Shown: positions 1 through 64,000 of the stretch, piece by piece
Numbering within the stretch: the first letter of the stretch is position 1
Layout: the number at the start of each line of letters is the position of its first letter
NCBI GenBank assembly: GCA_023101725.1
Contig: JALJCO010012628.1
Span: 1-64,000, forward strand
Direction: 5' to 3'
Length of the DNA: 64,000 nucleotides
Origin: Atherinomorus stipes
Lineage: Eukaryota; Chordata; Actinopteri; Atheriniformes; Atherinidae
Notes under the pieces: generated by a model
Seen by the model: the letters and a program-made list of their open reading frames with translations, nothing else
Told to the model about the DNA's origin: nothing
Databases searched by the model: none
Program-made: the position numbers and the translations under genes

Positions 1-3000
1 GCGTGGCGTCATTGATGCTGCAGGCGTGGCGTCATTGATGCTGCAGGCGTGGCGTCATTGACGCTGCAGGCGTGGCGTCATTGGCGCTGCAGAGCGTGGC
101 GTCATTGACGCACTGTCTGCAGGCGTGGCGTCATTGATGCTGCAGGCGTGGCGTCATTGATGCTGCAGGCGTGACGTCATTGATGCTGCAGGCGTGACGT
201 CATTGCGCTCAGGCGTGGCGTCATTGATGCTGCAGGCGTGGCGTCATTGGCGCTGCAGGCGTGGCGTCATTGGCGCTGCGAGAGCGTGGCGTCATTGATG
301 CTGCAGGCGGTGGCGTCATTGACGCTGCAGGCGTGGCGTCATTGATGCTGCAGGCGTGGCGTCATTAACGCTGCAGGCGTGGCGTCATTGCTGCTGCAGG
401 CGTGGCGTCGTTGGCGCTGCAGGCGTGGCGTCATTGGCGCTGCAGGCGTGGCGTCATTGATGCTGCAGGCGTGACATCATTGATGCTGCGGGCGGTGGCG
501 TCATTGATGCTGCGGGCGTGGCGTCGTTGATGCTGCAGGCGTGGCGTCATTGACGCTGCAGGCGTGGCGTCATTGGCGCTGCAGGCGTGGCGTCGTTGAT
601 GCTGCAGGCGTGGCGTCATTAACGCTGCAGGCGTGGCGTCATTGACGCTGCAGGCGTGGCGTCATTGATGCTGCAGACGTGGCGTCATTGCCTGCTGCAG
701 GCGTGGCGTCATTGGCGCTGCAGGCGTGGCGTCATTGGCGCTGCAGGCGTGGCGTCGTTGACGCTGCAGGCGTGGCGTCATTGATGCTGCAGGCGTGGCG
801 TCATTGGCGCTGCAGGCGTGGCGTCATTAACGCTGCAGGCGTGGCGTCATTGATGCTGCAGGCGTGGCGTCATTGATGCTGCAGGCGTGGCGTCATTGGC
901 GCTGCAGGCGTGGCGTCATTGACGCTGCAGGCGTGGCGTCATTGATGCTGCAGGCGTGGCGTCATTGATGCTGCAGGCGTGGCGTCATTGATGCTGCAGC
1001 GTTAATGGCGTCAGGACGGTGCGTCGTTAACGTTTCCACCAGTTTCTCTCCGTTGCCTTGAACAGGCTGTGTGCTGCATGAAGCTGCAGTTCGGTGTCAT
1101 GATTTTCCGCGCTGCCCTGCAGACGTAACGTCATTAACGCTGCAGGCGTGGCGTCATTCCTGGCTTGGCGTCGTTAACGCTGCAGGCGTGGCGTCATTAG
1201 CAGCTGCAGGCGTGGCGTCATTAACGCTGCAGGCGTGGCGCCATTAGCGCTGCAGGCTTAACGTCGTTCTCACGCTGCAGACGTGGCGTCATTGATACTG
1301 CGAACGCGTGTGGGCTGCAGGCGTGGCGTCATTGATGCTGCAGGCGTGGCGTCATTGTGCTGCAGGCGTGGCGTCATTGATGCTGCAGGCGTGGCGTCAG
1401 TGATGCTGCGGGCGTGGCGTCATTGGTGCTGCAGTTTTTGCGTGGCGTAATTGATACTGCAGGCGTAGCGTCAGTAATGCTGCAGGCGTGGCGTCATTGA
1501 CGCTGCAGGCGTGGCGTCATTGGCGCTGCAGGCGTGGCGTCGTTCGCGCTGCAGGCGTGGCGTCATTGATGCTGCGAGCGTGGCGTCATTAATGCTGCAG
1601 GCGTGGCGTCTGATTATGCTGCAGGCGTGGCGTCATTAGCGCTGCAGGCGTGGCGTCATTAACGCTGCAGGCGTGGCGTCGTTGCGCTGCCGGCGTGGCG
1701 TCATTAATGCTGCAGGCGTGGCGTCGTTAACGCTGCCGGCGTGGCGTCATTACGCGCTGCAGGCGTGGCGCCATTAACGCTGCAGGCGTGGCGGCCGTGG
1801 CGCTGCAGGCGTGGCGTCAGTGCGCTGCAGGCGTAGCGTCATTGATGCTGCAGGCGTGGCGTCATTAACGCTGCAGGCGTGGCGTCATTAATGCTGCAGG
1901 CGTGGCGTCATTGGCGGTGCAGGCGTGGCGTCAGTGATGCTGCAGGCGTGGCGTCATTAATGCTGCAGGCGTGGCGTCATTAATGCTGCAGGCGTGGCGT
2001 CGTTGTTACTGCAGGCGTGGCGTCATTGATGCTGCAGGCGTGGCGTCATTGATGCTGCGGGCGTGGCGTCATTGATGCTGCAGGCGTGGCGTCATTAGCG
2101 CTGCAGGCGTGGCGTCATTAATGCTGCAGGCGTGGCGTCATTGGTGCTGCAGGCGTGGCGTCATTGACGCTGCAGGCGTGGCGTCATTAACGCTGCAGGC
2201 GTGGCGTCATTGATGCTGCAGGCGTGGCGTCGCTGGCGCTGCAAGGCGTGGCGTCGTTGATGCTGCAGGCGTGGCGTCATTGATGCTGCAGGCGTGGCGT
2301 CATTAAGGCTGCAGGCGTGGCGTCATTGCTGCTGCAGGCGTGGCGTCATTGCCGCTGCGGGCGTGGCGTCATTGATGCTGCAGGCGTGGCGTCATTGCTG
2401 CTGCAGGCGTGGCGTCATTGATGCTGCAGGCGTGGCGTCATTAATGCTGCAGAGCGTGGCGTCATTAATGCTGCAGGCGTGGCGTCATTGACGCTGCAGG
2501 CGTGGCGTCATTAGTGCTCCAGGCGTGGCGTCATTAACGCTGCAGGCGTGGCGTCATTGATGCTGCAGGCGTGGCGTCATTAACGCTGCAGGCGTGGCGT
2601 CATTAATGCTGCAGGCGTGGCGTCATTAACGCTGCAGGCGTGGCGTCATTAGCGCTGCAGGCGTGGCGTCATTAACGCTGCAGGCGTGGCGTCATTGATG
2701 CTGCGGACATGGCGTCATTGACGCTGCAGGCGTGGCGTCATTAATGCTGCAGGCGTAGCGTCATTGAAGCTGCAGAGCGTGGCGTCATTAACGCTGCAGG
2801 CGTGGCGTCGATGATGCTGCAGGCGTGACATCATTGCGCTGCGGGCGTGGCGTCATTGATGCTGCAGGCGTGGCGTCATTGATGCTGCAGGCGGCTGGCG
2901 TCGTGCTGCAGGCGTGGCGTCATTGATGCTGAGGCGTGGCGTCATTGACGCTGCAGGCGTGGCGTCATTGATGCTGCAGGCGTGGCGTCAGTGCGCTACG

Positions 3001-6000
3001 GGCGTGGCGTCATTTACGCTGCAGGCGTGGCGTCATTAATGCTGCAGGCGTGGCGTCACTAACGCTGCAGGCGTGGCGTCATTGATGCTGCAGGCGTGGC
3101 GTCATTAAAGCTGCAGGCGTGGCGTCATTGATGCTGCAGGCGTGGCGTCGATTTGTGCTGCAGGCGTGGCGTCATTGATGCTGCAGGCGTGGCGTCAGTG
3201 ATGCTGCGGGCGTGGCGTCATTAACGCTGCAGGCGTGGCGTCATTAATGCTGCGGGCTTAGCGTCATTAACGCTGCAGGCGTGGCGTCGTTGATGCTGCA
3301 GGCGGTTTTGGCGTCATTGACGCTGCAGGCGTGGCGTCAGTGATGCTGCAGGCGTGGCGTCATTACCGCTGCAGGCGTGGCGTCATTGCGCGCTGCAGGC
3401 GTGGCGTCATTGATGCTGCAGGCGTGGCGTCATTAATGCTGCAGGCGTGGCGTCGTTAACGCTTTGCAGGCGTGGCGTCATTAATGCTGCAGGCGTGGCG
3501 TCATTAATGCTGCAGGCGTGGCGTCATTAACGCTGCAGGCGTGGCGTCATTGACGCTGCAGGCGTGGCGTCGTGCGCTGCAGGCGTGGCGTCATTAATGC
3601 TGCAGGCGTGGCGTCATTGATGCTGCAGGCGTGGCGTCATTGATACTGCAGGCGGTGGCGTCATTGCGCTGCAGGCAGTAGGGCGTCATTGATGCTGCAG
3701 GCGTGGCGTCGTGCTGCAGGCGTGGCGTCATTGATGCTGCAGGCGTGGCGTCATTGATGCCTGCAGGCGTGGCGTCATTAATGCTGCAGGCGTGGCGTCA
3801 TTGACGCTGCAGGCGTGGCGTCATTGATGCTGCAGGCGTGGCGTCATTAACGCTGCAGGCGTGGCGTCGTTGCCGCTGCAGGCGTGGCGTCATTAATGCT
3901 GCAGGCGTGGCGTCATTACTGCTGCAGGCGTGGCGTCATTGATGCTGCAGGCGTGGCGTCATTAACGCTGCAGGCGTGGCGTCATTAGCTGCAGGCGTGG
4001 CGTCATTGATGCTGCAGGCGTGGCGTCATTGGTGCTGCAGGCGTGGCGTCAGTGACGCTGCAGGCGTGGCGTCATTGATGCTGCAGGCGTGGCGTCATTA
4101 ACGCTGCAGGCGTGGCGTCGTTAGCGCTGCAGGCGTGGCGTCATTGATGCTGCAGGCGTGGCGTCATTAATGCTGCAGGCGTGGCGTGTTGATGCTGCAG
4201 GCGTGGCGTCATTAATTTTTTTATGCTGCAGGCGTGGCGTCATTGACGCTGCAGGCGTGGCGTCGTGCGCTGCAGGCGTGGCGTCAGTGACGCTGCAGGC
4301 GTGGCGTCATTGATGCTGCAGGCGTGGCGTCATTAATGCTGCAGGCGTGGCGTCATTGCCTCTGCAGGCGTGGCGTCATTGATGCTGCAGGCGTGGCGTC
4401 ATTAATGCTGCAGGCGTGGCGTCATTGATGCTGCAGGCGTGGCGTCATTAACGCTGCAGACGTGGCGTCATTAACGCTACAGACGTAGCGTCATTAACGC
4501 TGCAGGCGTGGCGTCATTAATGCTGCAGGCGTGGCGTCATTAATGCTGCAGGCGTGGCGTCATTAACGCTGCAGGCGTGGCGTCATTAGCGCTGCAGGCG
4601 TGGCGTCATTAACGCTGCAAGGCGTGGCGTCATTGCTGCTGCAGGCGTGGCGTCATTAATGCTGCAGGCGTGGCGTCATTAACGCTGCAGGCGTGACGTC
4701 ATTGACGCTGCAGGCGTGGCGTCATTGCGCTGCGGGCGTGGCGTCATTGACGCTGCAGGCGTGGCGTCGTTGACGCTGCAGGCGTGGCGTCATTGCCGCT
4801 GCAGGCGTGGCGTCATTGCGCTGCAGGCGTGGCGTCATTAATGCTGCAGGCGTGGCGTCGTTCATGCTGCAGGCGTGGCGTCGTTGCCGCTGCAGGCGTG
4901 GCGTCAGTGCACGCTGCAGGCGTGGCGTCATTGCCGCTGCAGGCGTGGCGTCATTGATGCTGCAGGCGTGACGTCATTAATGCTGCAGGCGTGGCGTCAT
5001 TGATGCTGCAGGCGTGGCGTCATTAACGCTGCAGGCGTGGCGTCATTGCGCTGCAGGCGTGGCGTCTGTGGCGCTGCAGGCGTGGCGTCATTGATGCTGC
5101 AGGGCGTGGCGTCATTAATGCTGCAGGCGTGGCGTCGTTGACTCTGCAGGCGTGGCGTCATTGATGCTGCAGGCGTGGCGTCATTGATGCTGCAGGCGTG
5201 GCGTCATTGATGCTGCAGGCGTGGCGTCATTGATGCTGCAGGCGTGGCGTCATTGATGCTGCAGGCGTGGCGTCATTAGCGCTGCAGGCGTGGCGTCATT
5301 GGCGCTGCAGGCGTGGCGTGTTAATGCTGCAGGCGTGGCGTCGTTCTGCTGCAGGCGTGGCGTCATTGATGCTGCAGGCGTGGCGTCATTAATGCTGCAG
5401 GCGTGGCGTCATTAATTCTGCAGGCGTGGCGTCATTGCTGCTGCTGGCGTGGCGTCATTGATGCTGCAGGCGTGGCGTCATTGATGCTGCAGGCGTGGCG
5501 TCATTAATGCTGCAGGCGTGGCGTCAGTAACGCTGCAGGCGTGGCGTCATTAGCGCTGCAGGCGTGGCGTCATTACGACGCTGCAGGCGTGGCGTCAGTG
5601 CGCTGCGGGCGTGGCGTCATTGATGCTGCAGGCGTGGCGTCGTTAACGCTGCAGGCGTGGCGTCATTGATGCTGCAGGCGTGGACGTCGTTAGCTGCTGC
5701 AGGCGTAGCGTCATTGGCGCTGCAGGCGTGGCGTCATTAATGCTGCAGGCGTGGCGTCATTAATGCTTGCAGGCGTGGCGTCATTGATACTGCAGGCGTG
5801 GCGTCATTAATGCTGCAGGCGTGGCGTCATTAATGCCCTGCAGGCGCGGCGTCATTGATGCTGCAGGGCGTGGCGTCATTGATGCTGCAGGCGTGGCGTC
5901 ATTGCGCTGCAGGCGTGGCGTCAGTGACGCTGCGGGCGTGGCGTCATTGGCGCTGCAGGCGGTAGCGTCGTTGATGCTGCAGGCGTGGCGTCAGTGACGC

Positions 6001-8790
6001 TGCGGGCGTGGCGTCGTTAATGCTGCAGGCGTGGCGTCATTAACGCTGCAGGCGTGGCGTCATTAGCGCTGCAGGCGTGGCGTCATTAATGCTGCAGGCG
6101 TGGCGTCATTAACGCTGCAGGCGTGGCGTCATTGATGCTGCAGGCGTGGCGTCATTGATGCTGCAGGCGATGGCGTCATTGATGCTGCAGGCGTGGCGTC
6201 ATTGATGCTGCAGGCGTGGCGTCATTGATGCTGCAGAAGTAGCGTCATTAACGCTGCAGGCGTGGCGTCATTGGCGCTGCAGGCGTGGCGTCATTAATGC
6301 TGCAGGCGTGGCGTCATTAATGCTGCGGGCGTGGCGTCATTGATGCTGCAGGCGTGGCGTCATTAAGCTGCAGGCGTGGCGTCATTAACGCTGCAGGCGT
6401 GGCGTCGTTGATGCTGCAGGCGTGGCGTCATTGATGCTGCAGGCGTGGCGTCATTAACGCTGCAGGCGTGACGTCATTAACGCTGCAGGCGTGGCGTCAT
6501 TAACGCTGCAGGCGTGGCGTCATTAATGCTGCAGGCGTGGCGTCATTAATGCTGCAGGCGTGGCGTCGTTAACGTGCAGGCGTGGCGTCATTGATGCTGC
6601 AAGGCGTGGCGTCATTAGATGCTGCAGGCGTGACGTCATTAACGCTGCAGGCGTGGCGTCATTGATGCTGCAGGCGTGGCGTCATTGATGCTGCAGGCGT
6701 GGCGTCATTGATGCTGCAGGCGTGGCGTCATTGGTGCTGCAGGCGTGGCGTCATTGATGCTGCAGGCGTGGCGTCATTGATGCTGCAGGCGTGGCGTCAT
6801 TGATGCTGCAGGCGTGGCGTCATTGATGCGCTGCAGGCGTGGCGTCATTGACGCAGGCGTGGCGTCATTGACGCTGCAGGCGTGGCATCATTAACGCTGC
6901 AGGCGTGACGTCATTGATGCTGCAAGGCGTGGCGTCATTGACATGCTGCAGGCGTGGCGTCATTAATGCTGCAGGCGTGGCGTCATTGATGCTGCAGGCG
7001 TGGCGTCATTAGCGCTGCAGGCGTGGCGTCATTGATGCTACAGGCGTGGCGTCATTGGCGCGGCAGGCGTGCCGCGTCGGATGCTGCAGGCGTGGCGTCG
7101 TGGCGGCTGCAGGCGTGGCGTCATTTGTGCTGCGAGCGTGGCGTCATTACCGCTGCAGGCGTGGCGTCATTGATGCTGCAGAGCGTGGCGTCATTGATGC
7201 TGCAGGCGTGGCGTCAGTGACGCTGCAGGCGTGGCGTCGTTGCTGCCGCAGGCGTGGCGTCATTAGCAGCTGCAGGCGTGACGTCATTAATGCTGCAGGC
7301 GTGGCGTCATTGATGCTGCAGGCGTGACGTCATTGACGCTGCAGGCGTGGCGTCATTGATGCTGCAGGCGTGGCGTCATTAATGCTGCAGGCGTGGCGTC
7401 GTCGCTCCGCAGGCGTGGCGTATTGACGCTGCAGGCGTGGCGTCATTGGCGCTGCAGGCGTGGCGTCATTAATTCGCTGCAGGCGTGGCGTCATTGATGC
7501 TGCAGGCGTGGCGTCATTGGCGCTGCGGAGCGTGACGTCATTGATGCTGCAGACGTGACGTCATTAACGCTGCAGTTTTGCGTGGCGTCATTCGCGCTGC
7601 AGGCGTGGCGTCATTGGCGCTGCTGGCGTGGCGTCATTCATGCTGCAGGCGTGGCGTCATTAGCGCTGCAGGCGTGGCGTCGTGCGTTTGGTGTGGCGTC
7701 ATTGATGCTGCAGGCGTGGCGTCATCAGTACTGCAGGCGTGGCGTCATTGGCGCTGCAGGCGTCGTGGCGTCATTGATGCTGCAGGCGTGGCGTCATTCA
7801 TGCTGCAGGCGTGGCGTCATTAGCGCTGCAGGCGTGGCGTCATTGATGCTGCAGGCGTGGCGTCATTAATGCTGCAGGCGTGGCGTCATTAATGCTGCGG
7901 GCGTGGCGTCATTGATGCTGCAGGCGTGGCGTCAGTGATGCTGCAGGCGTGGCGTCGTGATGCTGCAGGCGTGGCGTCATTGATGCTGCAGGCGTGGCGT
8001 CATTGATGCTGCAGGCGTGGCGTCATTGATGCTGCAGGCGTGGCGTCATTGATGCTGCAGGCGTGGCGTCATTAAAGCTGCAGACGTGGCGTCATTGATG
8101 CTGCAGGCGTGGCGTCATTGGCGCTGCAGGCGTGGCGTCATTGATGCTGCAGGCGTGGCGTCAGTGTGCTGCAGGCGTGGCGTCGTGATGCTGCAGGCGT
8201 GGCGTCATTGAAGCTGCAGGCGTGGCGTCATTGATGCTGCAGGCGTGGCGTCATTGGGGCTGCTGAGCGTGAGCGTCATTGATGCTGGAGGCGTGGCGTC
8301 ATTAATGCTGCAGGCGTGGCGTCATTGACGCTGCAGGCGTGGCGTCATTGATGCTGCAGGCGTGGCGTCATTGATGCTGCAGGCGTGACGTCATTAACGC
8401 TGCAGACGTGACGTCATTGATGCTGCGGGCGTGGTGTCATTGATGCTGCGGGCGTGGCGTCATTGATGCTGCGGGCGTGGCGTCATTGATGCTGCAGGCG
8501 TGGCGTCATTGATGCTGCAGGCGTGGCGTCATTAATTCTGGCGTGGCGTCATTGATGCTGCAGGCGTGGTGTCATTGATGCTGCAGGCGTGGCGTTGTCG
8601 CTGCAGGCGTGGCGTCATTAATGCTGCAGACGTGACGTCATTGATGCTGCAGGCGTGGCGTCATTGATGCTGCAGGCGTGGCGTCATTGATGCTACAGGC
8701 GTGGCGTCATTGATGCTGCAGGCGATGGCGTCATTAACGCTGCAGGCGTGTGGCGTCATTGATGCTGCAGACGTGACGTCATTGATGCTA
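1..8790. repeat. 23-bp GC-rich minisatellite array, ~380 units
   Basis: Tandem array of a ~23-bp unit with core GCGTGGCGTCATTGATG followed by the PstI hexamer CTGCAG. It runs from the left edge, so its true length is unknown, to about 8790. Units vary mainly at the three bases after CATT (GATG, AACG, AATG, GCGC). Some lose or gain one or a few bases. Each unit holds two to three CpG. Most units carry TGGCGTCA, and a minority carry the perfect CRE palindrome TGACGTCA (for example 172-179, 195-202, 4694-4701, 8774-8781). A non-repeat spacer of about 100 bases sits at 1020-1120. The array lies about 2.3 kb beyond the inferred 3' end of the class II beta gene. Short open frames in it are artefacts. 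Confidence 0.97.
1020..1120. other. unique spacer inside the 23-bp array
   Basis: About 100 bases without the 23-bp period interrupt the array. The array resumes with diverged units (TAACGTCATTAACG). It could be a degraded part of the array or a small insertion. No target duplication or known element was recognised. Confidence 0.6.
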
Positions 8791-9672
8791 CATCCACAGT
8801 TCTGATGCAGGAAGAAGGCGTCGTGGTAAATTCAAACACTGTAAGCGATAGTTATGGATTCTTCTGCCGTCAGCAAGCGATCCAGATCAACTGAAAGACA
8901 CTAAAGCGTGGAACTACAAAAGAAAAAGGTAGGAGCTTTAGATGCGCGTTGGAAAACCAGGTTCATGTTAGTTTGGCTTTTACTGCTTCTGAGCTCTGAA
9001 GGAGTCGTTGAAGCTGAACTGGCTGAAGAAGGCGGCGGTCGTCTGAGAGGGAGGGGGTCAGTTTGATACTGTTTGCAAACAGAAGCACGGTAGGGGGGCT
9101 TCAGACTCTATCTTTAAAAGATGGGTAATGCTGATCATTTCTGGTTGTGTTACCATCACAAATAAAATAGAAAATAAAGACTATGTTTGTTTAGATCCTC
9201 AGATGGACGGGACGTTGCTGTAAGATTGTTGAAACAAGCGGCAAACGCAAACAAAAGACTGAAACAAGGAATGCAGCAACATTGAACGGCCCCCACAGAG
9301 CAGCATCTGTTCCCCCAACGATCCACTTAGAGGAAGCGGCGCTCCCTCTTGGTCTGTCTACGTCTGTGTTGATGAATCTGTGAGTTTATAATTCTGTGCT
9401 AACTTTGACTCTCAGATAGAAAGTTGCATCTAGGAATGACATCATGTCCAAGATTTTTGAAAGTTTTTAATACCAAAATGGATGCACCAGGAAACTTGTT
9501 TTTCTGGCTTTCAGATGAAATATGTATTTCAGACAAATGAATAAAACTGTATTAGAAACTATTTCTAAAAATAAAAACAAACCATCCAGGAATCCATTTT
9601 CCAAATAGAAACCGTCTAATGGGCTCCATGCACGGCTCCACTATTTCCTGTTTCATTACTGGACAAACTGAT

Positions 9673-9721
9673 TAATCCAGGTGTGTCTGACCAGTTACTG
9701 AGATCACACACACCTGGATTA
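9673..9721. repeat. 14-bp perfect inverted repeat (hairpin)
   Basis: The left arm TAATCCAGGTGTGT (9673-9686) is the exact reverse complement of the right arm ACACACCTGGATTA (9708-9721), with a 21-base loop. It ends just before the 33-bp tandem repeat. It may be the end of a small mobile element, but no partner end was found. Confidence 0.75.
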
Positions 9722-9732
9722 TTCAGTTCATC

Positions 9733-9844
9733 GAGACCTCCTCTGTCTCCACATCAGGACATCCTGAGACCTCCTCTGTCTCCACATCAGGACATCCTGA
9801 GACCTCCTCTGTCTCCACATCAGGACATCCTGAGACCTCCTCTG
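9733..9844. repeat. 33-bp tandem repeat, ~3.4 copies
   Basis: Three complete and one partial copy of a 33-bp unit beginning GAGACCTCCTCTGTCTCC. The copies are identical by eye, so the duplication is recent. It is unrelated to the 33-bp array in alpha intron 3, although both are pyrimidine-rich. Confidence 0.95.
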
Positions 9845-11039
9845 TGTTGAATTTTCCTTCTGAGATAAATAAAGTACTTTTATGTAATTTCCTTCATTGA
9901 TCCTGTAACAAACTGCTGATCCTACATGTGTGTATAAAATCAGGCTTGCCTCCTCATGAATGTCATGAATTATTAATATTGTTAAAACTGTAAATGTACT
10001 TATTATGTAAAGACTACAATTCCCTTCAGCGTCACCATGTTGTTGAAGGGAAGTCTGCACCAAAGTTGTAGTTTAATTGTTTTTTAAAGTGAGGGTTGTG
10101 AAAAAATATTTCTTCGATCAAATTCATAATAAAACTGAAAGATTGTTGGGTACGTTATTTATCGATGACTCATGTTAATACAATGCAGGTTAAATAATGT
10201 ATTTGTGAATGAGAATTGTATAATTAATTACGTCGTTTCAGTTTGGTACTTAGGCCTGTGTTGCAATACAAGAAAGGGTTCATAAAACATATTACCGCTT
10301 CATATTTCATAGATATTGTAGAGCCGAACTACAAATTCAGAACTACCAGACTGATCTATGAGAAGAAATACTAAATATATCAGTTTATTTAGGGTGATTC
10401 AGTAAAACAAGCTGTAAATTACCACTTCAGCGTTGCACAGACCATTCAAACCGGAAAAGAAGGAAGAAAAACTTAGAGAAGCTGAATCAGGAGGATTATA
10501 ACCAGAAAATAGAACTGATTATTGCTGTGAAGGCTTTTCTAGGGCTTTGAAATACTTGAAGCTGCTTTGTGCGCTTCTCTCACCGCGAGTGATGATGTCA
10601 CTCTCCGCGAGTGACGCTTGCCATATCGGCGTAATGGAAACAAACATTTCCTGACTCCTGAAATATTTTCTGACCTTTGACTTCCACTCATATTTTGTCG
10701 TCTTAGGTTCCAGAGGCTCGTCCAGACTTTAACTCCTGCATATCTCCCAATAAAACTTAATTATGAACAAATTGGTGTTTATTTTTCCTTTAATTCTGAA
10801 TAAAATAATTCCTCTGAAATGTAAACCTACTGGACCTACTGGGAGGAAGAGGGGTGACTGGTCCATACGAAGGCCCACGATGTCACCGATGATGTCCATT
10901 TAATCATGTGATGAGAGTCCAAGCAGGTGATCCAGATCAGGTTTGGGGGCTTTATAGTCTTTCGTGATCTAAACCAGGACTGGAGGGTTTTACCCTATCC
11001 TGGTCTGGATCCCGACTCTACTGCTGGTGAATCAGAGAC

Positions 11040-11488
11040 AGAATCCGGTGAGTTTGTGACTTTTATTAAAGACTGAAAACATCCATTAATGACTGAATGA
11101 AGCTGATAATCAATAGATGTGATTACATGTGATTGAACAGCAGTTCTACATTCACACACTGATTTATACAGAGAAGCAGCTCACACACCAGACTCCAGAT
11201 CACACCTGGTCCAGGACTCAGTCCTGATGGAGGGGACCACTGGGAGTGGTCCTGGACCAGGTTCAGACCTGCTGAGTCCAGTTCTGGATCAGGTTTACAG
11301 CAGTCCGGTTCAAACAGGATCATGTGTGGGCTGAGCAGGAGGCAGGTTAAAGCAGGAGGAGGGGGCCACATGACCCAGACCAGGACCAGGACCAGGATAG
11401 GACCAGAGCCAGGATGAGGACCCTGACAAGGAACAAGGCCAGAGCCCAGAACTACCATCTGGACCAGGACGGGAGTCAGGATCTGGTC
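11040..11488 (-). other. inferred 3' UTR of the class II beta gene
   Basis: About 450 bases from the stop codon to the first AATAAA on the minus strand (plus positions 11062-11067). No other AATAAA was seen between them. The end is inferred from the signal only. Confidence 0.6.
11062..11067 (-). terminator. polyadenylation signal AATAAA, beta gene
   Basis: The plus strand TTTATT reads AATAAA in the beta-gene sense, 425 bases after the stop codon. Confidence 0.55.
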
Positions 11489-11514
11489 TCAGTTGGTCGG
11501 AACCAGAATACGAC
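11489..11514 (-). CDS. DAB: MHC class II beta exon 6: cytoplasmic tail and stop
   Basis: A short terminal exon. With the preceding G it encodes GRILVPTN and then TGA (11489-11491). The acceptor is TTCTCAG|GT. Tails of this type (G-R-x-L-V-P) close many teleost class II beta chains, so the match is good despite its length. Confidence 0.85.
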
Positions 11515-14500
11515 CTGAGAAAAGAGAGAGGATAGAATGAAGAGCAAAAACTGAACCGGCTCACACTCCCCTGAACTGGTCCAAACTGGTCTTATATCAG
11601 ATAAGACCAGTTTAAAATGGCATAACCTTGTTTTAAACTGGTCTCATCTGGTTTTAAACGGGTCTAATCTGGTTTTAAACTGGTCCAACCTTGTTTGAAA
11701 CTGGTCTTATCTGGTTTTAAACTGGTATAATCTTGTTTTTGGTTTTATCTGGTTTAAAACTGGTCTAATCTTGTTTTAAACTGGTATAATCTTGTTTTTG
11801 AACTGGTTTATCTGGTTTAAAACTGGTTTAATCTTGTTTTTAACTGGTATAATCTTGTTTTTGAACTGGTTTTATCTGGTTTAAAACTGGTCTAATCTTG
11901 TTTTAAACTGGTTTAATTTGGATTAAAGATGTTTTTAAACTGGTTTTATCTGGTTTAAAACTGGTCTAATCTTGTTTAAACTGGTTTCATTTGGATTAAA
12001 ACTGGTCTAATCTGGTCTTAAACTGGTCTAACATTGTTTTCTACTGGTCTAAACTGGTGTAAACTGTTTTGAACGTGACTGACCTTGTTTTGTACAGGTT
12101 TAATTTTATTTCATACTGGTCTAAACTTGTTTTTCTGCTGGTTTAATTTTGTTTTAAAGTGGTCTGAACTGTTTTGAACTGGACTGACCTTGGGCCTTCC
12201 TCCTGTAATAGATGAATCCAGCCAGAGATAAGACCAGACCCAGGATCAGTCCTGAAGCTCCAATGGCAATCTTGTTTCTCTCTGACTCAGGCATGGACGG
12301 GTCTGGGGACACACAGGTGAGAGACAGACGGGTTGAGAGACAGACAGGTGAGAGAGACAGGTGTAGGACAGACAGATGTAGGACAGGTGTTTACCCCAGT
12401 CAGTAATCAGAGGTTCCTTCAGACTGGCGTGTTCCACCTTGCAGGAGATTTTCTCTCCAGACCTGCAACACAAACCAGCATCACTGATATGGAACTGAAA
12501 CACAAACTCTGTAAACCCGGAAAAAACCTATGTAGAACCAGGTAGAACCCAGGTAGAACCCAGGTAGAACCAGGTAGAACCCATGTAGAACCAGGTAGAA
12601 CCCAGGTAGAACCCATGCACCATGATAGAACGGTTCTATCATGCTCTCAGAAGCTGCCACCAGCGGACCCCTAGATCTGGGCAGACCAGGGCCCAGACCA
12701 CAACCATCATGTTGTAGTGCAGGACCCCCACCCACCCCAACAAGAACCCCACCTTTAGCCTCTTTTAAAAGCATCAACAGTCTCTGCAGGTTCTCTGGCA
12801 TAGACCAGGACCTGGTTTTATACTGGTCTAATCTTGTTTTAAACTGGTCCATAGATGGTCCATAGACCAGGACCTGGTTTTATACTGGTCTAATCTTGTT
12901 TTAAACTGGTCCAAAGATGGTCCATAGACCAGGACCTGGTTTTATACTGGTCTAATCTTGTTTTAAACTGGTCCATAGATGGTCCATAGACCAGGACCTG
13001 GTTTTATACTGGTCTAATCTTGTTTTTAAACTGGTCCATAGATGGTCCATAGACCAGGTCCTGGTTTTATACTGGTCTAATGTTGTTTTAAACTGGTCCA
13101 TAGATGGTCCATAGACCAGGACCTGGTTTTATACTGGTCTAATCTTGTTTTAAACTGGTCCATAGATGGTCCATAGACCAGGACCTGGTTTTATACTGGT
13201 CCAATCTTGTTTTAAACTGGTCCATAGATGGTCCATAGACCAGGACCTGGTTTTAAACTGGTCCAATCTTGTTTTAAACTGGTCCATAGACCAGGTCCTG
13301 GTTTTATACTGGTCTAATGTTGTTTTAAACTGGTCCATAGATGGTCCATAGACCAGGACCTGGTTTTATACTGGTCTAATCTTGTTTTAAACTGGTCCAT
13401 AGATGGTCCTTGGACCAGGACCTGGTTTTAAACTGGTCTAATCTTGTTTTAAACTGGTCCATAGATGGTCCATAGACCAGGACCTGGTTTTATACTGGTC
13501 TAATCTTGTTTTAAACTGGTCCATAGATGGTCCATAGACCAGAACCTGGTTTTATACTGGTCTAATCTTGTTTTAAACTGGTCCATAGATGGTCCATAGA
13601 CCTGGACCTGGTTTTATACTGGTCTAATCTTGTCTTAAACTGGTCCATAGATGGTCCAAAGCCCAGGTCCTGGTTTTATACTGGTCTAATCTTGTTTTAC
13701 ACTGGTCCATAGATGGTCCATAGACCAGGTCCTGGTTCTATACTGGTCCAATCTTGTTTTAAACGTGGTCCATAGACCAGGACCTGGTTTTATACTGGTC
13801 TAATCTTGTTTTTAAACTGGTCCATAGATGGTCCATAGACCAGGTCCTGGTTTTATACTGGTCTAATGTTGTTTTAAACTGGTCCATAGATGGTCCATAG
13901 ACCAGGACCTGGTTTTATACTGGTCTAATCTTGTTTTAAACTGGTCCATAGATGGTCCATAGACCAGGACCTGGTTTTATACTGGTCCAATCTTGTTTTA
14001 AACTGGTCCATAGATGGTCCATAGACCAGGACCTGGTTTTAAACTGGTCCAATCTTGTTTTAAACTTGGTCCATAGACCAGGTCCTGGTTTTATACTGGT
14101 CTAATGTTGTTTTAAACTGGTCCATAGATGGTCCTTAGACCAGGACCTGGTTTTAAACTGGTCTAATCTTGTTTTAAACTGGTCCATAGATGGTCCATAG
14201 ACCAGGACCTGGTTTTATACTGGTCTAATCTTGTTTTAAACTGGTCCATAGATGGTCCATAGACCAGGACCTGGTTTTATACTGGTCTAATCTTGTTTTA
14301 AACTGGTCCATAGATGGTCCATAGACCAGGACCATGATGGTGGAATGAAACCTCGCCGGGGGTTTCTGTCCTGACTTTAGGATCAACTGAAAGACCAGTA
14401 CCAGAGGATCTCAGGGTCCACGAGGACTCAAAATTTAGAAGCAGGTCAGATAATAAGAAGTTCCAACACCATGAAGACATTTATAAAACACCAGAAGAAG

Positions 14501-17500
14501 CTTAAAATCAATCTTGAATCGACGAGGGACGGACTCTGGGATGATTTTAAGATGATAAAATCTTTGTGATGTTTCTGATGTGTTGAATAACCCCCCCCCC
14601 CCCAGAGTCTAGAGAACACCCAGGTTTTTCACACTGAGAAGGATTAAAACTCCGTAATTCTGGTAAAATAATCTCCCCTCCTCTTCAGGACGATGATTAA
14701 AACTTTAGTCTTGTCCTGGTTGTAAGAAGTTCTTCCATCCATGACTTTACAGATCTGGGCATGAAAAAGTTCCCCTTTCAGCCGACTGCCAGCCACTTAC
14801 AGTACCAGCGACTTGTCTGCTATTTCAGTCACACAGAGAAACACCTCAGACTCAGACTCAGACTCAGCTTTAATAATCCCGTTGGGATGACCCCTTCAAG
14901 GAAATTGAAGGAGTGTGCCAGGGGAAATGATTTCAGAGCATAAATGAACGCCCGGAACAAGGACGTGTCCACACGCCAAGTTTGGACACCGTGCGTGATG
15001 ACGTATTCGCGGGACAAATCGTTCAGCCAGTGATAGTGCAGTAATGGTGCACTGTTACTGCACCACTTCTGGCAGAAGAAGGAGGAACTTTTTCATGCCC
15101 ACATCTGTATATCTAAGATCCAGTTAAAGGGTGTTAACTGGCTCCAGGTCATCAGGAGACACGGTGATGTAAAGCTGGGTATCATCAGCACAGTGGTGGA
15201 CTTCAGTGTCTCCTGATGACGTCCCCAAGTCAACATGTGCAGTTTAAAAAGTATTGGGCCTAAGATTGAACCCTGGGGAACCCCTAACTTAAAGCAGCTG
15301 CATCAGCTTTTCAAACGTTCCAAAAGTCAAAAACAGGCATTTATAAGCTAAACATGTTCCATCGTTACCATAGAAACTAATCTGGTGTAAATATTAGTTT
15401 TTTTATGCGTCTAATTTCCAACACGGAAGTAAGATGGCTCACTGTCCTGAACCACGGAGCTCTCGACCAATCACATCATGTTTTACGCCCATTTCACGAC
15501 GTCGCCCCGGAAGAGACACTTATTCTGAAGGTAACAGAATTGTTCTTAACACCGGCAGCTCACATGGACGTTTTTTGTAAATATTGATGGATGATCGGAT
15601 TCCGATCGACGGGATAAAACGGAGCAGCCTGTTATGGAGCTGTATGCTCCACCCAGATCTGATATGGAGTTTGAAGTACACGCAGTACCACAGAAGTACC
15701 ACAGAAGTACCACAGAAGTACCACAGAGACCCTGACAAGTAAGTAAATTAGCGAACAAATCAAAGGCTAACAGTTAGCATTGTTGTCTGTCCATGAGGCG
15801 TTTTTATAGCAGAAACTGCGTCAGGTTTCAGGGAACGCAGAAGTAATCCCAGAGAAAAAAACACTTTACTGCCCGACATTCATGAAGTTGTCAGGAGTGA
15901 AGTTCACACACAAAGTTGAGGTTTTTTCTGCTCCTGAAGTTAGAATCCAACCACTTCTGGAGTCGATTCATCCAGAACAACAAATAAACTCCCACGCTGA
16001 ACACAAACACATTTTTACCAACTCTCCGTCCTCTAGAGCTAAAAAAAACTCTTTCCTCCTGAATCTGGATGAAATGTCTGTTAGCTGATGGCTGCTTGTC
16101 TCTGAGGAAATCTTCCTGCAGCTGTTAGTTTCTTCCTCAGAGAGTGTGTATAGGTTCGGATTCTCTAAGAGTTTCTGTTCCACAAAGAGGGCGTCTGGCT
16201 ACGATGCTGCACATGCGAGTTTGTCGCTTCGTGATTGGTGCCACGTTCATACGTAACGGGGTGGATCGTCAGTCGTTTGCAGGGAGGTAGCGCTTGGTTT
16301 AAATATTCATGTAGATTACTCAAATATGCATGAATGAAGAAAACAACAATTTAAATCATTTCTTGATAAGGAAATAACACACTGACATGCTGAAAAGCTC
16401 TTAAAAGTCCATTTTTCATGATAGGGCTCCTTTAATCTGATGAGTTCCTGGGGAGCATGCATCCATATTTCAGCTGTTTCACTCTGTATGTTTTACTTCC
16501 AGCTTCACGGCTAACCAGCACACAGCTCCTGCAGCTGCAGCAGAGTCTGCTTCACCTCAGCAGGGTAACGTGGAGACTTAACGGCCTCCAGGCTGAAGCA
16601 GACAAGTTTAACAGCGGATCAGTGGGAGTTTTAAACGATGTGGAGCAGCTACAGCAGCTAGAAACACTCAGAACTGTTGCTTCAGGAGCAAAAAGACCAG
16701 ACAGAGACGAGGAGAATAACTGGTTACTGAACGCTGCTGTAGGTGCTGCTAATCTCTGCCATGTAAATGCAGCCAGACCAGGTTAGTCCTGACCCGGTTT
16801 CTCCTCTACCTGCTGCAGGCTACAATAAAGCCCACTACACCCAACAGAGCCAGACCATCTGCTGGAAGCAGACACGTCAATGGCTCATGTGCTCTAAGAA
16901 ATAAAGAGTTAGTAAAAAAGGACGGCTCTCTGACTGGCACTGCCATAGATTTTCAACTAATAAGTTCATTACATCACATTTTTGCAAAGGTGTCACTGGA
17001 AGACCTCAAAATCTTAGCAAGTATATTTTTCTAATTTCTAGTCCAAATATCTCATCACACTCAAATCAGACAAAATTACCTAAAGAGAAACATTTCAGTG
17101 AGATAAAGGAACTTGTTTTGAGACAAATGCATCTGATTTCAAGAAACCTTATCAAGAAAATTTCCTGGTTCTATAGGTAATTTTTTTTTTTGCTTAAATC
17201 AAGCAAAACATCTTTTTAAACTTATTTCAAGAGTAGCCTTTTTTGTACGTGACACTCTAGGTGGGACTGGATCTGGTCTTACCTGGGTGTGTACTCCAGG
17301 TGGGACTGGATCTGGTCTTACCTGGGTGTGTACTCCAGGTGGGACTGGATCTGGTCTTACCTGGGTGTATACTCCAGGTGGGACTGGATCTGGTCTGGTC
17401 TTACCTGGGTGTGTTCCCCAGGTGGGACTGGATCTGGTCTTACCTGGGTGTGTACTCCAGGTGGGACTGGATCTGGTCTTACCTGGGTGTATACTCCAGG

Positions 17501-20500
17501 TGGGACTGGATCTAGATCTGGTCTTACCTGGGTGTGTTCCCCAGGTGGGACTGGATCTGGTCTTACCTGGGTGTGTACTCCAGGTGGGACTGGATCTGGT
17601 CTTACCTGGGTGTGTACTCCAGGTGGGACTGGATCTGGTCTTACCTGGGTGTGTACTCCAGGTGGGACTGGATCTGGTCTGGTCTTACCTGGGTGTATAC
17701 TCCAGGTGGGACTGGATCTAGATCTGGTCTTACCTGGGTGTGTTCCCCAGGTGGGACTGGATCTGGTCTTACCTGGGTGTGTACTCCAGGTGGGACTGGA
17801 TCTGGTCTGGTCTTACCTGGGTGTGTACTCCAGGTGGGACTGGATCTAGATCTGGTCTTACCTGGGTGTGTTCCCCAGGTGGGACTGGATCTGGTCTTAC
17901 CTGGGTGTGTACTCCAGGTGGGATTGGATCTGGTCTTACCTGGGTGTGTACTCCAGGTGGGACTGGATCTGGTAGTACCTGGGTGTATACTCCAGGTGGG
18001 ACTGGATCTGGTCTTACCTGGGTGTGTACTCCAGGTGGGACTGGATCTGGTCTTACCTGGGTGTGTACTCCAGGGTGGGACTGGATCTGGTAGTACCTGG
18101 GTGTGTACTCCAGGTGGGACTGGATCTGGTAGTACCTGGGTGTATACTCCAGGTGGGACTGGATCTGGTCTTACCTGGGTGTGTACTCCAGGTGGGACTG
18201 GATCTTGTCTTACCTGGGTGTGTACTCCAGGTGGGACTGGATCTGGTCTAACCTGGGTGTGTACTCCAAGTTGGACTGGATCTGGTCTTACCTGGGTGTG
18301 TACTCCAGGTTGGACTGGATCTGGTCTTACCTGGTGTGTACTCCAGGTGGGACTGGATCTGGTCTTTCCAGGGTGTGTACTCCAGGTGGGACTGGATCTG
18401 GTCTTACCTGGGTGTGTACCCCATGTGGGACTGGATCTGGTCTTACCTGGGTGTGCACTCCAAGTTGGACTGGATCTGGTCTTACCTGGGTGTATACTCC
18501 TGGTGGGACTGGATCTGGTCTTACCTGGGTGTGCACTCCAGGTGGGACTGATCTTGTCTTACCTGGGTGTGTACTCCAGGTGGGACTGGATCTGGTCTTA
18601 CCTGGGTGTGCACTCCAAGTTGGACTGGATCTGGTCTTACCTGGGTGTGTACTCCAGGTGGGACTGGATCTGGTCTTACCTGGGTGTGCACTCCAAGTTG
18701 GACTGGATCTTGTCTTACCTGGGTGTGTACTCCAGGTGGGACTGGATCTGGTCTTACCTGGGTGTGCACTCCAAGTTGGACTGGATCTGGTCTTACCTGG
18801 GTGTGTACTCCAGGTGGGACTGGATCTGGTCTTACCTGGGCGTGTACTCTAAGTGGGACTGGATCTGGTCTTACCTGGGTATGTACTCCAGGTGGGACTG
18901 GATCTGGTCTTACCTGGGTGTGTACTCCAGGTGGGACTGGATCTGGTCTTACCTGGGTGTGTACTCCAGGTGGGACTGGATCTGGTCTTACCTGGGTGTG
19001 TACTCCAGATGGGACTGGATCTGGTCTTACCTGGGTGTGCACTCCAAGTTGGACTGGATCTGGTCTTACCTGGGTGTGTACTCCAGGTGGGACTGGATCT
19101 GGTCTTACCTGGGTGTGCACTCCAGGTGGGACTGGATCTTGTCTTACCTGGGTGTGTACTCCAGATGGGACTGGATCTGGTCTTACCTGGGTGTGCACTC
19201 CAGGTGGGACTGGATCTTGTCTTACCTGGGTGTGTACTCCAGGTGGGACTGGATCTTGTCTTACCTGGGTGTGTACTCCAGGTGGGACTGGATCTGGTCT
19301 GACCTGGGTTTGTACTCCAGGTGGGACTGGATCTGGTCTTACCTGGGTGTGAATCTCCAGGTGGGACTGGATCTGGTCTTACCTGGGTGTGTACTCCAGG
19401 TGGGACTGGATCTGGTCTGACCTGGGTTTGTACTCCAGGTGGGACTGGATCTGGTCTTACCTGGGTGTGTACTCCAGGTGGGACTGGATCTGGTCTTAGC
19501 TGGGTTCACACTCCAGGTGGGACTGGATCTGGTCTTACCTGGGTTTGTACTCCAGGTGGGACTGGGTCTGGTCTTACCTGGGTGTGTACTCCAGGTGGGA
19601 CTGGATCTAGATCTGGTCTTACCTGGGTGTGTACTCCAGGTGGGACTGGATCTGGTCTTACCTGGGTGTGTACTCCAGGTGGGACTGGATCTGGTCTTAC
19701 CTGGGTGTGTACTCCAGGTGGGACTGGATCTGGTCTTACCTGGGTGTGTACTCCAGGTGGGACTGGATCTGGTCTTAACTGGGTGTTTACTCCAGGTGGG
19801 ACTGGATCTGGTCTTACCTCGGTGTGTTCTCCAGGTGGGACTGGATCTGGTCTTACCTGGGTGTGTACTCCAGGTGGGACTGGATCTGGTCTTACCTGGG
19901 TGTATACTCCAGGTGGGACTGGATCTGGTCTTACCTGGGTTGGTACTCCAGGTGGGACTGGATCTGGTCTTACCTGGGTGTGTACTCCAGGTGGGACTGG
20001 ATCTGGTCTTACCTGGGTGTATACTCCAGGTGGGACTGGATCTGGTCTTACCTGGGCGTGTACTCCAGGTGGGACTGGATCTGGTCTTACCTGGGTGTGT
20101 ACTCCAGGTGGGACTGGATCTAGATCTGGTCTTACCTGGGTGTGTACTCCAGGTGGGACTGGATCTGGTCTTACCTGGGTGTGTACTCCAGGTGGGACTG
20201 GATCTGGTCTTACCTGGGTGTGTACTCCAGGTGGGACTGGGTCTGGTCTTACCTGGGTGTGTACTCCAGGTGGGACTGGATCTAGATCTGGTCTTACCTG
20301 GGTGTGTACTCCAGGTGGGACTGGATCTGGTCTTACCTGGGTGTGTACTCCAGGTGGGACTGGATCTGGTCTTACCTGGGTGTGTACTCCAGGTGGGACT
20401 GGATCTGGTCTTACCTGGGTGTTTACCTCCAGGTGGGACTGGATCTGGTCTTACCTCGGTGTGTTCTCCAGGTGGGACTGGATCTGGTCTTACCTGGGTG

Positions 20501-23500
20501 TGTACTCCAGGTGGGACTGGATCTGGTCTTACCTGGGTGTATACACCAGGTGGGACTGGATCTGGTCTTACCTGGGTTGGTACCCAGGTGGGACTGGATC
20601 TGGTCTTACCTGGGTTGGTACTCCAGGTGGGACTGGATCTGGTCTTACCTGGGTGTGTACTCCAGGTGGGACTGGATCTGGTCTTACCTGGGTGTATACT
20701 CCAGGTGGGACTGGATCTGGTCTTACCTGGGCGTGTACTCCAGGTGGGACTGGATCTGGTCTTACCTGGGTGTGTACTCCAGGTGGGACTGGATCTGGTC
20801 TTACCTGGGTGTGTACTCCAGGTGGGACTGGATCTGGTCTTACCTGGGTGTGTTCTCCAGGTGGGACTGGATCTGGTCTTACATGGGTGTGTTCTCCAGG
20901 TGGGACTGGATCTGGTCTTACCTGGGTGTGTACACCAGGTGGGACTGGATCTGGTCTTACCTGGGTTTGTAGTCCAGGTGGGACTGGATCTGGTCTTACC
21001 TGGGTGTGTACTCCAGGTGGGACTGGATCTGGTCTTACCTGGGTGTGTACTCCAGGTGGGACTGGATCTGGTCTTACCTGGGTGTGTACTCCAGGTGGGA
21101 CTGGATCTGGTCTTACCTGGGTTTGTAGTCCAGGTGGGACTGGATCTGGTCTTACCTGGGTGTGTACTCCAGGTGGGACTGGATCTGGTCTTACCTGGGT
21201 GTGTACTCCAGGTGGGACTGGATCTGGTAGTACCAGTCCCCGTCCTCCATCTCATCGGTGGAAGTGACATCAGAGGTGACCTCCTGTCCATCTCTGAGCC
21301 AGGTGACCCGGATGTGTTTGGGGTAGAAGTCGTAGATGCTGCAGACCAGCATGGCAGGATGACGACCAGCAGGGGGCGTGGTGGAGTACAGCCGGACGTA
21401 GGGTTCAGCTGGAACACAGACGAGGGTATTCATCACTATTTCATAGTAGAACTGTACAACATGTTGTTTTAGGGTCACATGGTTGGTACAGGGCGAAGCC
21501 GACACGTAAAGCCTCTGGAGTGTGTTACACCAGAACCGTTTGGTGGTAAAAAGGAACATCCAGACGCTGTTCTAGCAGATAAAAGCTGTTTTATTCTTCC
21601 TTTGACTTCCTCATCAGTAAAACATCATAGAGTGATAGAGTGTTTCTCGCCAAGCGGTCAAACCCAACGTGCCTTTCAGGTAAAACACACACCAATACGC
21701 ACATCACTTCCTGTCTTATAGACTTATAGACTGTCTTATAAACATTGGCTTCTACATACCGGCCCCTGATTGTTAGTCATGATTCTCAGCATTTCTACAA
21801 GTCAAGCAGGGCAAGTTTATCTGTACAGCACATTTCATGTACAGGACGATTCAAAGTGCTTCACATAAAACATTATCAACATTACAGTGGGGGACAGATA
21901 ATAAGAACAAGAAAGTAGAAGCATGACTTACAATTTAAAACATTAAAAATATTTAAGATTAAAAAGAGAGTATATAGAGTCGTGTGGATTTTAACTTTTG
22001 AGTAAATCTCTGAAGATGCAGCTGCGAACAGGAGGGTCTTTAATCTGGATTAAAATAAACTGTTCCAACTGATCTGAGACTTTCTGGGAGTTTGTTCCAG
22101 ACATGTGGAGCATAGAAGCTGAACACAGCAGATCCAGGTCTGGTCCTGATTCTGGAACTGATAAAAGACCGGATCCAGGTCTGGTTCTGACTCTGGAACT
22201 GATAAAAGACCGGATCCAGGTCTGGTTCTGACTCTGGAACTCATAAAAACCGGATCCAGGTCTGGTTTTGACTCTGGAACTGATAAAAAAAAAACGGATC
22301 CAGGTCTGGTTCTGACTCTGGGAACTGATAAAAGACCGGATCCAGGTCTGGTTCTGACTCTGGAACTGGTAAAAAACGGATCCAGGTCTGGTTCTGACTC
22401 TGGGAACTGATAAAAGACCAGATCTAGGTCTGGTTCTGACTCTGGAACTGATAAAAGACCAGATCCAGGTCTGGTTCTGACTCTGGAACTGATAAAAGAC
22501 CGGATCCAGGTCTGGTACTGACTCTGGAACTGATAAAAGACCGGATCCAGGACTGGTTCTGACTCTGGAACTGATCAAAGACCGGATCCAGGTCTGGTTT
22601 TGACTCTGGAACTGATAAAAGACCGGATCCAGGTCTGGTTTTGACTCTGGAACTGATAAAAGACCAGATCCAGGTCTGGTTCTGACACTGGAACTGATAA
22701 AAGACCGGATCCAGGTCTGGTTCTGACTCTGGAACTGATAAAAGACCGGATCCAGGTCTGGTTCTGACTCTGGAACTCATAAAAAACCGGATTCAGGTCT
22801 GGTTTTGACTCTGGAACTGATAAAAAAAACGGATCCAGGTCTGGTTCTGACTCTGGGAACTGATAAAAGACCGGATCCAGGTCTGGTTCTGACTCTGGAA
22901 CTGGTAAAAAAAACGGATCCAGGTCTGGTTCTGACTCTGGGAACTGATAAAAGACCAGATCTAGGTCTGGTTCTGACTCTGGAACTGATAAAAGACCGGA
23001 TCCAGGTCTGGTTCTGACTCTGGAACTGATAAAAGACCGGATCCAGGTCTGGTTCTGACTCTGGAACTCATAAAAAACCGGATCCAGGTCTGGTTTTGAC
23101 TCTGGAACTGATAAAAAACGGATCCAGGTCTGGTTCTGACTCTGGGAACTGATAAAAGACCGGATCCAGGTCTGGTTCTGACTCTGGAACTGGTAAAAAA
23201 AACGGATCCAGGTCTGGTTCTGACTCTGGGAACTGATAAAAGACCAGATCTAGGTCTGGTTCTGACTCTGGAACTGATAAAAGACCAGATCCAGGTCTGG
23301 TTCTGACCCTGGAACTGATAAAAGACCGGATCCAGGTCTGGTACTGACTCTGGAACTGATAAAAGACCGGATCCAGGACTGGTTCTGACTCTGGAACTGA
23401 TCAAAGACCGGATCCAGGTCTGGTTTTGACTCTGGAACTGATAAAAGACCGGATCCAGGTCTGGTTTTGACTCTGGAACTGATAAAAGACCAGATCCAGG

Positions 23501-26500
23501 TCTGGTTCTGACACTGGAACTGATAAAAGACCGGATCCAGGTCTGGTTCTGACTCTGGAACTGATAAAAGACCGGATCCAGGTCTGGTTCTGATTCTTGA
23601 ACTGATAAAAGACCGGATCCAGGTCTGGTTCTGACTCTGGAACTGATAAAAGACCAGATCCAGGTCTGGTTCTGACTTTGGAACTGATAAAAGACCAGAT
23701 CCAGGTCTGGTTCTGACTCTGGAACTGATAAAAGACCGGATCCAGGTCTGGTTCTGACTCTGGAACTGATAAAAGACCGGATCCCGGTCTGGTTCTGACT
23801 CTGGAACTGATAAAAGACCGGATCCAGGTCTGGTTCTGACTCTGGAACTGATAAAAAACCAGATCCAGGTCTGGTTCTGACTCTGGAACTGATGAAAGAC
23901 CTGATCCAGGTCTGGGTCTGGTTCTGGAACTGATAAAAGACCGGATCCAGGTCTGGTTCTGATTCTGGAACTGATAAAAGACCAGATCCAGGTCTGGTTC
24001 TGATTCTGGAACTGATAAAAGACCAGATCCAGGTCTGGTTCTGAATCTGGAACTGATAAATGACCGGATCCAGGTCTGGTTCTGACTCTGGAACTGATAA
24101 AAGACCGGATCCAGGTCTGGTTCTGATTCTGGAACTGATAAAAGACCAGATCCAGGTCTGGTTCTGATTCTGGAACTGATAAAAGACCAGATCCAGGTCT
24201 GGTTCTGACTCTGGAACTGATAAAAGACCGGATCCAGGTCTGGTTCTGATTCTGGAACTGATAAAAGACCAGATCCAGGTCTGGTTCTGACTCTGGGAAC
24301 TGATAAAAGACTGGATCCAGGTCTGGTTCTGATTCTTGAACTGATAAAAGACCAGATCCAGGTCTGGTTCTGACTTTGGAACTGATAAAAGACCAGATCC
24401 AGGTCTGGTTCTGATTCTGGAACTGATAAAAGACCAGATCCAGGTCTGGTACTGACTCTGGAACTGATAAAAGACCGGATCCAGGTCTGGTTCTGACTCT
24501 GGAACTGATAAAAGACCAGATCCAGGTCTGTTTCTGATTCTGGAACTGATAAAAGACCAGATCCAGGTCTGGTTCTGACTTTGGAACTGATAAAAGACCA
24601 GATCCAGGTCTGGTTCTGACTCTGGAACAGATAAAAGACCAGATCCAGGTCTGGTTCTGACTCTTGAACTGATAAACGACCGGATCCAGGTCTGGTTCTG
24701 ATTCTGGAACTGATAAAAGACCAGATCCAGGTCTGGTTCTGATTCTTGAACTGATAAACGACCGGATCCAGGTCTGGTTCTGATTCTGGAACTGATAAAA
24801 GACCGGATCCAGGTCTGGTTCTGATTCTGGAACTGATAAAAGACCAGATCCAGGTCTGGTTCTGACTCTGGGAACTGATAAAAGACCGGATCCAGGTCTG
24901 GTTCTGATTCTTGAACTGATAAAAGACCAGATCCAGGTCTGGTTCTGACTTTGGAACTGATAAAAGACCAGATCCAGGTCTGGTTCTGATTCTGGAACTG
25001 ATAAAAGACCAGATCCAGGTCTGGTTCTGACTTTGGAACTGATAAAAGACCAGATCCAGGTCTGGTTCTGATTCTTGAACTGATAAAAGACCGGATCCAG
25101 GTCTGGTTCTGACTTTGGAACTAATAAAAGACCAGATCCAGATCTCTGGTTCTGACTCTGGAACTGATAAAAGACCGGATCCAGGTCTGGTTCTGACTCT
25201 GGAACTGATAAAAGACCGGATCCAGGTCTGGTTCTGACTCTGGAAGTGATAAAAGACCGGATGCAGGTCTGGTTCTGATTCTGGAACTGATAAAAGACCG
25301 GATCCAGGTCTGGTTCTGACTCTGGAACTGATAAAAACCGGATCCAGGTCTGGTTCTGACTCTGGGAACTGATACAAGACCGGATCCAGGTCTGGTTCTG
25401 ACTCTGGAACTGATAAAAGACCGGATCCAGGTCTAGGTCTGACTCTGGGAACTGATCAAAGACCGGATCCAGGTCTGGTTCTGACTCTGGAACTGATAAA
25501 AGACCTGATCCAGGTCTGGGTCTGGTTCTGGAACTGATAAAAGACCAGATCCAGGTCTGGTTCTGATTCTGGAACTGATAAAAGACCAGATCCAGGTCTG
25601 GTTCTGACTCTGGAACTGATAAATGACCGGATCCAGGTCTGGTTCTGATTCTGGAACTAATAAAAGACCGGATCCAGGTCTGGTTCTGACTCTGGAACTG
25701 ATAAATGACCGGATCCAGGTCTGGTTCTGACTCTGGAACTGATAAAAGACCGGATCCAGGTCTGGTTCTGACTCTGGAACTAATAAATGACCGGATCCAG
25801 GTCTGGTTCTGACTCTGGAACTGATAAATGACCGGATCCAGGTCTGGTTCTGATTCTGGAACTAATAAAAGACCGGATCCAGGTCTGGTTCTGATTCTGG
25901 AACTGATAAAAGACCAGATCCAGGTCTGGTTCTGACTCTGGAACTGATAAAAGACCGGATCCAGGTCTGGTTCTGACTCTGGAACTGATAAAAGACCGGA
26001 TCCAGGTCTGGTTCTGACTCTGGAACTGCTAAAAAGACCGGATCCAGGTCTGGTTCTGACTCTGGAACTGATAAAAGACCGGATCCAGGTCTGGTTCTGA
26101 TTCTGGAACTGATAAAAGACCAGATCCAGGTCTGGTTCTGACTCTGGAACTGATAAAAGACCGGATCCAGGTCTGGTTCTGATTCTGGAACTGATAAAAG
26201 ACCAGATCCAGGTCTGGTTCTGACTCTGGAACTGATGAAAGACCGGATCCAGGTCTGGTTCTGACTTTGGAACTGATAAAAGACCAGATCCAGGTCTGGT
26301 TCTGACTCTGGAACAGATAAGACTGGATCCAGGTCTGGTTCTGATTCTGGAACTGATAAAAGACCAGATCCAGGTCTGGTTCTGACTCTGGAACTGATAA
26401 AAGACCAGATCCAGGTCTGGTTCTGACTTTGGAACTGATAAAAGACCAGATCCAGGTCTGGTTCTGATTCTGGAACAGATAAAAGACTGGATCCAGGTCT

Positions 26501-29466
26501 GGTTCTGATTCTGGAACTGATAAAAGACCAGATCCAGGTCTGGTTCTGACTCTGGAACAGATAAAAGACCAGATCCAGGTCTGGTTCTGACTCTGGAACT
26601 GATAAAAGACTGGATCCAGGTCTGGTTCTGATTCTGGAACTGATAAATGACCGGATCCAGGTCTGGTTCTGATTCTGGAACTAATAAAAGACCGGATCCA
26701 GGTCTGGTTCTGACTCTGGAACTGATAAATGACCGGATCCAGGTCTGGTTCTGACTCTGGAACTGATAAAAGACCGGATCCAGGTCTGGTTCTGACTCTG
26801 GAACTAATAAATGACCGGATCCAGGTCTGGTTCTGACTCTGGAACTGATAAATGACCGGATCCAGGTCTGGTTCTGATTCTGGAACTAATAAAAGACCGG
26901 ATCCAGGTCTGGTTCTGATTCTGGAACTGATAAAAGACCAGATCCAGGTCTGGTTCTGACTCTGGAACTGATAAAAGACCGGATCCAGGTCTGGTTCTGA
27001 CTCTGGAACTGATAAAAGACCGGATCCAGGTCTGGTTCTGACTCTGGAACTGCTAAAAGACCGGATCCAGGTCTGGTTCTGACTCTGGAACTGATAAAAG
27101 ACCGGATCCAGGTCTGGTTCTGATTCTGGAACTGATAAAAGACCAGATCCAGGTCTGGTTCTGACTCTGGAACTGATAAAAGACCGGATCCAGGTCTGGT
27201 TCTGATTCTGGAACTGATAAAAGACCAGATCCAGGTCTGGTTCTGACTCTGGAACTGATGAAAGACCGGATCCAGGTCTGGTTCTGACTTTGGAACTGAT
27301 AAAAGACCAGATCCAGGTCTGGTTCTGACTCTGGAACAGATAAGACTGGATCCAGGTCTGGTTCTGATTCTGGAACTGATAAAAGACCAGATCCAGGTCT
27401 GGTTCTGACTCTGGAACTGATAAAAGACCAGATCCAGGTCTGGTTCTGACTTTGGAACTGATAAAAGACCAGATCCAGGTCTGGTTCTGATTCTGGAACA
27501 GATAAAAGACTGGATCCAGGTCTGGTTCTGATTCTGGAACTGATAAAAGACCAGATCCAGGTCTGGTTCTGACTCTGGAACAGATAAAAGACCAGATCCA
27601 GGTCTGGTTCTGACTCTGGAACTGATAAAAGACTGGATCCAGGTCTGGTTCTGATTCTGGAACTGATAAAAGACCAGATCCAGGTCTGGTTCTGACTCTG
27701 GAACTGATAAAAGACCAGATCCAGGTCTGGTTCTGACTTTGGAACTGATAAAAGACCAGATCCAGGTCTGGTTCTGATTCTGGAACAGATAAAAGACTGG
27801 ATCCAGGTCTGGTTCTGATTCTGGAACTGATAAAAGACTGGATCCAGGTCTGGTTCTGATTCTGGAACAGATAAAAGACCAGATCCAGGTCTGGTTCTGA
27901 TTCTGGAACAGATAAAAGACTGGATCCAGGTCTGGTTCTGACTCTGGAACAGATAAAAGACCAGATCCAGGTCTGGTTCTGACTTTGGAACTGATAAAAG
28001 ACCAGATCCAGGTCTGGTTCTGATTCTGGAACTGATAAAAGACCGGATCCAGGTCTGGTTCTGATTCTGGAACTGATAAAAGACCGGATCCAGGTCTGGT
28101 TCTGATTCTGGAACTGATAAAAGACCGGATCCAGGTCTGGTTCTGATTCTGGAACTGATAAAAGACCGGATCCAGGTCTGGTTCTGATTCTGGAACTGAT
28201 AAAAGACCAGATCCAGGTCTGGTTCTGATTCTGGAACTGATAAAAGACCAGATCCAGGTCTGGTTCTGATTCTGGAACTGATAAAAGACCGGATCCAGGT
28301 CTGGTTCTGATTCTGGAACTGATAAAAGACCGGATCCAGGTCTGGTTCTGATTCTGGAACTGATAAAAGACCGGATCCAGGTCTGGTTCTGATTCTGGAA
28401 CTGATAAAAGACCGGATCCAGGTCTGGTTCTGACACTGGAACTGATAAAAGACTAGATCCAGGTCCTCTGATCTGGTTCCAGTCTTCAGGATCACAGTGA
28501 TCCAGGTTTCTGGGTCTCATTTCAAAGGTTTGGACCCAGAAACCTGGATCAGAGGTGGAACTGGATCCCAGATCTGGATCAGATCTTTAGGACCGGATCT
28601 GGTCTGGAAACCAGTTTCTGGGTCAAATCCTGGATCCTGGAGATGAAACCAGACCAGCAGCTGATCTGAGGTCACAGGTGCAGCCTGATCTTCATCATGA
28701 TGAGGAAGAGGATGGAACACTCACCTGATTTAGGCAGAATGTTGTTGTACCAGATCCCAATGTTGTGTTTGCAGTACGTCTCCTTCTGAGCTCTCTCACC
28801 AGCCAGAATTCCTTGATCTTTGTTCCAGGCTGCAGCGTTCTTCACTCCAAACTCCGTGTATCCTACATACTCTCCCACGCTGCTGTCAAACCTGATGATC
28901 TCCTTCTTGTTGAAGTAATACGAGTCGATGTACTCGATGTCGTTCAGATCAGTGGAGTTAAACACACACCGACCCACTCTATAATTCTCAAATCCATCTG
29001 GAACAGAAACAAGCTCAGTATTGATCTCTGATCACATTATTGATGCTGAACATTCATTCATCAGGAACCAGAATATTGATCAGAGTATTGATTATCTATC
29101 AGTGATCAGTGATCAGTAAACAAGTTCCTCCTGATCATAAACCACCTGCAGCTCATTGATCAGAGTATTGATTATCTATCATTGATCAGTGATAAATAAA
29201 CAAGTTCCTCCTGATCATAAACCACCTGCAGCTCATCAATCAGAGTATTGATTATCTATCATTGATCAGTGATAAATAAACAAGTTCCTCCTGATCATAA
29301 ACCACCTGCAGCTCATGGATCAGAGTATTGATCAGCCTACTGCCAGCAGCTGGATAAAGTCGTGAAGTACCAATAACATATTGATCAGTGATCAGTGAGT
29401 ATTGATCCTACCTGCCGGGTAGACGGTGATGAAGAGGAGGGTGAGGAGGAGGAAGGATGAAGCCAT
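11489..29466 (-). CDS. DAB: MHC class II antigen beta chain (six coding exons)
   Basis: Beta subunit of the class II heterodimer that presents endosomally derived peptides at the cell surface to CD4 T cells. Coding exons on the minus strand: 29412-29466, 28725-28997, 21195-21408, 12395-12462, 12189-12302 and 11489-11514. They total 750 bases, giving 249 residues, normal for the family. Order: signal peptide, beta-1 domain, beta-2 Ig C1 domain, connecting peptide, membrane helix, short tail. All introns are GT-AG, with phases 1, 1, 2, 1, 1. The second intron inside the beta-2 domain (after ...EYTPR) is the acanthopterygian arrangement. Introns 2 and 3 are swollen to 7.3 and 8.7 kb by minisatellites, whereas class II introns in fish are usually far shorter. 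No frame break is seen, so the gene looks functional if the introns can be spliced. The symbol is the generic class II B label; the lineage letter was not tested. Confidence 0.95.
11575..12187. repeat. degenerate ~30-bp repeats in beta intron 5
   Basis: Most of intron 5 consists of diverged copies of AAACTGGTCTAATCTTGTTT with variable spacing, much less regular than the other arrays. The core is the same as half of the 62-bp unit in intron 3, so the two arrays share an origin although two exons (4 and 5) lie between them. Confidence 0.85.
12189..12302 (-). CDS. DAB: MHC class II beta exon 5: connecting peptide and membrane helix
   Basis: Encodes DPSMPESERNK, the membrane span IAIGASGLILGLVLSLAG then FIYYRRKAQ. 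The glycines are spaced along one helix face, as expected for pairing with the alpha-chain helix, and a basic RRK stop-transfer follows. The acceptor is CCCCAG|AC and the donor CAAG|GTCAGT. Confidence 0.94.
12395..12462 (-). CDS. DAB: MHC class II beta exon 4: second part of the beta-2 Ig domain
   Basis: A 68-base exon encodes SGEKISCKVEHASLKEPL then ITDW. It contains the second Ig cysteine (ISCKVEH) that pairs with the one in exon 3. The acceptor is GTTGCAG|GT and the donor TGGG|GTAAAC. With exon 3 it makes one C1-type Ig domain. The split by a large intron is the acanthopterygian feature. Confidence 0.95.
12537..12615. repeat. 12/13-bp tandem repeat near beta exon 4
   Basis: About six copies of AGGTAGAACCC with variants (ATGTAGAACC). 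It lies in intron 3 about 75 bases from the exon 4 acceptor. On the sense strand it gives runs of TGGGTTCTACC. Confidence 0.88.
12799..14333. repeat. 62-bp minisatellite in beta intron 3, ~24 units
   Basis: Units of about 62 bases contain CTGGTCCATAGATGGTCCAT, AGACCAGGACCTGG and TACTGGTCTAATCTTGTTTT. Some units lack the duplicated GGTCCATAGAT part. It ends at the 3' end of the LINE remnant. Its TGGTCTAATCTTGTTTTAAA half is the same as the core of the degenerate repeat in intron 5. Confidence 0.95.
14334..15288 (-). mobile_element. L2/Rex-like LINE reverse transcriptase remnant
   Basis: Minus-strand translation gives GVPQGSILGPILF near 15285, then, after a frameshift, CADDTQLYITVSPDD, the reverse transcriptase palm motif. 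Past an inserted MITE it continues KSWM, NQDKTKVLII and, further on, DFKLLLVFYKCLHG and TLRSSGTGLSVDPK, which fit the C-terminal part of L2/Rex-type fish LINEs. Several frameshifts and stops show it is an old fragment. Its 3' end meets the 62-bp array at about 14334. It sits in sense orientation with the beta gene in intron 3. Confidence 0.7.
14750..15107. mobile_element. mariner-like MITE inserted in the LINE remnant
   Basis: The ends are inverted repeats of about 24 bases with one mismatch: left CAGATCTGGGCATGAAAAAG (14750-14769) and right the complement of CAGATGTGGGCATGAAAAAG (15088-15107). Each end is flanked by TA (14748-14749 and 15108-15109), the Tc1/mariner target. It is 358 bases long with no transposase frame. 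The LINE reading resumes on both sides, which supports the borders. Confidence 0.75.
15293..16431. mobile_element. possible TTAA-flanked non-autonomous DNA element
   Basis: This 1.1-kb stretch is flanked by TTAA (15289-15292 and 16432-16435). Its ends are only weakly alike as inverted repeats (left AGCAGCTGCATCA; right, reversed, AGGAGCCCTATCA). It abuts the LINE remnant on the left, as if inserted in or beside it. The right end (TTTTCATGATAGGGCTCC) resembles ends of common fish repeats. The piggyBac-like reading is tentative. Confidence 0.3.
16457..16786 (+). other. unrecognised 109-codon open frame with exon-like borders
   Basis: The open frame reads LQLQQSLLHLSRVTWRLNG..., and then a stretch with EQLQQLETLR. 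It has an acceptor-like TTACTTCCAG at 16494-16503 and a donor-like CAG|GTTAGT near 16784. It is helical-looking and Gln/Leu-rich. It lies antisense in beta intron 3 between mobile-element debris, with AATAAA motifs downstream. I do not recognise the family. It could be part of a transposon or a captured gene fragment, or chance. Confidence 0.25.
17255..21230. repeat. 39-bp minisatellite in beta intron 3 made of the exon 3 end plus its splice donor, ~100 units
   Basis: Read on the minus strand, each unit is the last ~34 bases of beta exon 3 (coding QIQSHLEYTP) followed by CAG|GTAAG. The array begins at the true donor (21195) and runs to 17255 with almost constant 39-base period. Some units have a 6-base insert (GATCTA or TGGTCT duplicated). 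The first real exon copy differs from array units only in bases upstream (TACTACCAG). The unit length is 13 codons and most frames other than the exon frame lack stops, so long false open frames arise on both strands. In the exon frame each donor copy reads as the stop TAA. Confidence 0.96.
21195..21408 (-). CDS. DAB: MHC class II beta exon 3: first part of the beta-2 Ig domain
   Basis: Encodes AEPYVRLYSTTPPAG to ...QIQSHLEYTPR with phase 1 entry and phase 2 exit. It carries the first Ig cysteine (MLVCSIYDFYP) and the core Trp (VTWLRDG), and the conserved DGDWYYQI strand. The acceptor is GTTCCAG|CT. The donor chosen is the first CAG|GTAAG at 21191-21197. Reading on past it meets TAA within the same codon register. 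The last ~34 bases of this exon are also the repeated unit of the array that follows, so the donor is followed by about 100 near-identical copies of itself. Confidence 0.94.
21800..22145. repeat. dispersed teleost retroposon-like repeat leading into the 41-bp array
   Basis: The stretch has TTTATCTGTACAGCACATTT, then TTCAAAGTGCTTCACATAAA, and near its end GGGAGTTTGTTCCAGACATG. I recognise these words from a very common interspersed repeat of teleost genomes (from memory; family name not certain). In that repeat the following text is of the kind 'TCTGGTTCTGACTCTGGAACTG', so the 41-bp unit appears to be an amplified piece of it. Confidence 0.6.
22130..28466. repeat. 41-bp minisatellite array in beta intron 2, ~155 units
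   Basis: Tandem units of 41 bases with core GGTCTGGTTCTGACTCTGG then AACTGATAAAAGACC and GATCC (plus strand). The period is nearly constant and the variants are mostly CCGGATCC/CCAGATCC and ACTCTGG/ATTCTGG. Three units are 123 bases without stops in some frames, which creates long false open frames on the minus strand. A higher-order duplication of about 1024 bases (25 units) is visible: ~25600-26600 matches ~26620-27600, shown by rare shared variants (ACTGCTAAAA at 26026 and 27050; GAACAGATAAGACTGG at 26311 and 27334). A second, shorter one repeats 22140-22720 near 22960-23540. Confidence 0.97.
28499..28550. repeat. 18-bp perfect inverted repeat in beta intron 2
   Basis: The left arm GATCCAGGTTTCTGGGTC (28499-28516) is exactly complementary to the right arm GACCCAGAAACCTGGATC (28533-28550), with a 16-base loop. 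In the pre-mRNA it would form a strong stem about 175 bases after the exon 2 donor, between the exon and the 41-bp array. Confidence 0.9.
28725..28997 (-). CDS. DAB: MHC class II beta exon 2: beta-1 peptide-binding domain
   Basis: Encodes DGFENYRVGRCVF... to ...NNILPKS (91 codons counting the shared ones). The two disulfide cysteines of the beta-1 domain are visible (GRCVF and ETYCKHN). An N-glycosylation site NST follows the first cysteine. Residues that hold the peptide backbone in classical chains appear conserved: Trp in AAAWNKD (W61-like) and His-Asn in CKHN (H81/N82-like). This is normally the polymorphic exon. The acceptor is TTCCAG|AT and the donor TCAG|GTGAG. Confidence 0.95.
29081..29330. 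repeat. 80-bp tandem repeat, ~3 copies, in beta intron 1
   Basis: Three copies of an 80-base unit start with CAGAGTATTGATTATCTATC at 29081, 29161 and 29241, and a fourth is cut short at 29321. The repeat is AT-rich and full of TGATCA. It occupies most of the 414-base intron 1 of the beta gene. Confidence 0.93.
29412..29466 (-). CDS. DAB: MHC class II beta exon 1: signal peptide
   Basis: Encodes MASSFLLLTLLFITVYPA plus the first base of the next codon. It has a hydrophobic leader core and ends in a donor (GGCAG|GTAGG). The start codon is the only in-frame ATG before the hydrophobic stretch. It lies about 80 bases downstream of an X-box match on the same strand, consistent with a short 5' UTR. 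Confidence 0.92.
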
Positions 29467-29546
29467 GTCTCTGAGTCCAGATTCAAACTGATCCAGTCTG
29501 ACTGAGACTCGCTGTAAAAACCAGAGGACGGGTCACATGACTGCAT

Positions 29547-29560
29547 CATCTGTTACCGGG
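29547..29560 (-). promoter_or_regulatory. X1 box of the beta gene
   Basis: The minus strand CCCGGTAACAGATG fits the class II X1 consensus CCYRGNNACNGAYG at every fixed position. It is followed by ATGCAGTCATG, a poor X2/CRE half site. A clear Y box (CTGATTGG) is not seen at the expected distance; the nearest candidate is CCTCTGGTTTTT. It lies 80 bases before the start codon. Confidence 0.75.
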
Positions 29561-30406
29561 TAGAACACGCTGGCTGGAGGCAGCAGCAGAGACAAGTGAG
29601 AGTGTGGAGTTAGAGAACGTTCTGCAGGTTCTGCAGGTTCTGCTGGTTCTAACGGACATTTATACAGGAATAATTAACTATATTAAATGGAAATAAAAGG
29701 TGAATCATTTATGCAGGAATAATTAATTATATTAAATGAAAATAAAAGTTGAATATATCTGATAGATGTATAATATTAGCATAAAAATATAGATGTGTAT
29801 AAATGTATGAAATAAATGCCCTCATGTTCTTCAGCAGGAACCTGGTTCCTCTCCACCTGGTAGAACCCTTCCTAAAGATACAGGTTCTCATTTCTGACAT
29901 GCTGATCACCGATCAATAATCAGAGATAAGAGAATTATAACTCACCACTGTAACCAGCTGGTTTATATTCACTTATAATTAAACTGATCAGATCTAATCA
30001 ATAACTATCTGGAATGATGTCAGAGCTCCGTCACTGATAATAAATACTGGTTCTGATCACCTCCTGCTCTCATCAATACTCTGATCAGGTAAAGCTGGAA
30101 AATGTTGCTGTTACATCACTGCTACCGGTTATTTTTTTTATTTTTCCTCTACACAGAACAGAAGTACCAGAGGTATTATTGATATTTATACAAATCAGAA
30201 ATATGATTACACATATTTATTAATATAATCAATACAATGCTCATAAATAAATATACTGATAATAAATATAAATATCGTTATAAATCTAAATCTTCAATAT
30301 TTCCAGTCACTGATCATGTAAATCTCCATTAAACTCCATCAAACAGATTATTGATTACTGATCAGCATCTGTGTCTCCATCTGACTTCAGCTGCTGACTG
30401 AGTCTA

Positions 30407-30426
30407 CCTGGACACTGATGACATCA
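30407..30426 (+). promoter_or_regulatory. X1-X2 box of the alpha gene
   Basis: CCTGGACACTGATG (30407-30420) fits the X1 consensus at every fixed position. It overlaps TGACATCA (30419-30426), a good X2/CRE-like site. The Y box follows 17 bases later, which is the usual spacing. Confidence 0.85.
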
Positions 30427-30442
30427 CTGCCTCTCCTCTCTG

Positions 30443-30451
30443 TGATTGGCT
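30443..30451 (+). promoter_or_regulatory. Y box (inverted CCAAT) of the alpha gene
   Basis: TGATTGGCT is the inverted CCAAT that NF-Y binds. It lies 17 bases after X2 and 52 bases before the alpha start codon. Confidence 0.82.
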
Positions 30452-30502
30452 GCTGAGTGAGTAAGAGCTGAGCTGCTGCAGGACTTTCTGTCAGTCCACC
30501 AC

Positions 30503-30560
30503 ATGATGAAGATGAAGCTGCTCCTCTTCCTCTGCTGGCTCCTCCGGGTCTCTGCTGACG
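30503..30560 (+). CDS. DAA: MHC class II alpha exon 1: signal peptide
   Basis: Encodes [18 protein letters not shown] then D and one base of the next codon. It has a basic N-end and a leucine-rich core. Three ATGs are in frame (30503, 30506, 30512). The first is taken as the start, though the second or third could serve. The donor is GACG|GTGAG. Confidence 0.92.
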
Positions 30561-33500
30561 GTGAGTTGTTGACTGTTTACTGACTGTTTATGATCCAGGT
30601 ACCAGATGTTTACTGACTGTTTATGACCCAGATGTTTACTGACTGTTGATGATCCAGATCCCAAATGTTTACTGACTGTTTATGATCCAGATGTTTACTG
30701 ACTGTTGATGATCCAGATCCCAAATGTTTACTGACTGTTTATGACCCAGATGTTTACTGACTGTTTATGACCCAGATCCCAAATGTTTACTGACTGTTTA
30801 TGATCCAGATGTTTACTGACTGTTTATGACCCAGATGTTTCCTGACTGTTGATGATCCAGATGTTTACTGACTGTTGATGACCCAGATGTTTACTGACTG
30901 TTGATGATCCAGATCCCAAATGTTTACTGACTGTTTATGATCCAGATGTTTACTGACTGTTTATGATCCAGATGTTTACTGACTGTTTATGACCCAGATG
31001 TTTACTGACTGTTTATGATCCAGATCCCAAATGTTTACTGACTGTTTATGATCCAGATGTTTACTGACTGTTTATGGCCCAGATGTTTACTGACCGTTTA
31101 TGACCCAGATGTTTACTGACTGTTTATGATCCAGATGTTTACTGACTGTTTATGACCCAAATGTTTACTGTTTATGACCCAGATGTTTACTGACTGTTGA
31201 TGATCCAGATCCCAAATGTTTACTGACTGTTAATGATCCAGATGTTTACTGACTGTTTATGATCCAGATGTTTACTGACTGTTGATGATCCAGATCCCAA
31301 ATGTTTACTGACTGTTTATGATCCAGATGTTTACTGTTTATGATCCAGATGTTTACTGACTGTTTATGACCCAGATGTTTACTGACTGTTGAGGATCCAG
31401 ATCCCAAATGTTTACTGACTGTTTATGATCCAGGTACCTGATTTTTACTGACTGTTTATGATCCAGATGTTTACTGACTGTTGATGATCCAGATGTTTAC
31501 TGACTGTTTATGATCCAGATGTTTACTGACTGTTTATGACCCAGATGTTTACTGACTGTTTATGATCCAGATCCCAAATGTTTACTGACTGTTTATGATC
31601 CAGATGTTTACTGACTGTTTATGACCAGGATGTTTACTGACCGTTAATGACCCAGATGTTTACTGACTGTTTATGATCCAGATGTTTACTGACTGTTTAT
31701 GACCCAAATGTTTACTGACTGTTTATGATCCAGATGTTTACTGACTGTTGATGATCCAGATCCCAAATGTTTACTGACTGTTTATGATCCAGATGTTTAC
31801 TGTTTATGATCCAGATGTTTACTGACTGTTTATGACCCAGATGTTTACTGACTGTTTATGACCCAGATGTTTACTGACTGTTGAGGATCCAGATCCCAAA
31901 TGTTTACTGACTGTTTATGATCCAGATGTTTACTGACTGTTTATGACCCAAATTTTTACTGACTGTTTATGACCCAGATGTTTACTGACTGTTGATGATC
32001 CAGATCCCAAATGTTTACTGACTGTTAATGATCCAGATGTTTACTGACTGTTTATGACCCAGATGTTTACTGACTGTTGGTGATCAGATCCCAAATGTTT
32101 ACTGACTGTTTATGATCCAGATGTTTATTTATTTAACCTTTATTTAACCAGGCAATGACATTAAGAACAAGATTCTTATTTACAATGCCGGCCTGGCGAC
32201 ATTGTAATGTTTACTGACTGTTTATGATCCAGATGTTTACTGACTGTTTATGACCCAGATGTATACTGACTGTTGATGATCCAGATCCCAAATGTTTACT
32301 GACTGTTTATGATCCAGATGTTTACTGACTGTTGATGATCCAGATCCAAGATGTTTACTGACTGTTTATGATCCAGATGTTTACTGACTGTTGATGATCC
32401 AGATCCCAAATGTTTACTGACTGTTTATGACCCAGATGTTTACTGACTGTTTATGATCCAGATGTTTACTGACTGTTGATTATCCAGATGTTTACTGACT
32501 GTTTATGACCCAGATGTTTACTGACTGTTGATGATCCAGATCCCAAATGTTTACTGACTGTTTATGATCCAGATGTTTACTGACTGTTGATGATCCAGAT
32601 GTTTTCTGACTGTTTATGACCCAGATGTTCTTACTGACTGTTGATGATCCAGATCCCAAATGTTTACTGACCGTTTATGACCCAGATGTTTACTGACTGT
32701 TTATGATCCAGGTACCTGATGTTTACTGACTGTTTATGACCCAAATGTTTACTGACTGTTTATGATCCAGGTACCTGATGTTTACTGACTGTTTATGACC
32801 CAAATGTTTACTGACTGTTTATGACCCAGATGTTTACTGACTGTTTATGATCCAGGTACCTGATGTTTACTGACTGTTTATGACCCAAATGTTTACTGAC
32901 TGTTTATGATCCAGGTACCTGATGTTTACTGACTGTTTATGACCCAAATGTTTACTGACTGTTTATGACACAGATGTTTACTGACTGTTTATGATCCAGA
33001 TGTTTACTGACTGTTGATGATCCAGATGTTTACTGACTGTTTATGATCCAGATGTTTACTGACTGTTTATGACCCAAATGTTTACTGACTGTTTTTGATC
33101 CAGATGTTTACTGACTGTTGATGACCCAGATGTTTACTGACTGTTGATGACCCAGATGTTTACTGACTGTTTATGATCCAGATGTTAACTGACTGTTGAT
33201 GATCCAGATGTTTACTGACTGTTTATGATCCAGATCCCAAATGTTTACTGACTGTTAATGATCCAGATGTTTACTGACTGTTTATGACCCAGATGTTTAC
33301 TGACTGTTGATGATCCAGATCCCAAATGTTTACTGACTGTTGATGATCCAGATGTTTACTGACTGTTTATAACCCAGATGTATACTGACTGTTGATGATC
33401 CAGATCCCAAATGTTTACTGACCGTTTATGACCCAGATGTTTACTGACTGTTTATGACCCAAATGTTTACTGACTGTTTATGATCCAGATGTTTACTGAC

Positions 33501-36500
33501 TGTTTATGACCCAAATGTTTACTGACTGTTTATGATCCAGATGTTTACTGACTGTTTATGATCCAGATGTTTACTGACTGTTGATGATCCAGATGTTTAC
33601 TGACTGTTTATGATCCAGATGTTTACTGACTGTTTATGACCCAAATATTTACTGACTGTTTATGATCCAGATGTTTACTGACTGTTTATGACCCAGATGT
33701 TTACTGACTGTTTATGACCCAGATGTTTACTGACTGTTGATGATCCAGATCCCAAATGTTTACTGACTGTTTATGATCCAGATGTTAACTGACTGTTGAT
33801 GATCCAGATGTTTACTGACTGTTTATGATCCAGATCCCAAATGTTTACTGACTGTTTATGATCCAGATGTTTACTGACTGTTTATGACCCAGATGTTTAC
33901 TGACTGTTGATGATCCAGATCCCAAATGTTTACTGACTGTTTATGAGCCAGGTGTTTACTGACTGTTGATGATCCAGATCCCAAATGTTTACTGACTGTT
34001 GATGATCCAGATGTATACTGACTGTTGATGATCCAGATCCCAAATGTTTACTGACCGTTTATGACCCAGATGTTTACTGACTGTTTATGACCCAAATGTT
34101 TACTGACTGTTTATGATCCAGATGTTTACTGACTGTTTATGATCCAGGTACCTGATGTTTACTGACTGTTTATGACCCAAATGTTTACTGACTGTTTATG
34201 ATCCAGGTACCTGATGTTTACTGACTGTTTATGACACAGATGTTTACTGACTGTTTATGATCCAGATGTTTACTGACTGTTGATGACCCAGATGTTTACT
34301 GACTGTTTATGATCCAGATGTTTACTGACTGTTTATGACCCAAATGTTTACTGACTGTTTTTGATCCAGATGTTTACTGACTGTTGATGACCCAGATGTT
34401 TACTGACTGTTGATGACCCAGATGTTTACTGACTGTTTATGATCCAGATGTTAACTGACTGTTGATGATCCAGATGTTTACTGACTGTTTATGATCCAGA
34501 TCCCAAATGTTTACTGACTGTTTATGATCCAGATGTTTACTGACTGTTTATGACCCAGATGTTTACTGACTGTTGATGATCCAGATCCCAAATGTTTACT
34601 GACTGTTTATGAGCCAGGTGTTTACTGACTGTTGATGATCCAGATCCCAAATGTTTACTGACTGTTTATGATCCAGATGTTTACTGACTGTTGATGATCC
34701 AGATGTTTACTGACTGTTTATGACCCAGTTGTTCTTACTGACTGTTGATGATCCAGATCCCAAATGTTTACTGACCGTTTATGACCCAGATGTTTACTGA
34801 CTGTTTATGATCCAGGTACCTGATGTTTACTGACCGTTTATGACCCAGATGTTTACTGACTGTTTATGATCCAGGTACCTGATGTTTACTGACTGTTTAT
34901 GACCCAAATGTTTACTGACTGTTTATGATCCAGGTACCTGATGTTTACTGACTGTTTATGACCCAAATGTTTACTGACTGTTTATGACCCAGATGTTTAC
35001 TGACTGTTGATCCAGATCCCAAATGTTTACTGTTAATGATCCAGATGTTTACTGACTTTTTATGATCCAGATGTTTACTGACTGTTGATGATCCAGATCC
35101 CAAATGTTTACTGACTGTTTATGATCCAGATGTTTACTGACTGTTGATGATCCAGATCCCAAATGTTTACTGACTGTTTATGATCCAGGTGTTTACTGAC
35201 TGTTGATGATCCAGATCCCAAATGTTTACTGACTGTTTATGATCCAGATGTTTACTGACTGTTTATGACCCAGATGTTCTTACTGACTGTTGATGATCCA
35301 GATCCCAAATGTTTACTGACTGTTTATGATCCAGGTGTTTACTGACTGTTGATGATCCAGATCCCAAATGTTTGCTGACTGTTGATGACCCAGATGTTTA
35401 CTGACTGTTGATGATCCAGATCCCAAATGTTTACTGACTGTTTATGATCCAGATGTTTACTGACTGTTGATGATCCAGATGTTTACTGACTGTTTATGAC
35501 CCAGATGTTCTTACTGACTGTTGATGATCCAGATCCCAAATGTTTACTGACTGTTTATGATCCAAGTGTTTACTGACTGTTGATGATCCAGATCCCAAAT
35601 GTTTACTGACTGTTGATGACCCAGATGTTTACTGACTGTTTATGACCCAGATGTTTACTGACTGTTGATGATCCAGATCCCAAATGTTTACTGACTGTTT
35701 ATGACCCAGATGTTTACTGACTGTTGATGATCCAGATCCCAAATGTTTACTGTTTATGATCCAGATGTTTACTGACTGTTTATGATCCAGGTACCTGATG
35801 TTTACTGACTGTTTATGACCCAAATGTTTACTGACTGTTTATGATCCAGGTATCTGATGTTTACTGACTGTTTATGATCCAGATGTTTACTGACTGTTGA
35901 TGATCCAGATGTTTACTGACTGTTGATGATCCAGATGTTTACTGACTGTTTATGACCCAGATGTTCTTACTGACTGTTGATGATCCAGATCCCAAATGTT
36001 TACTGACTGTTTATGATCCAGATGTTTACTGACTGTTTATGATCCAGATGTTTACTGACTGTTGGTGATCCAGATTCCAAATGTTAACTGACTGCTTATG
36101 ATCCAGATGTTTACTGACTGTTGATGATCCAGATGTTTACTGACTGTTTATGACCCAGATGTTTACTGACCGTTTATGACCCAGATGTTTACTGACTGTT
36201 TATGATCCAGATGTTTACTGACTGTTTATGATCCAGGTACCTGATGTTTACTGACTGTTTATGACCCAAATGTTTACTGACTGTTTATGATCCAGGTACC
36301 TGATGTTTACTGACTGTTTATGATCCAGATGTTTACTGACTGTTGATGATCCAGATGTTTACTGACTGTTTATGACCCAGATGTTTACTGACTGTTTATG
36401 ATCCAGATGTTTACTGACTGTTTATGACCCAGATGTTTACTGACTGTTGATGATCCAGATCCCAAATGTTTACTGACTGTTTATGATCCAGATGTTTACT

Positions 36501-38213
36501 GACTGTTGGTGATCCAGATCCCAAATGTTAACTGACTGTTTATGATCCAGATGTTTACTGACTGTTGATGATCCAGATGTTTACTGACTGTTGATGATCC
36601 AGATGTTTACTGACTGTTTATGACCCAGATGTTTACTGACCGTTTATGACCCAGATGTTTACTGACTGTTTATGATCCAGATGTTTACTGACTGTTTATG
36701 ACCGAAATGTTTACTGACTGTTTATGACCCAGATGTTTACTGACTGTTGATGATCCAGATCCCAAATGTTTACTGACTGTTAATGATCCAGATGTTTACT
36801 GACTGTTGATGATCCAGATGTTTACTGACTGTTGATGATCCAGATGTTTACTGACTGTTTATGACCCAGATGTTTACTGACCGTTTATGACCCAGATGTT
36901 TACTGACTGTTTATGACCCAGATGTTTACTGACCGTTTATGACCCAGATGTTTACTGACTGTTTATGATCCAGATGTTTACTGACTGTTTATGACCCAAA
37001 TGTTTACTGACTGTTTATGACCCAGATGTTTACTGACTGTTGATGATCCAGATCCCAAATGTTTACTGACTGTTTATGACCCAGATGTTTACTGACTGTT
37101 GATGATCCAGATCCCAAATGTTTACTGACTGTTTCTGATCCAGATGTTTACTGACTGTTTATGAACCAGATGTTTACTGACTGATAAACAAACAAACAGA
37201 GCAGGTAAACAATCATCTTCTATGTGTTGCAGTTCTACATGAGGACCTGTCTATCGGTGGGTGTTCAGAGTCTGATGGAGAGAAGATGTACGCTCTGGAT
37301 GGAGAGGAGCTGTGGTACGCTGACTTCCAGCAGGGGAAAGGAGTCGAGCCTCAGCCTCCGTTTGTAGATCATATCAGCTACCCAGGAGCTTATGAAAACG
37401 CTGTGGGTGAGCTACAGATCTGCCAGTCAAACCTGGGGATTGCTCGTAAAGCCATGAAGGACTTTCCTGTGGAACGCGGTAAGCTCTGATCTTCATCTTC
37501 ATCTTCCTCCTGTAGAAACTATCAGGCAGGTGATCACATGATCTGATCATAGACATGCAGCTGGTTTCCATGGTAACGTAGTCAAACATGATCAGCGGTT
37601 GGAGCTGTAACAGACATGATCTGGTCTAGAACTGATCATTACTGATCAATAACTGATCAGTTTCCACCACAAACTTTCCTCCAATCACACGTCTGATTTC
37701 TGGATGATGTCACCTCCAGAATCCCAGAGTCCAGGTCCTGGACCTCAGAGTCCTGCAGAGAAAGCTGTGTAGACCAGAAGATCTGGGACCAGGTCTTCAT
37801 GTCCAGATGATGACGATGATGATGATGACGATGATGATGATGAGGGTTTGATGGAGAACCAGCTTCACATGCAGGACAGTTCAGATGTTCATTCACCTTT
37901 TAGCCCCGCCCACTTTTCCAACAGAGGCGCTTCCATTTTCTCTCAGTTCTTCCGGTGAGGGTGTTCCTTAGTGGTGGGGGGATGAAGAACGTGCCTGAAA
38001 AGCTCCAGGAAAACACGTCTGGTCCCCCCCCCCCCCCCCGTTCTCATACCAGAGGGAGGATGACATCATCACCAGTCCCGTTTCCCTGAGAACTGTAGGT
38101 AGACCAGATCTAGCATCTGCTGAACGTGTTGGGTGGCTGTATGAAAGCAGCCTTTCTGATGAAAATCCATCCTGGAAAGCTCCACCCAGCAGAAGCATCC
38201 CTGATCATCATCC

Positions 38214-38253
<40 letters not shown>

Positions 38254-40834
38254 CCAGATCAGATGTACTGAGGGAATCACATCTCTCCACGGATACGTCA
38301 CTGAGCGGCAGCCGTGAGCCGCGGCAGGAATCAGGTGATGTGACGCCATCAGCTGATTTCTGGGCGCTGCGGCAGCAGATAGAACAGACCACGGAGAAAA
38401 ACGCCGTCTGATTTTACTGAAAATAAAAATAAAATCATTTCTAAGGTTTAAAAGTCGCCATGATCGGTTCATGAAGAACAAGAACATGTTCTTCCGAAAG
38501 CCGGCGTCAGTCCAAGTCCAGCGGCCTCTCACTGGGCCTGGGTGTTGGTACGAGCTAACAGAGCTAACAGAGCTAACGGGGCTAACGGGGCTAAAGCCCC
38601 ATTCATACCCTACGGTAAATACGGATACGGACGCTTTCATTTGTATCCGGGGGGTCGTTGGGGGCAGTATAGAGTCTGAGTTTACCAATTCATGAAAATC
38701 GATGAAGAAGAGGGCATAAACCTGATGGTGCAAAACCTGACAGAACGATTGTGTGAGTTGGTGAGGGGGCGTATACACCTCTACGACGCAGCGGTACCCG
38801 GTCAGAGGGACAAACAACGCTGTAAGAACAGCTGGGAGGAAATATCAAGCCTGGGACTGACAGTAAAAGCGGCGCGAAACAAATGGAATTTAGCCAGGGA
38901 CCGATATGTCCGCGCCCACAGAGATGCGGTGGCGAAGAGGAGCGGTGATGCTGCTGGGGGGCCAGAGCATCCCATTCTACAGCGTTTGGCGTGATTACAG
39001 ATCCACATCAAGCATCGTAACGCCTCCTCTAACTTTGATGTAAGTAACCTTTTGACTTCTTTGTAAAATGGTCTATATTGAGTTGTTTGTTGTTCGGGGA
39101 TACTGTCCTTTAAATGATTGATAGTTGATAAATAAGTCGCTTTGGATAAAACTATATGCTACATGCAAAGTTTGCTTTCTAAAATCATGTAGGCTATTGG
39201 TAGCATGGGAATAAAAACACTTTTAATCAAACACACATCAGTGAGAAACTGTATAACCACAGGTTAAACATGGCAAAGGCCGTCCCTCTACCAACTGACC
39301 CAAATATTGTCTTTCTGAACATTTCTATGTCCCACACCAATCTAAATAGAAGTAGAAGTTTATGTTAATGTATTTCATATATGATTGTGTACTTCTAGAG
39401 TCAAGATCAAGCTGAGGAGGTGCAGCTGGAAGAGACAGAGGAGGAGGAGGAGGAGGAGGAGGTGCAGCTGGAAGAGACCGAGGAGGAGGAGGAGGAGGAG
39501 GAGGAGGAGGAGGAGGAGGAGGAGGTGCAGCTGGAAGAGACAGAGGAGGAGGAGGAGGAGGAGGAGGTGCAGCTGGAAGAGACCGAGGAGGAGGAGGAGG
39601 AGGAGGAGGAGGAGGAGGAGGAGGAGGAGGGTACACTGCCTGCAGAATCCTCTGTGCCAAAAGCAGTACCACCACCAGCTGATGCTGGAAGCCTCCCCCC
39701 TTCTCAGAGCCCCCAGCCTGGAGCCTCCAAGAAGAGGAAAAGACAGGCAGAGGTTGATCCAGTCGATGCTGCTCTGTTGGAGAGACTGGCAGAGGAACAG
39801 CGCGAGTCACAGCAGAGCAAGAATGTGTTCAGCACTTCCACGTCTTCCCTGAACACTTTTCTCCAGGACCTACCTCCTGCAGATGCCAAGAAACTGATGA
39901 AGCAGATCCAGGAGCTAATGCTTTCATATGGATGGTCATAGATGTATCTGCAGTTCTGCTGAACTATTGTTAGAATTGTTATAATATAACATTATATTGT
40001 TATATTGTTGTTCAGTACTGTTTTTATACAGTTTTTCTCAGCTGTTGCACTTTAGTGCTAAAAATAAACAAGCACTCTAACATTTGTTTGTTGTCATTTA
40101 AGTATTATAACCACACTTTGTATAGATTATAGCCATGGACTGTATATAAAAAAAACAGTATTTTATGTTAGTGGAAAACATTCACTGAAAACATTTCATA
40201 TTGCAGCATTACAATAACAACAACAATAACATGTTTATCAAATGGTCAAACAGACATTCAGGTTACGTTATGTAGAGTGCCACATCTGACATGCCGATCC
40301 TGCCAATCGATCCTTCCTTGATCCGTCTGGAAGTACTCCTTAAAAATCTCCCTGACAGTCATGCCATCCTGAGTGGCTCTTGTGGCTGTGAAGCGGCGGG
40401 TCGGGATGAGGTTGGTGTCTCCCTGGACCACCTGTCTCCACTCTCCAGGTGGACCATCCCTGGAGGTATGCGGCGGCTTTGTTCGGGCAGGTCTTGGTCT
40501 CCCTTCATCAAAAAATTGTGGAGCACCACACAAGCCTTTGTGACGTCCTCCGCCGTGTCAACAGAACACGCCATAGCCCCCCCCAGTATGCGCCACCTGG
40601 CAGCTAGAATGCCGAAGGCATTTTCCATGACCCGCCTTGCACGTGAATGCCGGAAATTATAAACCTTCTGGTCGTGAGTCAGTTGCTGAGATCCTATTAA
40701 GAGAAAAATTATATTAGAAAACCCTGGTCTTTCTCAAAACAATACAAATGCAGCCAGAATTAAAGAGCATATTATAGGTCCATGGACCAAGCACTGTATA
40801 TGGAAGGGCTGGAAAATACTTGCTGTTGTATAAG

Positions 40835-40876
<42 letters not shown>

Positions 40877-40972
40877 ATATATATCTATATATATATATAC
40901 TGTGTGTATATATATATATATACTGTGTATATATATATATATATGTATACACAGTATATATATATATATATA

Positions 40973-41008
<36 letters not shown>

Positions 41009-41183
41009 TGTGTATATATATATATATGTGTATATACACACATAAATAGAGATACACCAATCCAATACCTGGATCGGATATCGGCTCAGAAACTAACAAA
41101 TTAGCTGTATTGGATATCAGATGAATATGACATATCCAGTTATTTCTATTTTTATTAACACCATAATCCATGTTAATTTGTTA

Positions 41184-41218
<35 letters not shown>

Positions 41219-44200
41219 ATTTTTTTTTGCAAGTTAAGATAGTTACCAGTACATGGACAAAACACTTTACAATTCAGAATAGATAAACACTCCAGTAAGA
41301 TGTCACTTATATCATGAATAACATACTGTTTTTTTTTGTTTTTTTTGTTTTTTTTACATAAGAATGAACAGCTGAACAAAACAGAACACAGGGCATAAAA
41401 CAAGAAGTGTTAAAATACTGATGAGAATAGAAAAGTGTATTTACAGATATGACAGTAATTTAAAAAGAAAAGACAAAAAAAAACACAACCAAATGTATGA
41501 ATAAATAAATTGACCCAGTCAAGACAGGAAAAGCTCCACCCCCGCTCCATGTAATGATCGAAGTGTTAATCATCCAGAGACTGAATAGAGTTAACATAAG
41601 AAAGGAAAGAACCCCAAGTTTTGTTAAAGAGATCAGAGCATTTTCTCATGCTGTATTTAATTTTTTCTAGGTAAAGAAAAGCCATTAGGTCTTTCAACCA
41701 AGAATTAGATGGAGGGGGTTTAGAGTCCTTCCACTGGAGTAAGATGCGTCTACGAGCCACAAGCGAAGCAAAAGCGATAACATCTGTTTCCCCACGAGTG
41801 AAGCAGCTGAGGTCGGCAGGGACACCAAAGATGGAGATGGCGGGGCTTGGGGTCAAAGGTCGATTAAGAATTTTTGATAGTGTGCCATAAAAAGAGGACC
41901 AAAATAGATCCAACTTTGGACATGAAAAAAACATGTGGGTATGATTACCAGAGGAAACAGAGCACCTGTTGCACATGTCGCTTACATTGAACATCTTTTT
42001 AAGTTTAACCTTAGAAAGGTGTATTCTGTGAACGACCTTAAATTGTATTAACGTTAGGCTGGCACAAGGTGATGTAGTGTTGACCCTTTCTAGGGCCTTC
42101 TTCCACCATTCAGTTTTAAAGGTGATACCCAGCTCTTTTTCCCAAATACTTCTGACTGCTAGGGGACATGAGGAAGATGTAATTAATCTCATAACTGCTG
42201 AAATAAATTTATGATCTGTGGGAAAAGACAAAATAGTCTCAGTAAAGGAATCAGAAGGTAGATAAGGAAAGTTGGGGATATTGTGTCGCACAAAGTTGCG
42301 AACTTGAAAGTATCTAAATAAGTGAGATTGCGGTAAGTCAAACATAGCTTTAAGGCTGTTAAAGGAAGCAAAGGTATTGTCAATAAAAAGTTGCTTAAAA
42401 CAGGATAATCCCTTATTCTTCCACACGCTGAAAGCCGTGTCAACTGATGGGGGAAAAAAATAGGTGATTGTTGCAGATGGGCATCAGTGATGAGGTGGAG
42501 GAGATATTAAATTTGTGCCTGAACTGCTTCCAAATTTTCACAGTGGATAAAACGACTGGGTTAGAGGTGTAGTTTGAAGGATAGGAGTTAAGAGGAGCAC
42601 AGATCAAGGCTGCTAATGAAACAGACTTACATGAACCTGCTTCCATCTGACACCAACCAGTATTAGGGAGATTATACCATGTGTAGATTTTTTGAATATT
42701 GGCTGACCAATCATATGCTAAAAGTTGGGAAGTGAGAGGCCACCCTCTTCTTTTGATCTATGTAAAGTAGAGTAGTTTGCCCTGGGGGTCTTCCCTGCCC
42801 ATATAAAATATGAGATATGCTGGTCAAGATCTTTGAAAAACGACTTTGGAAGGTAAACAGGTAAGCATTGAAAAAGGAATAAAAATCTTGGGAGTACGTT
42901 CATTTTTATTGTATTTATTCTTCCTAAAAGGGAAAGAGGGAGGGCATTCCAGCGCTTGAAGTCAGACTTAATTTGATTAAGTAAATATAAAAAGTTATCT
43001 TTATAAATAGAGGAAAGGTTGTTTGAGATGTTGATACCTAAATAACGGAAACTGGAGGTGTTCAAATGAAAAGGTAAAACTTGGGCTGGGATTAGTTTTG
43101 CAGCATCATTAAGAGGGAAGCATTCACTCTTATTGATGTTTAGCTTATAGCCTGAGAAGGATCCAAATGTATGTAAGATTTCCAAGATCCTGCCAATACA
43201 GACATCAGGGTGCGAAATGTACAACAATAAATTGTCTGCGTAAAGTGAGATCTTATGCTCAACTCCGTATCTGGAAATCCAGTGAAAGATGAAGAACCTT
43301 TTAGGGCGAGGGACAGTGGCTCAATGGCGAGAGCAAATAAAATGGGTGAAAGAGGGCAACCTTGGCGGCAGCCTCGAGTTAATGGGAATGGTTTAGACCG
43401 GGTAGAGTTGGTAATAACGCATGCTGTGGGTTTATTGTATAACAACTGAATCCATGTAATGAATTTTTGACCAAACCCGAATTTACTGAGGACTGAGAAT
43501 AAGTACTCCCACTCTACCCGGTCGAAGGCCTTCTCTGCATCCATAGAAATGACCATTTCTGCTGCAGTTGGGTTCGGCTTGGAGAGTATTATGTTAAGCA
43601 ATCTACGAATATTTGAAGAGAGCTGTCTGCCTCTTATGAAGCCAGTTTGGTCGTCAGAAATGATCTCGGGAAGACATGGATCTAAACGATTGGCAAGAAT
43701 TTTCGCCAATAGTTTTACATCAGAGTTGAGCAGACCAATTGGTGCACTCTTCCAGATTCTTATTGGGTTTGGGAAGTAATGAGATTGAGGCTTGAGTTAA
43801 AGAAGGGGGAAGTGCTCCATTCTCCAAAGAGTCCTTAAACATATCTAATAACAAAGGGGCAAGTTGGTTGGAAAATTTCTTTAAGAATTCAACCGGAAAG
43901 CCGTCCGGTCCCGGCGCTTTGCCATTCTGCATTAATTTGAGGTTAGCCAAAAGTTCACCTAGAGAGAGTGGGGCATCAAGGCGGCTTTTAGTGGTATTGT
44001 CTATCTCAGGGAAAACTAAGCTATCTAAGAAGTTGTGCATTTGGGTTTTGTCGGGTGGCGCTTCTGATCTATAAAGAGAGGTATAAAACTGAGTAAATAC
44101 TTCATTAATTTCATTTTCATCTGAGACCAAGGTAGACTGATTTTTACGGATCTGAATGATGGAACGTGCTGTAGCTTGACGTTTCAATTGCATAGCAAGA

Positions 44201-47200
44201 AGTTTGCTGGTCCTGTTCCCATGCTCATAGTATGTGCTCTTTGTACGCCTTAAGAGTGATTCTGCCTTATTTGTGGAAAGTATATCAAATTCTGTTTGAA
44301 GCTTAAGCCTTTCAGTTCTAAGATTGCCATTCGGAGTCAACGCGTGCTGTCTGTCGATGCGCTGGATTGCCTCAAGCAACTCGCACTGTCGCAATTTTCT
44401 CTGCTTGTGAATTCTAGCATTATAAGAGATGATCTCACCTCGTAACACTACTTTCAGAGTTTCCCACAAGAGGGAGGGCGAAGTGGACTCAGATTTGTTG
44501 GTCTGAATAAAAAAGGATATTTTCTCCGATATGAGTTCAAGAAAACATCTGAGGATAATAATTCTGTGTTGAGTCACGATTGAGAATGTCTAGGCCTCGG
44601 AAAGAGTTCCAAATCCATCAGAATGGGGGCGTGATCTGAAATTACTATGGACGAGTATTCACATGATTTAACTGAGGGTATTAAAATTTGGTCTACAAAA
44701 TAGTAATCAATACGTGAATGAGAGTGGTGAACTGGAGAGTAAAATGAAAAATCTTTAGCTCTTGGGTGGTAAAACCGCCAAGGATCAACACACCCTATCT
44801 GGTCCATGAGAGAGATAAGGGTTTTTGCCATATTGGACATGGACAAGTTATTTGAATTAGATTTGTCTAGTGTGGGGTCTATTACTAAATTAAGGTCTCC
44901 TCCGAGTATTAAATGATGTGAGTCTAGGCTTGGTAGGTGTGAAAATAGAGCTGACATAAAATTTGGGCAATCCCAATTTGGAGCATAAACGGAGGTCAGG
45001 ATAACAGGTGTTTTAAATAACATTCCCACAACTATAACAAAACGACCATTGGGGTCTGAGATTATCTGCTCTGGGGAAAACTGCAAGCATTTATGCATAA
45101 GTATTGCTGTGCCTCTTGATCGGCTATTAAAACTTGAATGAAAAATTTGGCCAACCCAGGGTTTCCGCAGTCTAGTGTGGTCGCCAATACGCAAGTGGGT
45201 TTCCTGGAGAAAGATTATTTCAGACTTCAGGCTCTTCAGGTGTGAAAATACTCTTGCTCTTTTTATAGGACCACCGAGTTCTCTTACATTCTAGCTTGTA
45301 AACCTGATGGATCCTAATCCCATCGCGTGGTCCGATAGCCATCTATAATAAGTTTGGGTGAAACCATTCAGGATGACCATTATAAAAAGGTGTGTTAATC
45401 AACTGAGTAACATAAAATGGTGTAAAAACTGCCATAAATGTACAAGAAGAAGGTACACAAGTAGTACATAAATAAAAAGTACTGCCCTGTGTGTTTGAAC
45501 TAGAACAGAAGCCTTAACTGGCTCCAAGAGTCCAAGAGTGAAAAAAAGAAAAATCTGTAACACAGATGTCCTAAACCCATCCCACAACACAGGAGAGTAA
45601 GCAGGAGATAACATCTCACTGGATTCCCGTAGGGAGGGTGCGTCCTTAAACAGGCAACATGTCTGCACCAGTAAAGGAACATAAATAAAAATAAAAACTG
45701 CACCTCCTCTAAACATAACTAATGTAGTCACTCTGAGCCACCAAAGTTATTCTTAATCGGCCTCACAAAACACGAGAAACCCAGAAACATCTAGCTAGCT
45801 CATACAGCTCACTTACTCTTTAAGTTCTGATAGCAGAGTTCAGCATCTTCCGCCGAGTCGAAAACGCGCGTCATCCCGTTGATAGTGACCCGCAGCCGAG
45901 CCGGGTACACCATGCCGAAGCGTATGCCATCTTTGTACAGCAGGGACTTCACGTTGTTGAACTTGGCCCGTTTTCTGGCGAGTGAGGCACTGAAGTCTTC
46001 GAAGATCCTGATAGGCTGGCCGCGGAACGAGATGTCTCGGTTCTTCTTGGCCCACAGCAGTACACGCTCTTTATGGATGTACTTGTGAAAACGGATGATA
46101 AAGGGACGGCAACCTTCGGACGGTCTTGGAGCTCGGCTGCGGTGTGCACGTTCCAGATCCTGCAGCATGTCGCCGGTTACTTCTTTAAGCAGCTCAGTCA
46201 TGAAGAGTCGAGCGTCGCTCCCCCCTGCCCATTCTTTTACACCGATGATGCGGAGATTCTTACGTTTGGAGCGGGAAATCAGATCCTCGACCGCCAGTTG
46301 TAATGCTTCGTTCGCCTGCATGGTGGATTCCAGCTTCGACTTCAGTGTGGACACTTCATTTTCCAGAGTGGATATCCCATCTGAGTGAGCGGAAAGTGCT
46401 GTTTCCATATCCGAAATTGTGCTGGCGTGAGCCGCCACCGTATCGGTTATTGACTGAAGTGAGGCATTAATCGGAGCCAAGGCTGTGTTCAGAGAGTTGG
46501 TGAGTTCACTGGTTACATTTTTACGTAGTTTTTCGAGCTCTCCAACTAGCATCTCGAGGGTTAGATGCCCCCCGCTGCCTGCTGCCTCAGAAGCGGCTCC
46601 GCCAGTCTCTCGGCTCGGCGTCGGTGGGTTAAAGTGTTGAGTGAGTTGAGGCTGGTTTTTATTACGAGCACTGTGAGTTTTACTCATTCTGTTGCACAGG
46701 AATTGTAGATGTAGCGTTTGTGGCTTGAAATAACACGGAGGCAACGAAGGGGTTTGGTGCTATCAACAGAAAAAACACATTGTCGGGAGGCACACTTCAC
46801 GCGTCTATTCACAGCGCCGCCATCTTGGAATCCGCCAATTTGTTACCTTTTTAAAACCAGAACAAATGTTTATGTGAAGGTTGATGCCTTCACTCACATG
46901 GTAAGGTATACAGTTCATTCATCCAACTGTATGGGATCTGTATCAGCCGATATGCTCAGCCCAGGTATCAGATCGGATTGGATCGAAAAAAATAGATTGT
47001 GCATCTCTACACACATGTATGCTTGCAAGTTATGTGAACTTTCTAGTTCACAAGTGTATCTAGATTAGACAGATGTTCTGTTTATGATATTTTCATTTGA
47101 TAAACAGTGGAGTAATCATGAGAGTTGCTGCGACAGAAGGTGTCACAGTCAGAGCTGAAGCTGTTTATTCCTACAGTATGAATAAAGTACTTATCTTATT

Positions 47201-50200
47201 AAAATAAGTGTGATTCATTAGTTTTTAATATGTAGCCTATAGGCTGTTCTACGCACCTGGGTATGGGCGCATGAGGTTGACCTTTTGGGGGAGGGCCTCA
47301 TCAGCTACAAACACCGGTGGTGTCAGCACATCTGTCCCAGGCAGAGGGGCGTATGGTGGCAGGGGGAGTTGGCCTTGGATGAGCTGCGCTCCAAAGTTGG
47401 TCCGACTGAAGACACCAGCATCACTTTCCTTGCCGAACGCTCCAATGTGGACAAATGTAAAGCGGTAGTTGGCATCACAGGCTGCCATCATCACGAAGCT
47501 GAAAAATCCTTTGTAGTTGAAAAAACTACTGCCACTGTTGGCTGGCGCTTTGATGCGGACGTGCTTGCCGTCGATCGCTCCGATACAGTTGGGGTAATCC
47601 CACTGCGTCCAAAACCCATCACGTATCACCTCCCACCCGTCGCCTTGCGGGTACTTCGCCTCATCCTCCAGCCCAGCCCACAGAGCCCGACACACCTCCT
47701 TAATGATGGTAGAAACTGTCGCTGTCCCCAGTTTATAGCTCGCGGCGAGGGCTTGCTGGCTGATCCCTGCTGCCAGAAAACGTAACGTGACCGCCAGACG
47801 CTCAGCATCACTGACAGGGGCTCTGTGGGATGCGGCATGTTGAATGAGCGGCGATACCCGGCGTAGTAAGCTGTCAAAAGTTACGGTAGCCATCCTGAAA
47901 TACAGAAATGGCGCTCATCATCCAATTCCCGCATTGACAAAACCAAAGAAAAAAAATCCCCATTTATATGGCGATTTACATGAAGTGGTCAGACATGCCA
48001 CCGCCGCGTACACTTATTTTTTTCCCACCTTTTCTGTAGTAGACGCAGCAAAACTACCTCCTCTATCGATGCCATATTCGCGATTATCGATGCCGGAAAA
48101 TTTCGACGCAACACTGCCCTCTAGAGTTTGAACGGAGTAACATTCATAACAACGCTGAAACCGGACGGAGGTATGTAGACCAGTAGCGGAGACAATGTTT
48201 GGTACGGACGGGACAATTTCGTCCGTATCCAGAGGTATGAAGCAAGCTTAACGGAGCCAACGGAGCTAACGGGGCTAACGGAGCTAACGGGGCTAACGGA
48301 GCTAATGGAGCTAATGGAGCTAACAGAGCTAACGGAGCTAACGGGGCTAATGGAGCTAATGGAGCTAACAGAGCTAATGGAGCCAACGGAGCTAACAGAG
48401 CTAACAGAGCTAACGGAGCTAACAGAGCTAACGGAGCTAACGGAGCTAATGGAGCTAACGGAGCTAATGGAGCAAACAGAGCTAACGGTGCTAACGGGGC
48501 TAACGGAGCTAATGGAGCAATCGGGGCTAACGGAGCTAACGGAGCTAACGGGGCTAATGGAGCTAACAGGGCTAATGCCAGGATGCTCTGGTATGCAGGG
48601 ATGGGACGGTCCTGCAGCCAAGCAGCCGCCATGTTGTGGAGAGGATGTTTATCTTAAGAAAACAGGACTTTATGATCTGTACAATTATTATTTCACCAGG
48701 TAGCGGTTAGCAAGAGGGATGGGTACCAAAACCTGGTATCAAAATGGCGCCGGGGCCGAGTCCGATGGTCCACCTGGACCGATAAGCTTCAGTCTGACTG
48801 GTCCTCTTATCGGTACCTGCAGTTAAGGTCGTTCTCAGTTTGTGCAGCAGACTAGCTAAGACATGATCTAACCTCCTCCTGAACAAGTACCCATGCTGCA
48901 GGACTGGAAGGAGGCTGCTGCACTCTCACATGTCCACCCCCCTCCATGGAGGAGCTCCCTCACCAGCAGGAACAGCTGTGATGGCAGAGCAGTCTGGCTC
49001 CAGATGTTCATGTTATGGCTGGCTACTCTGTCTCTGTGGGAAGTCCTCAACCTTAAATCAAACTCCCCAAATCAGCAACTCTGCCGCACCTGCAGCCTGA
49101 AGCTGGTTGCTGCTAAACGTTGCTCAGCAGCAGGAGATCATGTCAATGTTAGCAGCTCTGAGAAGAGAGGGGAGCCCCATGATGATAACGATGGAGAGAG
49201 AGGGGCGTCCCACAGACAGATGCAGAGCAAAGAAAGCCAGACAGCTGTTTGGGCTGATGGTGGGAAATGTTGGATTGTTACATTTATTTTCTATCTGAAC
49301 CGGTTTTTGTTGCTCACTATGAAAAACTTTAATAAAGATTACAGCAGCTAAACTCTAAACATTTAACCTGTAAAGTGCCACCTGCAGCAGGAACGTACAC
49401 ATGTACAGAACAGAACTGATGGGTCAGGAAGTGTTGTTTTACTTTTTAGAGTTCTGGCATATAGAAACGTAATACTCCAACAGTACAAAAATATACACTA
49501 ATATTCATGTTTAGTATAATTACTATTATGGATAACCATTTTATCCATTTTATGGATCTAACCCTAACCCCTCTATATGAAAAACTTCAATAAAGATTAC
49601 AGCAGCTAAACTCTAAACATTTAACCTGTAAAATGGTGTTCCTGTCCTCAGATCCTCCGTCCAGCCTGATCATCTACACCAGAGACTTTGTGGAACCGGA
49701 GGTGAAGAACTCCCTGATCTGCCACGTGTCCGGGTTCTACCCTGCTCCTGTCAAAGTCCACTGGACCAAGAACGGAGAGAAAGTGACCGACGGAACCAGC
49801 ATCAACGTCCCCTTCCCCAACAAAGACGGGTCCTTCACCCAGATCTCCAGACTGGCCTTCGTCCCCCAGCAGGGAGACATCTACACCTGTACAGTGGAGC
49901 ATCTGGCCCTGACCCAGTCCCAGACCCGGATCTGGGGTAAGACCTGGATCTGGACACGCAGACCTCCATGAGGACGTCCATGTCTCTGTGTTCTGTCTCC
50001 ATGAGGAGGTCCATGTCTCTGTTTTCTGTCTCTATGAGGAGGTCCATGTCTCTGTCTTCTTTCTCCATGAGGAGGTCCATGTCTCTGTTTCATGTCTCCA
50101 TGAGGAGGTCCATGTCTCTGTTTTCTTTCTCTATGAGGAGGTCCATGTCTCTGTGTTCTGTCTCCATGAGGAGGTCCATGTCTCTGTGTTCTGTCTCCAT

Positions 50201-53200
50201 GAGAAGGTCCATGTCTCTGTGTTCTGTCTCCATGAGGAGGTCCATGTCTCTGTGTTCTGTCTCCATGAGGAGGTCCATGTCTCTGTGTTCTGTCTCCATG
50301 AGGAGGTCCATGTCTCTGTTTTCTGTCTCCATGAGGAGGTCCATGTCTCTGTGTTCTGTCTCTATGAGGAGGTCCATGTCTCTGTCTTCTGTCTCTATGA
50401 GGAGGTCCATGTCTCTGTGTTCTGTCTCTATGAGGAGGTCCATGTCTCTGTCTTCTGTCTCCATGAGGAGGTCCATGTCTCTGTCTTCTGTCTCCATGAG
50501 GAGGTCCATGTCTCTGTTTTCTGTCTCTGTGAGGAGGTCCATGTCTCTGTTTCCTGTCTCTGATGAGGAGGTCCATGTCTCTGTTTTCTGTCTCCATGAG
50601 AAGGTCCATGTCTCTGTCTTCTGTCTCCATGAGGAGGTCCATGTCTCTGTTTTCTGTCTCCATGAGGAGGCTCCATGTCTCTGTGTTCTTGTCTCCATGA
50701 GGAGGTCCATGTCTCTGCTCTTCTTTCTCCATGAGGAGGTCCATGTCTCTGTTTTCTGTCTCCATGAGGAGTTCCATGTCTCTGTTTCCTGTCTCTATGA
50801 GGGAGGTCCATGTCTCTGTTTTCTGTCTCCATGAGGAGGTCCATGTCTCTGTGTTCTGTCTCCATGAGAAGGTCCATGTCTCTGTCTTCTTTCTCCATGA
50901 GGAGGTCCATGTCTCTGTTTTCTGTCTCCATGAGGAGGTCCATGTCTCTGTTTCCTGTCTCTATGAGGAGGTCCATGTCTCTGTTTTCTGTCTCCATGAG
51001 AAGGTCCATGTCTCTGTCTTCTGTCTCCATGAGGAGGTCCATGTCTCTGTTTTCTTTCTCCATGAGGAGGGCCATGTCTCTGTCTTCTGTCTCCATGAGA
51101 AGGTCCATGTCTCTGTCTTCTGTCTCCATGAGGAGGTCCATGTCTCCTGTTTTCTTTCTCCATGAGGAGGGCCATGTCTCTGTTTTCTTTCTCATGAGGA
51201 GGGCCATGTCTCTGTTTTCTGTCTCCATGAGAAGGTCCATGTCTCTGTCTTCTGTCTCCATGAGGAGGTCCATGTCTCTGTTTTCTGTCTCCATGAGAAG
51301 GTCCATGTCTCTGTCTTCTGTCTCTATGAGGAGGTCCATGTCTCTGTCTTCTTTCTCCATGAGGAGGTCCATGTCTCTGTTTTCTGTCTCCATGAGGAGG
51401 TCCATGTCTCTGTTTTCTGTCTCCATGAGGAGGTCCATGTCTCTGTTTTCTGTCTCCATGAGGAGGTCCATGTCTTTGTTTTCTGTCTCCATGAGAAGGT
51501 CCATGTCTCTGTCTTCTGTCTCCATGAGGAGGTCCATGTCTCTGTTTTCTTTCTCCATGAGGAGGTCCATGTCTCTGTTTTCTGTCTCCATGAGAAGGTC
51601 CATGTCTCTGTCTTCTGTCTCCGTGAGGAGGTCCACGCTCTCTGTTTTCTGTCTCTATGAGGAGGTCCATGTCTTTGTTTTCTGTCTCCATGAGAAGGTC
51701 CATGTCTCTGTCTTCTGTCTCCATGAGGAGGTCCATGTCTCTGTCTTCTGTCTCCATGAGGGAGGTCCATGTCTCTGTTTTCTGTCTCTGAGGAGGTCCA
51801 TGTCTCTGTCTTCTTTCTCCATGAGGAGGTCCATGTCTCTGTTTTCTGTCTCCATGAGGAGGTCCATGTCTCTGTTTTCTGTCTCCATGAGAAGGTCCAT
51901 GTCTCTGTCTTCTGGCTCCATGAGGAGGTCCATGTCTCTGTTTTCTTTCTCCATGAGGAGGGCCATGTCTCTGTTTTCTGTCTCCATGAGAAGGTCCATG
52001 TCTCTGTCTTCTCTCCATGAGAAGGTCCATGTCTCTGTTTTCTGTCTCCATGAGGAGGTCCATGTCTCTGTTTTTCTGTCTCCATGAGGAGGTCCATGTC
52101 TCTGTTTTCTGTCTCCATGAGGAGGTCCATGTCTTTGTTTTCTGTCTCCATGAGAAGGTCCATGTCTCTGTCTTCTGTCTCCATGAGGAGGTCCATGTCT
52201 CTGTTTTCTTTCTCCATGGAGGAGGTCCATGTCTCTGTTTTCTGTCTCCCATGAGAAGGTCCATGTCTCTGTCTTCTGTCTCCGTGAGGGGGTCCATGTC
52301 TCTGTTTTCTTTCTCTATGAGGAGGTCCATGTCTCTGTTTTCTTTCTCCATGAGGAGGTCCATGTCTCTGTTTTCTGTCTCCATGAGGAGGTCCATGTCT
52401 CTGTTTTCTGTCTCCATGAGGAGGTCCATGTCTTTGTTTTCTTTCTCCATGAGGAGGGCCCCCTGTCTCTGTTTTCTGTCTCCATGAGAAGGTCCATGTC
52501 TCTGTCTTCTGTCTCCATGAGGAGGTCCATGTCTCTGTTTTCTGTCTCCATGAGGAGGTCCATGTCTTTGTTTTCTGTCTCCATGAGAAGGTCCATGTCT
52601 CTGTCTTCTGTCTCCATGAGGAGGTCCATGTCTCTGTTTTCTTTCTCCATGAGGAGGTCCATGTCTCTGTTTTCTGTCTCCATGAGAGGGTCCATGTCTC
52701 TGTCTTCTGTCTCCGTGAGGAGGTCCATGTCTCTGTTTTCTGTCTCTATGAGGAGGTCCATGTCTCTGTTTTCTGTCTCCATGAGGAGGTCCATGTCTCT
52801 GTCTTCTGTCTCCATGAGGAGGTCCATGTCTTTGTTTTCTGTCTCCATGAAGGTCCATGTCTCTGTCTTCTGTCTCCATGAGGAGGTCCATGTCTCTTTC
52901 TTTTCTGTCTCATGAGGAGGTCCATGTCTCTGTTTTTTTGTCTCCATGAGAAGGTCCATGTCTCTGTCTTCTGTCTCCATGAGGAGGTCCATGTCTCTGT
53001 TTTCTGTCTCTATGAGGAGGTCCATGTCTCTGTCTTCTTTCTCCATGAGGAGGTCCATGTCTCTGTCTTCTGTCTCCATGAGGAGGTCCATGTCTCTGTC
53101 TTCTGTCTCCATGAGGAGGTCCATGTCTCTGTCTTCTTTCTCCATGAGGAGGTCCATGTCTCTGTTTTCTGTCTCCATGAGGAGGTCCATGTCTCTGTTT

Positions 53201-56200
53201 TCTGTCTCCATGAGAAGGTCCATGTCTCTGTCTTCTGTCTCCATGAGGAGGTCCATGTCTCTGTTTTCTTTCTCCATGAGGAGGGCCATGTCTCTGTTTT
53301 CTGTCTCCATGAGAAGGTCCATGTCTCTGTCTTCTGTCTCCATGAGGAGGTCCATGTCTCTGTTTTCTTTCTCCATGAGGAGGTCCATGTCTCTGTTTTC
53401 TGTCTCCATGAGGAGGTCCATGTCTTTGTTTTCTGTCTCCATGAGAAGGTCCATGTCTCTGTCTTCTGTCTCCATGAGGAGGTCCATGTCTCTGTTTTCT
53501 TTCTCCATGAGGAGGTCCATGTCTCTGTTTTCTGTCTCCATGAGAAGGTCCATGTCTCTGTCTTCTGTCTCCGTGAGGAGGTCCATGTCTCTGTTTTCTG
53601 TCTCTATGAGGAGGTCCATGTCTTTGTTTTCTGTCTCCATGAGAAGGTCCATGTCTCTGTCTTCTGTCTCCATGAGGAGGTCCATGTCTCTGTCTTCTGT
53701 CTCCATGAGAAGGTCCATGTCTCTGTTTTCTGTCTCTATGAGGAGGTCCATGTCTCTGTCTTCTTTCTCCATGAGGAGGTCCATGTCTCTGTCTTCTGTC
53801 TCCATGAGGAGGTCCATGTCTCTGTTTTCTGTCTCCATGAGAAGGTCCATGTCTCTGTCTTCTGTCTCCATGAGGAGGTCCATGTCTCTGTTTTTTCTCC
53901 ATGAGGAGGGCCATGTCTCTGTTTTCTGTCTCCATGAGAAGGTCCATGTCTCTGTCTTCTGTCTCCATGAGGAGGTCCATGTCTCTGTTTTCTTTCTCCA
54001 TGAGGAGGTCCATGTCTCTGTTTTCTGTCTCCATGAGGAGGTCCATATCTTTGTTTTCTGTCTCCATGAGAAGGTCCATGTCTCTGTCTTCTGTCTCCAT
54101 GAGGAGGTCCATGTCTCTGTTTTCTTTCTCCATGAGGAGGTCCATGTCTCTGTTTTCTGTCTCCATGAGAAGGTCCATGTCTCTGTCTTCTGTCTCCGTG
54201 AGGAGGTCCATGTCTCTGTTTTCTGTCTCTATGAGGAGGTCCATGTCTTTGTTTTCTGTCTCCATGAGAAGGTCCATGTCTCTGTCTTCTGTCTCCATGA
54301 GGAGGTCCATGTCTCTGTTTTCTGTCTCTATGAGGAGGTCCATGTCTCTGTTTTTTGTCTCCATGAGAAGGTCCATGTCTCTGTCTTCTGTCTCCATGAG
54401 GAGGTCCATGTCTCTGTTTTCTTTCTCCATGAGGAGGTCCATGTCTCTGTTTTATGTCTCTATGAGGAGGTCCATGTCTCTGTTTCATGTCTCCATGAGG
54501 AAGGAGGTCCATGTCTCTGTTTTCTGTCTCCATGAGGAGGTCCATGTCTTTGTTTTCTGTCTTAATGAGGAGGTCCATGTCTCTGTTTTCTGTCTCCATG
54601 AGGAGGTCCATGTCTCTGTTTCATGTCTCCATGAGGAAGGAGGTCCATGTCTCTGTTTTCTGTCTCCATGAGGAGGTCCATGTCTTTGTTTTCTGTCTTA
54701 ATGAGGAGGTCCATGTCTCTGTTTTCTGTCTCTATGAGGAGGTCCATGTCTCTGTTTCATGTCTCCATGAGGAAGGAGGTCCATGTCTCTGTTTTCTGTC
54801 TCCATGAGGAGGTCCATGTCTCTCTTTTCTGTCTCTATGAGGAGGTCCATGTCTCTCTTTTCTGTCTCTATGAGGAGGTCCATGTCTCTGTTTCCTGTCT
54901 CTATGAGGAGGTCCATGTCTCTGTTTTCTGTCTCCATGAGAAGGTCCATGTCTCTGTCTTCTGTCTCCATGAGGAGGTCCATGTCTCTGTTTTCTTTCTC
55001 CATGAGGAGGGCCATGTCTCTCTGTTTTCTGTCTCCATGAGAAGGTCCATGTCTCTGTTTTCTGTCTCTATGAGGAGGTCCATGTCTCTGTTTTCTGTCT
55101 CCATGAGGAGGTCCATGTCTCTGTTTTCTGTCTTCATGATGAGGTCCATGTCTCTGTTTTCTGTCTCCATGAGGAGGTCCATGTCTCTGTTTTCTGTCTC
55201 CATGAGGAGGTCCATGTCTCTGTTTTCTGTCTCCATGAGGAGGTCCATGTATCTGTTTTCTGTCTCTATGAGGAGGTCCATGTCTCTGTGTTCTGTCTCC
55301 ATGAGGAGGTCCATGTCTCTGTTTTCTGTCTCTATGAGGAGGTCCATGTCTCTGTTTTCTGTCTCCATGAGGAGGTCCATGTCTCTGTTTTCTGTCTCTA
55401 TGAGGAGGTCCATGTCTCTGTTTTCTGTCTCTATGAGGAGGTCCATGTCTCTGTTTTCTGTCTCCATGAGGAGGTCCATGTCTCTGTTTTCTGTCTTCAT
55501 AAGGAGGTCCATGTCTCTGTTTTCTGTCTCCATGAGGAGGTCCATGTCTCTGTTTTTTGTCTCCATGAAGAGGTCCATGTCTCTGTTTTCTGTCTCCATG
55601 AGGAGGTCCATGTATCTGTCTTCTGTCTCCATGAGGAGGTCCATGTCTCTGTGTTCTGTCTCCATGAGGAGGTCAATGTCTCTGTTTTCTGTCTCCATGT
55701 GGAGGTCCATGTCTCTGTTTTCTTTCTCTATGAGGAGGTCCATGTCTCTGTTTTCTGTCTCCATGAGGAGGTCCATGTCTCTGTTTTCTGTCTCCATGAG
55801 GAGGTCCATGTCTCTGTTTTCTGTCTCCATGAGGAGGTCCATGTCTCTGTTTTCTGTCTCCATGAGGAGGTCCATGTCTCTGTTTTCTTTCTCCATGAGG
55901 AGGTCCATGTCTCTGTTTTCTGTCTCCATGAGGAGGTCCATGTCTCTGTTTTCTGTTTCCATGAGGAGGTCCATGTCTTTGTTTTCTGTCTCCATGAGGA
56001 GGTCCATGTCTCTGTTTTCTGTCTCCATGAGGAGGTCCATGTCTCTGTTTTCTGTCTCCATGAGGAGGTCCATGTCTCTGTTTTCTTTCTCTATGAGGAG
56101 GTCCATGTCTCTGTTTTCTGTCTCCATGAGGAGGTCCATGTCTCTGTTTTCTTTCTCCATGAGGAGGTCCATGTCTCTGTTTTCTTTCTCTATGAGGAGG

Positions 56201-59200
56201 TCCATGTCTCTGTTTTCTGTCTCCATGAGGAGGTCCATGTCTCTGTTTTCTTTCTCTATGAGGAGGTCCATGTCTCTGTTTTCTGTCTCCATGAGGAGGT
56301 CCATGTCTCTGTTTTCTTTCTCTATGAGGAGGTCCATGTCTCTGTTTTCTGTCTCCATGAGGAGGTCCATGTCTCTGTTTTCTTTCTCTATGAGGAGGTC
56401 CATGTCTCTGTTTTCTGTCTCCATGAGGAGGTCCATATCTCTGTTTTCTGTCTCTATGAGGAGGTCCATGTCTCTGTTTTCTGTCTCCATTAGGAGGTCC
56501 ATGTCTCCGTCTTCTGTCTCCATAAGGAAGTCCATGTCTCTGTTTTCTGTCTCTATGAGGAGGTCCATGTCTTTGTTTTCTGTCTCTATGAGGAGGTCCA
56601 TGTCCCCGTCTTCTGTCTCCATGAGGAGGTCCATGTCTCAGTCTTCTGTCTCTATGAGGAGGTCCATGTCTCCGTCTTCTGTCTCTATGAGGAGGTCCAT
56701 GTCTCTGTTTTCTGTCTCCATGAGGAGGTCCATGTCTCTGTTTTCTGTCTCCATGAGGATGTCCATGTCTCTGTTTTCTGTCTCCATGAGGAGGTCCATG
56801 TCTCTGTCTTCTGTCTCTGTGAGGAGGTCCATGTCTCTGTTTTCTGTCTCCATGAAGAGGTCCATGTCTCTGTTTTCTGTCTCCATGAGCAGGTCCATGT
56901 CTCTGTTTCATGTCTCCATGAGGAGGTCCATGTCTCTGTTTTCTGTCTCTATGAGGAGGTCCATGTCTCTGTTTCATGTCTCCATGAGGCAGGAGGTCCA
57001 TGTCTCTGTTTTCTGTCTCCATGAGGAGGTCCATGTCTCTGTTTCATGTCTCCATGAGGAAGGAGGTCCATGTCTCTGTTTTCTGTCTCCATGAGGAGGT
57101 CCATGTCTTTGTTTTCTGTCTTCATGAGGAGGTCCATGTCTCTGTTTTTTGTCTCCATGAGAAGGTCCATGTCTCTGTCTTCTGTCTCCATGAGGAGGTC
57201 CATGTCTCTGTTTTCTGTCTCTATGAGGAGGTCCATGTCTCTGTCTTCTTTCTCCATGAGGAGGTCCATGTCTCTGTCTTCTGTCTCCATGAGGAGGTCC
57301 ATGTCTCTGTCTTCTGTCTCCATGAGGAGGTCCATGTCTCTGTTTTCTGTCTCTATGAGGAGGTCCATGTCTCTGTCTTCTTTCTCCATGAGGAGGTCCA
57401 TGTCTCTGTTTTCTGTCTCCATGAGGAGGTCCATGTCTCTGTTTTCTGTCTCCATGAGAAGGTCCATGTCTCTGTCTTCTGTCTCCATGAGGAGGTCCAT
57501 GTCTCTGTTTTCTTTCTCCATGAGGAGGGCCATGTCTCTGTTTTCTGTCTCCATGAGAAGGTCCATGTCTCTGTCTTCTGTCTCCATGAGGAGGTCCATG
57601 TCTCTGTTTTCTTTCTCCATGAGGAGGTCCATGTCTCTGTTTTCTGTCTCCATGAGGAGGTCCATGTCTTTGTTTTCTGTCTCCATGAGAAGGTCCATGT
57701 CTCTGTCTTCTGTCTCCATGAGGAGGTCCATGTCTCTGTTTTCTTTCTCCATGAGAAGGTCCATGTCTCTGTCTTCTGTCTCCGTGAGGAGGTCCATGTC
57801 TCTGTTTTCTGTCTCTATGAGGAGGTCCATGTCTTTGTTTTCTGTCTCCATGAGAAGGTCCATGTCTCTGTCTTCTGTCTCCATGAGGAGGTCCATGTCT
57901 CTGTCTTCTGTCTCCATGAGGAGGTCCATGTCTCTGTTTTCTGTCTCTATGAGGAGGTCCATGTCTCTGTCTTCTTTCTCCATGAGGAGGTCCATGTCTC
58001 TGTTTTCTGTCTCCATGAGGAGGTCCATGTCTCTGTTTTCTGTCTCCATGAGAAGGTCCATGTCTCTGTCTTCTGTCTCCATGAGGAGGTCCATGTCTCT
58101 GTTTTCTTTCTCCATGAGGAGGGCCATGTCTCTGTTTTCTGTCTCCATGAGAAGGTCCATGTCTCTGTCTTCTGTCTCCATGAGGAGGTCCATGTCTCTG
58201 TTTTCTTTCTCCATGAGGAGGTCCATGTCTCTGTTTTCTGTCTCCATGAGGAGGTCCATGTCTTTGTTTTCTGTCTCCATGAGAAGGTCCATGTCTCTGT
58301 CTTCTGTCTCCATGAGGAGGTCCATGTCTCTGTTTTCTTTCTCCATGAGGAGGTCCATGTCTCTGTTTTCTGTCTCCATGAGAAGGTCCATGTCTCTGTC
58401 TTCTGTCTCCGTGAGGAGGTCCATGTCTCTGTTTTCTGTCTCTATGAGGAGGTCCATGTCTTTGTTTTCTGTCTCCATGAGAAGGTCCATGTCTCTGTCT
58501 TCTGTCTCTATGAGGAGGTCCATGTCTCTGTTTTTTGTCTCCATGAGAAGGTCCATGTCTCTGTCTTCTGTCTCCATGAGGAGGTCCATGTCTCTGTTTT
58601 CTTTCTCCATGAGGAGGTCCATGTCTCTGTTTTATGTCTCTATGAGGAGGTCCATGTCTCTGTTTCATGTCTCCATGAGGAAGGAGGTCCATGTCTCTGT
58701 TTTCTGTCTCCATGAGGAGGTCCATGTCTTTGTTTTCTGTCTTAATGAGGAGGTCCATGTCTCTGTTTTCTGTCTCCATGAGGAGGTCCATGTCTCTGTT
58801 TCATGTCTCCATGAGGAAGGAGGTCCATGTCTCTGTTTTCTGTCTCCATGAGGAGGTCCATGTTTTTGTTTTCTGTCTTAATGAGGAGGTCCATGTCTCT
58901 GTTTTCTGTCTCTATGAGGAGGTCCATGTCTCTGTTTCATGTCTCCATGAGGAAGGAGGTCCATGTCTCTGTTTTCTGTCTCCATTAGGAGGTCCATGTC
59001 TCTCTTTTCTGTCTCTATGAGGAGGTCCATGTCTCTCTTTTCTGTCTCTATGAGGAGGTCCATGTCTCTGTTTCCTGTCTCTATGAGGAGGTCCATGTCT
59101 CTGTTTTCTGTCTCCATGAGAAGGTCCATGTCTCTGTCTTCTGTCTCCATGAGGAGGTCCATGTCTCTGTTTTCTTTCTCCATGAGGAGGGCCATGTCTC

Positions 59201-62200
59201 TGTTTTCTGTCTCCATGAGAAGGTCCATGTCTCTGTTTTCTGTCTCTATGAGGAGGTCCATGTCTCTGTTTTCTGTCTCCATGAGGAGGTCCATGTCTCT
59301 GTTTTCTGTCTTCATAAGGAGGTCCATGTCTCTGTTTTCTGTCTCCATGAGGAGGTCCATGTCTCTGTTTTCTGTCTCCATGAGGAGGTCCATGTCTCTG
59401 TTTTCTGTCTCCATGAGGAGGTCCATGTATCTGTTTTCTGTCTCTATGAGGAGGTCCATGTCTCTGTGTTCTGTCTCCATGAGGAGGTCCATGTCTCTGT
59501 TTTCTGTCTCTGAGGAGGTCCATGTCTCTGTTTTCTGTCTCCATGAGGAGGTCAATGTCTCTGTTTTCTGTCTCTATGAGGAGGTCCATGTCTCTGTTTT
59601 CTGTCTCTATGAGGAGGTCCATGTCTCTGTTTTCTGTCTCCATGAGGAGGTCCATGTCTCTGTTTTCTGTCTTCATAAGGAGGTCCATGTCTCTGTTTTC
59701 TGTCTCCATGAGGAGGTCCATGTCTCTGTTTTCTGTCTCCATGAAGAGGTCCATGTCTCTGTTTTCTGTCTCCATGAGGAGGTCCATGTATCTGTCTTCT
59801 GTCTCCATGAGGAGGTCCATGTCTCTGTGTTCTGTCTCCATGAGGAGGTCAATGTCTCTGTTTTCTGTCTCCATGTGGAGGTCCATGTCTCTGTTTTCTT
59901 TCTCTATGAGGAGGTCCATGTCTCTGTTTTCTGTCTCCATGAGGAGGTCCATGTCTCTGTTTTCTGTCTCCATGAGGAGGTCCATGTCTCTGTTTTCTGT
60001 CTCCATGAGGAGGTCCATGTCTCTGTTTTCTGTCTCCATGAGGAGGTCCATGTCTCTGTTTTCTTTCTCCATGAGGAGGTCCATGTCTCTGTGTTCTGTC
60101 TCTATGAGGAGGTCCATGTCTCTGTTTTCTGTCTCCATGAGGAGGTCCATGTCTCTGTTTTCTGTTTCCATGAGGAGGTCCATGTCTTTGTTTTCTGTCT
60201 CCATGAGGAGGTCCATGTCTCTGTTTTCTGTCTCCATGAGGAGGTCCATGTCTCTGTTTTCTGTCTCCATGAGGAGGTCCATGTCTCTGTTTTCTTTCTC
60301 TATGAGGAGGTCCATGTCTCTGTTTTCTGTCTCCATGAGGAGGTCCATGTCTCTGTTTTCTTTCTCCATGAGGAGGTCCATGTCTCTGTTTTCTTTCTCT
60401 ATGAGGAGGTCCATGTCTCTGTTTTCTGTCTCCATGAGGAGGTCCATGTCTCTGTTTTCTTTCTCTATGAGGAGGTCCATGTCTCTGTTTTCTGTCTCCA
60501 TGAGGAGGTCCATGTCTCTGTTTTCTTTCTCTATGAGGAGGTCCATGTCTCTGTCTTCTGTCTCCATGAGGAGGTCCATATCTCTGTTTTCTGTCTCTAT
60601 GAGGAGGTCCATGTCTCTGTTTTCTGTCTCCATTAGGAGGTCCATGTCTCCGTCTTCTGTCTCCATAAGGAAGTCCATGTCTCTGTTTTCTGTCTCTATG
60701 AGGAGGTCCATGTCTTTGTTTTCTGTCTCTATGAGGAGGTCCATGTCCCCGTCTTCTGTCTCCATGAGGAGGTCCATGTCTCAGTCTTCTGTCTCTATGA
60801 GGAGGTCCATGTCTCCGTCTTCTGTCTCTATGAGGAGGTCCATGTCTCTGTTTTCTGTCTCCATGAGGAGGTCCATGTCTCTGTTTTCTGTCTCCATGAG
60901 GATGTCCATGTCTCTGTTTTCTGTCTCCATGAGGAGGTCCATGTCTCTGTCTTCTGTCTCTGTGAGGAGGTCCATGTCTCTGTTTTCTGTCTCCATGAAG
61001 AGGTCCATGTCTCTGTTTTCTGTCTCCATGAGCAGGTCCATGTCTCTGTTTCATGTCTCCATGAGGAGGTCCATGTCTCTGTTTTCTGTCTCTATGAGGA
61101 GGTCCATGTCTCTGTTTCATGTCTCCATGAGGCAGGAGGTCCATGTCTCTGTTTTCTGTCTCCATGAGGAGGTCCATGTCTCTGTTTCATGTCTCCATGA
61201 GGAAGGAGGTCCATGTCTTTGTTTTCTGTCTTCATGAGGAGGTCCATGTCTCTGTTTTCTGTCTCTATGAGGAGGTCCATGTCTCTGTTTTCTGTCTCTA
61301 TGAGAAGGTCCATGTCTCTGTTTCATGTCTCCATGAGGAAGGAGGTCCATGTCTCTGTTTTCTGTCTCCATGAGGAGGTCCATGTCTTTGTTTTCTGTCT
61401 TCATGAGGAGGTCCATGTCTCTGTTTTTCCGTCTCCATGAGGAGGTCCATGCCTCTGTTTCCTGTCTCTATGAGGAGGTACATGTCTCTGTTTTCCGTCT
61501 CTATGAGGAGGTCCATGTCTCTGTTTCCTGTCTCCATGAGGAGGTCCATGTCTCTGTTTTCTGTCTCTATGAGGAGGTCCATGTCTCTGTCTTCTGTCTC
61601 CATGAGGAGGTCCATGTCTCTGTTTTCTGTCTCTATGAGGAGGTCCATGTCTTTGTTTTCTGTCTCTGTGAGGAGGTCCATGTCTCTGTTTTCTGTCTCC
61701 ATGAGGAGGTTCATGTCTCTGTTTTCTGTCTCCATGAGGAGGTCCATGTCTCTCTTTTCTGTCTCTATGAGGAGGTCCATGTCTCTGTTTTCTGTCTCCA
61801 TGAGGAGGTCCATGTCTCTCTTTTCTGTCTCCATGAGGAGGTCCATGTCTCTCTTTTCTGTCTCTATGAGGAGGTCCATGTCTCTGTTTTCTGTCTCCAT
61901 GAGGAGGTCCATGTCTCTGTTTTCTGTCTCTGAGGTCCATGTCTCTGTTTTCAGTCTCCATGAGGAGGTCCATGTCTCTGTTTTCTGTCTCTATGAGGAG
62001 GTCCATGTCTTTGTTTTCTGTCTCTGTGAGGAGGTCCATGTCTCTGTTTTCTGTCTCCATGAGGAGGTTCATGTCTCTGTTTTCTGTCTCCATGAGGAGG
62101 TCCATGTCTCTCTTTTCTGTCTCTATGAGGAGGTCCATGTCTCTGTTTTCTGTCTCCATGAGGAGGTCCATGTCTCTCTTTTCTGTCTCCATGAGGAGGT

Positions 62201-62847
62201 CCATGTCTCTCTTTTCTGTCTCTATGAGGAGGTCCATGTCTCTGTTTTCTGTCTCCATGAGGAGGTCCATGTCTCTGTTTTCTGTCTCTGAGGTCCATGT
62301 CTCTGTTTTCAGTCTCCATGAGGAGGTCCATGTCTCTGTTTTCTGTCTCTGAGGTCCATGTCTCTGTTTTCAGTCTCCATGAGGGAGGTCCATGTCTCTG
62401 TTTTCTGTCTCCATGAGGAGATCCATGTCTCTGTTTTCTGTCTCCATGAGGAGGTCCATGTCTCTGTTTTCTGTCTCCATGAGGAGGTCCATGTCTCTGT
62501 TTTCTGTCTCTGAGGTCCATGTCTCTGTTTTCAGTCTCCATGAGGAGGTCCATGTCTCTCTTTTCTGTCTCTGAGGTCCATGTCTCTCAGGTCCAGGTCT
62601 CCTTGGTCAAGGTTTCTGAGGTCCATGTCTCTGTTTTCTGTCTCCGTGAGGAGGTCCAGGTCTCAGAGGTCTATGTCTCCTTGGTCCAGTTGTCTGAGGT
62701 TCATGTCTCTGTCTTCTGTCTCCAGAGGTGAAGACGACTGAACCCGGTGTTGGACCAGCGGTCTTCTGTGGTCTGGGTCTGACTATTGGACTTCTCGGTG
62801 TCGCTGCTGGAACTTTCTTCCTCATCAAAGGAAACGAGTGCAGCTGA
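30503..62847 (+). CDS. DAA: MHC class II antigen alpha chain (four coding exons)
   Basis: Alpha subunit of the class II peptide-presenting heterodimer, partner of the beta chain encoded head-to-head next to it. Coding exons: 30503-30560, 37233-37478, 49652-49936 and 62726-62847. They total 711 bases, giving 236 residues, normal for the family. Order: signal peptide, alpha-1 domain, alpha-2 Ig C1 domain, connecting peptide with membrane helix and a very short tail. All introns are phase 1 and GT-AG. Intron lengths are 6.7, 12.2 and 12.8 kb. Introns 1 and 3 are minisatellite and intron 2 is nested transposons. No break is seen in the coding sequence. The symbol is the generic class II A label; the lineage letter was not tested. 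Confidence 0.95.
30567..37184. repeat. 26/33-bp minisatellite filling alpha intron 1
   Basis: The units are TTTACTGACTGTTTATGATC + CAGATG (26 bases), mixed with a 33-base form that has the insert ATCCCAA. It begins within 10 bases of the exon 1 donor and ends 48 bases before the exon 2 acceptor. TTTATGA/TTGATGA and GATCCAG/GACCCAG are the main variants. Larger blocks repeat: a rare GTTTTTGATC at 33091 recurs at 34357, and GATGTTAACT at 33181 recurs at 34447, an offset of 1266 bases in both cases. Each unit has TACTGAC, a fit to the branch-point consensus. Confidence 0.97.
32127..32208. mobile_element. short interspersed-repeat fragment inside the intron 1 array
   Basis: The 80 bases contain ATTTAACCTTTATTTAACCA, then AAGAACAAGATTCTTATTTA and GGCCTGGCGACA. 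This word pattern is a very widespread teleost repeat (recognised from memory, family not certain). It is the only clear foreign insert in the 6.6-kb array, and the array resumes directly after it. Confidence 0.6.
37233..37478 (+). CDS. DAA: MHC class II alpha exon 2: alpha-1 peptide-binding domain
   Basis: Encodes [18 protein letters not shown] to ...[12 protein letters not shown]. The cysteine pair typical of fish alpha-1 domains is visible (IGGCSES and LQICQSN). ELWYADF and the Asn in CQSNLG (N69-like) fit the groove floor and helix of class II alpha chains. The acceptor is GTTGCAG|TT and the donor CGCG|GTAAGC. Confidence 0.95.
37479..38551. other. left part of alpha intron 2
   Basis: Non-coding intron sequence with simple repeats: (GAT)n with GAC at 37806-37842, a poly-C run near 38026-38039 and (ATC)n near 38221-38250. 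The overlapping open frames come from these repeats. No exon is supported here. Confidence 0.7.
38552..38594. repeat. 9-bp GCTAACGGA-type repeat, left piece
   Basis: About five copies of GAGCTAACR/GGGCTAACG. The array is cut by the Harbinger element and continues at 48249. The last TAA (38592-38594) is the left copy of the target duplication. Confidence 0.92.
38695..39039 (+). pseudogene. Harbinger MADF/Myb-like protein, exon 1 (nonsense mutation)
   Basis: Encodes a MADF/SANT-type DNA-binding domain: [24 protein letters not shown] and [17 protein letters not shown]. In PIF/Harbinger elements this second protein helps the transposase reach the nucleus and bind ends. An in-frame TGA at 38992-38994 interrupts the last helix, where a Trp codon is usual, and the frame then continues [15 protein letters not shown] to a donor GAT|GTAAGT. 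The start ATG is in the 38692-38695 region; upstream ATGs were not tested. Confidence 0.7.
39399..39941 (+). pseudogene. Harbinger MADF/Myb-like protein, exon 2 (acidic and BESS-like tail)
   Basis: After the acceptor TTCTAG the frame continues in phase 0: [12 protein letters not shown], then alternating QLEETE and long Glu runs (GAG/GAA, 39420-39630). A basic patch KKRKRQ, a likely nuclear signal, follows, and a C-end [17 protein letters not shown] that resembles a BESS-type dimer motif. The Glu runs are an expanded GAG repeat of about 210 bases. The protein is broken only by the stop in exon 1. Confidence 0.7.
40258..40693 (-). pseudogene. Harbinger transposase, exon 2 (frameshifted)
   Basis: After the acceptor TTAATAG|GA the frame continues the transposase: [20 protein letters not shown], then [14 protein letters not shown] with the third catalytic acid (Glu in MENAFG). 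After about RWSRET the frame runs to an early stop at 40359. The expected C-end ([12 protein letters not shown]) is in another frame down to 40258, so a frameshift lies near 40420-40460. Confidence 0.75.
40835..41038. repeat. (GT)n / (TA)n microsatellite
   Basis: GT repeats pass into TATG and then long TA runs, broken several times by ACTGTGTA. It sits in the Harbinger transposase intron just left of the hAT-like element. All open frames here are artefacts. Confidence 0.97.
41566..45323 (-). pseudogene. L1 ORF2: endonuclease and reverse transcriptase, disabled
   Basis: Endonuclease motifs: FLQETH, GGDLN, SRIDYYF and SDHAP (44574-45250). Reverse transcriptase: [30 protein letters not shown] and [18 protein letters not shown] (43300-44000), and a C-terminal Cys-His cluster CNRC-x8-HMFFSC near 41950. 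Breaks: TAG at 45291-45293, ten codons after the likely ATG at 45323; a stop/frameshift near 44577; a frameshift near 43715; one near 43270; and further breaks near 42718 and 42430. The palm motif reads YADN where YADD is usual. Confidence 0.88.
45809..46687 (-). CDS. L1 ORF1 protein (RNA-binding chaperone type)
   Basis: An intact open frame of about 290 codons, or 311 if the upstream in-frame ATG at 46744 is used. It starts [13 protein letters not shown] coiled coil spans about residues 60-150 ([13 protein letters not shown]). It is followed by an L1-type RRM ([21 protein letters not shown]) and the C-terminal domain ([36 protein letters not shown]). The protein coats its own RNA during retrotransposition. 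This is the only undamaged frame of the element. Confidence 0.85.
   Translation of the reverse strand: MSKTHSARNKNQPQLTQHFNPPTPSRETGGAASEAAGSGGHLTLEMLVGELEKLRKNVTSELTNSLNTALAPINASLQSITDTVAAHASTISDMETALSAHSDGISTLENEVSTLKSKLESTMQANEALQLAVEDLISRSKRKNLRIIGVKEWAGGSDARLFMTELLKEVTGDMLQDLERAHRSRAPRPSEGCRPFIIRFHKYIHKERVLLWAKKNRDISFRGQPIRIFEDFSASLARKRAKFNNVKSLLYKDGIRFGMVYPARLRVTINGMTRVFDSAEDAELCYQNLKSK
47257..47893 (-). pseudogene. Harbinger transposase (DDE_Tnp_4), exon 1
   Basis: Codes for the N-terminal helix-turn-helix part ([15 protein letters not shown]) and two of the three catalytic acids: Asp in [15 protein letters not shown] and Asp in AACDANYRF. It ends ...NLMRPYP|G at a donor CAG|GTGCGT and joins exon 2 in frame. 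The exon itself is intact over 212 codons. The 6.6-kb intron it now has is made mostly of the L1 and hAT-like insertions. The gene is counted as a pseudogene because of the frameshift in exon 2. Confidence 0.8.
48249..48576. repeat. 9-bp GCTAACGGA-type repeat, right piece, ~36 units
   Basis: The unit GAGCTAACG with GGGCTAACG, GAGCTAATG and GAGCAAACA variants. It continues the left piece at 38552-38594 across the Harbinger insertion. Confidence 0.95.
48577..49651. other. right part of alpha intron 2 before exon 3
   Basis: Mostly non-repetitive DNA. A 152-codon open frame at 48893-49351 has no recognised domain and is not supported. Near the end lie two copies of a 57-base sequence, listed separately, the second ending 19 bases before exon 3. 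Confidence 0.6.
49318..49632 (+). repeat. 57-bp direct repeat pair just before alpha exon 3
   Basis: The two copies (49318-49374 and 49576-49632) differ at one base by eye and include ACTTTAATAAAGATTACAGC-type text. About 200 bases lie between them, including TAACCCTAACCCC. It may be a partial tandem duplication or two ends of a lost repeat. Confidence 0.9.
49652..49936 (+). CDS. DAA: MHC class II alpha exon 3: alpha-2 Ig domain
   Basis: Encodes [20 protein letters not shown] to ...[12 protein letters not shown]1-type Ig features are all present: the first Cys in [12 protein letters not shown], Trp in VHWTKNG, and the second Cys in [10 protein letters not shown]. The acceptor is CCTCAG|AT and the donor TGGG|GTAAGA. 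The 33-bp array begins about 25 bases after the donor. Confidence 0.96.
49960..62720. repeat. 33-bp minisatellite filling alpha intron 3, ~385 units
   Basis: The unit is CCATGAGGAGGTCCATGTCT followed by CTGTTTTCTGTCT, with variants CTGTCTTCTG, CTTTCTC, CTATGAG and GAGAAGG. It spans almost the whole 12.8-kb intron, from ~25 bases after the donor to the acceptor of exon 4. At the end it decays (62573-62700), and one last unit reads GTCTTCTGTCTCCAG and is the acceptor. A block of about 4.1 kb is duplicated: ~53000-56950 matches ~57100-61090 (offset 4143-4180). A 358-base block (~61570-61930) is duplicated next to itself. The unit is 11 codons and lacks stops in several frames on both strands, giving open frames up to about 800 codons that are not genes. 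Confidence 0.98.
62726..62847 (+). CDS. DAA: MHC class II alpha exon 4: connecting peptide, membrane helix, tail
   Basis: Encodes [13 protein letters not shown], the helix [20 protein letters not shown] and the tail IKGNECS, then TGA (62845-62847). Glycines are spaced along one helix face, as in class II alpha chains. The acceptor TCTTCTGTCTCCAG is itself the last unit of the 33-bp array. The Cys near the end could be lipidated, which is only a possibility. Confidence 0.95.
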
Positions 62848-63195
62848 TTGGACAGAGCCATGATGATGTCATCAGTTACCGTGTAGATGTTCATGCTTCA
62901 GCTTCAGTAGAATCGCGTCTTTCTGATCATCAGAACTTTCTGCTTTCACCAGTTTATTAAATATTCTCTGTCAGAAACTCTCTAAACTGTATTTCTACAC
63001 GTGTTAATGTCATAAAGGCAGAAATTAATCTCTTCATCGTTGTATCTGATTTATAAATAGTTTGTTTTGACCTGTAACCAGATTAACTATCACAGTCCCA
63101 GACAGGAGAACCAGATCCTGATCTTCCTGTTTCCTGTCATCTGCAGCATCTTCCTGTCTGGTTTCATGATTAAAGGTTTTTCTGAAACAAAACTG
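62848..63195 (+). other. inferred 3' UTR of the class II alpha gene
   Basis: AT-rich sequence after the stop codon. ATTAAA occurs at 62956-62961 and again at 63169-63174, the latter followed by a T-rich stretch. Either could be the polyadenylation signal; the end at ~63195 follows the second. Confidence 0.5.
63169..63174 (+). terminator. candidate polyadenylation signal ATTAAA, alpha gene
   Basis: ATTAAA followed by GGTTTTTCTG, 322 bases after the stop codon. The alternative is the ATTAAA at 62956-62961. Confidence 0.45.
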
Positions 63196-64000
63196 ATTCA
63201 TTTATTTTCTACAGTTCAGAACCGTCACATGTTTCACCACCAATAGATAAAACCTCAGTCTCAGGCTCGAATGTTTACGCAGGTCACAAAAACTGCAAGT
63301 TTTTCTCCCGGAGGGATGAATGAGTGACCTGAACAGAGCAACAGGACGTCAGTCAGGGTGTTGTCATGGTTACCGTGGTTGTACCTGTGCAGTAGGACCA
63401 GCCAGCGGGGACGATCAGCACCCAGATGCTCCACAGGTCAGAGACAACGGTGCTACACGAACGTTCTACTCGGTTCCCTGTGACCCCATGTGACAAGTTC
63501 TGATGAACACGAGATGTCTGGAAAAACGACTCCGTACTCGGTCTCAGGTTTTCCTCGTACCCATGTACTCATGACTCATCCTGGAAAACATGTAAATCCG
63601 GCATACACGGAGATGTTTGGCCGGTTTAGAGCCGGATTTCCAGTTGTCCGACAGTTTTGGGGATCGAGCGACTTTTGGCCAAGTCATGCATCGTCTAGTA
63701 AAGAGGGTGGTCATGAGAGGCGATTGGCACCTCACAACAAGTTTCTGATCAAACATCGTGGGTCACAAGAAAAACCTGTTTAATATTCTGGTCGTGGCTC
63801 ACGAGAGATTCTCATGTTAAAACGGAGCCACGACCAGACTGAGAACTCTGTCCTCCCAGATTTTCACGTTTCACATGTGTGAAACAGAAATGGAAGTAAA
63901 TCCGAGGCAGCATGGAGACCCGGAGTGTCACACTGCAAGTCTGGGTCCTGCACCTGAACCCAGACATGCAGGTCTCAGGTCGCAGCATCTCCTGGCTGGC
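63196..64000. other. intergenic sequence downstream of the alpha gene
   Basis: No gene is recognised. The open frames at 63490-63783 lack any known motif. A 14-bp perfect inverted repeat, TCTGGTCGTGGCTC (63787-63800) with its complement at 63825-63838, could form a hairpin with a 24-base loop. Confidence 0.6.

Follow-up and report, generated by a model that had tools for sequence, protein, structure and literature searches.

A minisatellite of exon-end and splice-donor units at the head of intron 3 in an MHC class II beta gene of Atherinomorus stipes

In an MHC class II beta gene of Atherinomorus stipes, the end of exon 3 and its splice donor are repeated head-to-tail over the first ~4 kb of intron 3 in units of 39 bp, and this array is probably a minisatellite that was seeded at the exon/intron junction and that stays nearly neutral as long as the first donor wins. 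The gene lies on the minus strand of a window of 64,000 nucleotides, which is the whole stretch of DNA analysed, and it fits the six-exon type of fish MHC class II beta genes, with a beta-1 and a C1-set domain and a beta-2 region split by an intron. Exons 1 to 5 were located. Exon 1 (29412..29466), recognized by reading the sequence, encodes the signal peptide MASSFLLLTLLFITVYPA, and exon 2 (28725..28997, 273 nt), based on PF00969 and the splice signals read, encodes the beta-1 domain, with PF00969 matches of 6.4e-13 in the genome search and 3.5e-15 in the spliced protein. Exon 3 (21195..21408, 214 nt) encodes the first part of the beta-2 domain, and the C1-set match of the spliced protein reaches 4.5e-25 (Pfam). 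The beta-2 domain is split by intron 3 (12463..21194, 8732 bp), after which exon 4 (12395..12462, SGEKISCKVEHASLKEPLITDW) and exon 5 (12189..12302, connecting/transmembrane) follow. A Pfam search of the frames of 9000-17260, with stops read as X, gave no match to the beta gene, and exons 4 and 5 were located separately; in the frames of 37200-49900, stops were likewise taken as X. Intron 3 also contains a 62-bp array (12799-14333), and a 41-bp array in intron 2 (22131..28465, no strand assigned, 154.2 copies by TRF) served for comparison.

The 39-bp array extends over 17254..21234 on the minus strand. TRF called it at 17254-21228 with a period of 39, 100.6 copies and 92% matches, and a wrap-around alignment resolved 21234-17254 into 102 segments, which are 100 full units, including the exon copy, and a part unit at each end. 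In the sense direction, the unit reads ACCAGATCCAGTCCCACCTGGAGTACACACCCAG|GTAAG, i.e., the terminal 34 nt of exon 3 followed by GTAAG. The array starts inside exon 3, whose end forms unit 1, and the alignment of the unit consensus to exon 3, which the preliminary description had suggested as a check, gave identity at all 34 exon bases. The authentic donor CAG|GTAAG occupies 21190..21197, and the positions given earlier can be refined to an exon end at 21195 and an intron start at 21194. What had been described as about one hundred copies of an exon end with its donor holds for the copies and for their beginning at exon 3, but CAG|GTAAG (CAGGTAAG) is retained in 88 of the 100 units and not in all of them. 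With head-to-tail units and a repeat number that differs between two gene copies (100 and 116 full units), the array is a minisatellite. As judged from its structure, it would class as a splice-donor minisatellite of the IFI6 type, with a donor-consensus site in these 88 units and the array abutting a real exon end, and equally as an array of tandem dual-specific sites of the UBC type, since the same sites would make a unit or a run of units a formal intron.

The origin of the unit from the exon 3 junction, already claimed in the preliminary description, is borne out by several lines of evidence besides the identity of unit 1. When the unit was compared with the non-array DNA of the window, it scored 70, against a maximum of 26 in 40 shuffles of the unit, with 38 identities over 40 bases (21195-21234), and its homology on the exon side covers 34 nt, against a null maximum of 7. 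The other five large arrays of the window scored 22-28 against own shuffle maxima of 25-36 in this comparison, in which the acceptor end of the alpha gene was masked; among the five, a score above the respective maximum was reached by the 41-bp array alone, and marginally (27 vs 25). For the 23-, 62-, 26- and 33-bp arrays, whose scores lie within the shuffle maxima, an origin as copies of non-array DNA was unsupported. The exon must be old and the array derived, because the alignment with HLA-DRB1 runs through the exon 3/4 junction (27 residues of HLA-DRB1, set against gdwyyqiqshleytprsgekisckveh of the fish protein) and because two beta paralogues of the same genome, L009 and L013, are continuous across the site, with the intron absent. 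In a third paralogue, L012, the intron is absent at the site as well, and the reading frame breaks there. The HLA-DRB1 homology and the intron-less paralogues rule out that the array came first and was exonized later. Long arrays are difficult to assemble, and an assembly artefact could therefore be considered; yet the arrays of the two contigs differ in the order of their units while their borders match, and that the array is such an artefact, or that it arose first and then became exon, is almost certainly wrong.

The second gene copy, on contig C2036 (copy B), carries the same 39-bp array in a remodelled form, with CAGGTAAG in 97 of its 116 full units; it begins at the donor of the same exon 3, and its distal flank matches as well. 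The two arrays share no common run exceeding one informative unit, and copy B contains an internal duplication of ~32 units (1259-bp offset, 93.9% identity), so that turnover of the units is evident. An exon change of copy B is found in 12 of its intronic units.

We propose that the seed would have been a tandem duplication over the exon 3/intron 3 boundary, comprising 34 nt of exon and GTAAG, and that expansion and homogenization through unequal exchange or slippage may have followed. A duplication seed is suggested because GGTA occurs in exon 3 and again at the donor, at a spacing of exactly 39 bp. Units 79, 80 and 83 (18010..18170, minus strand) end in the exon-type GGTACT and not in GGTAAG (CAGGTACTA, counted 3 times), and we count these three units in favour of this explanation. 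Donor-side duplications that span a junction would persist because they should be nearly silent: the normal exon is still delimited by the 5'-most donor, the extra copies land in the intron, and splicing from unit to unit (CCCAG|...|GTAAG) would yield an exon|donor junction identical to the original one.

Near neutrality has to be weighed against a regulatory role of the donors, in which later donors would be used in dependence on the repeat number and the resulting messages would decay at their TAA, or U1 snRNP would be held by the array, so that the class II beta output is lowered or tuned. As the preliminary description had it, there are many near-identical strong donors: the 88 CAGGTAAGA sites, the real donor included, have a predicted U1 pairing of -11.0 kcal/mol, compared with -11.8 for a perfect site, and the minus strand of the window has one further site of equal strength, the exon 2 donor. 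It was also right about the stop codon, as the sequence reads ...ACA CCC AG|G TAA, with the in-frame TAA at 21193-21191 (minus strand) directly past the exon 3 donor, and with any later donor, this stop would lie ahead of the junction of exons 4 and 5. Its statement that only the first donor keeps the protein stands as far as later donors bring this TAA, but a unit-to-unit splice would restore the identical exon|GTAAG junction. A tuning role would also be in line with the different repeat numbers of the gene copies, and there are precedents, as the class II beta minisatellite of brook charr reportedly has a role in expression with temperature (PMC3891768, citing Croisetiere 2010), and as two downstream repeat units of IFI6 are said to act as donors (PMC4526556, citing Turri 1995). 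However, the donor 8-mer is not preferentially conserved within the unit, where it ranks 19/39 and 24/39 among the circular windows in the two gene copies, and neither protection nor purging of the exon-nearest donors is seen; of the initial 20 units in copy B, units 4, 6-8 and 12 have lost the donor, while others retain it. Selection for or against the donor 8-mer has left no sign in the sequence of either copy. Donor-bearing arrays also occur away from recognizable exons (12 of 17 in the survey below), which again argues against a regulatory role. Predicted folding would weaken the array donors by pairing (median accessibility 2e-5 vs 1.1e-3 over all 9-mers of the region), but burial is equally strong at the real exon 3 donor (1e-5) and at that of exon 1 (2e-5), the exon 2 donor and acceptor being cut one base off in the accessibility and acceptor comparisons. 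Taken together, we regard the regulatory explanation as unlikely; an exon-definition platform, a titration of U1 and a tuning of the protein/NMD ratio, which had been put forward earlier, found no positive support in the sequence, nor were they refuted. Two general considerations belong here. Homogenization would equalize the conservation of donor and non-donor positions even in a functional array, which weighs against the junction-seeded reading, and the presence of ~90 to 100 strong donors per gene copy, in two copies, could suggest a benefit, which weighs against near neutrality.

It could also be that the units splice together as tandem dual-specific (AG|GT) sites, so that the intron would shorten stepwise, exon|GTAAG would be restored, and the mRNA would remain unchanged. 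In formal terms, most units extend from a GT to an AG, bordered by CCCAG and GTAAG, and human dual-specific AGGT sites are described as 3.1-fold enriched over expectation, with a tandem array in UBC and the argument that such expansions are less deleterious since they can be removed by splicing (PMC10809524). However, the tract before the CAG of the unit is poor in T (3/20, vs 7-10 in four presumed real acceptors of the gene), although its pyrimidine content of 12/20 lies inside their range of 10-15; no clear branch-point motif was seen in the unit by eye, and units of 39 nt are too short, so that one splice would have to cover several. This possibility therefore appears quite unlikely, and the junction-seeded minisatellite with a dominant first donor remains the probable reading.

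Other arrays bear on how general such an origin is. In the MHC class II alpha gene of the window, a 33-bp array (49964..62725, plus strand) makes up most of intron 3, and its final unit enters the exon 4 acceptor; it appears as the acceptor-side counterpart of the beta array, and its unit holds no exon 4 sequence past 4 nt. In a genome survey, the 5' flanks of 17 non-MHC donor-bearing arrays were read, taken from the first-listed of 710 places (C1518, C1839, C3064, C6052, C6062, C6530 and C6594 were listed outside these 17). Among the 17, C140 clearly starts at an exon donor, C1704 probably does, C863 and C1021:288 kb are doubtful, and C265 falls between the classes. C140 starts at a Kalirin-like spectrin exon that contributes 18 nt to the unit (score 15, against a null maximum of 8); the Pfam match covers query residues 9-43, 4 of which come from a wrong frame. 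The exon part of C1704 is 13 nt, against a null maximum of 7, and its exon is recognized by an open frame and splice signals, with no Pfam match and a best PDB E of 0.62, which is not significant. The exon parts of C863 and C1021:288 kb (6 and 8 nt) equal the null 99th percentiles (6 and 8) and are not beyond chance. Pfam was applied to the exons of C140, C863, C209, C1021:288 kb and C1704, and PDB to C1704. At the remaining 12 array starts (C209, C744, C1115, C1226, C1021:216 kb, C2747, C3402, C4783, C6356, C7509, C2085 and C1861), no exon was recognized by eye in the translated flank, and an exon origin of all donor-bearing arrays was rejected on these grounds. C140 and the probable case of C1704 count in favour of the junction-seeded reading of the beta array; the missing domain support of C1704, the chance level of C863 and C1021:288 kb, and these 12 arrays count against it. 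A wider picture, in which exon/donor junctions are recurrent minisatellite seeds in the genome, units act as dual-specific sites whose silent trimming buffers repeat growth, inner donors are occasionally used and send messages to NMD at a rate proportional to the repeat number, and the alpha gene is the acceptor-side counterpart, is conceivable but improbable as a whole. Our data suggest that, in fish genomes rich in repeats, some minisatellites may originate at donor junctions.

The gene offers about ninety near-identical consecutive donors in a natural setting, in two copies of unequal length, and the choice of a wrong final donor is always marked by the same stop codon, so that donor choice among identical sites becomes directly testable. 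It also illustrates that coding sequence is able to seed an intronic array with the protein left intact.

Among related systems, the IFI6 repeat reportedly has a 12-bp unit at an exon/intron border, and the brook charr minisatellite is said to have a 32-bp unit in intron 2, unlike the beta array in unit and place; to our knowledge, the latter is not a donor copy. Like the beta array, it belongs to a class II beta gene of a fish, and as a minisatellite it sets a precedent for an effect on expression (Croisetiere 2010, cited in PMC3891768). In the class IIB genes of other fishes, intron 3 contains a decamer repeat in flounder, with six exons and a length partly varied by tandem repeats (PMC4394517), spans 155 bp to 5 kb in Midas cichlid, where intron 2 has repeats (PMC5310070), and measures 86 bp in miiuy croaker, with six exons and an intron that splits the beta-2 region as here (PMC3162010). 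Gene and variable length are thus shared, whereas the passages of these accounts on intron 3 do not describe a copy of exon end and donor, and they give lengths of up to 5 kb, compared with 8.7 kb here. IFI6 (6-16/G1P3), likewise an immune gene, has a splice-donor minisatellite in which two downstream units serve as donors and three mRNAs result, according to a summary (PMC4526556, citing Turri et al. 1995); the beta array differs from what is summarized there in its 39-bp unit with 34 nt of coding exon, its 100 copies and the immediate TAA from later donors. With UBC, as presented by Duan et al. (2024, PMC10809524), it shares head-to-tail AG|GT sites that are formally donor and acceptor, and a unit length divisible by three; the UBC repeats are described as coding, with splicing altering the monomer number, whereas the beta repeats are intronic and stop-bearing, with a T-poor acceptor half. 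The splice-donor minisatellite of IFI6 and the tandem dual-specific sites of UBC are the precedents for the beta array.

The array lies in an MHC class II beta gene on the minus strand of contig C6622 (81,623 bp, in an assembly of 1.18 Gb), of which the window is a part, and the exons 1 to 5 of this gene were located at 29466-29412, 28997-28725, 21408-21195, 12462-12395 and 12302-12189. The spliced protein matched the Pfam families MHC_II_beta (3.5e-15) and C1-set (4.5e-25) and, in a PDB search, HLA-DRB1 (1.2e-46). Intron 3 (21194-12463, 8732 bp) interrupts the beta-2 domain, and passages on six-exon beta genes of other fish likewise describe an intron dividing this domain (PMC4394517, PMC3162010). 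Eight tandem arrays, taken as the largest or as lying near genes, make up 40,841 of the 64,000 bases (63.8%). In intron 3, TRF called an array at 17254-21228 with period 39 and 100.6 copies, and wrap-around alignment resolved 100 full units plus a part unit at each end over 21234-17254, with the end of exon 3 counted as unit 1. The consensus is ACCAGATCCAGTCCCACCTGGAGTACACACCCAG|GTAAG. The preliminary description had claimed an exon end and its donor in tandem copies and proposed aligning the consensus to exon 3, and this is borne out, as unit 1 does not differ from the consensus and CAGGTAAG is found in 88 of the 100 full units, or 87/99 once the exon copy is omitted; CAGGTAAGA likewise occurs 88 times. 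With the U1 5' end, the predicted pairing of the array donor is -11.0 kcal/mol (perfect site, -11.8), and on the minus strand of the window only the exon 2 donor is equally strong outside the array. The exon frame reads ACA CCC AG|G TAA across the junction, and therefore every later donor adds a stop, as had been claimed.

The proposed origin of the array from the exon junction could be confirmed. The unit matches exon 3 with a score of 70, the maximum of 40 unit shuffles being 26, and its exon-side homology extends over 34 nt (null maximum 7). When the other five large arrays were compared with their own shuffles, four were not above them, and a 41-bp array was marginally above (27 vs 25). 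The HLA-DRB1 alignment is gap-free through the exon 3/exon 4 junction, and three beta paralogues of the same genome have no intron at this position; in two of them (loci L009 and L013) reading continues, but in the third (L012) the frame is broken. Together, the alignment and the intron-less paralogues show that the array arose later than the coding sequence. The frame break in L012 (L012:4558-4837, contig C1671), near the junction position, reflects either a pseudogene or a sequence error. 5' of the first unit, the exon has GGTACTACCAG where the intronic units have GGTAAGACCAG, and the exon form also occurs in the three distal units 79, 80 and 83. A GGTA pair spaced by 39 bp, with the exon copy at 21234-21231 and the donor copy at 21195-21192, may have seeded the first duplication.

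A second, collinear beta gene on contig C2036, which is either an allele or a recent duplicate, shares 85, 96, 100 and 99% nucleotide identity in exons 2, 3, 4 and 5, respectively. Its array spans from the exon 3 donor to the matching distal flank, with 116 full units, 97 of them with CAGGTAAG. The two arrays have six unit types in common, including the consensus, and no run that contains two or more informative units was found in both; within the C2036 array, about 32 units have been duplicated (1259-bp offset, 93.9% identity, L006:7687 to about L007:130). The array therefore most likely predates the split of the two copies, with a fast turnover of its interior. Exon 3 of the C2036 gene (L006:6817) carries ACG for the consensus ACA, a synonymous A-to-G change that is absent from the exon of the window copy, and ACG is the sole change in 12/115 intronic units of the C2036 array vs 2/99 in the window. 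The sharing would be accounted for by sequence exchange of the exon with the array, and also by recurrent change.

With the exon copy excluded, preferential conservation of the eight donor positions was not found in either copy: mean identity at these vs other positions was 0.980 vs 0.971 in the window and 0.975 vs 0.973 on C2036, and the donor ranked 19 and 24 among the 39 circular windows. Nor was purging of exon-near donors found, as 18 and 15 of the first 20 units, respectively, kept the donor (units 4, 6-8 and 12 lost it on C2036). This pattern fits drift under homogenisation, and the same conservation data may be compatible with a function resting on gross donor number alone. A 150-nt stretch spanning the junction has a predicted fold of -58.5 kcal/mol (shuffle mean -41.9, z -4.5), and array multimers have predicted folding energies of up to about 16 kcal/mol per unit; the best of 100 shuffled-unit tetramers (mean -32.9, sd 8.9) reached -62.8, slightly better than the real tetramer with -60.5. 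CCAGGU of the donor can pair with ACCUGG, and the median predicted accessibility of the array donors is 2e-5, compared with 1.1e-3 for all 9-mers of the region. The real donors of exon 3 (1e-5) and exon 1 (2e-5) are predicted to be just as buried, and those of exons 2 and 4 about ten times less. As an acceptor, the unit has 3/20 T vs 7-10 in the acceptors of the gene, and its pyrimidine count (12/20) is inside their range of 10-15.

Most likely, the array grew from a duplication spanning the donor. Such an event would leave both the reading frame and the first donor unharmed and place the extra copy in the intron, whereas similar duplications across acceptors or within exons would have noticeable effects more often. 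This asymmetry, together with slippage or unequal exchange, would suffice to produce the array without any function. Exon-size limits would favour the first few donors, and these alone would therefore be realistic competitors. If a later donor were used, the TAA would lie at least 35 nt 5' of the new junction, and at a greater distance 5' of that between exons 4 and 5, so that decay of the message would be expected. A regulatory role of the array is not indicated by these sequence data.

Genome-wide, three CAGGTAAG at steps of 12-42 nt gave 710 matches vs 179 for the reversed pattern, and CAGGTAAGT gave 82 vs 13, all of which are overlapping matches in a limited number of arrays and not independent events. 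We examined the 5' flanks of 17 non-MHC donor-bearing arrays, including that on C265. The C140 array begins in a spectrin exon like that of Kalirin (Pfam 3.7e-14, with a query partly from the wrong frame) and has 18 nt of exon in its unit (score 15, null maximum 8). The C1704 array begins in a putative coding exon, with an open frame and splice signals and with neither a Pfam nor a significant PDB match, and has 13 nt of it (null maximum 7). Two others begin at donors, that on C863 of a zona pellucida exon (Pfam 5.3e-13; 6 nt) and that at C1021:288 kb of an ATG-led open exon with no Pfam match (8 nt), and both exon parts are inside the null. In 12/17 no exon was seen at the array start; one of these, on C209, starts about 460 bp beyond a donor that belongs to a DCAF15 exon (Pfam 2.2e-22). 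Arrays have thus been seeded at junctions on more than one occasion in this genome, yet most donor-bearing arrays examined have a different history. Closely alike 28-bp donor-bearing units occur at L034 (C1021) and L027 (C744); the ATG-led open exon without Pfam match that precedes the L034 array is perhaps a mobile-element gene. At L031 (C1021:216854), about three head-to-tail copies of a 39-bp unit look like whole mini-introns, with GTAAG, a T-rich tract and TTTCAG, and such a unit is listed also on C1839, C6052, C6062 and C6594.

A 33-bp array (49964-62725, plus strand; TRF, 381.1 copies to 62571) occupies almost all of intron 3 of the MHC class II alpha gene, and its last unit continues into the exon 4 acceptor. 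The junction of array and acceptor matches with a score of 51 (shuffle maximum 23), and the tract-plus-AG motif TGTCTC[CT]ATGAG has 273 matches. We regard this alpha array as an acceptor-side counterpart of the beta array.

The beta array is of interest chiefly because it offers a natural experiment in donor choice and exemplifies repeats seeded by an exon. Among the papers listed in our literature searches, which covered few subscription journals, none was seen to describe an MHC gene with an exon-end/donor array, and this is weak evidence of absence. Splice-donor minisatellites, dual-specific arrays and repeats in fish class IIB introns are already known. Passages on fish class IIB introns describe repeats and length variation (PMC4394517, PMC5310070), and for brook charr one links a class II beta minisatellite to expression (PMC3891768). 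In human IFI6, as cited, a minisatellite supplies multiple splice donors (Turri 1995, via PMC4526556), and UBC has tandem AG|GT sites, which are described as dual-specific and whose expansions, in the argument of the authors, are less deleterious because they are removable by splicing (PMC10809524).
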